Of a stretch of DNA of 64,000 bases, positions 1-64,000 are shown piece by piece (position 1 is the first letter of the stretch; the number at the start of each line of letters is the position of its first letter). A program made the translations under genes and the position numbers. The notes beneath the pieces were generated by a model. It was given only the letters and a program-made list of their open reading frames with translations. It was not told where the DNA came from and searched no databases. This stretch comes from Limnomonas spitsbergensis (taxonomy: Eukaryota; Chlorophyta; Chlorophyceae; Chlamydomonadales), in NCBI GenBank assembly GCA_037349105.1, contig JAYJMM010000032.1:1578501-1642500 (forward strand). Reading direction: 5' to 3'.

Positions 1-869
1 GGCCTCAGGGGAGCAGGTAGGAGGGGGCATTCGGTTGCTAGAGGTAGGCTCAGGCCAGTTTAGGAAAGGGGGTGGATGCATTTCATTGGCAAAGGCGGGC
101 CTCAGGGGAGCAGGTAGGAGGGGGGCATTCGGTTGCTAGAGGTAGGCTCAGGCCAGTTTAGGGAAGGGGGGGGGGGACGCATTTGATTCGCAAAGGCGGG
201 TCTAAGGGGAGCAGGTAGGAGGGGGGCATTCGATTGCTAGAGGTAGGCTCAGGCCAGTTTAGGGAAGGGGGGGGGGGGGCACATTTGATTCGCAAAGGCG
301 GGCCTCAGGGTATCAGGTAGGAGGGGGGCATTCGGTTGCTAGAGGCAAGCTCAGGCCAGTTTATGGAAGGGGGGGGGACGCATTTGATTCGCAAAGGCGG
401 GCCTAAGGGGAGCAGGTAGGAGGGGGGCATTCGATTGCTAGAGGTAGGCTCAGACCAGTTTATGGAAGGGAGGGGGCGCATTTCATTTGCAAAGGCGGGT
501 CTTAGGGGAGCAGGTAGGAGGGGGGCATTCGGTTGCTAGAGGTAGGCTCAGGCCAGTTTAGGGAAGGGGGTTGGACGCATTTGATTCGCAAAGGCGGGTC
601 TAAGGGGAGCAGGTAGGAGGGGGGCATTCGGTTGCTAGAGGTAGACTCAGGCCAGTTTAGGGAAGGGGGTTGGACGCATTTGATTCGCAAAGGCGGGTCT
701 AAGGGGAGCAGGTAGGAGGGGGGCATTCGGTTGCTAGAGGTAGGCTCAGGCCAGTTTAGGGAAGGGGGTTGGACGCATTTGATTCGCAAAGGCGGGCTTC
801 AGGGGAGCAGGTAGGAGGGGGGCATTCGGTTGCTAGAGGTAGGCTCAGGCCAGTTTGGGGAAGGGGGTA

Positions 870-3800
870 AGGGTCGGCCACACCCCCTGGTCACACTTGC
901 TGCTTCTCAGATCCTGACACATTTTCTGGTCTCAGAAGTGTGAACTTTCTATAACATCGACCCTCGTGTCCAGAGGCTCATGGCACATCTGGCTCGGCGT
1001 CCCTTGACGGTAGCGGCAGTATCAATGCTGATGAAGATTCTTTTTCTAACGTTGGAATTCAGCTCGGGCACATTTAGCGGAAATGGCATATACGCTGGAC
1101 GCATTTGATTTGCAAAGGCGGGCCTCAGGGGGGCAGGTAGGAGGGGGGCATTCGGTTGCTAGAGGTAGGCTCAGGCCAGTTTAGGGAAGGGGGTGGATGC
1201 ATTTGATTCGCAAAGGCGGGCCTCAGGGGAGCAGGTAGGAGGGGGGCATTCGGTTGCTAGAGGTAGACTCGGGCCAGTTTAGGGAAGGGGTTGGACGCAT
1301 TTGATTCGCAAAGGCGGGCCTCAGGGGAGCAGGTAGGAGGGGGGCATTCGGTTGCTAGAGGTAGGCTCAGGCCAGTTTAGGGAAGGGGGGGGGACGCATT
1401 TGATTCGCAAAGGCGGGTCTAAGGGGAGCAGGTAGGAGGGGGGCATTCGATTGCTAGAGGTAGGCTCAGGCCAGTTTAGGGAAGGGGGGGGGGCACATTT
1501 GATTCGCAAAGGCGGGCCTCAGGGTATCAGGTAGGAGGGGGGCATTCGGTTGCTAGAGGTAAGCTCAGGCCAGTTTATGGAAGGGGGGGGGACGCATTTG
1601 ATTCGCAAAGGCGGGCTTCAGGGGAGCAGGTAGGAGGGGGGCATTCGGTTGCTAGAGGTAGGCTCAGGCCAGTTTAGGGAAGGGGGTTGGACGCATTTGA
1701 TTCGCAAAGGCGGGTCTAAGGGGAGCAGGTAGGAGGGGGGCATTCGGTTGCTAGAGGTAGGCTCAGGCCAGTTTAGGGAAGGGGGGGACGCATTTGATTC
1801 GCAAAGGCGGGCCTCAGGGGAGCAGGTAGGAGGGGGGCATTCGGTTGCTAGAGGTAGGCTCAGGCCAGTTTAGGGAAGGGGGTTGGACGCATTTGATTCG
1901 CAAAGGCGGGTCTAAGGGGAGCAGGTAGGAGGGGGGCATTCGGTTGCTAGAGGTAGGCTCAGGCCAGTTTAGGGAAGGGGGGGACGCATTTGATTCGCAA
2001 AGGCGGGCCTCAGGGGAGCAGGTAGGAGGGGGGCATTCGGTTGCTAGAGGTAGACTCAGGCCAGTTTAGGGAAGGGGGTTGGACGCATTTGATTCGCAAA
2101 GGCGGGTCTAAGGGGAGCAGGTAGGAGGGGGGCATTCGGTTGCTAGAGGTAGGCTCAGACCAGTTTATGGAAGGGAGGGGGCGCATTTCATTTGCAAAGG
2201 CGGGTCTTAGGGGAGCAGGTAGGAGGGGGGCATTCGGTTGCTAGAGGTAGGCTCAGGCCAGTTTAGGGAAGGGGGGGGGACGCATTTGATTCGCAAAGGC
2301 GGGTCTTAGGGGAGCAGGTAGGAGGGGGGCATTCGGTTGCTAGAGGTAGGCTCAGGCCAGTTTAGGGAAGGGGGGGGGACACATTTGATTCGCAAAGGCG
2401 GGCCTCAGGGTATCAGGTAGGAGGGGTGCATTCGGTTGCAAGAGGTAGGCTCAGGCCAGTTTAGGGAAGGGGGGGGGACGCATTTGATTCGCAAAGGCGG
2501 GTCTAAGGGGAGCAGGTAGGAGGGGTGCATTCGGTTGCTAAAGGTAGGCTCAGGCCAGTTTAGGGAAGGGGGGGGGGACGCATTTGATTCGCAAAGGCGG
2601 GCCTCAGGGGAGCTGGTAGGAGGGGGGCATTCGGTTGCTAGAGGTAGACTCAGGCCAGTTTAGGGAAGGGGGGGGGGACGCATTTGATTCGCAAAGGCGG
2701 GTCTAAGGGGAGCGGGTAGGAGGGGGGCATTCGGATGCTAGAGGTAGGCTCAGGCCAGTTTTGGGAAGGGGGGGGGACGCATTTGATTCGCAAAGGCGGG
2801 CCTCAGGGGAGCAGGTAGGAGGGGGGCATTCGGTTGCTAGAGGTAGGCTCAGGCCAGTTTAGGGAAGGGGGTTGGACGCATTTGATTCGCAAAGGCTGGT
2901 CTAAGGGGAGCAGGTAGGAGGGGGGCATTCGGTTGCTAGAGGTAGGCTCAGGCCAGTTTAGGGAAGGGGGTTGGACGCATTTGATTTGCAAAGGCGGGTC
3001 TAAGGGGAGCAGGTAGGAGGGGGGCATTCGGTTGTTAGAGGTAGGCTCAGGCCAGTTTATGGAAGGTGGGGGGGACGCATTTGATTCGCAAAGGCGGGCC
3101 TCAGGGGAGCAGGTAGGAGGGGGGCATTCGGTTGCTAGAGGTAGACTCAGGCCAGTTTAGGGAAGGGGGTGGATGCATTTGATTCGCAAAGGCGGGCCTA
3201 AGGGGAGCAGGTAGGAGGGGGGCATTCGATTGCTAGAGGTAGGCTCAGGCCAGTTTAGGGAAGGGGGTGGATGCATTTGATTGGCAATAGTGGGCCTAAG
3301 GGAAGCAGGTAGGAGGGACGTATTCGGTCGCTAGAGGTAGACTCAGGCCAGTTTAGGGAAGGGGGTTGGACGCATTTAATTCGCAAAGGCGGGTCTAAGG
3401 GGAGCAGGTAGGAGGGGGGCATTCGGTTGCTAGAGGTAGGCTCAGGCCACTTTAGGGAAGGGGGTTGGACGCATTTGATTCGCAAAGGCGGGCCTCAGGG
3501 GAGCAGGTAAGAGGGGGGCATTTGGTTGCTAGAGGTAGGCTCAGGCCAGTTTGGGGAAGGGGGTAAGGGTCGGCCACACACCCTGGTCACACTTGCTGCT
3601 TCTCAGATCCTGACACATTTTCTGGTCTCAGAGGTGTGAACTTTCTATAACATCGACCCTCGTGTCCAGAGGCTCATGTCACATCTGGCTTGGCGTCCCT
3701 TGACGGTAGCGGCAGTATCAATGCTGATGGAGATTCTTTTTCTAACGTTGGAATTCAGCTCGGGCACATTTAGCGGAAATGGCATATACGCTGGACGCAT

Positions 3801-6800
3801 TTGATTTGCAAAGGCGGGCCTCAGGGGAGCAGGTAGGAGGGGGACATTCGGTTGCTAGAGGTAGGCTCAGGCCAGTTTAGGGAAGGGGGTGGATGCATTT
3901 GATTCGCAAAGGCTGGCCTCAGGGGAGCAGGTAGGAGGGGGGCATTCGGTTGCTAGAGGTAGGCTCAGGCCACTTTAGGGAAGGGGGTTGGACGCATTTG
4001 ATTCGCAAAGGCGGGCCTCAGGGGAGCAGGTAAGAGGGGGGCATTTGGTTGCTAGAGGTAGGCTCAGGCCAGTTTGGGGAAGGGGGTAAGGGTCGGCCAC
4101 ACACCCTGGTCACACTTGCTGCTTCTCAGATCCTGACACATTTTCTGGTCTCAGAAGTGTGAACTTTCTATAACATCGACCCTCGTGTCCAGAGGCTCAT
4201 GGCACATCTGGCTCGGCGTCCCTTGACGGTAGCGGCAGTATCAATGCTGATGAAGATTCTTTTTCTAACGTTGGAATTCAGCTCGGGCACATTTAGCGGA
4301 AATGGCATATACGCTGGACGCATTTGATTTGCAAAGGCGGGCCTCAGGGGGGCAGGTAGGAGGGGGGCATTCGGTTGCTAGAGGTAGGCTCAGGCCAGTT
4401 TAGGGAAGGGGGTGGATGCATTTGATTCGCAAAGGCGGGCCTCAGGGGAGCAGGTAGGAGGGGGGCATTCGGTTGCTAGAGGTAGACTCGGGCCAGTTTA
4501 GGGAAGGGGTTGGACGCATTTGATTCGCAAAGGCGGGCCTCAGGGGAGCAGGTAGGAGGGGGGCATTCGGTTGCTAGAGGTAGGCTCAGGCCAGTTTAGG
4601 GAAGGGGGGGGGACGCATTTGATTCGCAAAGGCGGGTCTAAGGGGAGCAGGTAGGAGGGGGGCATTCGATTGCTAGAGGTAGGCTCAGGCCAGTTTAGGG
4701 AAGGGGGGGGGGCACATTTGATTCGCAAAGGCGGGCCTCAGGGTATCAGGTAGGAGGGGGGCATTCGGTTGCTAGAGGTAAGCTCAGGCCAGTTTATGGA
4801 AGGGGGGGGGACGCATTTGATTCGCAAAGGCGGGCTTCAGGGGAGCAGGTAGGAGGGGGGCATTCGGTTGCTAGAGGTAGGCTCAGGCCAGTTTAGGGAA
4901 GGGGGTTGGACGCATTTGATTCGCAAAGGCGGGTCTAAGGGGAGCAGGTAGGAGGGGGGCATTCGGTTGCTAGAGGTAGGCTCAGGCCAGTTTAGGGAAG
5001 GGGGGGACGCATTTGATTCGCAAAGGCGGGCCTCAGGGGAGCAGGTAGGAGGGGGGCATTCGGTTGCTAGAGGTAGGCTCAGGCCAGTTTAGGGAAGGGG
5101 GTTGGACGCATTTGATTCGCAAAGGCGGGTCTAAGGGGAGCAGGTAGGAGGGGGGCATTCGGTTGCTAGAGGTAGGCTCAGGCCAGTTTAGGGAAGGGGG
5201 GGACGCATTTGATTCGCAAAGGCGGGCCTCAGGGGAGCAGGTAGGAGGGGGGCATTCGGTTGCTAGAGGTAGACTCAGGCCAGTTTAGGGAAGGGGGTTG
5301 GACGCATTTGATTCGCAAAGGCGGGTCTAAGGGGAGCAGGTAGGAGGGGGGCATTCGGTTGCTAGAGGTAGGCTCAGACCAGTTTATGGAAGGGAGGGGG
5401 CGCATTTCATTTGCAAAGGCGGGTCTTAGGGGAGCAGGTAGGAGGGGGGCATTCGGTTGCTAGAGGTAGGCTCAGGCCAGTTTAGGGAAGGGGGGGGGAC
5501 GCATTTGATTCGCAAAGGCGGGTCTTAGGGGAGCAGGTAGGAGGGGGGCATTCGGTTGCTAGAGGTAGGCTCAGGCCAGTTTAGGGAAGGGGGGGGGACA
5601 CATTTGATTCGCAAAGGCGGGCCTCAGGGTATCAGGTAGGAGGGGTGCATTCGGTTGCAAGAGGTAGGCTCAGGCCAGTTTAGGGAAGGGGGGGGGACGC
5701 ATTTGATTCGCAAAGGCGGGTCTAAGGGGAGCAGGTAGGAGGGGTGCATTCGGTTGCTAAAGGTAGGCTCAGGCCAGTTTAGGGAAGGGGGGGGGGACGC
5801 ATTTGATTCGCAAAGGCGGGCCTCAGGGGAGCTGGTAGGAGGGGGGCATTCGGTTGCTAGAGGTAGACTCAGGCCAGTTTAGGGAAGGGGGGGGGGACGC
5901 ATTTGATTCGCAAAGGCGGGTCTAAGGGGAGCGGGTAGGAGGGGGGCATTCGGATGCTAGAGGTAGGCTCAGGCCAGTTTTGGGAAGGGGGGGGGACGCA
6001 TTTGATTCGCAAAGGCGGGCCTCAGGGGAGCAGGTAGGAGGGGGGCATTCGGTTGCTAGAGGTAGGCTCAGGCCAGTTTAGGGAAGGGGGTTGGACGCAT
6101 TTGATTCGCAAAGGCTGGTCTAAGGGGAGCAGGTAGGAGGGGGGCATTCGGTTGCTAGAGGTAGGCTCAGGCCAGTTTAGGGAAGGGGGTTGGACGCATT
6201 TGATTTGCAAAGGCGGGTCTAAGGGGAGCAGGTAGGAGGGGGGCATTCGGTTGCTAGAGGTAGGCTCAGGCCAGTTTATGGAAGGTGGGGGGGACGCATT
6301 TGATTCGCAAAGGCGGGCCTCAGGGGAGCAGGTAGGAGGGGGGCATTCGGTTGCTAGAGGTAGACTCAGGCCAGTTTAGGGAAGGGGGTGGATGCATTTG
6401 ATTCGCAAAGGCGGGCCTAAGGGGAGCAGGTAGGAGGGGGGCATTCGATTGCTAGAGGTAGGCTCAGGCCAGTTTAGGGAAGGGGGTGGATGCATTTGAT
6501 TGGCAATAGTGGGCCTAAGGGAAGCAGGTAGGAGGGACGTATTCGGTCGCTAGAGGTAGACTCAGGCCAGTTTAGGGAAGGGGGTTGGACGCATTTAATT
6601 CGCAAAGGCGGGTCTAAGGGGAGCAGGTAGGAGGGGGGCATTCGGTTGCTAGAGGTAGGCTCAGGCCACTTTAGGGAAGGGGGTTGGACGCATTTGATTC
6701 GCAAAGGCGGGCCTCAGGGGAGCAGGTAAGAGGGGGGCATTTGGTTGCTAGAGGTAGGCTCAGGCCAGTTTGGGGAAGGGGGTAAGGGTCGGCCACACAC

Positions 6801-7164
6801 CCTGGTCACACTTGCTGCTTCTCAGATCCTGACACATTTTCTGGTCTCAGAGGTGTGAACTTTCTATAACATCGACCCTCGTGTCCAGAGGCTCATGTCA
6901 CATCTGGCTTGGCGTCCCTTGACGGTAGCGGCAGTATCAATGCTGATGGAGATTCTTTTTCTAACGTTGGATTTCAGCTCGGGCACATTTAGCGGAAATG
7001 GCATATACGCTGGACGCATTTGATTTGCAAAGGCGGGCCTCAGGGGAGCAGGTAGGAGGGGGACATTCGGTTGCTAGAGGTAGGCTCAGGCCAGTTTAGG
7101 GAAGGGGGTGGATGCATTTGATTCGCAAAGGCTGGCCTCAGGGGAGCAGGTAGGAGGGGGCATT
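870..7164 (+). repeat. 3,219-bp higher-order tandem duplication
   Basis: The segment from about 870-3945 recurs at about 4089-7164, with the same order of unit subtypes and spacers and only scattered single-base differences (for example around 3035 versus 6254). The breakpoints fall within satellite or spacer sequence. The near-identity implies recent unequal crossing-over or gene conversion. The outer edges are approximate because the units themselves are alike. Confidence 0.88.
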
Positions 7165-8709
7165 CGGTTGCTAGAGGTAGGCTCAGGCCAGTTTAGGAAA
7201 GGGGGTGGATGCATTTCATTGGCAAAGGCGGGCCTCAGGGGAGCAGGTAGGAGGGGGGCATTCGGTTGCTAGAGGTAGGCTCAGGCCAGTTTAGGGAAGG
7301 GGGGGGGGACGCATTTGATTCGCAAAGGCGGGTCTAAGGGGAGCAGGTAGGAGGGGGGCATTCGATTGCTAGAGGTAGGCTCAGGCCAGTTTAGGGAAGG
7401 GGGGGGGGGGCACATTTGATTCGCAAAGGCGGGCCTCAGGGTATCAGGTAGGAGGGGGGCATTCGGTTGCTAGAGGCAAGCTCAGGCCAGTTTATGGAAG
7501 GGGGGGGGACGCATTTGATTCGCAAAGGCGGGCCTAAGGGGAGCAGGTAGGAGGGGGGCATTCGATTGCTAGAGGTAGGCTCAGACCAGTTTATGGAAGG
7601 GAGGGGGCGCATTTCATTTGCAAAGGCGGGTCTTAGGGGAGCAGGTAGGAGGGGGGCATTCGGTTGCTAGAGGTAGGCTCAGGCCAGTTTAGGGAAGGGG
7701 GTTGGACGCATTTGATTCGCAAAGGCGGGTCTAAGGGGAGCAGGTAGGAGGGGGGCATTCGGTTGCTAGAGGTAGACTCAGGCCAGTTTAGGGAAGGGGG
7801 TTGGACGCATTTGATTCGCAAAGGCGGGTCTAAGGGGAGCAGGTAGGAGGGGGGCATTCGGTTGCTAGAGGTAGGCTCAGGCCAGTTTAGGGAAGGGGGT
7901 TGGACGCATTTGATTCGCAAAGGCGGGCTTCAGGGGAGCAGGTAGGAGGGGGGCATTCGGTTGCTAGAGGTAGGCTCAGGCCAGTTTGGGGAAGGGGGTA
8001 AGGGTCGGCCACACCCCCTGGTCACACTTGCTGCTTCTCAGATCCTGACACATTTTCTGGTCTCAGAAGTGTGAACTTTCTATAACATCGACCCTCGTGT
8101 CCAGAGGCTCATGGCACATCTGGCTCGGCGTCCCTTGACGGTAGCGGCAGTATCAATGCTGATGAAGATTCTTTTTCTAACGTTGGAATTCAGCTCGGGC
8201 ACATTTAGCGGAAATGGCATATACGCTGGACGCATTTGATTTGCAAAGGCGGGCCTCAGGGGGGCAGGTAGGAGGGGGGCATTCGGTTGCTAGAGGTAGG
8301 CTCAGGCCAGTTTAGGGAAGGGGGTGGATGCATTTGATTCGCAAAGGCGGGCCTCAGGGGAGCAGGTAGGAGGGGGGCATTCGGTTGCTAGAGGTAGACT
8401 CGGGCCAGTTTAGGGAAGGGGTTGGACGCATTTGATTCGCAAAGGCGGGCCTCAGGGGAGCAGGTAGGAGGGGGGCATTCGGTTGCTAGAGGTAGGCTCA
8501 GGCCAGTTTAGGGAAGGGGGGGGGACGCATTTGATTCGCAAAGGCGGGTCTAAGGGGAGCAGGTAGGAGGGGGGCATTCGATTGCTAGAGGTAGGCTCAG
8601 GCCAGTTTAGGGAAGGGGGGGGGGCACATTTGATTCGCAAAGGCGGGCCTCAGGGTATCAGGTAGGAGGGGGGCATTCGGTTGCTAGAGGTAAGCTCAGG
8701 CCAGTTTAG
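7132..8709 (+). repeat. Second copy of the window's first ~1.58 kb
   Basis: 7132-8709 repeats 1-1578 at a constant offset of 7,131 bp, including the spacer copy and the unusual units with AGGCAAGCTC. The two copies diverge in unit order at about 1578/8709 (GTTTATGG versus GTTTAGGG). This is part of the array's higher-order organisation. Confidence 0.87.
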
Positions 8710-10470
8710 GGAAGGGGGTTGGACGCATTTGATTCGCAAAGGCGGGTCTAAGGGGAGCAGGTAGGAGGGGGGCATTCGGTTGCTAGAGGTAGGCTCAGGC
8801 CAGTTTAGGGAAGGGGGGGACGCATTTGATTCGCAAAGGCGGGCCTCAGGGGAGCAGGTAGGAGGGGGGCATTCGGTTGCTAGAGGTAGGCTCAGGCCAG
8901 TTTAGGGAAGGGGGTTGGACGCATTTGATTCGCAAAGGCGGGTCTAAGGGGAGCAGGTAGGAGGGGGGCATTCGGTTGCTAGAGGTAGGCTCAGGCCAGT
9001 TTAGGGAAGGGGGGGACGCATTTGATTCGCAAAGGCGGGCCTCAGGGGAGCAGGTAGGAGGGGGGCATTCGGTTGCTAGAGGTAGACTCAGGCCAGTTTA
9101 GGGAAGGGGGTTGGACGCATTCGATTCGCAAAGGCGGGTCTGAGGGGAGCAGGTAAGAGGGGGGCATTCGGTTGCTAGAGGTAGGCTCAGGCCAGTTTGG
9201 GGAAGGGGGTAAGGGTCGGCCACACCCCCTGGTCACACTTGCTGCTTCTCAGATCCTGACACATTTTCTGGTCTCAGAAGTGTGAACTTTCTATAACATC
9301 GACCCTCGTGTCCAGAGGCTCATGTCACATCTGGCTCGGCGTCCTTTGACGGTAGCGGCAGTATCAATGCTGATGAAGATTCTTTTTCTAACGTTGGAAT
9401 TCAGCTCGGGCACATTTAGCGGAAATGGCATATACGCTGGACGCATTTGATTCGCAAAGGCGGGCCTCAGGGGAGCAGGTAGGAGGGGGGCATTCGGTTG
9501 CTAGAGGTAGGCTCAGGCCAGTTTAGGGAAGGGGGGGGGACGCATTTGATTCGCAAAGGCGGGTCTAAGGGGAGCAGGTAGGAGGGGGGCATTCGATTGC
9601 TAGAGGTAGGCTCAGGCCAGTTTAGGGAAGGGGGGGGGGCACATTTGATTCGCAAAGGCGGGCCTCAGGGTATCAGGTAGGAGGGGGGCATTCGGTTGCT
9701 AGAGGTAAGCTCAGGCCAGTTTAGGGAAGGGGGTTGGACGCATTTGATTCGCAAAGGCGGGTCTAAGGGGAGCAGGTAGGAGGGGGGCATTCGGTTGCTA
9801 GAGGTAGGCTCAGGCCAGTTTAGGGAAGGGGGGGACGCATTTGATTCGCAAAGGCGGGCCTCAGGGGAGCAGGTAGGAGGGGGGCATTCGGTTGCTAGAG
9901 GTAGGCTCAGGCCAGTTTAGGGAAGGGGGTTGGACGCATTTGATTCGCAAAGGCGGGTCTAAGGGGAGCAGGTAGGAGGGGGGCATTCGGTTGCTAGAGG
10001 TAGGCTCAGGCCAGTTTAGGGAAGGGGGGGACGCATTTGATTCGCAAAGGCGGGCCTCAGGGGAGCAGGTAGGAGGGGGGCATTCGGTTGCTAGAGGTAG
10101 ACTCAGGCCAGTTTAGGGAAGGGGGTTGGACGCATTCGATTCGCAAAGGCGGGTCTGAGGGGAGCAGGTAAGAGGGGGGCATTCGGTTGCTAGAGGTAGG
10201 CTCAGGCCAGTTTGGGGAAGGGGGTAAGGGTCGGCCACACCCCCTGGTCACACTTGCTGCTTCTCAGATCCTGACACATTTTCTGGTCTCAGAAGTGTGA
10301 ACTTTCTATAACATCGACCCTCGTGTCCAGAGGCTCATGTCACATCTGGCTCGGCGTCCTTTGACGGTAGCGGCAGTATCAATGCTGATGAAGATTCTTT
10401 TTCTAACGTTGGAATTCAGCTCGGGCACATTTAGCGGAAATGGCATATACGCTGGACGCATTTGATTTGC
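8440..10470 (+). repeat. 1,015-bp higher-order tandem duplication
   Basis: Two consecutive 1,015-bp blocks (about 8440-9455 and 9455-10470) carry the same series of unit subtypes and one spacer each. Their spacers share the private variant GTCCTTTGACGG, not seen in the other six, showing that they are each other's closest relatives. Confidence 0.85.
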
Positions 10471-12199
10471 AAAGGCGGGCCTCAGGGGAGCAGGTAGGAG
10501 GGGGACATTCGGTTGCTAGAGGTAGGCTCAGGCCAGTTTAGGGAAGGGGGTGGATGCATTTGATTCGCAAAGGCGGGCCTCAGGGGAGCAGGTAGGAGGG
10601 GGCATTCGGTTGCTAGAGGTAGGCTCAGGACAGTTTAGGAAAGGGGGGGGGGACGCATTTGATTCGCAAAGGCGGGCCTCAGGGGAGCAGGTAGGAGGGG
10701 GGCATTCGGTTGCTAGAGGTAGGCTCAGGCCAGTTTAGGGAAGGGGGGGGGACGCATTTGATTCGCAAAGGCGGGTCTAAGGGGAGCAGGTAGGAGGGGG
10801 GCATTCGATTGCTAGAGGTAGGCTCAGGCCAGTTTAGGGAAGGGGGGGGGGCACATTTGATTCGCAAAGGCGGGCCTCAGGGTATCAGGTAGGAGGGGGG
10901 CATTCGGTTGCTAGAGGTAAGCTCAGGACAGTTTATGGAAGGGGGGGGGACGCATTTGATTCGCAAAGGCGGGCCTCAGGGGAGCAGGTAGGAGGGGGGC
11001 ATTTGAATGCTAGAGGTAGGCTCAGACCAGTTTATGGAAGGGGGGGGGGCGCATTTCATTTGCAAAGGCGGGTCTTGGGGGAGCAGGTAGGAGGGGGGCA
11101 TTCGGTTGCTAGAGGTAGGCTCAGGCCAGTTTAGGGAAGGGGGGGGACGCATTTGATTCGCAAAGGCGGGTCTAAGGGGAGCAGGTAGGAGGGGGGCATT
11201 CGGTTGCTAGAGGTAGGCTCAGGCCAGTTTAGGGAACTAGGGGGGGGGACGCATTTGATTCGCAAAGGCGGGCTTCAGGGGAGCAGGTAGGAGGGGGGCA
11301 TTCGGTTGCTAGAGGTAGGCTCAGGCCAGTTTAGGGAAGGGGGTTGGACGCATTTGATTCGCAAAGGCGGGTCTAAGGGGAGCAGGTAGGAGGGGGGCAT
11401 TCGGTTGCTAGAGGTAGGCTCAGGCCAGTTTAGGGAAGGGGGGGGCGCATTTGATTCGCTAAGGCGGGCCTCAGGGGAGCAGGTAGGAGGGGGGCATTCG
11501 GTTGCTAGAGGTAGACTCAGGCCAGTTTAGGGAAGGTGGTTGGACGCATTTGATTCGCAAAGGCGGGTCTAAGGGGAGCGGGTAGGAGGGGGGCATTCGG
11601 TTGCTAGAGGTAGGCTCAGGCCAGTTTGGGGAAGGGGGTAAGGGTCGGCCACACCCCCTGGTCACACTTGCTGCTTCTCAGATCCTGACACATTTTCTGG
11701 TCTCAGAAGTGTGAACTTTCTATAACATCGACCCTCGTGTCCAGAGGCTCATGGCACATCTGGCTCGGCGTCCCTTGACGGTAGCGGCAGTATCAATGCT
11801 GATGAAGATTCTTTTTTTAACGTTGGAATTCAGCTCGGGCACATTTAGCGGAAATGGCATATACGCTGGACGCATTTGATTTGCAAAGGCGGGCCTCAGG
11901 GGGGCAGGTAGGAGGGGGGCATTCGGTTGCTAGAGGTAGGCTCATGCCAGTTTAGGGAAGGGGGTGGATGCATTTGATTCGCAAAGGCGGGCCTCAGGGG
12001 AGCAGGTAGGAGGGGGGCATTCGGTTGCTAGAGGTAGACTCAGGCCAGTTTAGGGAAGGGGGTTGGACGCATTTGATTCGCAAAGGCGGGCCTCAGGGGA
12101 GCAGGTAGGAGGGGGGCATTCGGTTGCTAGAGGTAGGCTCAGGCCAGTTTAGTAAAGGGGGTGGATGTATTTGATTCGCAAAGGCGGGCCTCAGGGGAG

Positions 12200-13079
12200 C
12201 GTTCTGGGAATGACTGAATGAGCTTGTTGGCAAATTTGACCTGGGCCCCCTTGGTGCTGGGCATGAGGCTGGCAATGTACCAGGACCTACGGTGCGTCCC
12301 CAGAGAAAGGCTTGCATGGGATGTCACAGGCCTTCACAATAACGCCAGCTCAAGGAAAGCCGCCTCGGCTGGCCGGCCTGAAGAGTATTTTGGCGGAGCG
12401 TTCCGCCGTTTCTTTTTACTTGGGACGAATGGGTCAAGCTCGTGTTTACTGGGTCGAAGGCTCCAAAACAAAAAATCCTTACCTTATTTTCACGTCAGAT
12501 TTCACCGAGCCAAGGCATGAAGCCAAAGCCCGTGGACGGGTAGGGGGGCCAGAGGGCGGGGCCTCACCCCTCCCAAACCAACAGAGCATTCCAACATAAG
12601 ACGAGGGAGAAAGGAACCTTGCCCTATTTGGGGCATGGAGATTAAGGAAACTAGTATGCAGCGCAGCATGGGGCCAAAGCCTCAGGCATCCGCGCTGCAA
12701 CCATTAACACTACACAACACCAGCATGGGGCCGTCACTCACCCGCTGGCACTAGTGGCAGTCGTTCTACAGGAGGTGGAACCACCTTGACAGTACCGCCG
12801 CCTGGCATTCGACGATGCCCTGATGGAGGGAAATCCCATGATGAAGTGGCCTTGACACAGCTCCTCCTCAGCAGTGCAGTCCACATGTGTGAACATGACA
12901 TAGGTTAAAGTGTGATGTTGCCCGGGGTAAAGTGGACACCATCACACAGCTCCACCTCATCAGTGTTGTCAGCATGTGTGAACAGAGAAATGTATGAAGT
13001 GTGAAGGGGTAAGGTTTCAATGATAAAGAGTCCACACGTATGTCCGCATGGCATGAGCAGTGTATGCCGTGCACATGCT
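12200..13079. other. Array-exit region, no assignable gene
   Basis: The satellite breaks mid-unit at about 12199 and is followed by unrelated sequence. A short minus-strand frame (about 12190-12327) and an overlapping plus-strand frame (12312-12599) are open, but neither has a recognisable domain, and the plus frame ends without a clear splice donor. The motif GCAGCATGGGGCCAAAGCC near 12663 recurs in similar form near 16491. I cannot support a gene here. Confidence 0.4.
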
Positions 13080-13260
13080 TTAGGGTTCACGCTTAATGAT
13101 TTAGGGTTTATGCTTAATACTTTAGGTTCCATATTTAATGATTTAGGGTTCATGCTTAATGATTAAGGGGTTATGATTCATGGTTTTGGGTTCATGCTTA
13201 ATGATTTAGGGTCCTTGCTTAATGATTTAGGGTTCATGCAAAATGATTTAGGGTTCATGT
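13080..13260 (+). repeat. ~21-bp minisatellite, TTCATGCTTAATGATTTAGG
   Basis: About eight imperfect head-to-tail units of the landmark TTCATGCTTAATGATTTAGG, each containing a TTTAGGG-like heptamer. A short copy in the same orientation is at 25082-25135, near the other end of the 13.5-kb block between the inverted satellite arrays. Confidence 0.85.
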
Positions 13261-13621
13261 CGCACCATAAAGCAGTAAACGCGCCAATATGGTAAACTCC
13301 GTAATCTCCGGTAAAGGCGCCTTAGAGAGGTGTCCTTCTACTCATAAACACGGTACATCACCGTACACACAGGCTCCTTGTACTTCAGACAAGAGCTGTT
13401 AACTGGCTACTGTAAGGTTCAGCCCTAGCGGGAAGTCTCTCTGCCTACGGGTAAGTCTGGGTGTCCCTGTCTCGTGGGTACCGCCCCTACTACTTCACTC
13501 GCCCCCCGCTCCTCAGCGTTAAGCCTATCGGGCATGCGCTGGGAGCCGGAAAAAAAGGGATCGGTACTGTTAGGAAGAAACTTCTGGTAATATGTACACC
13601 TCAGAAGATCAAAAGTATCAA

Positions 13622-13792
13622 AGCAAATCTGCCTGGTTCAGGCCTTCTACACGCATCTGCCTGGTTCAGGCCATATACACAAATCTGCCTGGTTCAGGCC
13701 GTTCACACGCATCTGCCTGATTCAGGCCATGTACACAAATCTGCCTGGTTCAGGCCGTCCAAACGCATCTGCCTGGTTCAAGCTTCCTTCAA
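13622..13792 (+). repeat. ~28-bp minisatellite, ATCTGCCTGGTTCAGGCC
   Basis: About six units with the core ATCTGCCTGGTTCAGGCC separated by ACACGC or ACACAA linkers. The open plus-strand frame across it is a by-product of the repeat. No coding evidence. Confidence 0.85.
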
Positions 13793-14470
13793 GGCAAAAT
13801 TCACATAATCTCTGCAGGCAATGCGCACATACTGCGCGTCATTCTAAGCATCTCAGTTGCTCATCACCAAACTTGGCTGTTAATCAGAATCATTAGGCCA
13901 GGCTAAGTATAACCGCTGCTCTCGCCCCACTGCGACATAGACGCCTGGTCTTTAAGGCCACAGGAAATGCGCGCCGCAGCAGCGGCTTCTGCCCCCTTGG
14001 GTACAATCACTACTCTACAAAATCAAGTCTTGTCGTCCATGCGCTAGCATATGTACTACCGCAGCCTTGCTGCTGCGGCTCTTGAGAAAATAATTTGTAT
14101 AACCCGTCGCTGCTCTAGGTCTTGCCGCCACCTAGCATAATCCGCCATTGGCCCGCTGGCCTCCGGCCCAACACCTGCCGTGCACTAGGACCAGGTGCGC
14201 TGTGCCTGAAAGCGTCAGTCTTCTGCTGCTCAGTTTCCTGCCCTGTCCTGCCGGTGACGGTGTGGGTATCGTCATATTTTCAGCGGCCTTGCCGCTCTGG
14301 GCTTGGCCTTCCCTGAGGTTCAGGTGTCGGTGCACCCTTCAAATGCCGATTCCTCTTCTATGTTGTAAGATCTAGCGCCACCTTGGCCCATCTATGGACC
14401 GCTCATGGGGTGACACTGGCCTCTCCTCATCCAAGGAATATCTTCCTCCAAAAAGTCTCTGCTTCCAAGA
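13793..14470. other. Non-coding stretch
   Basis: Mixed-composition sequence with short overlapping open frames on both strands, none with a recognisable domain or a consistent splice structure. I see no gene, RNA or repeat that can be supported. Confidence 0.35.
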
Positions 14471-14589
14471 AGCCTCGGCATGCCAAGTGTGAAGTTGGCA
14501 GGCCACCAGGTTTGCTCAGTCTTATATGCAGGTGAGGGCCTGAGGGGACATGTCACTTTTGGAGGCATGCCACGTGTGATGGGATTATG

Positions 14590-15260
14590 CCACCAAGTTC
14601 GCTCAGTCTCTAACGCAGGTGACTGGGCATGCCACGTTAGGGACATGCCACCAAGTTCGCTCAGTCTCTAACGCAGGTGAGGCGGCATGCCACTGCCACG
14701 CCGCATATCCATGGGGCATGCCATGTTCAGGACATGCCACCAGGTTTGCTCAGTCTCTAACGCAGGTGAGGGGGCATGCCACTGCAACTTGTAAAGGTAT
14801 TATGCCACCAAGTTCGCTCAGTCTCTAATGCAAGTGAGGGGGCATGCCACTGCAACTTGTAAAGGTATTATGCCACCAAGTTCGCCCAGTCTCTAATGCA
14901 CGTGAGGGGGCATGCCACTGCAACTTGTAAAGGTATTATGCCACCAAGTTCGCCCAGTCTCTAATGCACGTGAGGGGGCATGCCACTGCAACTTGTAAAG
15001 GTATTATGCCACCAAGTTTGCCCAGTCTCTACCGCAAGTGAGGGGGCATGCCACTGCAACTTGTAAAGGTATTATGCCACCAAGTTCGCTCAGTCTCTAA
15101 TGCAAGTGAGGGGGCATGCCACTGCAACTTGTAAAGGTATTATGCCACCAAGTTCACCCAGTCTCTACCGCAAGTGAGGGGGCATGCCACTGCAACGTGT
15201 TAAGGTATTATGCCACCAAGTTTGCTCAGTCTCTAATGCAAGTGAGCGGGCATGCCGCAT
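14590..15260 (+). repeat. 68-bp minisatellite carrying donor-like CAGGTGAGG
   Basis: Units of 68 bp (e.g. starts at 14811 and 14879) contain GCCACCAAGTTCGCTCAGTC, CTCTAACGCAGGTGAGGGGG, CATGCCACTGC, then AACTTGTAAAGGTATTATG. Early units keep a good splice donor (CGCAG|GTGAGG); later units decay to GCAAGTGAGG. More divergent units continue to about 15470. It lies just upstream of the decayed LRR exons, so it may be a former exon end amplified within an intron. Confidence 0.75.
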
Positions 15261-15569
15261 GTCCATGGGGCATGCTATTTTTAGCGTTTGCCATCACCAT
15301 CAATTTCGCTCAGTCTCAAACGCAGGTGAGGGGGCATGCCATGTGTCCATGGGGCAGGCCACGTGTCTATGGGGCATGCCAAGTGTGAAGGGGGCACACC
15401 ACCAAGAATGTACAATATGCAACTCAGGTGCGGGGCAGGCCACCAAGTTCGCTCAGTCTTAAACACAGGTGAGTGCTTGTGAAACTGGGGACATGTCACT
15501 TTGGGAGGCATGCCACGTGTGAAGCCTTTAACCCCTGGCACCGGCGCCTGATATAGTCTCTATCTTATT

Positions 15570-16960
15570 GCAGGAGATTGCCATGCACCCTGCCCTGGGA
15601 GGCTTGGACCTCACTGGATTTTGTGTCCCCTGAACCCTAAACCCTCTTGCAGGAGATTGCCATGCATTCCTCCCTGGAAGGATTGGACCCTTAACCCTAA
15701 CCCTTAACCCTAACCCTTAAACAATAAACCCTATACCCTCTTGCAGGAGATTGCCATGCATCCTTCCCTGGAAGGATTGGACCTCAGCCACAACCCGTTT
15801 GGCACAGAGAGTGGGGACGAGGGCATGGCCAGCATAGCTGAGGACTTGAAGGTGAACAGTGTGAAATTCTGTCGTTCAAATTACTCCAGCTTCACGCCTT
15901 CCTTGCATTTAACTCCTTGCGGTGACGAGGGCACAGCCTGCATATCCAAAGACTTGGAAATCGGTTACTGTAATGTTTTCTACATACGCATTAGTGGATT
16001 GAAAGGTAAATATAAAACTACGCCCCGCAGGGACTTGAACGTTGAGGGAACGGTGCGGCATCTCTGGGCCGAGGCCGCTTTTGCACTGTCACCATAACAC
16101 GCCTTTAAAGCCTGGCCAGCATAGCTGAGGACTTTGATTTCACTGCCTCCTGCATGCGTGCCATAACTCGTCTTTGCACCCAACTCATTTTGCCATGCAG
16201 GCACAGCCAGCATAGCCGAGGACTTGGCAGGTCAATGCACCTAGTCTGTCTGACTGCCTGGTCCTCAACCCTGCTAATCCAGCCAACCCTCATTTTGAGG
16301 CCATGCAGACATAGCCAGCTTAGCCGAGGACTTGGCAGGTCAATGCACCTAGTCTGTCTGACTGCCTGGTCCTCAACCCTGCTAATCCAGCCAACCCTCA
16401 CTTTGAGGCCACGAGGGCATAGCCAGCTTAGCCGAGGAATTAAAGGAGTAAAACTACGCTCCCTAGCGGTGTGCGGGTTAAGGGAACAGCGCAGCATGGG
16501 GCCGAAGCCACATCTGCACCTTAAACATAGCATAGCCGAGGACTTGAAAGTGGTTGCAGGTCATCTACCCTGGCCTGTCTGACTGCCGGAGACTGACCCC
16601 TGAGAACTCAGCTATCGCTCGGGTTGTGTTCACCAGCTCAGCCACTGTCATGCCCCCCGGGCCTGTCTGACCGTCAGATCCTAAACCATGTTTACATACC
16701 GGCAATAGTATTCCCGGGTTGCGATCACCAGGGCTAATAGCCAGCATAGACAGGAGCTTGGAGTGTATTGCTCCCGGCATGTCTGACTACCTGCATCTAA
16801 CCCTGTTAATCCAGCAAGCGATAGGGGTGCAGCCACCTAGTTTAGGGTTTAGGGTTTAGGGCCCTAAACCCTAAACCCTAAACCCTAAACCCTACACCCT
16901 AAACCCACCAAAGCATGGCCTGCATAGCTGAGGACTGGGAAGGTCACTGCTTCCAGCATA
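15570..16960 (+). pseudogene. Decayed leucine-rich-repeat (RNI-like) gene fragment
   Basis: The motif GDEGxASIAEDL is typical of ribonuclease-inhibitor-like LRRs (LDLSxNxxGdeGaxalAexL). The best block is 15747-15862, preceded by a good acceptor (CTCTTGCAG) and encoding EIAMHPSLEGLDLSHNPFG followed by GDEGMASIAEDLKVN. Further remnants of the same motif lie at about 15922, 16105, 16197, 16305, 16410, 16525 and 16913, the middle ones about 105 bp apart, with stops and frame changes between them. The acceptor plus exon start (TTGCAGGAGATTGCCATGCA) occurs three times, at about 15570, 15651 and 15745. No intact gene can be assembled. Functional LRR proteins of this type act in protein binding, but this copy looks dead or is an exon cluster of a gene I cannot delimit. 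Confidence 0.6.
16840..16907. repeat. Head-to-head telomere-type repeat junction
   Basis: Three TTTAGGG units (16840-16861) run directly into about six CCCTAAA units (16862-16907, one variant CCCTACA), with the symmetric junction TTTAGGG|CCCTAAA. Plant-type telomeres end in TTTAGGG, so this is the arrangement expected from end-to-end fusion of two telomeres, or from insertion of telomeric DNA during break repair. It lies in the tail of the decayed LRR region. Confidence 0.9.
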
Positions 16961-17037
16961 CATGCCTGCTTTTGTTTTATCTGCTTCTCCCGGCCTCAAT
17001 CCTTGCCTCAGCTCCGCCTGCTTCAGCTTTGCTTGCC

Positions 17038-18078
17038 TCAGCTTGGCCCCCCTCGCTCCTCTTCCTCCTCTTCCGTCTCTTCCCCCTCTTCCGTCTCATT
17101 CTCCTCTTCTGCCGCAGGCCTGTGATCTGTGACAGACAGGTCCCCCATTTCCAGGGCGAACTTCTCCCACAGCACCACCTGCTGCGTCAGTACAGTGATC
17201 TGCTCCTCATCGGTCATATTCAAGTACCCTGGCACCGTGATTACGAACGTGCTCAGCTTGCCCCTGGTGGCCATTGGCAGCCCCTCATAGAACATGTGCG
17301 AGACCGAGTGCCTTCTGCCAAAGTAGTCCACTGCATCCCTGGAGATCTGCAGCAACTCTGCTGTGGACAGTACTCTGTGCGCAAACGCCTCCACTGTCTC
17401 CTCTGGCTCGACCTCTGGATCCAAGGTTGTTTTGACTCCCAGCTTGAGGTTGGTGATCGCGGATCTCTCATCCGAGGTCGGCTTCCCCACCTCCTCTTTT
17501 ACCACCCTGATCCACAGGGTAAGAAGGGAAACCTCACAGCACTGCTCCTCTGCTGGAGCGGCCCACTGCCCCCCGATCCTTTCCATATCCTTGGTGGCCC
17601 TGTCCCCTGCGTGGGGCGCTGCCCTGATGGCCGCCATCAACGGCCCCACACTGGCAGGCTTGTTGTTCCACAACCTGGCCAGGGATCGCACGAGCATGGC
17701 CATGGCCGAGGGTGACTGGCAGGATCCAACAATCTCCCCTGCCACCGTGGCCAGCGCCGGTGGTTCATCTGACAGCGCCAGCCTGTTGTGTGATCCCCAA
17801 TAGCCACACGCCTGGCAATATTTCTTGGCTGCAACCGCGCCCGGGTGTGACATATCCAACACCGGCACGTTGCCTTGGATAGCTGGGATTTTGGTATATT
17901 TGGCCACCCCTGCCAGCTGCAGGTACATCTGATGCAGCACCTGCAGGTTCATCCTTGCCTGCTCCCTATCGAGCCTCTTCATTTCCTGGTCGCTGGACTC
18001 CCGCCTGGCCCCTGGCCCGCGCCTGTCCGCTCCACCTGACCCCGACTCGTCTGAACTGGAGTCTGATCCAGATCGCAA
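17038..18078 (-). CDS. Gag-like retroelement ORF, C-terminal (capsid-like) part
   Basis: Minus-strand open frame of 346 residues. It has a Ser/Glu-rich N-terminus, a CX2CX6H motif (CQACGYWGSH, near residue 87), and a central helical region rich in Trp, Leu and Glu that resembles LTR-retrotransposon Gag capsid (for example ETVEAFAHRVLSTAE, then FYEGLPMATRGKL, then QQVVLWEKF). It ends in an acidic Glu-rich tail. The GLP-x-x-x-R-x-x-L block is usual in Ty3/Gypsy-type Gag. It follows the Gln/Pro repeat frame upstream, offset by a frameshift at about 18050-18080. No protease, reverse transcriptase or integrase is seen in the window. The Gag assignment is an inference from pattern, without a database search. 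Confidence 0.5.
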   Translation of the reverse strand: MRSGSDSSSDESGSGGADRRGPGARRESSDQEMKRLDREQARMNLQVLHQMYLQLAGVAKYTKIPAIQGNVPVLDMSHPGAVAAKKYCQACGYWGSHNRLALSDEPPALATVAGEIVGSCQSPSAMAMLVRSLARLWNNKPASVGPLMAAIRAAPHAGDRATKDMERIGGQWAAPAEEQCCEVSLLTLWIRVVKEEVGKPTSDERSAITNLKLGVKTTLDPEVEPEETVEAFAHRVLSTAELLQISRDAVDYFGRRHSVSHMFYEGLPMATRGKLSTFVITVPGYLNMTDEEQITVLTQQVVLWEKFALEMGDLSVTDHRPAAEEENETEEGEETEEEEEERGGPS

Positions 18079-19052
18079 CTGTCGCCCCCTGATGGGCTGC
18101 GCTGGTACTGGCTGTTTCTGCGGCCAGCCCCATCCTGGGCTTGTCCGCCCCCGGACGACTGTCTGCCGGCCCCGCCCGCGGAGCCTCTGCTCCTCTCGGG
18201 TGGCGGCTGATCAGCCTCATCTCTGCTTTTTCTCTCCTCTGGGCCAGACTCCCGAGGCTGTGATCCTCTGCCGGATTCTGCCTGCCCCCTGGGCGGCTCC
18301 TGGCCTGGCCCGCCTGGCTGTGTCCTCCTGCCGTATTCTGCCGGCCCCCTGGGCGGCTCCTGGCTCTGCCATGTTGGCTGTTCCCTGCCGTCTGCCTGCC
18401 CCCTGGGCGGCTCCTGGCTCTGCCAGCTTGGCTGTTTATTTCCGTCTGCCTGCCCCCTGGGCGGCTCCTGGCTCTGCCAGCTTGGCTGTTCCCTGCCGTA
18501 TGCCTGCCCCCTGGGCGGCTCCTGGCTCTGCCAGCTTGGCTGTTTCTTTCCGTCTGCCTGCCCCCTGGGCGGCTCCTGGCCCTGCCAGCTTGGCTGTTCC
18601 CTGCCGTCTGCCTGCCCCCTGGGCGGCTCCTGGCTCTGCCAGCTTGGCTGTTCCCTGCCGTATGCCTTCCCCCTGGGCGGCTCCTGGCTCTGCCAGCTTG
18701 GCTGTGTCCCTCCTGTGTAATTCCTGACCCAGGAATCTGACAGCACCTCCTCTCTGTCTCTGGACCCTGGGGTGGGCGAGGCCCTTGCCTGCTGCTGCCA
18801 CCTTTGGACCTCCCTGAGCTCCTCTGGTTGCTGCACAGCTGTTTCATAACCTTCCCACTCTTGATCCTCCACTTCTTCATCCTCGGGTTCAGATCCAGGC
18901 TCCTCCTGATCTCCTTTCACCCCATTGCCCCACTCATCTGCGAAGGTCTTAACGGCCAGGGCTGCCTCGCGTCCTGCTCCTCCCTTGGACGCCTGTCCAA
19001 GGGCGGCCAACAGCGTCGCCCTGTCCTGCCCCGTGTGTGGAATCCCCATCAT
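17979..19052 (-). CDS. Gag-like retroelement ORF, middle part with 18-residue repeats
   Basis: Minus-strand frame of 357 residues. It starts with a compact helical region (residues 1-60), then an acidic stretch, then about eight copies of an 18-residue Gln/Pro-rich repeat built on SWQSQEPPRGQADGREQP (54-bp units), then Arg/Ser/Gly-rich sequence. It lies in the same frame as the 1,220-residue frame upstream: between them (19053-19259) the frame is open and coding-like except for a TAG at 19260-19262 and a TAA near 19095. The set is therefore one reading frame with two nonsense codons, or a readthrough design. The 3' end slips into the next frame near 18060. Confidence 0.5.
   Translation of the reverse strand: MMGIPHTGQDRATLLAALGQASKGGAGREAALAVKTFADEWGNGVKGDQEEPGSEPEDEEVEDQEWEGYETAVQQPEELREVQRWQQQARASPTPGSRDREEVLSDSWVRNYTGGTQPSWQSQEPPRGKAYGREQPSWQSQEPPRGQADGREQPSWQGQEPPRGQADGKKQPSWQSQEPPRGQAYGREQPSWQSQEPPRGQADGNKQPSWQSQEPPRGQADGREQPTWQSQEPPRGPAEYGRRTQPGGPGQEPPRGQAESGRGSQPRESGPEERKSRDEADQPPPERSRGSAGGAGRQSSGGGQAQDGAGRRNSQYQRSPSGGDSCDLDQTPVQTSRGQVERTGAGQGPGGSPATRK
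18270..18715 (-). repeat. 54-bp coding minisatellite within the gag-like ORF
   Basis: About eight units of 54 bp (18 codons) with the plus-strand landmark CCCCTGGGCGGCTCCTGGC, e.g. at 18401 and 18455. They are in frame on the minus strand and encode a Gln/Pro-rich linker. The unit length is an exact multiple of three and the minus frame stays open throughout, suggesting past selection on the protein. Confidence 0.85.
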
Positions 19053-19259
19053 GGCCTTCGTTGCCCACTCCCTCAGATGATGGGCCCTGAATTACTCAAT
19101 CGCATTCACCTGATCGCTGAAGTGGGAGAAATACCTGGAGCAAACTTGCTTCCGCAGGTTCGCCACCCACCGCAGAATCCCCCTCCAGCCGATCGGCTGC
19201 AGATCCTCCTCAATGAGCTCCTGTAGATCTGCCACCTTCACCGCCCTGGAGTGCTCTGA

Positions 19260-22200
19260 CTATCTGGGGCCTTCCTCCTGTGCCCACGCTGGATTATTGG
19301 AAAATCCATACAGGCCGCCCCCTCGGCTGCCGCCTCTCTTCACTTGGCCGCTAAATCCCTCCTTGGATCTCTGCACGGGCCTGCCCACACTGGGGAGAAA
19401 CCTGGACAGGGGTGTTCCATACACCGTGGACCCTACCACCCTCCTGACTGGAGTGCGGTGCGGCCTCAGCTGCCCCCTTGGATCTTCTTCCCTCATCAGG
19501 TCAGCCAAAGGCTTTCCCACCGGCACAGCCGTCCTTTTGCTCTGGATCCGCGGTTCATCGTTCTCCTGCGAAACCTGCCCGGCCATCGCTGGTTTGGCTC
19601 CTGCCCCCTCGCGCTTGACTTCTGCAGGTCCGCGCCTGGCCACACTGACCTCTGCTTTCACCAGCGGCTCGCCTGCCCTGACCTTGTCCCGGCCTGCAAG
19701 CCCCTCTGGGCCTGCGGCAACATCCGCCCTGTGGTCACTTTGGCTGGACTCCTCCTTGACCCGCTGCGCAGTCCTTGCCCCCCTGGGCGGATTCTGCTGC
19801 ACAGCGGCGTCTGGACCACAGTTTCGCCCTGTATCACTGCTCTGGGATACCTCAGCTGCTGGATCCAAAATCAGCTCTGGGGTTCCTCCCCCTTGCGTCG
19901 ACCGCTGCTCAGCTCCCAGGCCCTTCCTGGGATCCGCGAGCACCGGGCCCCCTCGGCCAATTCCTTTTTGTGTCACTTGAACTCGCACCGTGTCATCAGC
20001 CAGCTTCCCTTCCTCCGCGGACAGGGAGCGGTCTTGCACTAGCACCTTGCGCGCGCCTGCGGCCGGATCCGCTGGCCCGGCCAGCTTCACCGCAATCCGC
20101 ATTGCTTCCTCTGCAATTACTGCATCACTGGCCTCATCCGGGTCCTCACCCGGCTCCAGCCCCCTCTGGATGTTGACATCCATGAGGTGCTCACATGCCC
20201 TGTCGCTGTGCTCGCACTCGAACCCGCAGAACATACATACTCCTCCGGTGTTACGCCTCATGGCCTGACGCATGGCATTGCGGATGTCCATCGGCTGCTG
20301 ACGGGCACCTGTTGCGCGATCCTCCCAGAGCCTGGCCAGCTCCACATCTGCAGGCACCGCAGCATGGATTGCTACCGGGCACACATTCCTGCTGCTGCTG
20401 TCGTCCACGGGTGCTGGCACCGGAGACCTGCTGCTCCTAGCTGCTTCCACGTCACTGTCAGCTGCCCTGCATGCCACTGCCTGGCTGGACCTGCTGCAGC
20501 CGTCTGGGCCGAGACTCAGGCTAGGGCTGGCTTGACCCACTGGCCCACACTGCTCTGCTGAGCGGAAGCCCTCCTGCCTGGGAAATCTGGGCGCGCACCC
20601 CTGGTGCTGCGGTGGTTGTGCCTCTTCTTTCGCCTCATGGCTGGCCTGCTCAGCCCTGTGCCCCCCGGGTAGTGCCACGTGCCATGCAACCATGGCTGTC
20701 TGCTGCAGCTGCTGCTCTTCTTCCTCCTCGCCTGTTGGCAGCAGCGCCTGTAGGTTCTGTTTGGCATGTTCCAAGCGATGCTTCATCATCCTCAGCTGCC
20801 TGGTCATCCTCATCTTCCAGGCCAACATTGGCTGCCTGGCCACCCACAGCTGCCTGGCCACTCCTTTGAGCTTCTGCCGGTACCAGTTAACCTTTTCCCT
20901 CAGCATGGGTATGGAGACTCCCTGCTCCTCTGACCCCTCAGGATTCTCTGCCGCCCCCAGCTGTTTGTTGGCCTGCTGGGCCGCCCCTGGTTCTGATATT
21001 GGCACCTGGACCCCTCCTGGAGCTGCTGCCACTGGTGGTGTGACAGGCCCATCCTCTTCTGGCTGGTGCATCTGCATCAGCACCGGCACCGGCGCATGCC
21101 TGTGCACGTGGTCCTCAACCTCACTTGATCCAGCTGGTTCCTCAGCCACCTGCTGGTTCAGCTTCTGCTCCCGCAAATGCAGGTGGCTCGGCTCGCAGCC
21201 ACCAGCCACCACAGGTGTCACAGGAGCTGCCTCCATCTGCAAGCACAGCTGCGGCACCTGCACCTGCAGTTGGCCTGGCTCGCAGCCACCGGCCACCACA
21301 GGTGTTACAGTTCCTGCCTCCCGCTGCTGGCACAGCCGTGGCGCCTGCACCTGCAGTTGGCCCGGCTCGCAGCCACCAGCCACCACAGGTGTCACAGGAG
21401 CTGCCTCCCTCTGCAAGCACAGCCGTGTCGCTTGCACCTGCAGTTGGCCTGGCTCGCAGCCACCGGCCACCACAGGTGTCACAGGGGCTGCTTCCCTCTG
21501 CAAGCACAGCCGCGGCGCCTGCACCTGCAGTTGGCCTGGCTCGCAGCCACCAGCCACCACAGGTGTCACAGGAGCTGCCTCCCTCTGCAAGCACAGCCGC
21601 GTCGCTTGCACCTGCAGTTGGCCTGGCTCGCAGCCACCGGCCACCACAGGTGTCACAGGAGCTGCCTCCCTCTGCAAGCACAGCTGCGGCGCCTGCACCT
21701 GCAGTTGGTCTGGCTCGCAGCCACCAGCCACCACAGGTGTCACAGGACCTGCCTCCCTCTGCAAGCGATGCCGCGTCGCCTGCACCTGCAGTTGGCCCGG
21801 CTCGCAGCCACCGGCCACCACAGGTGTCACAGGGGCTGCTTCCCTCTGCAAGCACAGCCGCGGCGCCTGCACCTGCAGTTGGCCTGGCTCGCAGCCACCG
21901 GCCACCACAGATTGATCCTCCTGATCCTGTTTATCCTGCTCTGGGACGACCCCAAACCTCGCATGATCCTCAGCCTCGCTTGCCCTGCGCGGGCCAGCCC
22001 TGTGCTCAGCCCTTCCTGTCAGATCACTGCTGATCAGGTGCAGCTGCTCGCTAGCTACCGGGCTATCCCGCCTGGGTGGAAAGGCCCTCCCCCGGGCCTG
22101 CTGTTGGTCCCTGGGACTTGGTTCACTGTCACTGCTGAGGATATCAAACATGGACCAGCCGTTGGGAGACAACTGATTACCTGGCTGCTCCATACACATG

Positions 22201-22922
22201 GTCAGTGCCTCCAAGGGTGCGCGCTGCTGGGGCACAGCCAGACTGCTTAACCCCGCCTGCTCTGCGTCACACACACTTTTCCATACTCCAGTGATCCACT
22301 GCCCTAGCATGTTCCATCCTATTGGCTGAGCCAGATCCTCCTTCCTTTTTACTGGGGGCCATTTCGCAGTGGCGTCTTTTGCTCTACTCACCGCCTGCAG
22401 ATCTGCAGGTTTCCTGATCACCTGACCTCCACCACGGGGCATCGTACCGTTCTCTTTTTTAACGCACTGCGCAGCACTTGCCACTCTCAGCAGCCTCTTC
22501 TGCGTCGCGTATTCTGGCCCACTGCCTAGGTCTCTGGCTCCCTCGCACTCTGCTGCCTTCTCTGGGGCTGCAGAGGCGCCTGCCCCTTGATCACCGTGAT
22601 CGGGCTTGTTCATGACTCGTCGCGCAGCCCCTGCCCCACTGGGCAGGTCCTGCTGAGGTGCGCCTTCTGGACCACTGTCCCGATCTGCGCCACTGGTCTG
22701 CGACACCTCAGCGGCCGAGTCCAATGTCAGTTCAGGGGTTCTTCCTCCCTGTCTCAACCACTGCGCATATTCCAGGCCTTGCCTTGGAATATCCAGGGTT
22801 GATTGGGGCACTGGCCCACCTCGGCCAATCCCTTTGTGCGACACTCCAGCGCCCACAGTGCCATCAGCCTGCCCAACGCTCTTGGGCCAAGCTTGATCTG
22901 CACTGGGCACCTTGCACCCCAA
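19260..22922 (-). CDS. Large gag-like retroelement ORF (1,220 residues)
   Basis: The longest open frame in the window. Features in order: a module with KGIGRGGP and PELTLDSAAEVSQ near the N-terminus; nine 29-residue repeats (VVAGGCEPGQLQVQAP type) around residues 340-580; a coiled-coil-like Arg/Gln-rich segment after about residue 660; a compact Cys/His motif CMFCGFECEHSDRACEH (near residue 895, at 20187-20240), which is a plausible zinc-binding site; a second KGIGRGGP module (19745-20015); then a basic C-terminus. The same module appears in the upstream frame, so it is present three times in the locus. The 3' neighbour continues in the same frame after a TAG. I do not recognise a specific family; the Cys/His motif and context suggest a retroelement structural protein. 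Confidence 0.5.
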   Translation of the reverse strand: MGCKVPSADQAWPKSVGQADGTVGAGVSHKGIGRGGPVPQSTLDIPRQGLEYAQWLRQGGRTPELTLDSAAEVSQTSGADRDSGPEGAPQQDLPSGAGAARRVMNKPDHGDQGAGASAAPEKAAECEGARDLGSGPEYATQKRLLRVASAAQCVKKENGTMPRGGGQVIRKPADLQAVSRAKDATAKWPPVKRKEDLAQPIGWNMLGQWITGVWKSVCDAEQAGLSSLAVPQQRAPLEALTMCMEQPGNQLSPNGWSMFDILSSDSEPSPRDQQQARGRAFPPRRDSPVASEQLHLISSDLTGRAEHRAGPRRASEAEDHARFGVVPEQDKQDQEDQSVVAGGCEPGQLQVQAPRLCLQREAAPVTPVVAGGCEPGQLQVQATRHRLQREAGPVTPVVAGGCEPDQLQVQAPQLCLQREAAPVTPVVAGGCEPGQLQVQATRLCLQREAAPVTPVVAGGCEPGQLQVQAPRLCLQREAAPVTPVVAGGCEPGQLQVQATRLCLQREAAPVTPVVAGGCEPGQLQVQAPRLCQQREAGTVTPVVAGGCEPGQLQVQVPQLCLQMEAAPVTPVVAGGCEPSHLHLREQKLNQQVAEEPAGSSEVEDHVHRHAPVPVLMQMHQPEEDGPVTPPVAAAPGGVQVPISEPGAAQQANKQLGAAENPEGSEEQGVSIPMLREKVNWYRQKLKGVARQLWVARQPMLAWKMRMTRQLRMMKHRLEHAKQNLQALLPTGEEEEEQQLQQTAMVAWHVALPGGHRAEQASHEAKEEAQPPQHQGCAPRFPRQEGFRSAEQCGPVGQASPSLSLGPDGCSRSSQAVACRAADSDVEAARSSRSPVPAPVDDSSSRNVCPVAIHAAVPADVELARLWEDRATGARQQPMDIRNAMRQAMRRNTGGVCMFCGFECEHSDRACEHLMDVNIQRGLEPGEDPDEASDAVIAEEAMRIAVKLAGPADPAAGARKVLVQDRSLSAEEGKLADDTVRVQVTQKGIGRGGPVLADPRKGLGAEQRSTQGGGTPELILDPAAEVSQSSDTGRNCGPDAAVQQNPPRGARTAQRVKEESSQSDHRADVAAGPEGLAGRDKVRAGEPLVKAEVSVARRGPAEVKREGAGAKPAMAGQVSQENDEPRIQSKRTAVPVGKPLADLMREEDPRGQLRPHRTPVRRVVGSTVYGTPLSRFLPSVGRPVQRSKEGFSGQVKRGGSRGGGLYGFSNNPAWAQEEGPR
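21185..21910 (-). repeat. 87-bp coding minisatellite, 9 units
   Basis: Nine units of exactly 87 bp (29 codons), with the plus-strand landmark GGCTCGCAGCCACC at about 21190, 21277, 21364, 21451, 21538, 21625, 21712, 21799 and 21886. On the minus strand the encoded repeat is VVAGGCEPGQLQVQAP followed by a Leu/Cys/Gln-rich segment and APVTP. Two subtypes (CACCAGCC and CACCGGCC) partly alternate, pointing to two-unit amplification. Confidence 0.9.
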
Positions 22923-23782
22923 AGCTGCGGGATCCTCGAAAAATCCTCGGAAATACGCATCGCTTCTCCCTCAAGCGCCATCTGCTGCTCTGAGTCCAGT
23001 CCTGTCTTGGGTCGCTGCCCCCTTTCCTCCCGAACTGGGTCTGAAAGTTCCTCCTCGGATATCAGGTCAGCCCAAGGCTTTCCCACCGGCACCGCTGATT
23101 TTTCAAGTGCTGCCAGTGGCTCTGCACTGGCCTGCAAGACCTGACTGGTCACCGCTGGCTGGGTAACTGCCCCCTCGCGCTTGACCACTGCAGGCACTCG
23201 CCTGCTCTCCATTTCCTCTCCACCTGGCTGAAATCGGCCGGCTAGCCCCCCTGGGGCTGCGGCGATCTCTGCCTTGTGTTCCGGCTGACAGAGCTCCACC
23301 AGTACCCGCTGCGCAACCCTCGTCACCCTGGACGGAATCTGTTGCGGCGCGGTATCTGGATCGCTGTCACGCCGTATGCCGCTGCTCTGGGACACCTCAG
23401 CCACCTGATCCAAAATCAGATCTGGGGTTCCCGCCTGCGTCGGACCCTGCTCAAATTCCAGGCTGCTCCTGGAATCAGCGGGCAGTGGGCCTCCTCGCCC
23501 AATGCCTGTCCTCGTCACACACACAGTGCCATCGGCCAGCATTCCTGCCGCTCTGGGCAGGAAGTGGTCAGGTCCTGACACCTTGCAGGCCCCTGCAGCC
23601 GGATCCACTGGCCCTGCCAGTTTCTCCGCCATCTGCAGGGTTTCCTCTGCAATCAGTGAATCAGCCACCTCTATCAGGCCTGCACCTGGCTCCAGCCCCC
23701 ACACTCGCCCGCTGCGGCGCTGGGCGTCGGGGTGCTGGTGCCTATCAGGATGCAGGTTACACTCTGCCATTCCTACAGGCAA
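22754..23782 (-). CDS. Gag-like retroelement ORF, N-terminal part
   Basis: Minus-strand frame of 342 residues with the first copy of the GIGRGGP / DLILDQVAEVSQSS module (23295-23545). Its segment GLEPGAG...AEKLAGPVDPAAGACKV is clearly homologous to GLEPGED...AVKLAGPADPAAGARKV in the 1,220-residue frame. Homology to that protein jumps frame at about 22935-22960, next to a T5 run on the minus strand, where this frame reads AMRISEDFS and the other continues with EDPAALGCKV. That supports either an inactivating indel or a recoding site. The start Met is not fixed by homology. Confidence 0.48.
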   Translation of the reverse strand: MPVGMAECNLHPDRHQHPDAQRRSGRVWGLEPGAGLIEVADSLIAEETLQMAEKLAGPVDPAAGACKVSGPDHFLPRAAGMLADGTVCVTRTGIGRGGPLPADSRSSLEFEQGPTQAGTPDLILDQVAEVSQSSGIRRDSDPDTAPQQIPSRVTRVAQRVLVELCQPEHKAEIAAAPGGLAGRFQPGGEEMESRRVPAVVKREGAVTQPAVTSQVLQASAEPLAALEKSAVPVGKPWADLISEEELSDPVREERGQRPKTGLDSEQQMALEGEAMRISEDFSRIPQLWGARCPVQIKLGPRALGRLMALWALECRTKGLAEVGQCPNQPWIFQGKAWNMRSG

Positions 23783-24422
23783 TTATACGATCCACACTAT
23801 CCTGCAATGTGCTGGCAACACCAGAACAGGATCTGCTAACGCTCAGGCTTCTGCCTCTTGCACCTACTGCGGCCTGGTGAGGGCTTGCCAGTCAGGTCAA
23901 GCCGACAGGTACAGCAAAAAACAGGACAGGGCTCTGCCTTCCTGCTTTTTCTTGCTAATCAACCAGAATCTGGCGGAATCCTCCGTCGCCTTTCTGGCTG
24001 GGCAGCTCTAGATGTCACACGCCCTACGTGGATGTAGCCTCTTGCGTGGTGTCCGCTCAGCTTCGTGGTCCTGCGGGGATGCTCTGGTCCACCAAAAAAT
24101 TTCAAACTTGGATCTTCAATCCACAAGTTCACTTCTGTCCATGATGACAGATTGGATCCACCTGATCTCAATCTTCAATCACACAGGCAGTATTTGCTGG
24201 GTGTAAAAGTCCACAGCCAAATCTGCAAGCCTCTCTGGGCCTGGCACTGAGCTGCCACACGCAGTAATTCACTGGGTTTTACTTGGCAATCTCTCTCTGG
24301 AGATTACCTAGCAGCCAAATTGCAGTTCAAGCACCTTTCCAAGGTCAATTGCTGACAAGCAGAATTCAAATTTTGAAGCACAAACACCTTCTGCAGGAAC
24401 TGGCGAATCAGGCTGATCAGGC
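23783..24422. other. Upstream flank of the gag-like locus
   Basis: No long open frame or recognisable domain. It would contain the 5' leader of the minus-strand element if one exists. I looked for long direct repeats shared with the other side (about 12200-17000) and found none, so LTRs are not demonstrated. Confidence 0.35.
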
Positions 24423-24892
24423 TAGATTCACTTCGTCCCTTTCAAAAGGACACGAGATGTGCGCTTCAGGTCCGTGGCGGACTTCTCCCTCACGACAGTG
24501 ATGGGCGCCTACGGGCAGACTTCGTGACTACTCACTGGCTGCGGGTGCTCAACGAGTTAAGCTTCTAAACTTGTATTTGAATGTCAGGCAATATCTTTGG
24601 GAGGCACCGGCTTTCTGGCTATAAGGTCGCGATCCAGCTGGGCAATATCAGGTGCACTTACCGCGTCACACGCGGTGAGGGGTACGGGATCGTAGACTGC
24701 GAACAACTGTTCTGCAGGGATCTCGTTCCTCAACTGAGGTCTTGTTCTTCTGCTGTCTCAGCGGAGGTTGAGCTAGTCTTGACTTGATATAGGTACTGAC
24801 GTTATGAACACCTCAGGCCTCATGCATTGGATGCCGGCCGGAGCTTGTTACATAAGAGGTCTGTCCTTTTGAAAGGGACGAAGTAACTAGTT
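24423..24892. mobile_element. MITE-like element with ~22-bp terminal inverted repeats
   Basis: Perfect 22-bp inverted repeats at 24431-24452 and 24862-24883 (core CGTCCCTTTCAAAAGGAC) flank 409 bp. Weaker similarity extends outward to CTAG on both sides (CTAGATTCACTTCG and the complement of AAGTAACTAG). The core itself is partly palindromic. The interior has no credible transposase, so it would be non-autonomous. A target-site duplication is not clear. Confidence 0.5.
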
Positions 24893-25081
24893 TAGGCAAT
24901 TGCCGGGATACAGGGACCCGGCAGGCCCAATTCAGAGTACGGGACAGCTAAACCCCTGGCGTAAGCGGGTTTCTAGGTTCCTATTCAAATAAGGAGGATC
25001 CGCAGGGAAGCTGCGAAGTCTCCGTGGTCGCAAACTGCGGCCTAAACGGTTCTGGCACGTATACCGTAATATACCGTGACA

Positions 25082-25135
25082 TTCATGCTTAATGATTTAG
25101 GACTCATGCTTAATGGTTTAGGGTTCATGCTTACA
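25082..25135 (+). repeat. Short copy of the TTCATGCTTAATGATTTAGG repeat
   Basis: Two and a half units (ATTCATGCTTAATGATTTAG, then variants) of the minisatellite at 13080-13260, same orientation. With the inverted satellite arrays it marks related sequence near both ends of the intervening block. Confidence 0.8.
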
Positions 25136-25147
25136 ATTTGTTTGTTT

Positions 25148-25245
25148 GGACTTCACAAAGTATGAGGTTTGGCCGCCCAACCCTAGAAAACCTGCAACAC
25201 AAACACAGAAAACAGCTCGGGTGCGCTTGTGGCCCTCGTCGGCAT
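25148..25245 (+). repeat. Dispersed ~95-bp repeat, copy 1
   Basis: Shares about 95 bp with 62006-62106, same orientation. Landmarks in order: TTTGGACTT (TTGGACTT), AAAGTATGAGG, CCTAGAAAAC, ACACAAA, AACAG, GGGTGCGCTTGTGG, CCTCGTCG. Short and dispersed, so it could be a small SINE or a fragment of a larger element. No tRNA-type promoter box is visible within it. Confidence 0.7.
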
Positions 25246-25426
25246 GAATATTGCAAATTATTGACACAACACATCCTGGGAAGTGCTGTCACTCTGTGTG
25301 AGGGGTAGGGGTTCAGGGTTCAGGCTTTGACACAGCTCATCCTGGGAAATGCAGTAAACCTTTGTAGGCGAGGGCAATCAAGGGTATGTGCGTATGTCAC
25401 AGGGTACACTGTCTTCGTAAACGCCC

Positions 25427-25498
25427 TTCAGCTACACCTCAGCTACATCACACCGTCCAGTCCGTGACTCCGTGTGATGTAGCTGAGGTGTAGCTGAA
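25427..25498. other. Perfect 27-bp inverted repeat (hairpin, 18-nt loop)
   Basis: TTCAGCTACACCTCAGCTAC and seven more bases at 25427-25453 are exactly reverse-complemented at 25472-25498. The resulting stem-loop is far more stable than chance. The arm itself contains the repeat CAGCTACA/CAGCTACA. Possible roles are a small-RNA precursor, a transposon end pair or a cruciform. Confidence 0.9.
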
Positions 25499-25689
25499 AA
25501 AGGAGCATGTTGCTTCCAGCCATGGAGTTGGGGCCAGCAGCTGAAGGTTAGTCAAGGTCTAGTCCCCATGGCCCTGTAGTGGCCGCCCCGCAGCCCCCGG
25601 GAGGTTTTCTGGTCCCCTCCCATAAAATGGCTTGTAACTACCTTCGCCATCCTGGGAAGGCCAACTGGACGCGCCCCTACCTCCCTTTT

Positions 25690-26436
25690 ACAAAAATGGC
25701 CTAAGCCTACCTCTAGCAACCGAATGCCCCCCTCCTACCCGCTTCCCTTAGGCCCACTTTTGCAAATCAAATGCATCCACCCCCTTCCCTAAACTGGCCT
25801 GAGCCTACCTCTAGCAACCGAATGCCCCCCTCCTACCTGCTCCCCTTAGGCCCGCCTTTGCGAATAAAATGCGCCCCCCCCCCTTCCATAAACTGGCCTG
25901 AGCTTACCTCTAGCAACCGAATGCCCCCCTCCTACCTGCTCCCCTTAGACCCGCCTTTGCGAATCAAATGCGCCCCCCCCCCCCTTCCCTAAACTGGCCT
26001 GAGCCTACCTCTAGCAACCGAATGCCCCCCTCCTACCTGCTCCCCTAAGACCCGCCTTTGCAAATGAAATGCGCCCCCCCCCTTCCCTAAACTGGTCTGA
26101 GCCTACCTCTAGCAACCGAATGCCCCCCTCCTACCTGCTCCCCTTAGGCCCGCCTTTGCGAATCAAATGCGTCCCCCCCCCCCTTGCATAAACTGGCCTG
26201 AGCTTACCTCTAGCAACCGAATGCCCCCCTCCTACCTGATACCCTGAGGCCCGCCTTTGCGAATCAAATGTGTCCCCCCCCCTTCCCTAAACTGGCCTGA
26301 GCCTACCTCTAGCAACCGAATGCCCCCCTCCTACCTACTCCCCTTAGACCCGCCTTTGCGAATCAAATGCGTCCCCCCCCCCTTTCCTAAACTGGCCTGA
26401 GCCTACCTCTGGCAACCGAATGCCCCCCTCCTACGG
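25690..26436 (-). repeat. Inverted copy of the 100-bp satellite, ~7.5 units
   Basis: Reverse complement of the satellite at 1-12199. The plus strand reads CCTTCCCTAAACTGGCCTGA, GCCTACCTCTAGCAACCGAA, TGCCCCCCTCCTACCTGCTC, CGCCTTTGCGAATCAAATGC, with C-tracts of 6-12. Unit subtypes match those of the left array (TACCTGATACCCTGAGG is the complement of the GGTATCAGG subtype). It ends mid-unit at about 26436. The two arrays face each other across about 13.5 kb. Confidence 0.95.
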
Positions 26437-26589
26437 CAGAACCCAGCCTCTCCCCCACCAACCCCCTTACCCTGCCTGCCAGCGTAGGCGCATGACCATG
26501 AGTCCTACACTGGGGACCGTACCAAGGAGGCGCTGGTTGCGTTTGCTGACAGCCTCATTCCCAGCGCCGGCCAGCCCCATGTGAGGCCC

Positions 26590-27012
26590 GAGCACCTGGA
26601 GGCAGCGCCACGTAGCAGTGGATGCAACATGGCAGGTGGGTGGTTTCAAATGGCAGTTGGGATGTTACCTGGTAGTTGCGGCGGTCGCGGGACAGTTTGG
26701 GCAGCGCCACATAGCAGTGGTTGCAACATGGCCGGTGTGGTGGTTGGCATGGCAGTTGGGTGGTTACGTGGTAGTTGGGGCGGTTGAGTGACAGTTGAGG
26801 CAGTTGCATGGCAGTGAAGGAGGCGCCACGTAGCAGTGGATGCAACATTACAGATGAGGCGGTTCACATGGCAGTTGGGTGATTACGTGGCAGTTGAGGT
26901 GGGGCGGGACAGTTTAGGCGGTTTCATGGCAGTCAACACCACAACAGTGTGTGCAACATGGCAGGTGAGGCGGTTTAGCAGCAGTTGGGTGGTTACGTGG
27001 TAGTTGAGGGGA
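26590..27012 (+). repeat. ~120-bp GC-rich tandem repeat cluster
   Basis: Three to four imperfect units with the landmarks GGCAGTTGGGTGGTTACGTG, GTAGTTGAGGCGGTT, GCGCCACGTAGCAGTGGATG and CAACATGGCAGGTG. The open frames across it on both strands are by-products. No protein domain. Confidence 0.75.
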
Positions 27013-27136
27013 GGAACTGAAACCCTTATCAAACCTTTAACCCTCATAGCACCACACAAACTGAACCATAATCAGACTTCAGACTCTGCTCCCTAATCAA
27101 ACCATAAATCCTACACCCCTTGCTCGCACACATGCT

Positions 27137-28664
27137 TCACGCTCGCACACATGCTTCATGCTCGCACACAGATCTCCTAAGCCGGTGACTAGCATCTGCG
27201 CCCTCTCGTTGGCTGCGTCCACTAGCGCTTACACCTCTTGTACGGTTAGAGGCTGTAGAGCAGTCGCTGTCTGGCTCATTTTGCGGAAGGCTACTCCCTG
27301 CTCCAGGTCCTCCAAGGCACCGAGCAAGCCCCCACACCAGCTGCACCCTCCGATGCTCTGTGTGACAGCGAGCTGCATCGGCAGCCGCCATGAGGGGACT
27401 GTCTTGCTCTGCTGCTGGTGCTACCGCTGCTTGTAGCCAGCAGTACGTGCTGGCACCAATATTTATGTAACGGGTGGATCTATATAGCTCCCTCATGACT
27501 TCCCAGCGGGCGGCGGGCGCAAGTAGCCCGACAGCCTGGCGCAGGTGCTGAAGCAAGATTGACTGCACCCTGCTCCTGAGGAAATACCGCGGCTTGAGGT
27601 GAGTGACCGGTGGCCCACACCACATCACCGTAGTTGGCTGCAGGCGCAGCATAGAAAGATGCCAACTTCTGCATGCTGCCGCTCTCGTGCTGAATGATGC
27701 CCAAGAATTTGGATCCTTGGACACGCTTCATCACTGTCCTATCTGAGTCGTACACACAGGTTTAGGCTGGTTGCCTGCACTGCACTGTTAAGCGGCTGCC
27801 GAAATCTAAGATCGCTGTCTTGCTGATATTAACCTGTAGCTGTTTAACTGTCGCATATCTATGCAGGGCATGGAGTTTGCGCTGCAGACCTGCCGGGCTG
27901 CTCATTAGCAGGGGAGATCGTCCGCATGTAACAAAACGTCATCCTTGTGTTTAGGGTCCATTGCCCCGCCTCCAGCGTCAAGGGAGAAGGCACAAGAGGG
28001 GAAAATGTAAGATGGTAAGTTCACCCACCAAACAACAAGAACACGATGGTCTGGCAAACCGTATCCCCTGCCCCTGAAGAGGCAAGCCTTCAAAAAGTTC
28101 AACTACAAGTAGTTGCAGGAAACCAGGGCCTCCCACCTCTGCCTGCGGGCTCTCCGACGTCCTGCCTGGTTGGGAGGGAAAATTAAAGGAAGTAAAAGCT
28201 ATAGAGGAAAGACGGAGAGGAGCACAGAGGACAAAGAAAAATAGCCCTCAAGAAAACGCAAAAGGTAGACCGAAGGATCCCTGGATGTGCTCGCGTAAGC
28301 GTGCCCAATGATCAGTGATGGCGGTGAGCATGCTAGCATACAGCCAGTACAGCATGCTGGTGATGGCAGTGGGCCAGTTATTACCGGGATCGAGGGGGTC
28401 GCCTTGCTTGTAGATTGGCTGAATCCTGACTGGCTGCCAGGCACTAGGAATTCCCCCCGCACCGCCATCGAAGTTACCCACTCCTACAGCATGTCCCTGA
28501 AGGGATGCCACGGCCCCCCCTGGGAGGTGTCGTAGACAAGGCTGGCTTGATGAAGGGGGCGGCCATACCTTCCAGGCCCGCTGTGGTATGCACGCGCATG
28601 CAGAAGCCCGGTCAAAGAAAGAGGCTAGATGTTCGGCGGACAAGCCCAGGTCTTCATGCTGCAT
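27137..28664 (-). mobile_element. Decayed non-LTR (LINE) reverse transcriptase, minus strand
   Basis: Read on the minus strand from 28664, pieces of a LINE-type reverse transcriptase follow in the correct order but in different frames. First: WQPVRIQPIYKQGDPLDPGN, with the usual P-I-x-K-x-GD and asparagine of the N-terminal RT region (about 28350-28450). Then VLLHADDLP (about 27905-27930), the catalytic ADD box in place of the common YADD. Then LQRKLHALHRYATVKQLQVN with ISKT (about 27810-27890), the helix and VNxxKT motif after the active site. Then a C-terminal region with YAAPAANYGDVVWATGH (about 27600-27660), shared with the plus-strand copy. Several frameshifts and stops make it inactive. 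No endonuclease domain is seen upstream. Confidence 0.8.
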
Positions 28665-29039
28665 GCTGACATGGAAAGGGTGGTATAAACTTTAACTACC
28701 AGTCTATGCTCCTCGGTGATTCTCCACACGCTGGGGTAATTATACTGGATGGGAATATGGGTTTACATTCTTAGGGCTAGGCTTTTCCAATTTGGTATAC
28801 CCTGACTAGGGCTTTAGTAGACAGATCAGGGGTGTGCGGATTTGCAGTGGCTTATTTTCTTCTTCAAATTATTGTTAACCTTGGGACAGATGTGAACTAC
28901 TAGATTTCCACATTATGTTTGCCACAAAACATCTAAGCAGCGCCCCCCACATTTAATGGCTACACGGTACTATAGAAGCAGTACTGCATAATCTCCTCCC
29001 TCAGTGCGTCACTGCTATCTGCATGGAGTCCTGTCACAG

Positions 29040-29345
29040 ACACATACACTAGTAACCGGCGCTGTCAAGACGGCCGACCTCTACTAGAGGACGGCGCAAC
29101 CGTCAGCAGCGTGACAGACGGTGCCACTAGCGATGTTGGGCTGGGGGAGACGGCAAGAAAGTGGAGGATGCGGTGCATGCATGCTTTCAATAACTCAGCG
29201 TGCAGGATCAACCTCAGGAGCGGGAATGGCCAGGTCCTCTTCAGAAACTCCTTCGAGTTGTACTGGGGTAGGCTTGAGTGGGATGCCCTGGCTTTTGTGG
29301 GAGACGTGGTAGATCGTCGAGGCGTAGACGTTCTCAGAGGCCGGA
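29040..29345 (+). mobile_element. LINE 3'-end fragment
   Basis: A truncated copy of the same LINE tail as at 30090-30400. Shared landmarks are GAGGACGGCGCAACCGTCAG / GAGGACGGCGCAGCGGTCAG, then the TTGTACTGGGGTAGGCTTG / TTGTACCAGGGCAGGCTTG block and GTCGAGGC. It runs directly into a longer copy, so two LINE 3' ends are nested or tandem. Confidence 0.65.
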
Positions 29346-30480
29346 ACTACTTTGCCTTTCGTTTGTCCCTTCACTTATTCCCAGCGTTGCAGCGTGTCCG
29401 CCGCATGGCCGCCAAGGTGCGCCTCAGGCATCATCCGCCTACACGCATCCGGTTGGCGCCTGTCTATGCAGCGCCTGCGGCCAACTACGATGATGTGGTG
29501 TGGGCCACCGATCACCTCAGGCCGCGGCATTGCCTCAAGAGCAAGATGCAGTCCACCAGCATCTGCGCCATGCTGCAGGGCTACCTCCGTCCGCTGCCAG
29601 TTGGGGGGTCATGAGGGAGCTGCAGATTTAGCCGTTACAGCGAAGTTGGTGGCAGCATGTGCTTCGCTTCTAAAACGCCGCGGTCGCACCAGGAGCATAG
29701 CAAGACAGCCCACTCATGGCCGCAGCCATGGCGGCCGACATGGAGCTCGCTGTCAGCCAGGGCACCGGAGGGCGCAATTGGTGCATGGAATTGCTAGATG
29801 CTTTGGAGGAGCTGGAGCTGAGATCAGCCGTCCACACACTGCATCAGACAGCGACTGACCTACAGCCACTACCTGTCCCAGAGGTGCTAGCGCTAGTTGA
29901 TGCAGCATATGAGCGGGCGCAGCTGGATGCGGCTGGCAGAGGGGACCCCAGAGATCCTGCCACTGAACACCGGTCTACGGCGGCCTACCGCACCTGGTTT
30001 CAGTCTACGGCGGGCGCCGTGCTGGTGCAGGCCAGGGGCCTCACCAGTCGAAGGGAGTGTGCTTGCGTGCGCACGAACTTAAGGCTGCGGTTTGGCGCCG
30101 TCAGCACAGCTGACACTCGAGGACGGCGCAGCGGTCAGCAGCGTCACGGACGGTGCTGTCAACGGTGTTGGACAAGGGGGGATGGCGAGCATGTGGAGGA
30201 TGTGCTGCATGTCTGCTTCCAGTGCCCTAGCGTGAAGGAGAGGCCTAGGGAGAGAGGTTGGGCAGGCCCCCCGGAAGGCACCATAGAATTTTAACAGTTG
30301 TACCAGGGCAGGCTTGGTTGGGAGGCTCTGACTTTGTTGAGGACGTCGTTCGCTTTGTCGAGGCCTAGTTTTGTTATTTATCTTTCCCTTCTTGGGGAAT
30401 AGGCTTGAGAGGGGAAAGGTTTACCTCGGGCTACCTTTTCTTTTGGGGGGGGGAAGGTAGTTCTATCCTTTGTTTTCTTC
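29346..30480 (+). mobile_element. LINE C-terminal half and 3' end, plus strand
   Basis: It contains YAAPAANYDDVVWATDH, the same conserved block as the minus-strand LINE. After a frame change comes a 192-residue open frame (29716-30294) that ends in a Cys/His motif of the kind found at the C-terminus of many LINE ORF2 proteins: CCQRCWTRGDGEHVEDVLHV, then CFQCPSVKER (C-x2-C ... H-x3/4-H ... C pattern). Its 3' untranslated tail continues to about 30480 with pyrimidine-rich sequence. RT motifs are absent, so it is 5'-truncated, as is common for LINEs. Confidence 0.72.
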
Positions 30481-30514
30481 TCCTTCTTTCCCTCTTACCC
30501 TGAGTTTCTTTTCT

Positions 30515-30668
30515 TCCAACGAGACAGTTGGGCGCCCACGCGGCCGAGCCTTTTTTTGAGCAGGACCCAGAGGTGTTATGCCATATACTTATTCCCAGCC
30601 CCTATTTAGTAACAAGCCCACACAGCCGAGCCTTTTTGAGCAGGGCCCAGAGGTGTCACGTCATTGAC
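30515..30668 (+). repeat. Duplicated GCCGAGCCTTTTTTTGAGCA element
   Basis: Two tandem copies (about 30528-30577 and 30612-30664) of a block reading CCCACRCGGCCGAGCC, T5-7, GAGCAGGRCCCAGAGGTGT. A related block lies at 47865-48000 in the tail of the SINE-like element. It probably belongs to a shared retroelement 3' tail. Confidence 0.7.
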
Positions 30669-32280
30669 TAACAGCAGTAGGCTTGGGTATTTGTGACTGG
30701 GGACGCTGGAAGGACCACGAAACACAACGGCGCACCCTTTCTGCACAGAGTAACGCTGTTGAAAGAAGGGGCGTGTTTGCAGGGAATGATGACTTGGGAG
30801 CTGAAGAAGCTCGGTGGCTCATATTCATCCACCCTTCCAACTCTGGGATATGCAGATTATCAAACCAACGAAAGACAATTACAGGAGATGGGCCAATATC
30901 AGGATATACCAGCAGAAATAATGGCATCGACAAAACACTGCTCATCTCACATAGCAGCACACATGCTCAGAAGGAAACGAGCTTTATTCCCTACAATGGT
31001 CTTGAGGGTATAATATCAGGAAGTAATGAGAACGAATGTTTTGGCCAATAGGGGCGACACAGACCCCGAAGTAACAAAAAGGAGACCATGTCAATCTGCA
31101 GATACCACGGTAGGTCTAGGGGCAGGCAGGGGCGTGCAGCAGTGTCACGAGTTCACCCAGCTAGAAGGAATGAGGCACACGGCCTCACCTCTGTGGACAT
31201 ACGGAAGGTCCACCCCTGTCATGATCTGCAACATAAATAGTGCATGAGCAACAAGCTTGGGAGAACCCCTCCATAACAAGCGCATCTGACCACGTGGTAC
31301 ATGGAAAGTCGCCCACCGGGCCGGGGACCTTCCTGGCACCTTCGGGAAGGAACTGCACCTCGAGAGGAGACAGGCCCATGAATAATCCTGCAATGCACGG
31401 CTGGAAACCGCACGTGCTAAGTGCGTTCCCACCAGGCTGCGTAAGCACTCAGGCCAGTAGCAGCAGCAGGCTCCCTGTAGGGCTGGTCAGGCCATATGAC
31501 TGGATATGAGAATATGACTTATAAGGCTTAGTCATCAGCAGCCTTTCCCATACAGCCCACCCAGTCCCCAATGGTGGCCAGTAAGACAAACGGAAGGAAT
31601 ATGTGCTTGGAGCTCAATAAACCTTCCCACCGTGCTTTACGGGCACAAACTCCATGTGCCCTCTAGGTGCCCAAAGGATGATCGAAATCTGAACCTTATT
31701 TTCCAAAGACTTCACGGCCACTGGGCAGACTGGTGAGCCCTCAAGCAAGCCTGATGCCTTACGCTTGCAGGGGCTGTACAGATGCCAAGCTGGCTTGCCA
31801 CCCTCATACTAGTGGGGGCTGAACAGATGCCAAGCTGGCCTGCAGCCCTTATGGGGGTGGGAGACCTATCGGGGTTGGGTTGACTGCTTGAGACGGGGAA
31901 GGCATCACAGGGCTGACATTCGGGCTCGATGATGGACCAGGAACGAAAGGGATGTTGTCGGACTTGGTGCTGCGGGAACAAGTTCACAAAGTCAGGAAGG
32001 TTGGGGGTTAACTACCTAGCTTGACAATAATTGTTGCACTTGGATCCGTGGCAAGGACAACTGAAGCTTTTAATTGGAGCTATTCGTGCTGCGTGTGAGC
32101 ATGGAGTTGCGGTGCGGGGGGTGGGGGGGCAACACAGCGTGGGATCCTACAAACGATACAATCTGATTGCATACATCAATCGAGTTCGCTCCAAAGAGAA
32201 ATTCATAAATATGATCAGATATTAGAGTTGCAATCTTGCTCAGCAATCTTCCCTGCCACTGCACACCCCGACCCTACGAC
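30669..32280. other. Intergenic, no supported gene
   Basis: Open frames are short and overlap on both strands without domains or consistent splice sites. Around 31780-31860 there is a short imperfect direct duplication (GATGCCAAGCTGGC). I see no RNA gene. The 3' flank of the minus-strand VAMP gene must fall in its right end. Confidence 0.4.
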
Positions 32281-35200
32281 TTACCAGTTCCTCCCCCCGT
32301 AGAAGCACACCACCAGGAAGATGATGAGCGCCAGCGCAATCACACAGATCAGCACAATGATCTTGATGCGGCAGTTCTGCCACCACATGGCGCGGCGCAG
32401 GCTCTTCCCCTGAGAGGGGGGGCAGGGAGAGGGTTCAAATCTGAGTAAAAGGGTGGGTTTCAATCTTAAGGGCTCCAGGCTGGGTGAGCAGGTGAGCAGT
32501 GTTGGATGTCGTGATGTGCTGGCAGAGGTCCGGTTTTGTGAACGCCCTGCGATGGCGCAGAGGGCAGCAGTGCAGCAGGCAAGGTTGCTGTCCTCCCCTT
32601 CAGAGGCGGGTCAAGGGTGGTTTAGCTAGGGAGGCCTCTCGATGCCCAGGTCGGGCAGGCAGGCAAGCGGGGCAGGCAGGCAAGGGGGGCAGACAGGCAG
32701 GCAGGCAAGCGGAGCAGGCAGGCAAGCGGGGCAGGCAGGCAGGCGACCGGGGCAGGCAGGCGGGCAAGCGGGGCAGGCAGGCAGGCAGGCAAGCGGAGCA
32801 GGCAGGCAAGCGGGGCAGGCAGGCAGGTAGGCAAGCGGGGCAGGCAGGCAAGTGGGGCAGGCAGGCAGGCAGGCAAGCGGAGCAGGCATGCAAGCGGGGC
32901 AGGCAGGTAGGCAAGCGGGGCAGGCAGGCAGGCGACCGGGGCAGGCAGGCAGGCAAGCGGGGCAGGCAGGCAGGCAGGCAAGCGGAGCAGGCAGGCAAGC
33001 GGGGCAGGCAGGCAGGTAGGCAAGCGGGGCAGGCAGGCAAGTGGGGCAGGCAGGAAGGCAGGCAAGCGGGGCAGGCAGGCAAGTGGGGCAGGCAGGCAGG
33101 CAAGCGGAGCAGGCAGGCAAGCGGGGCAGGCAGGTAGGCAAGCAAGGCAGGCATGCAGGCGACCGGGGTAGGCATGCAGGCGACCGGGGCAGGCAGGCAG
33201 GCAAGCGGGGCAGGCAGGCAGGCAGGCAAGCGGGGCAGGCGGGTAGGCAAGCGGGGCAGACAGGCAGGCAGGCGACCGGGGCAGGCAGGCAGGCAAGCGG
33301 GGCAGGCAGGCAGGCAGGCAAGCGGAGCAGGAAGGCAAGCGGGGCAGGCAGGCAGGCAGGCAGGCAAGCGGGGCAGGCAGGCAGGCAGGCAGGCAAGCGG
33401 GGCAGGCAGGCAGGCAGGCAGGCAAGCGGGGCAGGCAGGCAGGCAGGCAAGCGGGGCAGGCAGGCAGGCCGGGCTCCTTCCATTGCACTGTCAATAGTAG
33501 GACTCGTTGTTTGCTCCCATGAGGCAGGATGGCTGGCCGGCGCTTACCTTGCGCTGAAACTGCTCTGCTTGGTTCTGTAGCTGATCCGTCTTGTCCACCA
33601 GCAGCTCGATCTTCTCCCCCCGCTCCAGAACCTTCTCGATGTTCTCCATCATCACATCTTTCACGTCATTCACCTGCACAGGGACACAGCAGGTGGTTAG
33701 GGTTCAGGGTGAGGGTCTGAAGGGCTCCACAGCAGGTGGTTAAGGTTGAGGGTGAGGGTCTCAAGGGCTCCACAGCAGGTGGTTAGGGTTCAGGGTGAGG
33801 GTCTCCAGGGCTCCACAACAGGAGTTTAGGGTACAAGGTGAGGGTCTGAAGGGCTCCACAGCAGGGGGTTAGGGTTCAGGGTGAGGGTCTGAAGGGCCCC
33901 ACAGCTGGGGGTTGGAATTCAGGGTGTGGGTCTTAAAGGCCCCACAGCCTCTCGTCGAGATACAGCCTCCATGCTGTATCCAAGAGAGGACTTATGATCG
34001 GCGCCTCACAGCCAGCGGGCAGCCCACTAAATCTTGCAGACAGAACGGATTGCGACTCCAGGGTCTACCCCAGTCACTTTTAATCATATACCGTAGAACC
34101 ACTTTAGCTCCGCTCGTAATTAAATAATTATTGGGGTGCGCGGACATGGCTGCGCGCTAATATTAATTCAAAAATTGCCGCTGCGCGACGTGTCAGTCAG
34201 GTGCCCAAACAATTATTTTGGGGGTGCGCGGTATGAATTAAAAACAGCACTTTTTACAAAATTTTGCGCGCTAGCGCGCGACTGTTTGATTCGACGTCCG
34301 TGGTTCGACGTCCGATGGAGGATCTGGAGGATCAGGAGCAAGAGGAGCAGGTGGAGGAGGAGGGGGAGTGGGAGGAGGAGGAGGAGACGGAGGAGGAGGA
34401 GGAGGAGGAGGATGATGACTATGTTGACCTTTGCTGACCGTGTACCGGAGGAGGATGATTATATTGACGTCTACTGACTGTATACCTCAGGTGGATGAAT
34501 TTTGACTACCGTATTATGACTTTTGCTGACTGTGAGGGTGTTAACTAAGTATTGCTGTACTGGCTGAAAGTGCTGAACATTGACAGGATTCGAACTGCAG
34601 ACCTCAGGGTGGACTGCTAAGTTACGTAGTACCACTGAGCCCCCCGGGCCCCAATAGCCACACGTTTTCTGAGGCCAGGAATCGGCGGAGGAGGGGGATG
34701 ACGACTACGGAATGCGGGTCCTGCTAGCATCAAACGAAGTTGTAACTGAGTTTGACAGTACTGGCTGAAAGTGCTGCGCGGACGAAAATTTTAATTATTT
34801 CCAGTGATGCGCGATGTTTAATTAAATTTCGTGCTGCGCGGCGTTGAATTAAATTAAAATTTCGTCGCTGCGCGACCGTTTTTTAAATTCTTTTTGGGGT
34901 GCGCGGCCGAAAATTAAATTCTTTTTTTTTGGGGTGCGCGGAGCTTAAGTGGTTTTACGGTATGATAATATGATGGGACCAATGGGTGGACCTAGTCGCC
35001 TAGGCAAAGACGTGTGGCTTCCTTGATCCATGCCCCAGTGCGCAACGTTTTATATTTATTTACTTCCTTTGGCAGGAAACCTCGGCATCGTTGCTGATGC
35101 TGTGAAACCAGTCTCCAGGCTGATGCTGCTGAGACAATATGTAGGGGAGCTTGAGGGGGGGGCAAAAACAAAAAATATTGACCCCATCCCCCTTTTTTGT

Positions 35201-37075
35201 AGAGCTTAAGAAGAGCGTTCCATAGCTGTTTTTAAACTGTTTTTTGGCCGAGAGGGGTGGGAGATATGGGGGGGCAAAGTTGGGGGGGGATGGTCCCCCC
35301 AAAAATCCAAGATTTTTTTCCCTTCCAAACTTCGTATTTTTTTTTCTTGAGGTCTGTTGAGGCTGGCAGCGGCACCTATGTGTTCTCCTTGCCAACATGA
35401 GTCCATTTACATCCTAAAAGTTGCTTGAATTACCACATGCCCCCCTGCCCCCCCGGACTGAGGGTTTGGCTCCATTGGACACCCCCCGAAACCAGCTGAG
35501 TCATTCTTAGTTGACTTTTGGCATGTCATCACCTAACGAATTGAAATATACCAGTAGAAGCGCCTTGACAAGCTGATAAAAAAACACCCCTTACATGCCC
35601 TGTAATTTTGAAATTTGACTGCGATATTTGAATTTCAATGGGTTCCGGAGGTGGTGTGGGGTGGGTGGTAGGCTCGTTGGGTGCTCTTTTTTGGGGGGGG
35701 GATGGGGTCCCTGGCTTTTTTTTTGCCTCCCCTCGGGGGAGCTCACCTTTTTTTGAGTGGCTGCAAGTTTTGAGATTGCCTCCGGGTGGCTCATGCAGTA
35801 ATCCATGTGGGACTTGAGGCGGGGCCTGCGTGGGAGGGAAGGAGTATGCGTCAGCAAAGCAGGCATGAGGGCAACAACCTGCGGCTGCGTGGTAGGCTCT
35901 TTTCATTTCAGCCCTCCATTCGGCACATTTCCATCTTCACAACAACACAAAAAAACAGGTGAGTGGCCAAGTCTCTACTTTCTGCCCATGACCTTGCGAT
36001 CAGGTAAGCCAAGGTTTAAGACATGAAAGACGTCACAGGCCAATCCTGGAGATGACATTATCAGTCATAATCAAGAGACAGTACAAATAGTTCCGATGTA
36101 CTCGTTGCACCTCCCCCTGCAACAACCTTTTGGGCTCACCCAAAGCTCCGGTCCAGGCTATGTGCAGCTGCCGTCTGACCCTTCTCGGCGGCAAACTTTT
36201 CTTCAAACTCGTCCCGCACTTTTTCTAGGAAGGCAAAGGGGATCTGCCGTCCATACGCCTCGTCCGCCACCACCAGGTAGGCTGCGCGCATGGCATGAAG
36301 ATAGGCCGGAAAGGGTATGGATGGGCAAAGAATTCCGGAATAACGTGAATGGGCATGGCATGGGCTCCAAATGATTCGCACACAGGATCTAGCCGGTATG
36401 CATGAGAAGTAGTCTAGGCAGGCTGCATAAATGGCATGGGAAGTGGGAGCTTCATCAAGGACAGGAGATGAGAAGCTTTAATTTGCAGTCATGAGACAGA
36501 ATATAAGGTATGTACACAAGGGATCATAAGACAGATGAAAGGGGTCTCCTCTTGCATGGAGACACGGGAGGCGCATGGGAAAGGGCTTTCCTGTTTCCCC
36601 ATGTTCCCCCTGACCCCACCACAGTTTTTTCGCAGCCATTACGATTAGCCCTAATTCAACACCTAAGCTTCCCGACGACTTTAACTTACTGAATCCATTG
36701 TTCACGAGAAAATTGAACGTGTGTCTGTCGCACGCGATCGTAAACTTGGCCTCGGGGTTGGTGATCCGCTGAAGGCATTCGATAGCAACCGTGTTGAAAT
36801 TGCCTGCGTGTGCACAGAAGAGAGCGCCGTGGGGTTGTCAGAATTGGTGGAAGAGCTGGGCAGCAGGTGGGCAGCTACCCGTTGCTTACGAAAGGGCCAG
36901 CATTCCAACGCTCGTCTGCTTCTTACCGGAAAAGGGTGTATATTCAGCCAACACAGTGGTCTCCCGCGCGACGAAGCTGCATGAGAAGAGAAATGCGTGA
37001 TGGGACGTCAGCAGGCAGCGTGGCCTGTGCTTGCATACAGTACTTTCTAATAGATCACCTGTATATTAATGGCAT
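32281..37075 (-). CDS. VAMP72: VAMP72-type longin R-SNARE (218 aa, 7 exons)
   Basis: Vesicle-membrane R-SNARE of the plant VAMP72 family, which drives fusion of secretory or endosomal vesicles with target membranes by pairing with Q-SNAREs. Exons (minus order): 37075-37059, 36976-36927, 36803-36690, 36281-36140, 35825-35747, 33673-33548, 32409-32281, all with GT-AG introns. The lengths sum to 657 nt and every phase joins. Longin domain: residues 1-113, from [18 protein letters not shown], through [12 protein letters not shown] and [11 protein letters not shown], to [25 protein letters not shown] motif: about 130-190, with the zero-layer Arg at about 152 in [20 protein letters not shown]. Membrane-proximal MWWQNCRIK, then one C-terminal transmembrane helix (about 193-213). 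The length is normal for the family. Exon 1 is only 17 nt. Introns hold a 0.8-kb minisatellite (intron 6) and a TIR element (intron 5). It is divergent from a paralogue across 242 bp. Confidence 0.94.
32650..33475. repeat. GGCAGGCAAGCGGGGCA minisatellite in VAMP intron 6
   Basis: About 0.8 kb of (GGCA)n runs interspersed with AGCGGGG, AGCGGAG or GACCGGG blocks. It lies wholly between exon 6 (ends 33548) and exon 7 (starts 32409) of the minus-strand VAMP gene. The long Cys/Leu/Pro-rich and Gly/Arg/Gln-rich open frames across it on both strands are by-products. No splice-site-like unit is included. Confidence 0.95.
33685..33935. repeat. ~45-62-bp minisatellite in VAMP intron 5
   Basis: Four to five units with the landmarks CACAGCAGGTGGTTAGGGTT, CAGGGTGAGGGTCT and GAAGGGCTC, immediately upstream (in gene sense) of exon 6 of the minus-strand VAMP gene. 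It contains GGTTAGGG telomere-like words. Confidence 0.75.
34089..34962. mobile_element. ~870-bp TIR element (MITE / non-autonomous transposon)
   Basis: Terminal inverted repeats of about 25 bp at 34089-34113 and 34938-34962 match at 23 of 25 positions (consensus TACCGTARAACCACTTWAGC and on). The ends are flanked by TA, as for Tc1/mariner-type insertions, although the TA could equally be part of the TIR. Subterminal sequence on both sides carries repeated GGGGTGCGCGG and TGCTGCGCGA motifs in AT-rich DNA. The interior has a (GGA)n tract (34318-34415) and a tRNA-like segment, with no transposase. It sits in intron 5 of the minus-strand VAMP gene. Confidence 0.75.
34577..34649 (-). pseudogene. 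tRNA-like segment inside the TIR element
   Basis: On the minus strand there is an A-box-like GGGCTCAGTGGTA and, about 30 bp on, a B-box-like CAGTTCGAATCCTG, at tRNA spacing. The acceptor and T-stem do not pair, so it is not a working tRNA. A tRNA-derived SINE head or a tRNA pseudogene is the likely origin. Confidence 0.4.
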
Positions 37076-37317
37076 TTTATAGAAGCGCGATATACCGAAT
37101 CTGATGCGTTGTTTTGTGTACGCCCCTGAAACGGGTCCCAAGGTTTGAAAGGCGTCACACTTCCCGGTCGCGGTGTCAAGGCCCAGGGGCCAGGGCGCAA
37201 GAGAACACATACATCCGAGTCTGCCCGCGCCCTACAGCACAGTTATGGATCCATCGAGACTACAGCGAATAATCTGCAGGCCAGTATAGTCCTGATAGAG
37301 GTTGCAAAAGTCACACG
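37076..37317. promoter_or_regulatory. Shared 242-bp divergent promoter region of two VAMP genes
   Basis: The start codons of two head-to-head VAMP72-type genes lie 242 bp apart (37075 minus, 37318 plus). The interval has no repeat or open frame, so it must contain both 5' leaders and either a bidirectional promoter or two overlapping ones. I do not see a clear TATA box at the right distance. Confidence 0.65.
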
Positions 37318-40300
37318 ATGCCAATCCTTTACTCTGCCGTGTTCCGGGGGGTGGTAAACATTGCCGAATTTAGCACCATACCAGGAAACTTTAATGCTGT
37401 TGCGAATGAGTATTTGACCAAGGCCAGTCGGAACGATGGCAAGTACACATACGTTGTAGGGGGAACCACGTTCAACTTCTCCACCAAGGACGGAACAAGT
37501 GAGTAAATTAGGATGCAGCGTTTAAGGCTGACCTTGGCCGCGAGACTGGTCAACCATAATTGTCTATCAGTCTGCAATACCTCGTGGGTCCTCTCCCGCA
37601 AGGATTACCTATCTCCTACCCTGAACATTCGGCGCATGTCAAAGACCTGTAGACATTTCAAACTTTTATGCTCCACCCTGTCAGAATCTTGTAGGATTCG
37701 CCATGCATCTAAGCCCATCCCATGCACGACCAAACAACCACATGGCATCACATTGTTGCGCACATGGGCTGCTGTAAAGACTCGTATGCATCCACCCATT
37801 ATCCTTTTTGAAAGGACCAGGCAGTGCACGCTGGAAGAACAGGGAAATTCACATGGGTCACTCGCCAACCATGCAAACACGCGTGGTGTCATGTGCAAGC
37901 TACCATGCACTCAATGTGTCCCGCGTGAAAGAATAAACTAACGTCAATTTGAGGCAAATAGTGCAGCATGGGTCGAGGCCTGGCCATGACCATCAGACGC
38001 ATGGATCATGCAAATCAAGCGACGGCAGGTCCCTTGTGTCTCTTCTGACGCAAACACATCTAACACTAACGCTGCTCTTGACACAACTGCACCACCCTCC
38101 TGGCAGCGTTCCTGTGTGTTGCCGATGAAGCCTACGGCCGCATCCTGCCGGCAGAGTTCCTGGATAAACTGGCCGCTGACTTTGCTGCGGAGGTGGGGGA
38201 CAAGCTGCCCAAGGAGGGCGTGCGGGAAGGGCAGCTCACCGCCACATACACGTGAGTGGGGGTCTGAGGGAAGGGCAGCTCAACTCCATGTACATCTGAG
38301 TGGTAGTAAGACCGGGTGCTTCCTCTTTTTTACAAGGGGGTGGGTGTCAGGGTTCAGCCCTGCTCCTTAGGGACAGGAGGTGCGGCTTGGGTTCAGCCCA
38401 GTGCTTATTTGTAGCGGGCGGCAATTTATCTTCTGCGGGCCGCTGGGTGGCCATTGCTGGGGCGATGGGGACCAAGCCGTGATCGGCCTGCGGCTGGGGG
38501 CCCGAACAGCAGGGCTTGCTGCACCAGGTTCACCCGGCTGTAGGCTATGATGTAGCTGGACTGTAGCTGAAGGGCGCACAAATAAACACTGGCTTAGCCC
38601 TCTCCTTAAAAGCCGGGGCCAATGCGAGCAAATCTTGGTCTCCTTTAAGGCTGCAAGGCCTAGAAGGGGATAAATCTGGTAACCTAAAGCAGCAGGGCTT
38701 GTTGCACCAGCACCAGGCCCCACAGGCTGTAGGCTGTGAGGTAGCTGGAGTGCAGTTTAAGCGCACAAGGCGGTGGTTTCGGCATGAAACCTGGCGTTTG
38801 GTCACGGCACTGTTAGCCCAGTGTTGCTTTAATGCATCTTATGATTGCCTGAGCTGCATACGGCATGATGGGTATGAAGCTTAAAACAGGATACTGAACT
38901 TGCTACCTCAGGCCACGTTTGAGTTGTGGCATGTCAGTGGGCACTAGCTGGTATACCGGTACTTTCATAGTAAATGGAGGAGACAAAATATACATAGGGA
39001 TATACAGGTAGGGATATACAGGTAGGGGGTATTTTCTCGGTCTTTTCAGGCTTTGATATCTTCCGATTATCATAAAATTGATTTGTTGAGTTAACAGCCA
39101 GCTGCCTGCGTCTGTTCATGCATGAAGCACGACCTGCTCTGTATACCGGTACTTTCATAGTAAATAAGCTACTGGAGGATTAGCACCTATGGTACCGGTA
39201 CTTTCAGTGTGGTATACATTTGTTTATTTCAGGAGACTCGTATTATTGGTCAACGCGTAAGTCTGAACTCCATACATACATTACCTCTGCTTCGAATTGG
39301 CCATGTTGGCTATCATGCCCTCTCTTATCTGAAGAGGCTTTTGGAAGGATGCACTGACGGCGCCAAAAAATCCGATTGCCTGTGGCGTCTGCAGCAAGCA
39401 AAACTGTGACAAAATCTGATTGCCTGTGATTTTGCTGTAGCAAGCGCATCAAGCACTTGGTGGACCAGATCACGGCAAGCCCGGAGAACTTCTCCAAGAT
39501 CACGGCGGTACAAAACAAGGTGGGTTTAGGGTTTTGGCAGAGCTGGGGAAAGTGGGTGAGCTTTGCTTAAGGCTCATGAAGTAATGATGCAAACACTCGT
39601 TCTACAATGGTGACGGTAGACCGGTAGAAGTGTATTCTGTAAACCGAGAAGCTTGACAATTCATGGGATGTAAGGTCTTCAATAAATAAATGTTACACAG
39701 ATCACTGAAACAAGCGCTTATCCTGCAGTACTAGATGTTCCGCATGGTGCAAGTGCAATACAAGTACATAACAGCAGCAGCATTTTTTATGACAGCAACA
39801 GGATCAGGCGACAAGAACTTACGTTGCACACAGGTTTCTCCTCCCTGTCCATGACAGGATTCATGTGGCTGACACTTTTGAACAGCATCAGCAATATGCA
39901 GCAAAAGCAAGAACATTGTATGCCTGATGCATGCCTGATGCATGCCTGATGCATGCCTGATGCATGCCTGATGCATGCCTGATGCATGCCTGATGCATGC
40001 CTGATGTATGCCTGATGCATGCCTGATGTATGCCTGATGCATGCCTGATGCATGCCTGATGCATGCCTGATGTATGCCTGATGCATGCCTGATGCATGCC
40101 TGATGCATGCCTGATGTATGCCTGATGCATGCCTGATGTATGCCTGATGCATGCCTGATGCATGCCTGATGCATGCCTGATGTATGCCTGATGCATGCCT
40201 GATGCATGCCTGATGCATGCCTGATGTATGCCTGATGCATGCCTGATGCATGCCTGATGCATGCCTGATGCATGCCTGATGCATGCCTGATGTATGCCTG

Positions 40301-42027
40301 ATGCATGCCTGATGCATGCCTGATGCATGCCTGATGCATGCCTGATGCATGCCTGATGTATGCCTGATGTATGCCTGATGCATGCCTGATGCATGCCTGA
40401 TGCATGCCTGATGTATGCCTGATGCATGTCTGATGCATGTCTGATGCATGTCAACGTGGCTATAGACGTCCTGCTGGAGAATGTGAAACAGCATTATGTA
40501 GCACTGTTGCAGCAACAACATGGCACATTTGTTGGTCGTCAACGTGGCTGATGAGCAATGACGTCATGTACAAGGATATGTATCAGCATAATGTCACCCC
40601 CCGTAACAGCAACAGCATTTCCTGTTTGTTGCAGGTCCAAGTGGCCAAGGGTGTCATGTTGAAGAATATGGAAACCATGATGATCCGTCAGGACAAGCTG
40701 GACAGCATGGTGGACAAGAGTGATGGGCTGTTGGATGCGGTGGGTATGGGATTACAGATGCGCTGTTCGATATGGTGATTAGCAGGGGGTGGTACACCAT
40801 GTGCCAAGACATCGCACAATTTGTTTTTGATGGGTCACAGTAAAATAAATCCTAGGTGTTGACACAAATTCAACCAAAGCAATGAATACAATTGTAGCAC
40901 CAACATCGAAAAGAGTTATCATTCTGTCCCCTCGAGTGTCCCTGGAAGATTTTTTTATATTCAAATCCATTTTCCTTAATCCCTCGCCTACTGGACGCCT
41001 CACGCCCTCTTCTTCCCTTCACCACTGACATCTTGCTCCCTTACACCCTGACCCAACTTGCCCTTTTAGGCAAACCAGTTCCAGTCCTCAGGCAAGAAGC
41101 TGCGTTCACACATGTGGTGGCAGAACTTCAAGGTCAAGATTATCATAGGTGAGTAAGAGCAGAGCGCCTTCAGGCAGGAGGGCAGGCTGAGTTAGCTGGA
41201 GTGGTGCACGGGGTTAGGCAGGTCATCAGGTTGACAGGCTGGAGACAGGGTGAGGCAAGTTATCAGGCTGGAGGCAGGTTCACAGGCTGGAGGCAGGTTA
41301 TCAGGCTTACAGGCTGGAGGCAGGTCATCAGGTTTACAGGCTGAAGGCAGGGTGAGGAATGTTTTCAGGGTGTGGCAGATCATCAGGTTGGAGGCAGGTT
41401 TACAGGCTGGAGGTAGGGGGGGGGCGGTTTTCAGGGTGAGGCAGGTTATCAGGTTTACAGGCAGGAGGCAGGGGGAGGCAGGCACTTGGTCTGGGTCGGG
41501 ATGAGCCGGGATGGAGCGGATGTGACAGGTCGGGATAATGTTTAAACTCTGGGCCTGTCCCTCCCCCTCCTCTCCCTTCCCCTCCTCTAAAGTGTAAGCT
41601 GTTTTGAATTTTGAATTGAATTCATGCACCAACCGCTTCCAACTGCCCATCCCTCAGGTGCGTTGGTCCTCCTTATTGCGCTTATCCTCTTCAGTGCTGC
41701 CTGCTTTTCTGCTGTCGAATGATATTTGATTTTCCTCCAACTGCTCTCAACTGCTCATACCTCGGGTGCTGTGTTCCCTCTGGTTTTGGGCAACCTCTTC
41801 CTTGTCCTCTACTTTTCTGCCGTTGAGTCATTTGAATTTTGTGTATCCCCCATCTGCTCCCAACTGCTCTAACCTCAGGTGCTGTGGTCCTCCTGGTTTT
41901 GCTCATCCTCTTCCTGGTCATCTGTTTCTCGGCAGTCAAGTGCTTTGGGGGGGATAGCAGCCCTAGCCCCAGCCCCAGCCCCAGCGATCCACCGGCCCCC
42001 ATGCCCAGCCCATCCCCGGCCGGGTAA
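37318..42027 (+). CDS. VAMP72-like: VAMP72-type longin R-SNARE paralogue with triplicated last exon
   Basis: A second R-SNARE of vesicle fusion. Exons: 37318-37498, 38107-38251, 39441-39519, 40635-40739, 41070-41148, then a final exon, best 41879-42027 (245 aa) or alternatively 41658-41722 (217 aa). All phases join and all introns are GT-AG. Longin domain: residues 1-115 ([50 protein letters not shown]). SNARE motif: about 130-190 with the zero-layer Arg at about 153 (METMMIRQDKLDSMVDKS). Membrane-proximal MWWQNFKVKII, then the transmembrane segment GAVVLLVLLILFLVICF. The SNARE motif is less like typical VAMP72 than the neighbour's. Its first exon is 181 nt, exactly the sum of the neighbour's first three exons, so intron gain or loss separates the paralogues. 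The 41879 exon adds a Ser/Pro-rich lumenal tail. Confidence 0.9.
38224..38300 (+). repeat. Tandem duplication of exon 2 end plus donor
   Basis: The 3' end of exon 2 of the plus VAMP gene with its donor (GGGAAGGGCAGCTCACCGCC, then ACATACAC|GTGAGTG) is repeated 44 bp downstream as GGGAAGGGCAGCTCAACTCC, then ATGTACATCTGAGTG. There the donor GT has become CT. Confidence 0.8.
38951..39165 (+). repeat. 25-bp direct repeats 190 bp apart
   Basis: GTATACCGGTACTTTCATAG plus TAAAT occurs identically at 38951-38975 and 39141-39165, with a partial third copy (TACCGGTACTTTCA) at about 39193. It lies in intron 2 of the plus VAMP gene. Such spaced identical repeats may flank a small inserted element. Confidence 0.75.
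39366..39450 (+). repeat. Tandem duplication of exon 3 acceptor and start
   Basis: AAAATCCGATTGCCTGTGGC ... CTGCAG|CAAGCAAA (about 39366-39406) is repeated as AAAATCTGATTGCCTGTGAT ... CTGTAG|CAAGCGCA (about 39413-39450). The second copy is the acceptor that fits the VAMP reading frame; the first is a rival acceptor upstream. Confidence 0.78.
39918..40448 (+). repeat. 11-bp minisatellite, TGATGCATGCC, ~48 copies
   Basis: Near-perfect units of TGATGCATGCC with occasional TGATGTATGCC. It is wholly within intron 3 of the plus VAMP gene (39520-40634). The unit contains the palindrome GCATGC or ATGCAT. The long His/Ala/Gly-rich minus frames are by-products; 11 is not a multiple of three, so the three frames rotate. 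Confidence 0.97.
41215..41490 (+). repeat. ~27-32-bp minisatellite in VAMP intron 5
   Basis: Units with AGGCAGGTTATCAGGTTTAC and AGGCTGGAGGC, imperfect, in intron 5 of the plus VAMP gene. No coding content. Confidence 0.8.
41658..41722 (+). CDS. Alternative transmembrane exon 6a of the plus VAMP gene
   Basis: After a good acceptor (CCCTCAG) this 65-nt exon reads, in the phase set by exon 5, GALVLLIALILFSAACFSAVE and stop. It is a complete hydrophobic anchor. Using it gives a 217-residue protein, almost the same length as the neighbouring VAMP (218), and lacks the Ser/Pro-rich tail encoded by the 41879 exon. It is one of three tandem copies about 110 bp apart. Confidence 0.65.
41766..41872 (+). 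pseudogene. Degenerate middle copy (6b) of the transmembrane exon
   Basis: Homologous to the copies on either side. In the expected phase it reads GAVFPLVLGNLFLVLYFSAVE and continues to a stop at 41870. Its acceptor is CTCGG instead of CTCAG, so normal splicing to it should fail. The hydrophobic run is broken by Pro and by Gly-Asn. Confidence 0.6.
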
Positions 42028-42399
42028 AGTACCCGCTCCAGCCCCAGCAAGGTGCTGGATAAGATTGGCGACTGGACTGTGACGCGTGCCGTCCATGACC
42101 AGGCCAAGATGGAGGCCACGGCCGACGAGCCCTCCGGTTCAGCGAGGGACTCATACAGCATTGGATCTCAGGTCCCTCGACTGCAACAGTTTTGCAACAG
42201 TCCTGCAGCAGTCATGCAACAGTCATTCAAGGGCCTCCCAGTCCCGCCCTGTCCGGCTTCCAAAGCACTCGTGAGGCAGCTGGAGTGTACCAACGGGAGA
42301 GCCCTGCTTGAAGCTACCGCAGGGCCTTGCTGCTGCCTCACTGGCTGCATGAAATCCTTCGCTTGGGTTGTAACCAGGTCCAGGCTAAAACCTTAAGGC
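42028..42399 (+). other. In-frame open extension after the VAMP stop codon
   Basis: Directly after the TAA at 42025-42027 the same frame is open for about 120 codons and begins with coding-like sequence (KVLDKIGDWTVTRAVHDQAK, then MEATADEPSGSARDSYSIGS). A donor-like GGGTAAAGT overlaps the stop. Removing 24 nt (GTAAAG ... CCCCAG) would delete the stop and keep frame, but that is far below normal intron size. It may be 3' UTR, a readthrough tail, or an extra exon reached by alternative splicing. Confidence 0.35.
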
Positions 42400-43949
42400 C
42401 TTTTCTTTGCAAGGGCCACGCGGCTTTAACTGCCCTCGGTGGTAAGCCGGCATGCCTTGACTTCAAGGATTCAAGTCCGCTGTGGCAAGACAGCGCTAGT
42501 GGCTGTGCTGTTTGTGCAGCGGTGCGTGGCGCTTCTGAACAAAGGGCTTGCATATGTGGACGTTCTCTAGAACAAAGGTCACGGTGGATGTCGTTGGGAG
42601 CAATGGTCACACTTGTGTGGACGTCCTTCCACTTGGTTAGACGTCTTTTCGAACAAGGGCACACTTCGTGTTTGTGGGGGGCTGGCCAGGACACGTGTGA
42701 CATGGTAGGGCCTGCTTTCTCCCGCTGTCACCGAAACCAGGGGGGCTGCTGCGGCAACAGAGCTGACAATGAGGGTTCAGAGTTGATGTTATTTAGGGTT
42801 GATAGGGCTGGTCGGCTCCCAGTTTCCCACCTAAGCCTGCTGGCTGAATGAGGAAGGACACTACACATCAGTACATCACTGACAGGATCGATTGTTACAT
42901 CAATGACAGGATTGGTTTTGGGGTATGAGATGCGTCGCTGGCTTGACCTAGCTGGATCGGCCTTGACTAAGAGATTGTTTCCATTGAGCACTTCATGCGC
43001 TATGCGAACCCTTGGAGCCATGACATGCACTGCGTTGTTGTACGTTTTTCTTGGATGTGTCCATGCCATCCCTTTTTACCCGTGTGCTGTGGGAAGACCC
43101 TGCATTACATTGATGGGTTTCATCACCACCAAACTCATCCTCGGCAACTTGACACAATACCATGGTTCAAGAAAAAACGTGTTTTTGTCTTGTCTGGTGT
43201 GGGTTTGCCCGGATGATTGTTTTTCCACACTAGCTGATGGGGTCACAGCTCGCCATAGGTCCGATAAATGGCCATCGGCCGCCCAAAGATTGGCATTGGC
43301 TGATCTCTGATCCCTTTGTATGGCTTGCGCGCTCCATCCTGCTGGGTCCATACAATGTATGGAAATGATTGACTGATTTTGTTTATATTTTGTGAGGCTC
43401 GTATTTGCTTGCAGGCTCGCTTGCAGGCCCTTTTATGTCCTACCGTGTCCTATCAGCTGTGTAATCTGAACTTCAAAATTTCAAACCACGCACCTTTGGG
43501 GGAGTACCAGCCACTTGTATGCCACTGTTCTTTCCTGCAGATACTTCACGTGACCGGAGTTGATTCTTGGTCCTGGCAAGCAAGCCTGCACAGCTTAAAT
43601 GATAGTTTGGTTTCAGGCCATGTACTACACTTTTTGATGTTGCAACGGTGCATCTTATATTGGAAGGGCTGGCCCATGCGGCTGTACATTGGGTACCACT
43701 CAGGATGCAAGGAAGTTGAGAATAGCCTTGTTTGGTCATGATTAGAAGAATATAAATAGTCAGGTCAGGTGTTTGCCCTTGGCAGTGTACACAGCAAATG
43801 TCTCAGTCGGTGACTGTGTAAAATCCACAGTTGCCTTGAATTGATGGCAAATAGTCGATGACGTTACACCTGACTTGGCAGCGATGGCGTATCAGTGATT
43901 GGAAACTCAAGAGGAAAAGAAGAGCAAGACAGGACCGGAAGGAAATTAT
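42400..43949. other. Intergenic, no supported gene
   Basis: Open frames here (for example 42903-43310) have no recognisable domain, no consistent splice sites and no repeat structure. Nothing else seen. Confidence 0.4.
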
Positions 43950-44200
43950 CCTTTTAGAGAAAGAGAGGCAATCCGATTTCCCAGGCCCTAAAAAGACGAG
44001 TCCTGGCTAAGTTCGACCACATCTCCCAAGAAAACCAGGGCCTACCACCAATGGATGAGAGTACCGTACTGAAGTGGAACATATAAAAAGACACAACACC
44101 TTCAGACCCTGCTCGAAAGGCACGGCCGCATGGCGGAAAAAAAGAAATTAAGTCAAAGGAAAGACGACAGGAGGAAAGGAAACGAAAGTGCACGAGTTGA
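43950..44200 (-). mobile_element. LINE 3'-tail fragment, minus strand
   Basis: Reverse-strand sequence GCCCTGGTTTTCTTGGGAGA, then TGTGGTCGA, resembles the LINE tail at 29286 (GCCCTGGCTTTTGTGGGAGA, then CGTGGTAGA), and a similar GGCCCTGGTTTCC lies at about 28120 on the minus strand. It is short and diverged, so the assignment is tentative. Confidence 0.4.
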
Positions 44201-46058
44201 TTGCCTCCACCTCAAAGCTTAAGGCTAAAAGGGCATATCTTAAGTTAAAAACACACAGAGAAAATTCATAGTCAAGAAGTTCCGATCCCCTGCCCTGGTT
44301 CCAATTTCCTTTTTTGCGTTATTTTCCCCCCTCCCCCTCTTTAAATGTCATTTCTGCGTCCCAAAACCAGACACTTGGGCACTCAGGCCTTACGAGCATT
44401 TGAGTTAAACCCAAAGGTGTAACATCTCTGTCAGATTCTGAACAACCATCAACACTCCTCACTCCTTTCCTCTCGTCCCTCATGGCCCTTCTGATGAACA
44501 ACTAGAAAAGGGAAGGCTAAACTACAAGAATGTAGGCTTTTGGCGTGGTGACAAAAAGTGAAAAGCAGGGAGAAAAGTGAGAACCTTACACCGAAATCGG
44601 ATACAGACAATCTTGCAAAAAACATCCAGCTGTTGCTCTGTTACTAACATCTGCATTGCTTAGTTCTAAAGCCGGGAAGAACACGTCCGTCTGGGGAAGC
44701 AATGCAGGAGTGACTCGGATGGCAGAGTGAATGTTGCATGCACGCCGGAATGAAAAGGTCGAAGGAAAAGGAACAGGCAAGCCACGTCCAAGGCTATCGG
44801 ATGGCCAGCTGCGCAATTGCGGTGTTCAGCCTTGTTGACCTAAAGTAGGGCGATCAATGAGCGACAGGTGGAAGGCCAACAGGATCAGTCTCGGGAGGAT
44901 GAACTCTTTTTCTCAACTAGTGACTACCGTACACAAATAGATGGATGGGAGAAATGTAGCTGGGGCAGTGTCACCAATTTTTGCATATATAAGAAGCCTT
45001 TCGTTAATTTTGTCCTTTGAGAAATTGTGATTTTTCTTCAGTGAGCACAGTCCATACACCATATTTAATTCATGGTACAGGTGCCGGAACGCAAACACTA
45101 AATACCGGTAACTTGGACTTCAAACAAGGAAAACACAGGCGGATTCAGTGCAGGGGAATTTTGAGGGTAACTTGGGGCCCATGTCCCTTATCACCGTACC
45201 ACTCTACCGCACCTTTTATCCTTACTGTACCCCCTTTAGTACCATACTGTCAGGTGTAGTAAGGCATTGCAATATCGGGTAACCCTGGCTAGAGCCATAT
45301 GGGAAACTGTACCACATGGGCCATATGCTCATATGGGTAAAACCACCACATCGGACACATGACCACAAGAGCCAGTTACCTTCTTTGGACACATGGTCCA
45401 TGTGGACCATATACATGAAGCATGATTCTCTCCACTCAACACCCACTGCCTCACCTGCCTTGAGCCTGATGAAGAGGTCGATACGGAGGACATGTGGCTG
45501 CCTTGTGGAATTCCCTTGGCCGTGAGACAGATCCGTCTTCCGCTATATCTGAGGCGCTTTGGCACCCTTTCATCCGTCCTGGTCCTTCCCAACCACCTGT
45601 CTACCTCCCATGCACATCTGTCCACACTCACTGCATGCGCGCTCTTGTCGCTCTGCGCCCCCTGCTCTGTGCTGTCCGTCCTAAACGGCTATTCCACCGC
45701 AGCCACACCTGTATCGCAAGTCACCATTTATGTAGAATATTTAACGCCTTAGGCAATTCTTAGGACCTTAATGGGCCTCACTCTCCCATTTTCAGCCCAT
45801 TTCCAGCCATTCAGCCCTCGCCCTCCTCGGTGTACGGCAAAAAATGTGCCACTCACGCGTTGCCTTCATTTCAGTGCCCTCAGGCGACACTATATCACTA
45901 CCTTCCATTATTTTATTTATTCTTTCATCGATCTCCTTCAGATTGTATAGCGGTAACCCTGTGTCGAGACCTCTGACCCCGTGTCACTGTTCTGTCCCCT
46001 ACGAGTATTTTGCCAGTAAGCACATTTAGGAATCTAAGCGCCATACCGTACTCTTTCA
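44201..46058. other. Intergenic, no supported gene
   Basis: AT-richer sequence with short unrelated open frames. A perfect 18-bp palindrome, ATGGTCCATGTGGACCAT, lies at 45393-45410, amid several CATATGGG/CCATATG words (45290-45415). The right end must hold the promoter of the ankyrin gene. Several ACCGGTA/TACCGTA words occur (45063-45110), as in the TIR element, but no complete element is seen. Confidence 0.4.
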
Positions 46059-46958
46059 ATGAGCGGCGAGAAAGAAGGGGGTGGAGACCTGACAATCGTT
46101 GAAACGACAGTGCATGACCTCCCTGCAGACCTGCTTGGGAACATTCTCATCCGCGCGGGCAAATGGAAGGCAGCTGGGACAAGCCTGGCCGCCTGGAACG
46201 TGTGCAGAGAGTGGCGTGAGTGCTTGCGCGCCAGCCCATCTCGTCTAGGTGACCTCTTGATCACGGTCCATAGCACCGAGGAGGCACTCCTGCATGCCGT
46301 CGGATGCAGCAGCCGTGCAGTGGACACGTGTGCACTCGTGAGGCATATTTTGGTCCATGGGAGGGCGGACTGCCAGGATGGATGCTCTCTTATTCGTGCT
46401 GCTTCTCATGGCAACGAAGCCCTGGTCCGGATGCTTCTTGAGTGGCCTCATCATGCGCCTCGTCCAGACTGCCAGGACGGTGAGGCGTTGTGCAATGCAG
46501 CTCTGAATGGCTGCGAGGCATTGGTGCGTATGCTTCTTGAGTGGCCAGAACATGCGCCCCATGCTGACTGCCAGGATGGTCAAGCACTGTGCAATGCTGC
46601 TTTGTGTGGCCACGAGGCAGTAGTGCGTATGCTTCTGGACTGGCCAGAGCATGCGCCTCGAGCAGATAGCCGACGTGGAGTTGAAGTGTGTCTAGCAGCT
46701 ACGGGTGGCCATGAGGCAGTAGTGCGATTACTTCTGGAGCGGCCCGAGCATGCACCCCGTGCAGACTGCATGAATGGCCAGGCATTGTGTCGAGCAGCTC
46801 AGAATGGCCATGAGGCTGTGGTGCGCATGCTTCTGAACTGGCCAGTGCATGCGCCTCGTGCGGACTGTATGGGCGGAAAGGCGTTCAGCCGAGCTGCTGC
46901 CCATCCTGTTGTGTTACAACTGCTTCAGAGCCATGCGGATGCTCATCCTCACAAATGA
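46059..46958 (+). CDS. F-box-like / ankyrin-repeat protein (299 aa)
   Basis: Single-exon open frame. Residues about 18-60 look like an F-box: LPADLLGNILIRAG, a variable segment, then AWNVCREWRECL. F-boxes link a protein to SCF ubiquitin ligases. From about residue 105 there are five to six ankyrin-type repeats of 34 residues, e.g. DCQDGQALCNAALCGHEAVV followed by RMLLDWPEHAPRA. They carry the usual Ala-Ala/Gly-His-Glu helix-turn features in a diverged form. Ankyrin repeats bind proteins, so an adaptor that brings a target to a ligase is plausible but inferred. The repeats are similar to one another, indicating recent internal amplification. The frame starts at an ATG preceded by AT-rich sequence and ends before a stop; no intron is needed. 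Confidence 0.82.
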   Translation: MSGEKEGGGDLTIVETTVHDLPADLLGNILIRAGKWKAAGTSLAAWNVCREWRECLRASPSRLGDLLITVHSTEEALLHAVGCSSRAVDTCALVRHILVHGRADCQDGCSLIRAASHGNEALVRMLLEWPHHAPRPDCQDGEALCNAALNGCEALVRMLLEWPEHAPHADCQDGQALCNAALCGHEAVVRMLLDWPEHAPRADSRRGVEVCLAATGGHEAVVRLLLERPEHAPRADCMNGQALCRAAQNGHEAVVRMLLNWPVHAPRADCMGGKAFSRAAAHPVVLQLLQSHADAHPHK

Positions 46959-47654
46959 TTTTGATGATAGACAAACTGGTAGCGCTCTTAGCAGCATCTA
47001 GCCTCAAGTCTCGCAAGTGTGTCTTAGTTGTACCATGTCCTTGTGGAGGACATTGTACTGAGGAGGGAGACGTGGCTAGCAGTGCCTTAGAGAACTTCAG
47101 GGTTCCTGCTTGCTTCTTTTTTAAGAAAACACTTGTTGCTTTGAGCATTTGCAATCCCTGCCTGCCTAGTGTCATAATTTTCCTGTCGACAAATTGTCAC
47201 CCTGGAAAGGAGTTTGTGGCTTGTACCGTGGACAAACATCATTTGGATCTTTGCCCATCCCAGCTTTGAGTTAAAACGATGATAGGAGCTGTTTGGCAGA
47301 TCAGAGCACATGCTGGAAGGTACATTGTCTTGCAGTACCGGTATATTTAATTATTTCTTACCTTTTGGGTGAATATTGCTTTTCATGTACAACATGTGTT
47401 TTTTAATTTGTATTCATGCTTATGTTTACAAATTACTGGCACAGATAGAAGGACATACCGGTATTCAATTTAGGCTCAAAGGAATTATAGATGCTTTCTG
47501 ACGATGTTTGAGATGAGTAGTGAAGCAATGTATGAGTGGAGGCTTGCAGAGAACATACAGACCATACCGTAGGAACCGTACCTATGCTGAAACGCCGTTG
47601 ACGTTGCAGAGTAATAATAAAGAACGGGGCTTACCTCACTATACTTGATATGCT
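46959..47654. other. 3' flank of ankyrin gene, no supported gene
   Basis: An open frame overlaps 46955-47269 without a recognisable domain. The remainder is AT-rich with several ACCGGTA words (47336, 47456). Probably 3' UTR and intergenic sequence. Confidence 0.4.
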
Positions 47655-48045
47655 TCTAGGGGGAAATGATCCAGTGGTATAACGCTGTTAGTTGGCATCC
47701 ATGACCAGAGGTTGAGGGATCGAACCCGCCACACGATCTTCTGTCTCCCCCCGACTAGAGCGCTGGGTTCCATGTTCCTGCCCCCTCACATAGGAGGATG
47801 GCATTGCTGCACCATGGCCCAGGCTGTGCATGGTAGCTGGAATTGAGCCTAGTCATTCCCTACCAGCCCCACGTGGCCGAGTGTTCAGCAGGGCCCAGCG
47901 GGTATGCACTGTTAAAACGCTTGATATTCTTCACTGCTGGGTGCCCACACGGACCAATCTTTTTTTGAGCAAGGCCCAGAGGTTTGATGTCATTGACCTG
48001 TATTTGATATTTAGTGCTCGCATCAGTTAAGAGACCGGAGACGGC
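47655..48045 (+). mobile_element. tRNA-derived SINE-like element
   Basis: The head has an A-box-like TGATCCAGTGGTATAACGC (about 47668) and a good B-box GGGATCGAACCC (about 47717), the pair used by RNA polymerase III in tRNAs. The body then carries GCCCCACGTGGCCGAGTG and CCCACACGGACCAATC, T7, GAGCAAGGCCCAGAGGTTTG, related to the duplicated block at 30515-30668 next to the LINE tail. A SINE that borrows a LINE 3' tail for mobilisation would look like this. The end is not sharply defined. Confidence 0.6.
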
Positions 48046-48892
48046 ACCCAACAACGGGCTGTGTACTGATAGCTTCATACACAGTCCGCGGGCACTCAGC
48101 TATGCGGGTTTGGCCCTGGGGAATCATGCAACTGTAGCAAGCATGACCTCACGCCCTCACTAAGAAACTTGGTGTGCTACACCATGCAACGCCACCATAG
48201 TCGTACGCCGTATGCCTACATGCAACACATATTATCGACAAACGGGTCGAACCTTGAACGCCTAGAGGATATAGATGGCAAACGAGTGATGCATGGCTGA
48301 AGGAACATGTGAACCTAAATAGCTCGCCTGCTACTCCAACTGAAATTCAAAACTCCTTCAAGCATGGCGATACACCTCAGTCTTCCTCCCTGATGAACGG
48401 ACTCAATGCGTGAGAAGGCGCTCATGCACGCATCCCTGCAGTGGTTTGTTGAAGTCCCCTTTCAGCACTGAAGGCGTCTCATCCGAACGGAATTAATGCA
48501 TTCTACTGCGCACCCATGATGTGCACTTACGCACTACCGGTAGTGTCCACCCAGTTTGTTTTTCAATTCGAATCTTCCAGATTCGGCGACCCTTGACGCA
48601 GTAGCGGTTATTTCTGTCCGCACTGCCTGGCCCGTTCGAAAAACCACTGGTTCAAAGCCTGTTTGACAGCATGGAAGCTGTAACAAAAAGCTCGGCATAT
48701 CTTTCTGGGGGGCGAGGCGATCGCGATCGTGAAGCCACGAGCCCACGACGTGTACTGCCAAGAGCTGAGCTGTCGCAACCTGGCTGACACACGACAGCTG
48801 TCATTTCAAAATCTGGACCACCATCCTGAAGGGAGAAGCGACGCCAACAGCAAGCTAACCAGCTGAAAAACGAACTTTACGAAGCACCCTGT
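48046..48892. other. Upstream flank of the coiled-coil gene
   Basis: No repeat, RNA or recognisable protein. In the frame of the downstream start codon the sequence is open back to a TGA at 48827-48829, with no earlier ATG, which supports the ATG at 48893 as first start unless there is an upstream exon. Confidence 0.4.
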
Positions 48893-51800
48893 ATGGAAGC
48901 ATTGGTGGACCCCCGGCCCGAGATCCGGCCTTGGGAGACCACCGCGCTCAAGACGTGGCGCAGGGCCAGCGTCATCGCGTTCAACCATGCGAGATACGTC
49001 GTGTCCCTCATGGAGGATTTCCTCAGCCTTGGAGGTACGTCTCGCATGCTGGACATGCCTGCCTCCTCCAGTGAATGGGGCTGTCCCATGCGGGCCATGC
49101 GACCCATGCGACCCATGCCTACCTCAACGCATGGTGCAGTCGCAGACATACCATGCACCCATGCCTACCTTCACTTACGCATGGTGCTGTCACGATATGC
49201 TAGGCAACCATGACTCCTTGCCCCAACACAAAGTGCTGTCGCAAACATGCCATGCACCCATGTCTCTGTCCCCAAGACCCCAACACATGGTGCTGTCACA
49301 GACATGACATGCACCCATGCCTCCCTTCCCTCACCGCAGGGTTCTGTCACAGGCATGGAATGAACCCATGCACCCTTGCTTAACGGGTGGTGCTGTCACA
49401 GCCTCAAAGGCATTCCATGCACCCAAGTGTCATGGGAGGGAGGCATGGGTGCATGGTATGCTATGCCCCCCCTGTCAGTGCAAGGCCAGCATGCTCTTGT
49501 TGTTTGCGCTGCAGAATGCGCCATGTCCCCTTACAAACACGTGTGGCTTTCACTTTCAAGGCGTGCCTCCCTCCCCCATCGCATGGTTCAGTCACGTAGA
49601 GGGCATGCCGCACAGCCCAGCATCTCATCATGCACTCCATATCCTTCATCCCCTGTCAAAACATGGTTGACATTTCAGTGGACCATGCGGCATGGATTGC
49701 CATCTTTTTGGCACTGTCCGGCGAAGGGTCAGTAGGGTAAATGGCATACTTGTTAACGAGTCAGGGGGAAGATCATATCCGTCCTGGAAACGTTATGCTC
49801 ATGTTATAAAGCCAAGGCAACCATGCGTACTTGCAGGATTTAGCGAAGCAGGCACATTTATCGACGGCGACCGCCTTCTCCACCTTGGTCCTTGGACTCA
49901 ATGCATGGAACACTCAACCTAATGCATGGAACACTCAATGCAAAAAAGTGAGAGGTTGAAGCGATTCTCTCCCACTTTTTTCCTCCCCTTTCTCTCTCAC
50001 CCTTCCAACCTCTCTTACTCAACCAACCCTGTCTAACTCTTTCCATCCTTTCTAACTCTTCTTACACTTTCTCACTCTCCAATGCCTTTCTCACGCAACC
50101 AAGCGCGTCCCATAGCCCCCCCCACTCTTCACCTACTGAGCGCCCCATGCCTTGAAGATGCCTCCATTTGGACCTTGGTTTTCCTTCGTCATTGAACGCC
50201 CTGCTCACTCCTCCCTACTTCTTCAACCCTGGACATCCTCCTCCTCCTTCCTTTTCTTCATGAACCTCCACCTCTCCCCACTGCCCCCTCTGCAAACCTC
50301 CTCCTCCCTCCTGCCCAATCCCGTGCCCCCCCCCCCCCCTTCTTCCTTCTTCGTATTCCTTTCCGAACCTTCCTCCTCCTCCCTCCACTTCCTCTCTCCT
50401 CCCTCCCCCCTTCTTCTTTCACCTCTTCCCCCCCCTCCCTTCCTTCTTCCACCTCTTCATCCTCCCTCCTCCTTCCTTCTTCCTTCCTCCACCTCTACCT
50501 CCTTCACCTCTCTCCTCAGGTCCCGATGCCATTAAAAGCCTTCGTAAGACCATCAGCCGCATGGAGGGGTCCTTGAAGGAGCTCAGAGACTGTGCCAAGC
50601 TTAAACGCTACACTGCCCTGCAGAAGCAGTTACAGGTGAAGCGGCTTACAGGCACAATTTGCGCGGTCAGCTTTGTTGGATGCTGCTGATTTATTTGAAG
50701 TATCGGTGCGGCAGCACGGCGATACCGATAGTTTTCAGATTGACACTTACTAACATCCATGTTGTGTTAATGCAGTCTTTCCCTCATATTCACCTGCCAG
50801 CCTCCATGGTGCCATGCAGAATGCATGGCAAACCCTTCAGACTTTCCACCCAATCTACCCTTTCTAACCTTCCAACCTGTCCACCTCTTGACCCTGTTGC
50901 ACACCTCATCACCCTCCTTCTGCACCCGCTGACCATAGGAGGCTGACCGCGTGCGCTCGGCCCTCATCAGCATGCTGACTCAGAGCTTTGGCGTCGATGA
51001 GTCAGCGCTCCAGCAGCTGCTCAAGGATGCATCACTCAAAGGGGCGGAAGGGGACCGGCTGTACGGTGCCTCCCGGTGGGTTAGGGTTTAGGGTTTAGGG
51101 TATGCTTACAGGGGCTAAATAACACATTCAAACACGACATCAGAGAGACGAGAGAAGAAGATACATGAGTCTAATGTTCCATGAGCAATCCATTATTTCA
51201 CAAGCCATGCACGACTGTGGGGGAGCTGGCCTGGAGGGCTGTGTGCTGCATGGCTCATGGGGAGAGCTGGAGAGGGATGAGGTGGCCCAGAGGTCTAGGT
51301 GACTGGGCGGACCCATGTTTGCAACATTCGTTCAGGGTTTTAGGGTTTAGGGTTTAGGGCCCAGAGGTCTAGGTGGCTGGGCGGACCCATGTTTGCAACA
51401 TTCGTTCAGGATTTTAGGGTTTAGGGTTTAGGGCCCAGAGGTCTAGGTGGCTGTGTGGACCCAGGTTTGCACCACATGCATTCCCAGGGGACACAAGGTT
51501 TTGGCTTGTCCCACCTGCGATAGGCAGTACGGTACATCAAGGCGTGTGCTGCACCGCTGTTAGAGACGTGTCGGACCATGCAATCCATGGACACCATCTC
51601 ATAAAGACCCAACACACAATATTATTCAATCCTTGGACACATCTCATAAAGACCCAACACACAATATTATTCAGTTGTTGGTTATGTATGGCTCTGTTCA
51701 TATCCTGCTGGGCCTTTTGTACGCTTTCAGGGAGATGCTGCTGATAGAGAATCGGGCCTTGCGTTCCCAGCTGGAGCAGCACCTTGTAACAGATAAAACA

Positions 51801-54800
51801 GCTTGGAGCAAGACGGGACAGGCGGGCAGCGCAAGAGCAGGAGCGGGAGCAGGTGCCAGCGGTGGGGGGTATGCACCAGGTGAGAGATTCGCACGGACAC
51901 CGGGTGAGAAATTCAAATTTCAAGTCCAGATTGAGAGAGAGGTGGGCCCGGCGGCAGTTACACTCCACTGGCACCGGGTGAGAGATTCAAATTTCAATTC
52001 CAGATTGAGGAAGACGTGGGTCATGCAGCAGTTACACTCCACTGGCACCGGTTGAGAGATCAAAATTTTAATTCCAGATTGAGAGAGGGGTGGGCCAGGC
52101 GGCAGTTACACTCCACTGGCACCGGGTGAGAGATCAAAATTTCAATTCCAGATTGAGAGAGGGGTGGGCCAGGCGGCAGTTACGCTCCACAGGCACCGAG
52201 TGAGAGATCCAGATTTCGATTCCAGATCGAGAGAGGGGTGGGCCAGGCGGCAGTTACGCCCCTCGGGAATCGGGTGAGAGATTCAAATTTCACTGTTACG
52301 ATGAGAGGGGAGTGGGCTGGGCGGCAGTTACACTCCACAGGCACAGAGTTAGATATTCCACTGTCAACTTCAGATTGAGGGGGCAAGCGGCCTTTAATAA
52401 CGCCCCACCGACAGTTGGTGAGATATTCAAATTTAAATATCACATTGAACGTGTGCGGGCATGGCGAAAGTTATGCCCCACGGACACCGAGTTAGATAAT
52501 CAATGTCACTCTCAGCTCGAGGGGGTTATTACTTACACCCTACTCACAGATGGTGAGGTGATTACATTTAAATTCCAGATTGAGGCGGGGGTGGACAAGG
52601 CGGAGGTTATGCCCCCTGGGCACGGGGTAAGAGATTCAAATGTCAGCTTCAGGTTGAGGCGGTAAGCGACCAATAATTACGCCCACTGACAGTTGGTGAG
52701 AGATTCAAAGTGTGAACTGAGAGGAGGGTGGGCCAGGGGCGGTTACGCCCCATTGGCACTGGATGGCAGATTCGATTTTTGTTTCGGATTGCGTGAGAGT
52801 GAAGGAAACAGCGCAGCCAGTGAGTGCAGAACAGGTCTTACGAGGGGGCCTGCATCCAAAGCGTGTCAGGGTTAGCACCGATGCTACCAGGGTTCATTAT
52901 TCACCGTTTGAGCCTCTTGATTGCATGTGTTGATGAAGGACCACCAACGGATTGTGCGATGCATGTTCCCATCTTGAACATATTTAGTCTGCCTACCCCA
53001 GTTCACACATCTGCCACACCTCCTAGCTGCCTCGTGCCCCCCCGCACACATTCCACACATCTCTCATGTGCCTTACCACGTCCATACGTTTTCACAAACC
53101 CTAGGTACCTCTCCTGACCTCTCAAGCTCCAAGGACCAGAACGGCTTGGGCCTGCCTGGCCCCCTGGTCAACTTAAAAGTGGGGAACAGCAGAATGGAGC
53201 GGGCAAGGCTCATGGCAGGCCCACAGGTGAATAGCAGCTGTTGTCATGGCAGGCCCACATGTGAATAACGGCTGTTGTCATGGCAGGCCCATGTGTGAGT
53301 AACAGCTGTTGCCATGGCAGGCCCACAGGTGAGTAACAGCTGTTGTCATGGCAGGCCCATATGTGAGTAACAGCTGTTGTCAAGGCAGGCCCACAGGGGA
53401 GTAACAGCTGTTGTCATGGCAGGCCCACAGGTGAATAACAGCTGTTGCCATGGCAGGCCCATATGCGAGTAACAGCTGTTGTCATGGCAGGCCCACATAT
53501 GAGTAACAGCTGTTGTCATGGCAGGCCCATATGTGAGTAACAGCTGTTGTCATGGCAGGCCCATATGCGAGTAACAGCTGGTGTCATGGCAGGCCCACAT
53601 GTGAGTAACAGCTGTTGTCATGGCAGGCCCATATGTGAGTATCAGCTGTTGTCATGGCAGGCCCACATGTGAGTAACAGCTGTTGTCATGGCAGGCCCAT
53701 ATGCGAGTAACAGCTGTTGTCATGGCAGGCCCACATGCGAGTAACAGCTGTTGTCATGGCAGGCCCATATGTGAGTATCAGCTGTTGTCATGGCAGGCCC
53801 ATATGCGAGTAACAGCTGTTGTCATGGCAGGCCCATAGGTGAGTATCAGCTGTTGTCATGGCAGGCCTACAGGTGAGTAACAGCTGTTGTCATGGCAGGC
53901 CCATATGTGAGTATCAGCTGTTGTCATGGCAGGCCCATATACGAGTAACAGCTGTTGTCATGGCAGGCCCATAGGTGAGTATCAGCTGTTGTCATGGCAG
54001 GCCTACAGGTGAGTAACAGCTGTTGTCATGGCAGGCCCATAGGTGAGTATCAGCTGTTGTCATGGCAGGCCTACAGGTGAGTAACAGCTGTTGTCATGGC
54101 AGGCCCATATGCGAGTAACAGCTGTTGTCATGGCAGGCCCACAGGTGAGTATCAGCTGTTGTCATGGCAGGCCCATAGGTGAGTATCAGCTGTTGTCATG
54201 GCAGGCCCATAGGTGAGTATCAGCTGTTGTCATGGCAGGCCCCCAGGTAAGTAACAGCTGTTGTCATTGTTACATAGTTGACGCAACCACCCACAGCCTT
54301 TAAATCATTCACAGTGACACTGAGTATCAGTCAAAGAGGGCCCTTGGCCCCATCCTGCCCTTGGCCCCATCCTGCCCTTGGCCCCATCCTGCCCTTGGCC
54401 CCACCCTGCCCTTGGCCCCATCCTGCCCTTGGCCCCATCCTGCCCTTGGCCCCACCCTGCCCTTGGCCCCACCCTGCCCTTGGCCCCATCCTGCCCTTGG
54501 CCCCACCCTGCCGTTGGCCCCATCCTGCCCTTGGCCCCACCTTGCCCTTGGCCCCACCCTGCCCTTGGCCCCATCCTGCCCTTGGCCCCACCCTGCCCTT
54601 GGCCCCACCCTGCCCTTGGCCCCACCCTGCCCTTGGCCCCACCCTGCCCTTGAACCCACCCTGCTCTAAGCCCTAGGCCCCACACTGCAGTACCATTGAC
54701 CTTTGTTCACACCTCGCAGGTGGAGGCCTTAGAGCAGCTGTCAGCAGCCATGGAGCTTCTAAGGGATGCAGAGCGGGACTACCGCCTGCCCCTCGTTCGT

Positions 54801-57800
54801 AATGCTGCGGTACAGGTGGGGCTATTGTCTTCTCACATACATTTGTATACGTGAGAAGGTCACCCTGAAAGGGCATCCTTTCAGGGTGAACTTGCAATGC
54901 TAGCACACTTCTGGCACTGTTCCATTCTTCTTATCTCTTGTAGTCGTGTTTCTACCTGGTTCACACTGCCTCACCCTATCGAACGCCGCCATTGGGCATG
55001 ATTAGATGCCTCATCTAGCGTAAGGAGGAAAATAGTGCTAGGTCACCCTCGGGGTGAGAGCAGATGAGATGAGGTGTCTTTATCAACTTGGCAGGTTCCT
55101 TGTGCCGTGTGCTGAGCCATGCATCCTTACTTCCAATATGATGGATATCTAGACTTAAACTAGCAGTGTCACCCCCCCACCACACTACACCACACTTCCC
55201 CAGTCCGCTACCACACACCTCCCCCACCACACTACCCAACACTTCCCATGTCCACTGCCCCACATTTCCCCACCACACTATCACACACTTCCCAGGTCCT
55301 CCACCACACACTTCCCAGGTCCACTGCCACCTCCCCCACCACACTACCCCACACTTCCCAGGTCGACTATCCCACACTTCCCAGGTCCACTGCCACCTCC
55401 CCCACCACACAACCCCACACTTCCCCAGTCCGCCACCACACAGACACACACCACGCTACCCCACACTTCCCCGGTACATTGCCACCTCCCCCACCACACT
55501 ATTCCACACTTCCCTGGTCCGCTACCACCTCCCCCCTTGCCTCCCCCCTCCCTGTCATGTCCCCAGTAGGCTGATGATGGCTCTCTCAAGACCATCAAGC
55601 TGCTCAACGGCCAGGTCACAGAGCTGGCCAGCCAAAAGGGTAACCTACTGTCCAAGGTAAGTGATGAAAGAGTGGCATGATGTCCATGGTGAGAATGTCA
55701 GTGTGACCTGGCGTCCATGTTAAAACGTGGGCTCCGAAATGTGCCAGGGTCATGCGGTGACAGTCTCTCCCTCAAAAATAAAAGCCGTGCCTCAGAGAGT
55801 GGGTTGGACCCTACTGTAAGTATGAGGACAAGTGTGGTCATCCTATGATGGCAGGGGAACCCCACACATCTCCTCAAACTTGCAATATCTTCCTCTGGCA
55901 CATACCGAAACCCTTCACCCTAAATCCCTCAACCCTCAAGCCATCTCTCCACACTTGCATTATCTTCCTTTGGCACACACCTTCACCCTAAACCCTAAAA
56001 CCCTTTACCCTCTATACGTCGGATGTTTCCTGCTAATTGCACCTGACGCATGGAGTGCTCTGCCGTCTGCCTCCGCCCTCTGTCTGCCCCTCTGCTATTC
56101 TTTTAATGTGCCCATGTTGCCGCAAAGTGTAAATATTGTGTTCAATGGTTGAACATCCTCAATCTGTGCATGCATTGATTTTTCTTCTCACCTAGTAATG
56201 CTGCAGCAACGTTTCAACATTAGCGTATGATATACGGATTGAACCTCCTGATCCTCGAATAACTAGTTTCTCTTAGGCAGCCATGTTGCAGCAATATGGT
56301 TTATGATTTCCTGTTCGACGTCCCAGCCCGTAGCCTTCCCAGGTCCGGCCGTGTCACAGCAAGATTTAGTCGAATGCTGGAACCTCCATTTGCACAACGT
56401 TTTCTTTTTCTTCTCAGGCGGCCATGTTGCAGCAGCATTTCTTACATTTTGTTTACAATTTGCAGAAACAACCTCCCAACCTGTAAACCCCTTTTCCCTC
56501 CCAGGTGGCCATGCTGCAGCAAGATCTAGTGCTGCTTGAGAAGCGGTTGGAGCTGGCCCTGAATGAAGTGGCGGAGGAGAGGCGACAGAGGGTGGATATG
56601 CTGGCACACAGGGTAAGTGGGGGGGGCGGGGGGGGGGGCGGTGAATGGCATCCAATCATGTGACAGACACATGCTCTTATACATGGCATGAGAGAATCCA
56701 TGTGCCAGGCTTATGCTGTCATGCATGGCATCCTCACATGTTTTCTCAAGCGATCAAACCCAATGCAATCCTTCTTTTGCATGGCGATCCATCCCCATGC
56801 AGTCCTGTGCTGCGGTAGCATGCACCTTACGCGACGTAGCCATGTCATGCCTAGCCATGCAAAACCTCACCATGCACGGCCTAGCCATGCAAAAACTCAC
56901 CATACACAGCCTAGCCATGCAAGACGTCACCATGCACGGCCTAGCCATGCAAAACCTCACCATGCACGGCCTAGCTATGCAAAACCTCACCATGCACGGC
57001 CTAGCCATGCAAGACATCACCATGCACGGCCTAGTCATGCAAAACATCACCATGCATGGCCTAGCCATGCAAAACCTCACCATGCACGGCCTAGCCATGC
57101 AAGACATCATTATGCACGGCCTAGCCATGCAACACATCACCATGCAGATCCCAGCACGACCCCATGCCTTCCCCCTGTGTTCAGGGGGAGCTGTCCAAGG
57201 AGCTGCGTGCCACCCTGGAGTCTGAAAACAAACGTGCAGATGCCGCTGAGCTGGCACTGCATGGATCCCACATCAAGGGAGAGCGACAGGTGAGGGGCCA
57301 CGTTTCGGTCACCCAATGCTGGTGTTTATAATATTTATTTGTATATACTAAATATTATAAAAGCGGGACCCAAAACCCGACCAGCAGTGACTGCATCATC
57401 TGATCCTGCAACTGCACGTTTAACTCCTCAGCCTTTCCTTTTTTCTCTCTTCTGGATTCTTCCCACCTGTCACCAGATCCGTGCCTGTCAAGGCCCTCGG
57501 ATCCGGAATCTTTAGAGGTGGAGCTAGAACCAGATCCGCCACCCCTATCGCCAGCCCCTGAGGGATGGGGACCTGAGGAGGACTGGGGCCGTGGTTTTAC
57601 CGTATGTTTGGGTGGTGCTTAAAAAGGGAAATGATAATAAGACAATTCGAATAACTTAGGGAAATGCATGTGGTCTTAATCGGGCATTTGGCAATTGCCG
57701 AGCTGCCTGACAAATGCAGATTCATAGCCGTAAAAATAAACACTGCTCATACGACCATGCTGATAGAGCTTTAATGGGGTCATGTATGCAACGTCAGGCT

Positions 57801-60800
57801 AATCCTTAAAGTATACCAGATATTGGTCTTTGCTAAGGCTGGAAGATGCTTTGCAGTACATTTCGTGTCGAATTCAACAGCTTAGATTGCCTAGGTAGGG
57901 TTGTGAGTCTCCAGGGCTGAGTGGCAGCCCAAGCACCGAATGTACCTAATGGTGCATATTGTTATCCTGTTTGCACCACCTGTCAATCGCCTGGCATTTT
58001 CATGAGAGGCTGGTCTGGATGGATGAAACGAGGTGACCTTGTAGCAGCTGCCCAACAGATCCAATGTCCCAGCTCAAGACAATGCGGTGAATGACCCTAG
58101 GATGACATGCTGCGCTGGTCACTGAACTCTCACGTCAAAGGGAAAGTATTTGTTCTGTTTCGGGGGTATTCTGCTTCGGGGAATTTCTGTTACGGCTATG
58201 TACCCTAAACCCTAAACCGTAAACCCTAAACCCATCCTCAGGGGGACCAGAGCTTACAATGTGTTAAACCCACACCCTCAATTCAGTTTCAAAATTTGAA
58301 TTTTGTCATTAAAAACCCCTCTCTGCAGGGTGCTGAGCTGGCAATGCATAGCTGTAACCCTTGTCCCCAACCCCCTCTCTGCAGGATGCTGAGCTGGCAA
58401 TGCATAGCTGTAACCCTTGTCCCCAACCCCCTCTCTGCAGGATGCTGAGCTGGCAATGCATAGCTGTAACCCTTGTCCCTAACCCCCTCTCTGCAGGGTG
58501 CTGAGCTGGCAATGCATAGCTGTAACCCTTGTCCCCAACCCCCTCTCTGCACGATGCTGAGCTGGCAATGCATAGCTGTAACCCTTGTCCCCAACCCCCT
58601 CTCTGCAGGATGCTGAGCTGGCAATGCATAGCTGTAACCCTTGTCTCCAACCCCCTCTCTGCAGGATGCTGAGCTGGCAATGCATAGCTGTAACCCTTGT
58701 CCCCAACCCCCTCTCTGCAGGATGCTGAGCTGGCAATGCATAGCTGTAACCCTTGCCCCCAACCCCCTATCTGCAGGATGCTGAGCTGGCGATGCAGCGT
58801 GAGAAGCTGGGTGAGGCTTCCGTGCAGCTGGCGGCCCTTGAGGCTGCACTGCAAGAGAAGATGGACCAGGTGGGGTGACACCAGGGCTTAGGGTACACGT
58901 ATGAGGGGCAGGGTGCAGGTGTTAGGGTTAACGGCTACGGTGAAAGCTTCAGTGTAGCTGGTCGGTTGATGGTCCAGAAGGCTGCACTGCAGGAGGTGAT
59001 GGACCAAATAGGGTGGGACCAGGGTATAGGGTGTACCTTTCAGTGCTCATGGCTACGGTTTGGGCGCTGGTGCAGCTAGCGGTCCTGGAGACGGCAGAGT
59101 CCATGCAGGAGACGGCAAATGGCAGATAGCCCTGTAGGAGATAGTTGCTCAGGTGTTTTCAGAGGTCGGGTATACGTCCCTGGTGAATGCTGTAGGCGAC
59201 TGAGTTAGTAAGGTACTAAGGTGATTGTACTTCAGGCAGCTGAGGTAGGGTATACGCCCCTGGTGAATGCTGTAGGCGACTGAGTTAGTGAGGTACTAAG
59301 GCGATTGTACTTCAGGCAGCTGAGGTAGGGTATACGATGCAGGTGAATGCTGGGCATGCCAAGTTCCTTCTGAGCCGGGACCCTATCCATGGCCTGGATA
59401 GCCTACATTACTCGGCCCATGCTACCCTCCTACCTTGGCATGACGCTTAAGGCTTAGGGCTTGATCCTCAATGTCATCAACTTTTCCTCGCATCCCAATC
59501 CCGTCATGCTGTGGTGCCCGCCCTCACAACCTCTGTCCTCCACCCCAAACCTAGTTACCCACCCTAAACCCTGGTATGCTATGTTACCCTCCCTAAACCC
59601 TAAATCCTAGTATGCTATGTACCCACCCTTGGCCCCACCCCCCTCCTGCCACTCGCCATTGTCGCAGCTTGAGGACCTGCGTGAGCTATATCGAGAACTG
59701 CATGCCCAGGTGAGGGGAGTGACGCTGAATATAACTGATTGTATATGAAGCTGGATGAGTCCAGCTGATTCTGGTTGGTCGGATGTGGCTGAAGCTGCTG
59801 GTTTAATGTAGCTGAATAAGAGTGTTGGATGAACCTTGAATCATATGCATATTGTAGCTGAAGCTGTTGCTTTGATGTAGCTGAATTGGAGTGTTGGATG
59901 CACCAGTACCTGCTGTTTGAATGAAGCTGAATCTGTTGCTTGATGTAGCTGAAGCTGTTGCTTTGATGTAGCTGAATTGGAGTGTTGGATGCACCAGTAC
60001 CTACTGTTTGAATGAAGCTTAATCTGTTGCTTGATGTAGCTGAATGCTGGATGATTGTGGCTGAATATTCATATGTGTTGTTGAATCCGGCTGGCTTTTG
60101 TCTTTGCTTCTTTCCAAAGCCATCATTTTTTTCTTCTTATGACGGTAAATGGTAGGAAAGACTTGACTGACGCTACTTTTGACCACTTGGTGAACCTGGG
60201 TGGCTAAGTCTGACCATGGTTGCACATAGCCCTCGATCCTCCCTCTCCCCGCATTCCCCTCTCCCCTTCCCCCCCCCCTCCCCCCCTCATTCCATAAGCT
60301 TGAGCGACTTGGTGAGCTTCAAATGAGACCCCTTAAAACTATAACCCTAAACTCTCAGTCAGTCTGAGGGAATACCCCTCAGCCCTTCACCCTCTCCCCT
60401 CTTCACCCCCTCTTCCCTACCCTTCCTACCCTACCCTCCTCCTCCCCTCAGCTTGAGCGGCTGAGTGTGTTCCATGAGAACAACAACCAGGAGATCATCA
60501 AGGCCATCGCTGAACATCACTCAAAGCAGGCGGATGCCATGCAAGGTGAGGCCAGGCAATAATGCAAAATACGGACAGAAGAGGTGCAGATTACCATGCA
60601 AGATATGTCCAGGACATGCCATGCCAGGTTCAGCCAAACAAAGCCATGAAGGGTACGGCCATGCCATCCCATGCAAGATATGGACAGGCCATGCCATGCA
60701 AGATATGGCCAGGACATGCCATGCAAGATACAGACATGCCATGCCATGCAAGATTTGGCCAGGACATGCCATGCAAGATATGGCCAGGACATGCCATGCA

Positions 60801-63800
60801 AGATCCTGACAGGCCATGCCATGCAAGATACAGACATGCCATGCCATGCAAGATATGGCCAGGACATGCCATGCACGATACAGACAGGCCATGCCATGCA
60901 AGATCCTGACAGGCCATGCCATGCAAGATACAGACAGGCCATGCCATGCAAGATATGGACAGGCCACGCCATGCAAGATACAGACAGGCCATGCCATGCA
61001 AGATATGGACAGGCCATGCCATGCAAAGTACGGACAGGACATGCCATGCAAGATATGGCCAGGACATGCCATGCACGATACAGACAGGCCATGCCATGCA
61101 AGATCCTGACAGGCCATGCCATGCAAGATACAGACAGGCCATGCCATGCAAGATATGTACAGGCCATGCCATGCAAGATACAGACAGGCCATGCCATGCA
61201 AGATATGGACAGGCCATGCCATGCAAAGTACGGACAGGATATGCCATGCTAGATATGGACAGATATACACACATCTTGAACCCTGGACCCTCAGCTCTCG
61301 ACCCTGCGTGTATAACCAAAATGCTGCATTGCGGAAACCTCTCAATTCTAACCGTAACGGCTGTAACTCCCGGACCATTGTAACTCCCAGACCAGTGTAA
61401 CTCCTGTTGATATGTGTAACTCCTTGCCCCTCTCAGGTACCCTGACGGCTGCCTCTGAGGCCAGGAGTGCGGCGCAGGAAGGGGCCAGGCTGGCGGCGGC
61501 TGTTGCGGACCTTCAGAGGAAGCTGCAGCTGGAGGTGGATGAGGGGGGGGGGGTAGAGGGGAAATAGGGAGCCTTAAACCCTACACCTTGACCCTAGCTA
61601 TCCTAAGCTAGGTATCAGATATGGTATCTTGCATCCTAAGAACGTGTACTGTCATTTCAGGTCTCTTCCCTTCAGCTGCGTTGCCTTGATTGAGTCAGAC
61701 CTGCTGGCCTTTTTCTCGCTACCTTGAACCGTAACACTTCATTTTTCCAGGTCTCCTCTCAAAAGTCCACCGCTGAGTCAGCTCTGCTGGCCCTGGAGGG
61801 GGAGCTGAAGTACACACACTCAGCACTACAGGTAGGTACGGGACAGGGCTCAACCCTAGATACTTAATTAGGGTTCCACCCCCTCCTGCTATCTCTTTGG
61901 TTCCCACAACAGCATTCACACTTTACCCGCTATTCCCACTTCACATAACACATGGCTATCACGGCATTCACACTTTTCCTACTACCCGGTATCTGTATTC
62001 TTCTTTTGCTTGGACTTGAGAAAGTATGAGGCCGGCTGCCCAAGCCTAGAAAACTTGAAACACTAACACAAAGAAACAGCCTGGGTGCGCTTGTGGTCCT
62101 CGTCGACAGCCGAGTAAAGGTACTCTTACTTTCCATTAAGAACACTATTCACGCTAACATATTCACACTGTTCCCACTTTCCATTTGTTCCTTCACTCCC
62201 CCCTGTATTCATACTATTCATACTTTTCACACTATCGGTATTGACACTGTTCCAGGGAGCGGAGCTGGAGCGTAAGCTGGAGGCTAGGAAGACCGCGGCG
62301 GCCCTCATGCTCTCGAGAATGGAGGTGAGCTCAAACGGGTTACGGGTTTAGGGTTTAGCCCTCATGCTCTCATGCTCTCGAGAATGGAGGTGAGCTCTAA
62401 CGGGGAGAGAGAGGGAGGTGTGGAGGCGGGGTCAATGAGGGGTTTAGGGAGGAGGTGAAACTCCAGTGCCTCCCTGTTAAGAGAAATACTTAATTAGGGT
62501 ACGAAAATGCTGAAATAGTTGAGTTTCAGGGCAGATTCTACAAATGGTTTGCTCTAGCACTTACCGCTGTCCACTATCTCATACGCGGACCTGCGTGATG
62601 GATGCAGTGTACAGCTGGGTTTTATAAGTGTGTCCCTTTCCAAACACAGGCTGTCCCCATACCCTGTCCCTCCACACTTCCCGCTCCCTCCACACTTCCC
62701 CCCCAGGATCGTCATCATGACCATATCCTCAAGGCCCTGACCTCAGACATGGCCGCTGCATTGGCCACCTCCCTGCCCCTCCACACTTCCCACTCCCTCC
62801 ACACTTCCTCCCAGGATCGTCATCATGGCCGTACCCTTAAGGCCCTGGCCTGAGACATGCCCCAAATGGCTGCCTCCCTGTCCCTTCACACTTTCCCATC
62901 CCTTCACACTTCTCACTCCCTCCGCACTTCCTCCCAGGACCGTCATTATGAACGTACCCTCAAAGCCCTGGCCTCAGACATGCCCGCTGCATTGGCTGCC
63001 TCCCTGGCCGGCCAACTGGGGGGCATCAGGAGCCAGGTGGATGGCATCAGTGAGGAGGTGGCGCTGGCCAACCGACAGATCAGCTACGTAGCAGAAGGTG
63101 GGAGGAGTGTGGAGGGCAGGGGGGGTATGAAACGGCAGGCTCTAATGCGAGCTCCGAAATCTGAATCCCTGGTTTCTGATCTTGAACTTCACACTGAACT
63201 CGCCTTTCAGGCGGGTCTGGACAGAAGGCTGCCTCCGTGATGCCGGATCTAGGTGACGACCAATCCTCAAACCTCATATTGAGCAGCCAAGGCCTCCGTG
63301 CTAAGCTGCACGCCATGGTGCTGGTAGATCCGGTGAGTGGATCTGCTGGTTGGGTCATGGTGCTGGTAGATCCGGTGGGTGGATCTGCTGGGAGAGTCAT
63401 GGGATTGATATATCCGGCGAGTGGATCTTCTGGATGGATCATGGTAGTGGTATATCCGGTGGTACCTCTGCTTGTTTGTAATCCACTAATTGAGTTCCCT
63501 TGCAGCTGCCACCCCACTCCTTTCCCCACCCCGCCTGCGCACTGGCCCACCAGCCTGCCCACCTAACAACCTAACCACCTGACCACCTACCAGCCCAACC
63601 CTCCTGCCTGCCCACCTAACCACATAACCACCTGACCACCTGACCACCTGGTGGCCCAACCTTCCGGCCCAACCACCTAACCACCTGACCACCTGACCAC
63701 CCGCCGAACCAACCCTCCTGCCCGACCACCTAACCACCTCACCACCTGACCACCTGCCGGCCCAACCCTCCTGCCCTCCCACCTGCCCACCTAACCACCT

Positions 63801-64000
63801 GACCACCTGCCGACCCAACCCTCCTGCCCTCCCACCGGACCACCCAGGTTCCGAAGCCCCCTCGTGCGACAAGCCCCCTGGCCCATGAGGGCGGGGCGGC
63901 AGGAGCAGTGGTCGTGCGGGACAGCACCCTGCCCTCCAGCACGCCCCCAGACGTCCTGGATCCCACACTCCAGGTGGGACCGGTCATGCTTATCACACAC
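48893..64000 (+). CDS. Long coiled-coil protein gene, 18 exons seen, 3' incomplete
   Basis: Exons: 48893-49034, 50520-50635, 50939-51075, 51731-51879, 53105-53226, 54720-54815, 55570-55656, 56505-56612, 57185-57289, 58777-58869, 59668-59709, 60452-60545, 61437-61534, 61751-61831, 62256-62324, 62938-63097, 63211-63332, 63848-63973; then a donor (CAG|GTGGGA) leads out of the window. All phases join, giving 649 codons so far. The N-terminus (MEALVDPRPEIRPWETTALK on) is helical and unfamiliar. A Gly/Ala/Ser linker encoded in exon 4 follows. From exon 6 to 16 the sequence is rich in Leu/Glu/Gln/Lys heptads (e.g. MLQQDLVLLEKRLELALNEV, then AEERRQRVDML), a long coiled coil. Exons 17-18 turn Ser/Pro-rich. 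It is probably a structural, cytoskeletal or tethering protein, but I do not recognise a family. Many exons sit next to tandem copies of their own edges, so choice of splice site is uncertain at exons 5, 10, 16 and 17. Confidence 0.85.
49080..49450 (+). repeat. ~60-bp minisatellite in intron 1
   Basis: Imperfect units with CGCATGGTGCTGTCACAGAC and ATGCCATGCACCCATGCCT. Intron 1 of the coiled-coil gene (49035-50519). The intron ends in a strongly pyrimidine-rich tract (about 50165-50519). Confidence 0.75.
51283..51450 (+). repeat. ~75-bp tandem repeat ending in TTTAGGG runs (intron 3)
   Basis: Units beginning GCCCAGAGGTCTAGGTGGCT at about 51283, 51359 and 51432, each of the first two ending in GTTCAGGRTTTTAGGGTTTA. 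A plant-telomere tract is therefore part of the amplified unit. A further TTTAGGG run lies at 51084-51101. Confidence 0.85.
51870..52745 (+). repeat. ~75-bp repeats copying the exon 4 donor (intron 4)
   Basis: The end of exon 4 and its donor (TATGCACCAG|GTGAGAGATTC) are echoed about ten times as GGCACCGG|GTGAGAGATTCAA or GGTGAGATATTCAAA, within ~75-bp units that also hold ATTCCAGATTGAGAGAGGGG and TGGGCCAGGCGGCAGTTACR. The ladder fills most of the first 870 bp of intron 4. Later units lose the GT or GG. Confidence 0.82.
53205..54265 (+). repeat. 34-bp repeats copying the exon 5 donor, 31 positions (intron 5)
   Basis: Exon 5 ends ATGGCAGGCCCACAG|GTGAAT at 53226. From there a unit of exactly 34 bp repeats, with donor positions at 53227 + 34n for n = 0 to 30, the last being CCCAG|GTAAGT at 54247. 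Most copies read GGCAGGCCCAYAKGTGAGTA followed by ACAGCTGTTGTCAT. Many are good donors (CAG|GTGAGT); others (TATGTGAGT, TATGCGAGT) are weaker. Confidence 0.95.
54340..54668 (+). repeat. 17-bp minisatellite, TTGGCCCCATCCTGCCC (intron 5)
   Basis: About 19 units of TTGGCCCCAYCCTGCCC in the same intron as the 34-bp donor ladder, just before exon 6. The long Pro/Leu/Trp and Gly/Gln frames across it are by-products. Confidence 0.93.
55175..55548 (+). repeat. CCACACTTCCCAGGTCC-type repeats (intron 6)
   Basis: Imperfect C/A/T-rich units (CACCACACTACCCCACACTT, CCCAGGTCCACTGCCACCTC) within intron 6 of the coiled-coil gene. Each CTTCCCAG is acceptor-like, but the following sequence does not match exon 7. 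Confidence 0.8.
56185..56530 (+). repeat. Four tandem copies of the exon 8 acceptor and start (intron 7)
   Basis: The true exon 8 starts CTCCCAG|GTGGCCATGCTGCAGCAAGA at 56505. Decayed copies precede it: CTAGTAATGCTGCAGCAACG (about 56194), CTTAGGCAGCCATGTTGCAG (about 56273) and TCTCAGGCGGCCATGTTGCAG (about 56415). Two of the copies keep an AG acceptor. Confidence 0.8.
56865..57150 (+). repeat. 30-bp minisatellite, intron 8
   Basis: About nine units of CCTAGCCATGCAAAACCTCA plus CCATGCACGG in intron 8 (56613-57184) of the coiled-coil gene. Rich in CATGCA words, as are the intron 1 and intron 12 repeats. Confidence 0.92.
57290..58315. other. Left part of intron 9, nothing assigned
   Basis: No exon was found that joins in phase. 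A segment around 57480-57590 is locally codon-like (repeated GATCCG words) but has a stop and no matching donor. A CCCTAAA run lies at about 58202-58232. Confidence 0.4.
58323..58782 (+). repeat. 56-bp repeats copying the exon 10 acceptor, 9 positions (intron 9)
   Basis: CTCTCTGCAG|GATGCTGAGCTGGCAATGCA recurs at an exact 56-bp spacing: CTGCAG at 58323, 58379, 58435, 58491, 58547 (mutated to CTGCAC), 58603, 58659, 58715 and 58771. The last is the true acceptor; there the copy continues into full exon 10. Each upstream copy has a pyrimidine tract (CCAACCCCCTCTCTGCAG), so eight of nine look usable. Confidence 0.95.
58930..59135 (+). pseudogene. Two decayed copies of exon 10 in intron 10
   Basis: 58935-59025 resembles exon 10 plus donor (GTGTAGCTGG..., AGGCTGCACTGCAGGAGGTG, ATGGACCAAATAGGGTGGGA versus ATGGACCAG|GTGGGGTGA). 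A weaker copy is at 59055-59130 (GGTGCAGCTAGCGGTCCTGG). Neither stays open in frame. With the acceptor ladder upstream, exon 10 has been copied on both sides. Confidence 0.7.
59168..59345 (+). repeat. ~81-bp tandem duplication, intron 10
   Basis: Units with GGGTATACGYCCCTGGTGAA, TGCTGTAGGCGACTGAGTTA and GATTGTACTTCAGGCAGCTG, two full copies and part of a third. Just downstream of the decayed exon 10 copies. Confidence 0.85.
59780..60060 (+). repeat. Imperfect GATGTAGCTGAA repeats, intron 11
   Basis: Repeats of TTGATGTAGCTGAAGCTGTTGC and AATTGGAGTGTTGGATGCAC, including a near-identical larger duplication (about 59877-59940 versus 59960-60020). Intron 11 of the coiled-coil gene. Confidence 0.8.
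60595..61258 (+). repeat. ~25-bp minisatellite, intron 12
   Basis: About 26 units of AGGCCATGCCATGCAAGATA plus YRGAC in intron 12 (60546-61436). The long Cys/His/Met-rich plus-strand and Trp/His/Leu-rich minus-strand frames are by-products. Confidence 0.95.
61661..61720 (+). pseudogene. Decayed upstream copy of exon 14
   Basis: TTTCAG|GTCTCTTCCCTTCAG ... TTGAGTCAGACCTGCTGGCC resembles exon 14 (TTCCAG|GTCTCCTCTCAAAAG ... GCTGAGTCAGCTCTGCTGGCC) 90 bp downstream. It has an in-frame TGA after ten codons and no donor. Confidence 0.7.
62006..62106 (+). repeat. Dispersed ~95-bp repeat, copy 2
   Basis: Same orientation and order of landmarks as 25148-25245 (TTGGACTT, AAAGTATGAGG, CCTAGAAAAC, GGGTGCGCTTGTGG, CCTCGTCG). 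Lies in intron 14 of the coiled-coil gene. Confidence 0.7.
62296..62400 (+). repeat. Duplication of exon 15 end plus donor
   Basis: CTCATGCTCTCGAGAATGGA then G|GTGAGCTC occurs at the end of exon 15 (donor at 62325) and again about 62 bp on (about 62366-62397), with TTTAGGGTTTAG between. Both donors are intact, so a longer exon 15 is possible. Confidence 0.85.
62707..62937 (+). pseudogene. Two upstream copies of the exon 16 start
   Basis: Acceptor plus exon start (CCCAG|GATCGTCATCATGACC; CCCAG|GATCGTCATCATGGCC) at 62707 and 62815 precede the full exon 16 (CCCAG|GACCGTCATTATGAAC at 62938). All three begin in the same phase and encode DRH-type starts followed by LKAL. The second copy meets a TGA after twelve codons and neither has a donor, so only the third gives an open exon. 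Confidence 0.85.
63315..63480 (+). repeat. 42-bp repeats copying the exon 17 donor, 4 positions (intron 17)
   Basis: Exon 17 ends ATGGTGCTGGTAGATCCG|GTGAGT (donor at 63333). Exact 42-bp copies follow with donor positions at 63375 (GTGGGT), 63417 (GCGAGT) and 63459 (GTGGTA). 42 is a multiple of three and the first copies are open, so use of the second donor would add 14 residues in frame. Confidence 0.92.
63545..63840 (+). repeat. CCACCTAACCACCTGACCAC-type repeat, intron 17
   Basis: Irregular units of ACCACCTGACCACCTGMCGG and CCCAACCCTCCTGCCCTCCC fill the intron up to the exon 18 acceptor (CACCCAG at 63847). Exon sequence is not included in the unit. Confidence 0.9.

Follow-up and report, generated by a model that had tools for sequence, protein, structure and literature searches.

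The question raised by this locus is why the introns of one gene should repeatedly carry tandem copies of their own exon–intron boundaries, and whether splice junctions are preferred starting points of duplication. The gene lies on the plus strand (48893..63973) of a 64 000-nucleotide stretch of Limnomonas spitsbergensis DNA, here called the window, from an assembly of 260 Mb in 124 contigs. It has 18 exons in the window, from the first at 48893-49034 to the last at 63848-63973, and a nineteenth past the window edge at 64203-64293; joined, the 19 exons give one stop-free frame of 638 codons, with GT and AG at the inner borders. Exons were placed by eye and with an exon finder trained on the same genome, which used a raised intron cost and splice profiles from family-anchored exons and replaced an unsupervised-retrained version that gave many tiny exons. 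Exon 4 ends at 51785 in the 638-codon frame and at 51879, nearer to the version of the initial annotation, in the copy and placement counts; under either end exons 4 and 5 have weak borders and their placement is uncertain. The predicted product reads as coiled-coil-like. It matched no Pfam family or solved structure, and a search that scored 7996 candidates found no homologue, so the gene model rests on sequence only.

Each junction was probed with a 30-mer (18 exon and 12 intron bases), and a copy was scored wherever the same intron contained a match of 21/30 or better. Nine of the 34 in-window junctions of the gene have such a copy, compared to an average of 0.00 in dinucleotide-shuffled introns (ten shuffles each). 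The initial annotation had listed donor copies in introns 4, 5, 15 and 17, acceptor copies in introns 7, 9 and 15, and decayed copies of exons 10 and 14, with exact spacings of 34, 42 and 56 bp. The copies in introns 5, 7, 9, 10, 15 and 17 were recovered and the three spacings are correct, whereas intron 4 has no donor copy at 21/30 and the exon 14 copy is unconvincing, its exon-only alignment spanning 19 nt with a score of 30 against 29 for shuffles.

The 34-bp array, seen both as a tandem array and with the 30-mer probe, extends from the end of exon 5 through intron 5 (53210..54267, plus strand, as are all features of this gene); its unit is the exon end with the donor, and the 12 copies listed match at 23-28 of 30. 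The unit of the 56-bp array in intron 9 (58316..58796; eight copies, 27-28 of 30) is the acceptor with the start of exon 10, and a 42-bp array running from the end of exon 17 into intron 17 (63314..63461) repeats exon end and donor (29/30 at 63375, 24/30 at 63417). Intron 10 repeats most of exon 10 and its donor in decayed form (58939..59019; donor at 59008, 22/30), and the exon-only alignment of this copy covers 59/93 nt with 49/68 identical (score 51, shuffle maximum 30). At the start of intron 15, the end of exon 15 and its donor are followed by a telomere-type run (62344-62358) and a second exon end and donor (62302..62404; copy at 62390, 29/30). The same intron contains two copies of the acceptor and exon 16 start (62695..62832; 22/30 at 62707 and 26/30 at 62815), and the exon alignment takes in half of exon 16 only (80/160 nt; score 103 against 32 for shuffles). 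The acceptor of exon 8 and the beginning of that exon are present in intron 7 as three decayed copies (56180..56435; 22, 21 and 24 of 30); the exon-only alignment is not significant (28 against 31 for shuffles), and this case therefore rests on the junction 30-mers. An addition to the earlier list is the exon 12 acceptor and start copied in intron 11 (60287..60316; 22/30 at 60299), and a 25-bp array in intron 12 (60594..61262) includes six weak donor-like copies at 21/30.

Two longin-type VAMP/synaptobrevin genes stand head to head elsewhere in the window (32285-36803, minus strand; 37385-41148, plus strand), and both match Pfam Longin and Synaptobrevin. Copies had been proposed at exons 2, 3 and 6 of the plus-strand gene. 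The exon 2 donor is indeed copied (38278..38307, plus strand, 22/30), but exon 3 gives 14/30 at best; the exon 4 donor reaches 20/30, below the threshold, 1/8 junctions pass, and a possible sixth exon lies at 41879. None of the eight junctions of the minus-strand gene has a copy with the same probe (at least 21/30). The acceptor of an LRR remnant was correctly described as copied: a telomere-type run (15633-15645) leads into a copy of the acceptor and exon start (15633..15676, plus strand) that is identical at 34/36 positions from 15641. The window also contains a 99-bp (198-bp) satellite, which occupies 1-12200, and an array resembling it in the opposite orientation at 25693-26434. A 1236-codon open frame with an 87-bp repeat array, of a kind possibly belonging to a mobile element, lies at 19263-22970 on the minus strand, and an open frame at 46038-46955 on the plus strand, which we read as ankyrin-like, has repeats that correspond at the nucleotide level to a tandem array of 99-bp units.

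The suggestion that duplication of this class keeps recurring is supported, as copies occur in all seven sets counted, although the minus-strand VAMP gene is without them. In total, 115/408 junctions have copies, mostly from four dynein genes (DHC2 23/104, DHC92 47/102, DHC34 15/54 and DHC119 7/26), with 13/80 in anchored kinesin and dynein introns and the remainder in the window gene and the plus-strand VAMP gene. DHC2 (contig C123) is a dynein heavy chain gene in one stop-free frame, and its best solved-structure match is chain DHC2 in 8glv (4922.6 bits), the source of which we take to be Chlamydomonas reinhardtii. Compared to 8glv over query residues 2 to ~955 of 2769, the largest departure (418-463) falls exactly at a splice junction and is a swallowed copy of the exon end in the read frame; in addition, two copies of an acceptor and ~60 bases of exon start precede the real acceptor. 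The dynein segments on contigs C92, C34 and C119 also read without stops and are known from these frames, the structure comparison being that of DHC2. In DHC119 (L059 673-3220) an exact-pattern search places the acceptor and start of the P-loop exon at 48 sites, most of them 48 bp from the next, in an array that stays for the most part in frame and stop-free. The organisms named among the ten best kinesin relatives are green algae (Tetraselmis, Trebouxia and Chlorella).

Duplication is dense in these introns, and junction copies are common because of this density. With copies sought within the same intron or nearby, 8620/26291 intron-interior 24-mers of DHC2 (33%) have a copy (20/24) within 300 nt, compared to 37/3684 24-mers deep in exons, a rarity that coding constraint predicts. 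A junction-spanning event was found in 44% of 200 introns, or 36% without DHC92. Tandem arrays with units of >10 bp, the hallmark of intronic minisatellites, lie inside introns, with a median period of 31.5 and 34 bp in two sets, and median intron length across sets is 372-991 bp.

Introns <100 bp and kinesin-locus introns >2500 bp were excluded before counting, and introns lying no more than 60 bases from the end of a segment were left out of the event tests described below. Overlapping loci were removed from the final counts; an earlier kinesin-locus set still included some, and they are still in part of the window-level enrichment, the Tandem Repeats Finder comparison, GT/AG retention, intron-end likeness and the first event test. 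Predicted exons taken for junction copies or for end artefacts were edited or removed. In DHC2 one exon end was moved from 5219 to 5078, exons 23413 and 24743 were removed, 23635 became 23619 and the exons after 36700 were left out; exon 22288-22320 and the last exon were removed from DHC92, and 534-569 and the last exon from DHC34; in DHC119 array exons were replaced by the last acceptor and the last exon was removed. Removed exons become intronic copies, which may have raised counts by a few. A group of 72 less supported introns (KINB) is in parts of the event test that followed overlap removal, in the 185-intron run count and in the flank-duplication test, and out of the 408-junction and 200-intron counts.

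The density of the duplications, the copies at borders and their near-random placement are observed, and the reading built on them we consider fairly probable: short tandem duplications strike introns often, with a mild excess at exon–intron borders at most, and many arise through break repair. Duplication across a border would do little harm, since the splice site next to the exon remains functional and the additional copy comes to lie within the intron; this exon-proximal site is presumably the one used. The border copy would then decay or grow into a minisatellite. Many duplications may start as staggered double-strand breaks that are filled in and rejoined, and at some breaks telomerase would add TTTAGGG before joining, leaving a copy, a telomere repeat and a copy.

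A possible, although doubtful, alternative is that splice junctions are true hot spots, with breaks or nicks favouring exon–intron borders, donors above all, for example through transcription-linked structures. Placement was assessed with an event test in which each duplication counts once, by its first copy on the donor side or its last copy on the acceptor side, and the expectation is taken from the frequency of such events in unduplicated intron sequence, base for base. Over six sets (200 introns), 102 junction-spanning events were found against 73.5 expected at 20/24 (ratio 1.39, intron bootstrap 1.16-1.67), and 74 against 51.6 at 22/24 (ratio 1.44, 1.14-1.76). This excess favours hot spots, as does its concentration at donors (59 against 36.2 at 20/24), whereas acceptors gave 43 against 37.3. 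An intron-only version, using intron bases and ten across the border, gave 39 against 22.6 in 174 introns (P = 0.001), and this excess together with a pooled ratio above 1 indicates that placement is not fully random. With overlapping loci still in, the test had yielded 47 against 37.4 at 20/24 (P = 0.07), with donors at 28 against 18.1 (P = 0.018).

The pooled excess comes mainly from one gene. DHC92 shows about a two-fold excess over its whole segment (48 against 30.0 at 19/24 and 33 against 15.1 at 22/24), and without it the ratio is 1.26 (0.96-1.56; 61 against 48.5) at 20/24 and 1.13 (0.83-1.50; 41 against 36.3) for strict copies at 22/24. DHC34 is intermediate (16 against 9.9 at 19/24, 10 against 6.0 at 22/24) and DHC119 has no excess (6 against 6.4 and 5 against 4.5 at the same thresholds). 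At 19, 20, 21 and 22 of 24 the window gene itself gave 9 against 6.9 (P = 0.26), 7 against 5.9, 5 against 5.2 and 5 against 4.8, and DHC2 with the anchored introns gave 38 against 32.4, 35 against 27.3, 29 against 23.4 and 21 against 20.1 (ratios of 1.05-1.28 and P of 0.09-0.45 after overlap removal). The strict counts for DHC2 with the anchored introns, DHC119 and the window gene thus argue against hot spots. So does exon conservation, which prolongs the detectability of junction copies: in a junction pair one partner lies in the exon and is conserved, whereas in an interior pair both partners decay, and some excess is therefore expected without any preference. Tandem Repeats Finder arrays overlapped junctions 5 times against 7.8 expected in DHC2, and 18 against 10.6 in the kinesin-locus set with overlapping loci in. 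A window-level enrichment, with ratios of ~1.1 to 2.5, was set aside as edge-biased; counting windows wholly inside an intron had an equally large excess, which makes it at least partly an edge effect. Random placement explains most junction copies. The initial proposal that junctions are preferred starting points was borne out weakly, and a mild gene-dependent preference, mainly at donors, is possible.

It is likewise conceivable, although we think it improbable, that plain minisatellite slippage alone produced the copies and that the telomere-type runs are neutral passengers in older arrays. Contig C1 starts with CCCTAAA repeats, which identifies TTTAGGG as the telomere repeat of the species; the runs consist of this motif, as in break-associated insertion. 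TTTAGGG runs of at least 13 nt number 21 in 185 introns, while none of 19 other heptamer classes with the same base composition has more than 1; 10-nt runs are less specific, the 19 other classes together giving 37 in 204 introns. Among introns with a 13-nt run, a direct duplication (at least 17/20) flanks the run in 19/38, against 9.7 from other positions in the same introns (P = 2e-5), and in later-fetched genes alone in 10/21 against 5.4 (P = 0.003), although it is absent in half of the run-bearing introns. Simple copy, run, copy structures were found at three splice junctions. Window intron 62325-62937 has a clean one at its donor; in DHC92 (gene strand), intron 9759-10496 has a clean donor copy with a run, and intron 18139-18556 an acceptor copy in which the run serves as the pyrimidine-rich tract of the predicted acceptor. 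Such single cases, together with flank duplication above same-intron controls in two separate sets, argue against slippage alone, whereas the several arrays that carry one run in each of several units are what it would predict. A 74-bp array in intron 3 of the window gene (51284..51471, plus strand), found by tandem-array and run searches, contains two telomere-type runs.

A run of at least 10 nt lies between the junction and the nearest copy in only 12/115 junction copies, and clustering of runs near junctions was not established, with ratios of 1.47 (0.82-3.11) for 10 nt and 2.22 (1.00-5.65) for 13 nt. Counting runs of at least 10 nt no more than 60 nt from a junction, in introns of at least 160 nt and all models, the ratio of TTTAGGG to CCCTAAA in sense was 11:4 for donors and 1:17 for acceptors; raising the minimum intron length to 300 nt and dropping the 72 less supported introns changed it to 5:4 and 0:10. 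Run polarity is therefore firm on the acceptor side only, where it would be accounted for by constraint on the acceptor tract. In the 163 introns of at least 300 nt as a whole, runs of at least 10 nt are mostly CCCTAAA in sense, 67 to 18. Within the reading of frequent, near-randomly placed duplication, we put forward only tentatively the broader idea that telomerase and a fill-in complex routinely patch breaks in genes, leaving scars of copy, TTTAGGG run and copy in which the copies take in splice junctions; these scars would seed minisatellites, sometimes supply an acceptor tract, and gradually shift and multiply borders, with breaks somewhat favoured at donors.

In the copies, the splice dinucleotides are preserved about as well as the neighbouring bases, or better. 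Identity is 0.88 for copied GT against 0.78 for the rest of the copy, and 0.81 for copied AG against 0.79 (copies of at least 20/30, some overlapping loci in); they are lost no faster than the surrounding bases, so decoy sites persist, and selection against decoy sites was not seen in this comparison. The retention of GT and the stop-free, in-frame exon-start array in a dynein gene could suggest that selection retains the extra copies as spares or as alternatives, but some spacings, 34 and 56 bp for instance, are not divisible by three and the copies decay, and we regard such selection as very unlikely.

Least credible of all is the link to intron gain drawn in the initial annotation, by which the duplications would be raw material or remains of tandem AGGT-segment duplication: AG|GT donor and CAG|G acceptor contexts are both strong in this genome, and a report on potato RdRp describes an intron born from a tandem duplication across an intron-exon border (PMC4974935), but the two flanks of an intron, at its donor and at its acceptor, agree on average at 19.2 of 60 positions against 19.3 for flanks taken from different introns, and none of the 173 introns exceeds the control (best 29, control maximum 32). 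The alga resembles the potato case in that a border-crossing duplication creates a second set of splice signals; it differs in that the copies lie inside existing introns, with no gained intron detected.

Frequent intronic duplication also has parallels in break repair. Telomere repeats are inserted at double-strand breaks, with a duplication, defined by empty sites, at 4.6% of the loci in rodents and 16% of those in primates (PMC2246262, Table 1). The runs described here are similarly short and some have a putative break-site duplication, although this was measured against the background within introns (19/38 against 9.7) rather than against empty sites. Fill-in by CST-Pol alpha at 3'-overhang breaks gives small tandem duplications (PMC8355091); in both systems fill-in followed by end joining would produce short direct duplications, and CST also acts at telomeres, but that work concerned induced breaks in cell culture, whereas the case of the alga is read from its DNA. 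The telomere-run scars may belong with the CST and telomerase repair routes. Relatives of Chlamydomonas share with these green-algal genes long introns, there of unexplained length (PMC8226300); medians are 198-343 bp in that study compared to 372-991 bp here, and the portion of its account available makes no mention of junction copies. Our literature search, whose coverage left out most subscription papers, found no green alga in which introns are described as commonly carrying copies of splice junctions.

In summary, if a border is duplicated in some four of every ten introns, the splicing machinery must reliably pick the exon-proximal site among intact decoys, and duplication drives intron length. 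A single genome would then be enough to test how sites are chosen in the presence of decoys, how introns grow and what imprint break repair leaves on genes. Confirmation of the telomere-run scars would link the birth of minisatellites to an already known route of repair.
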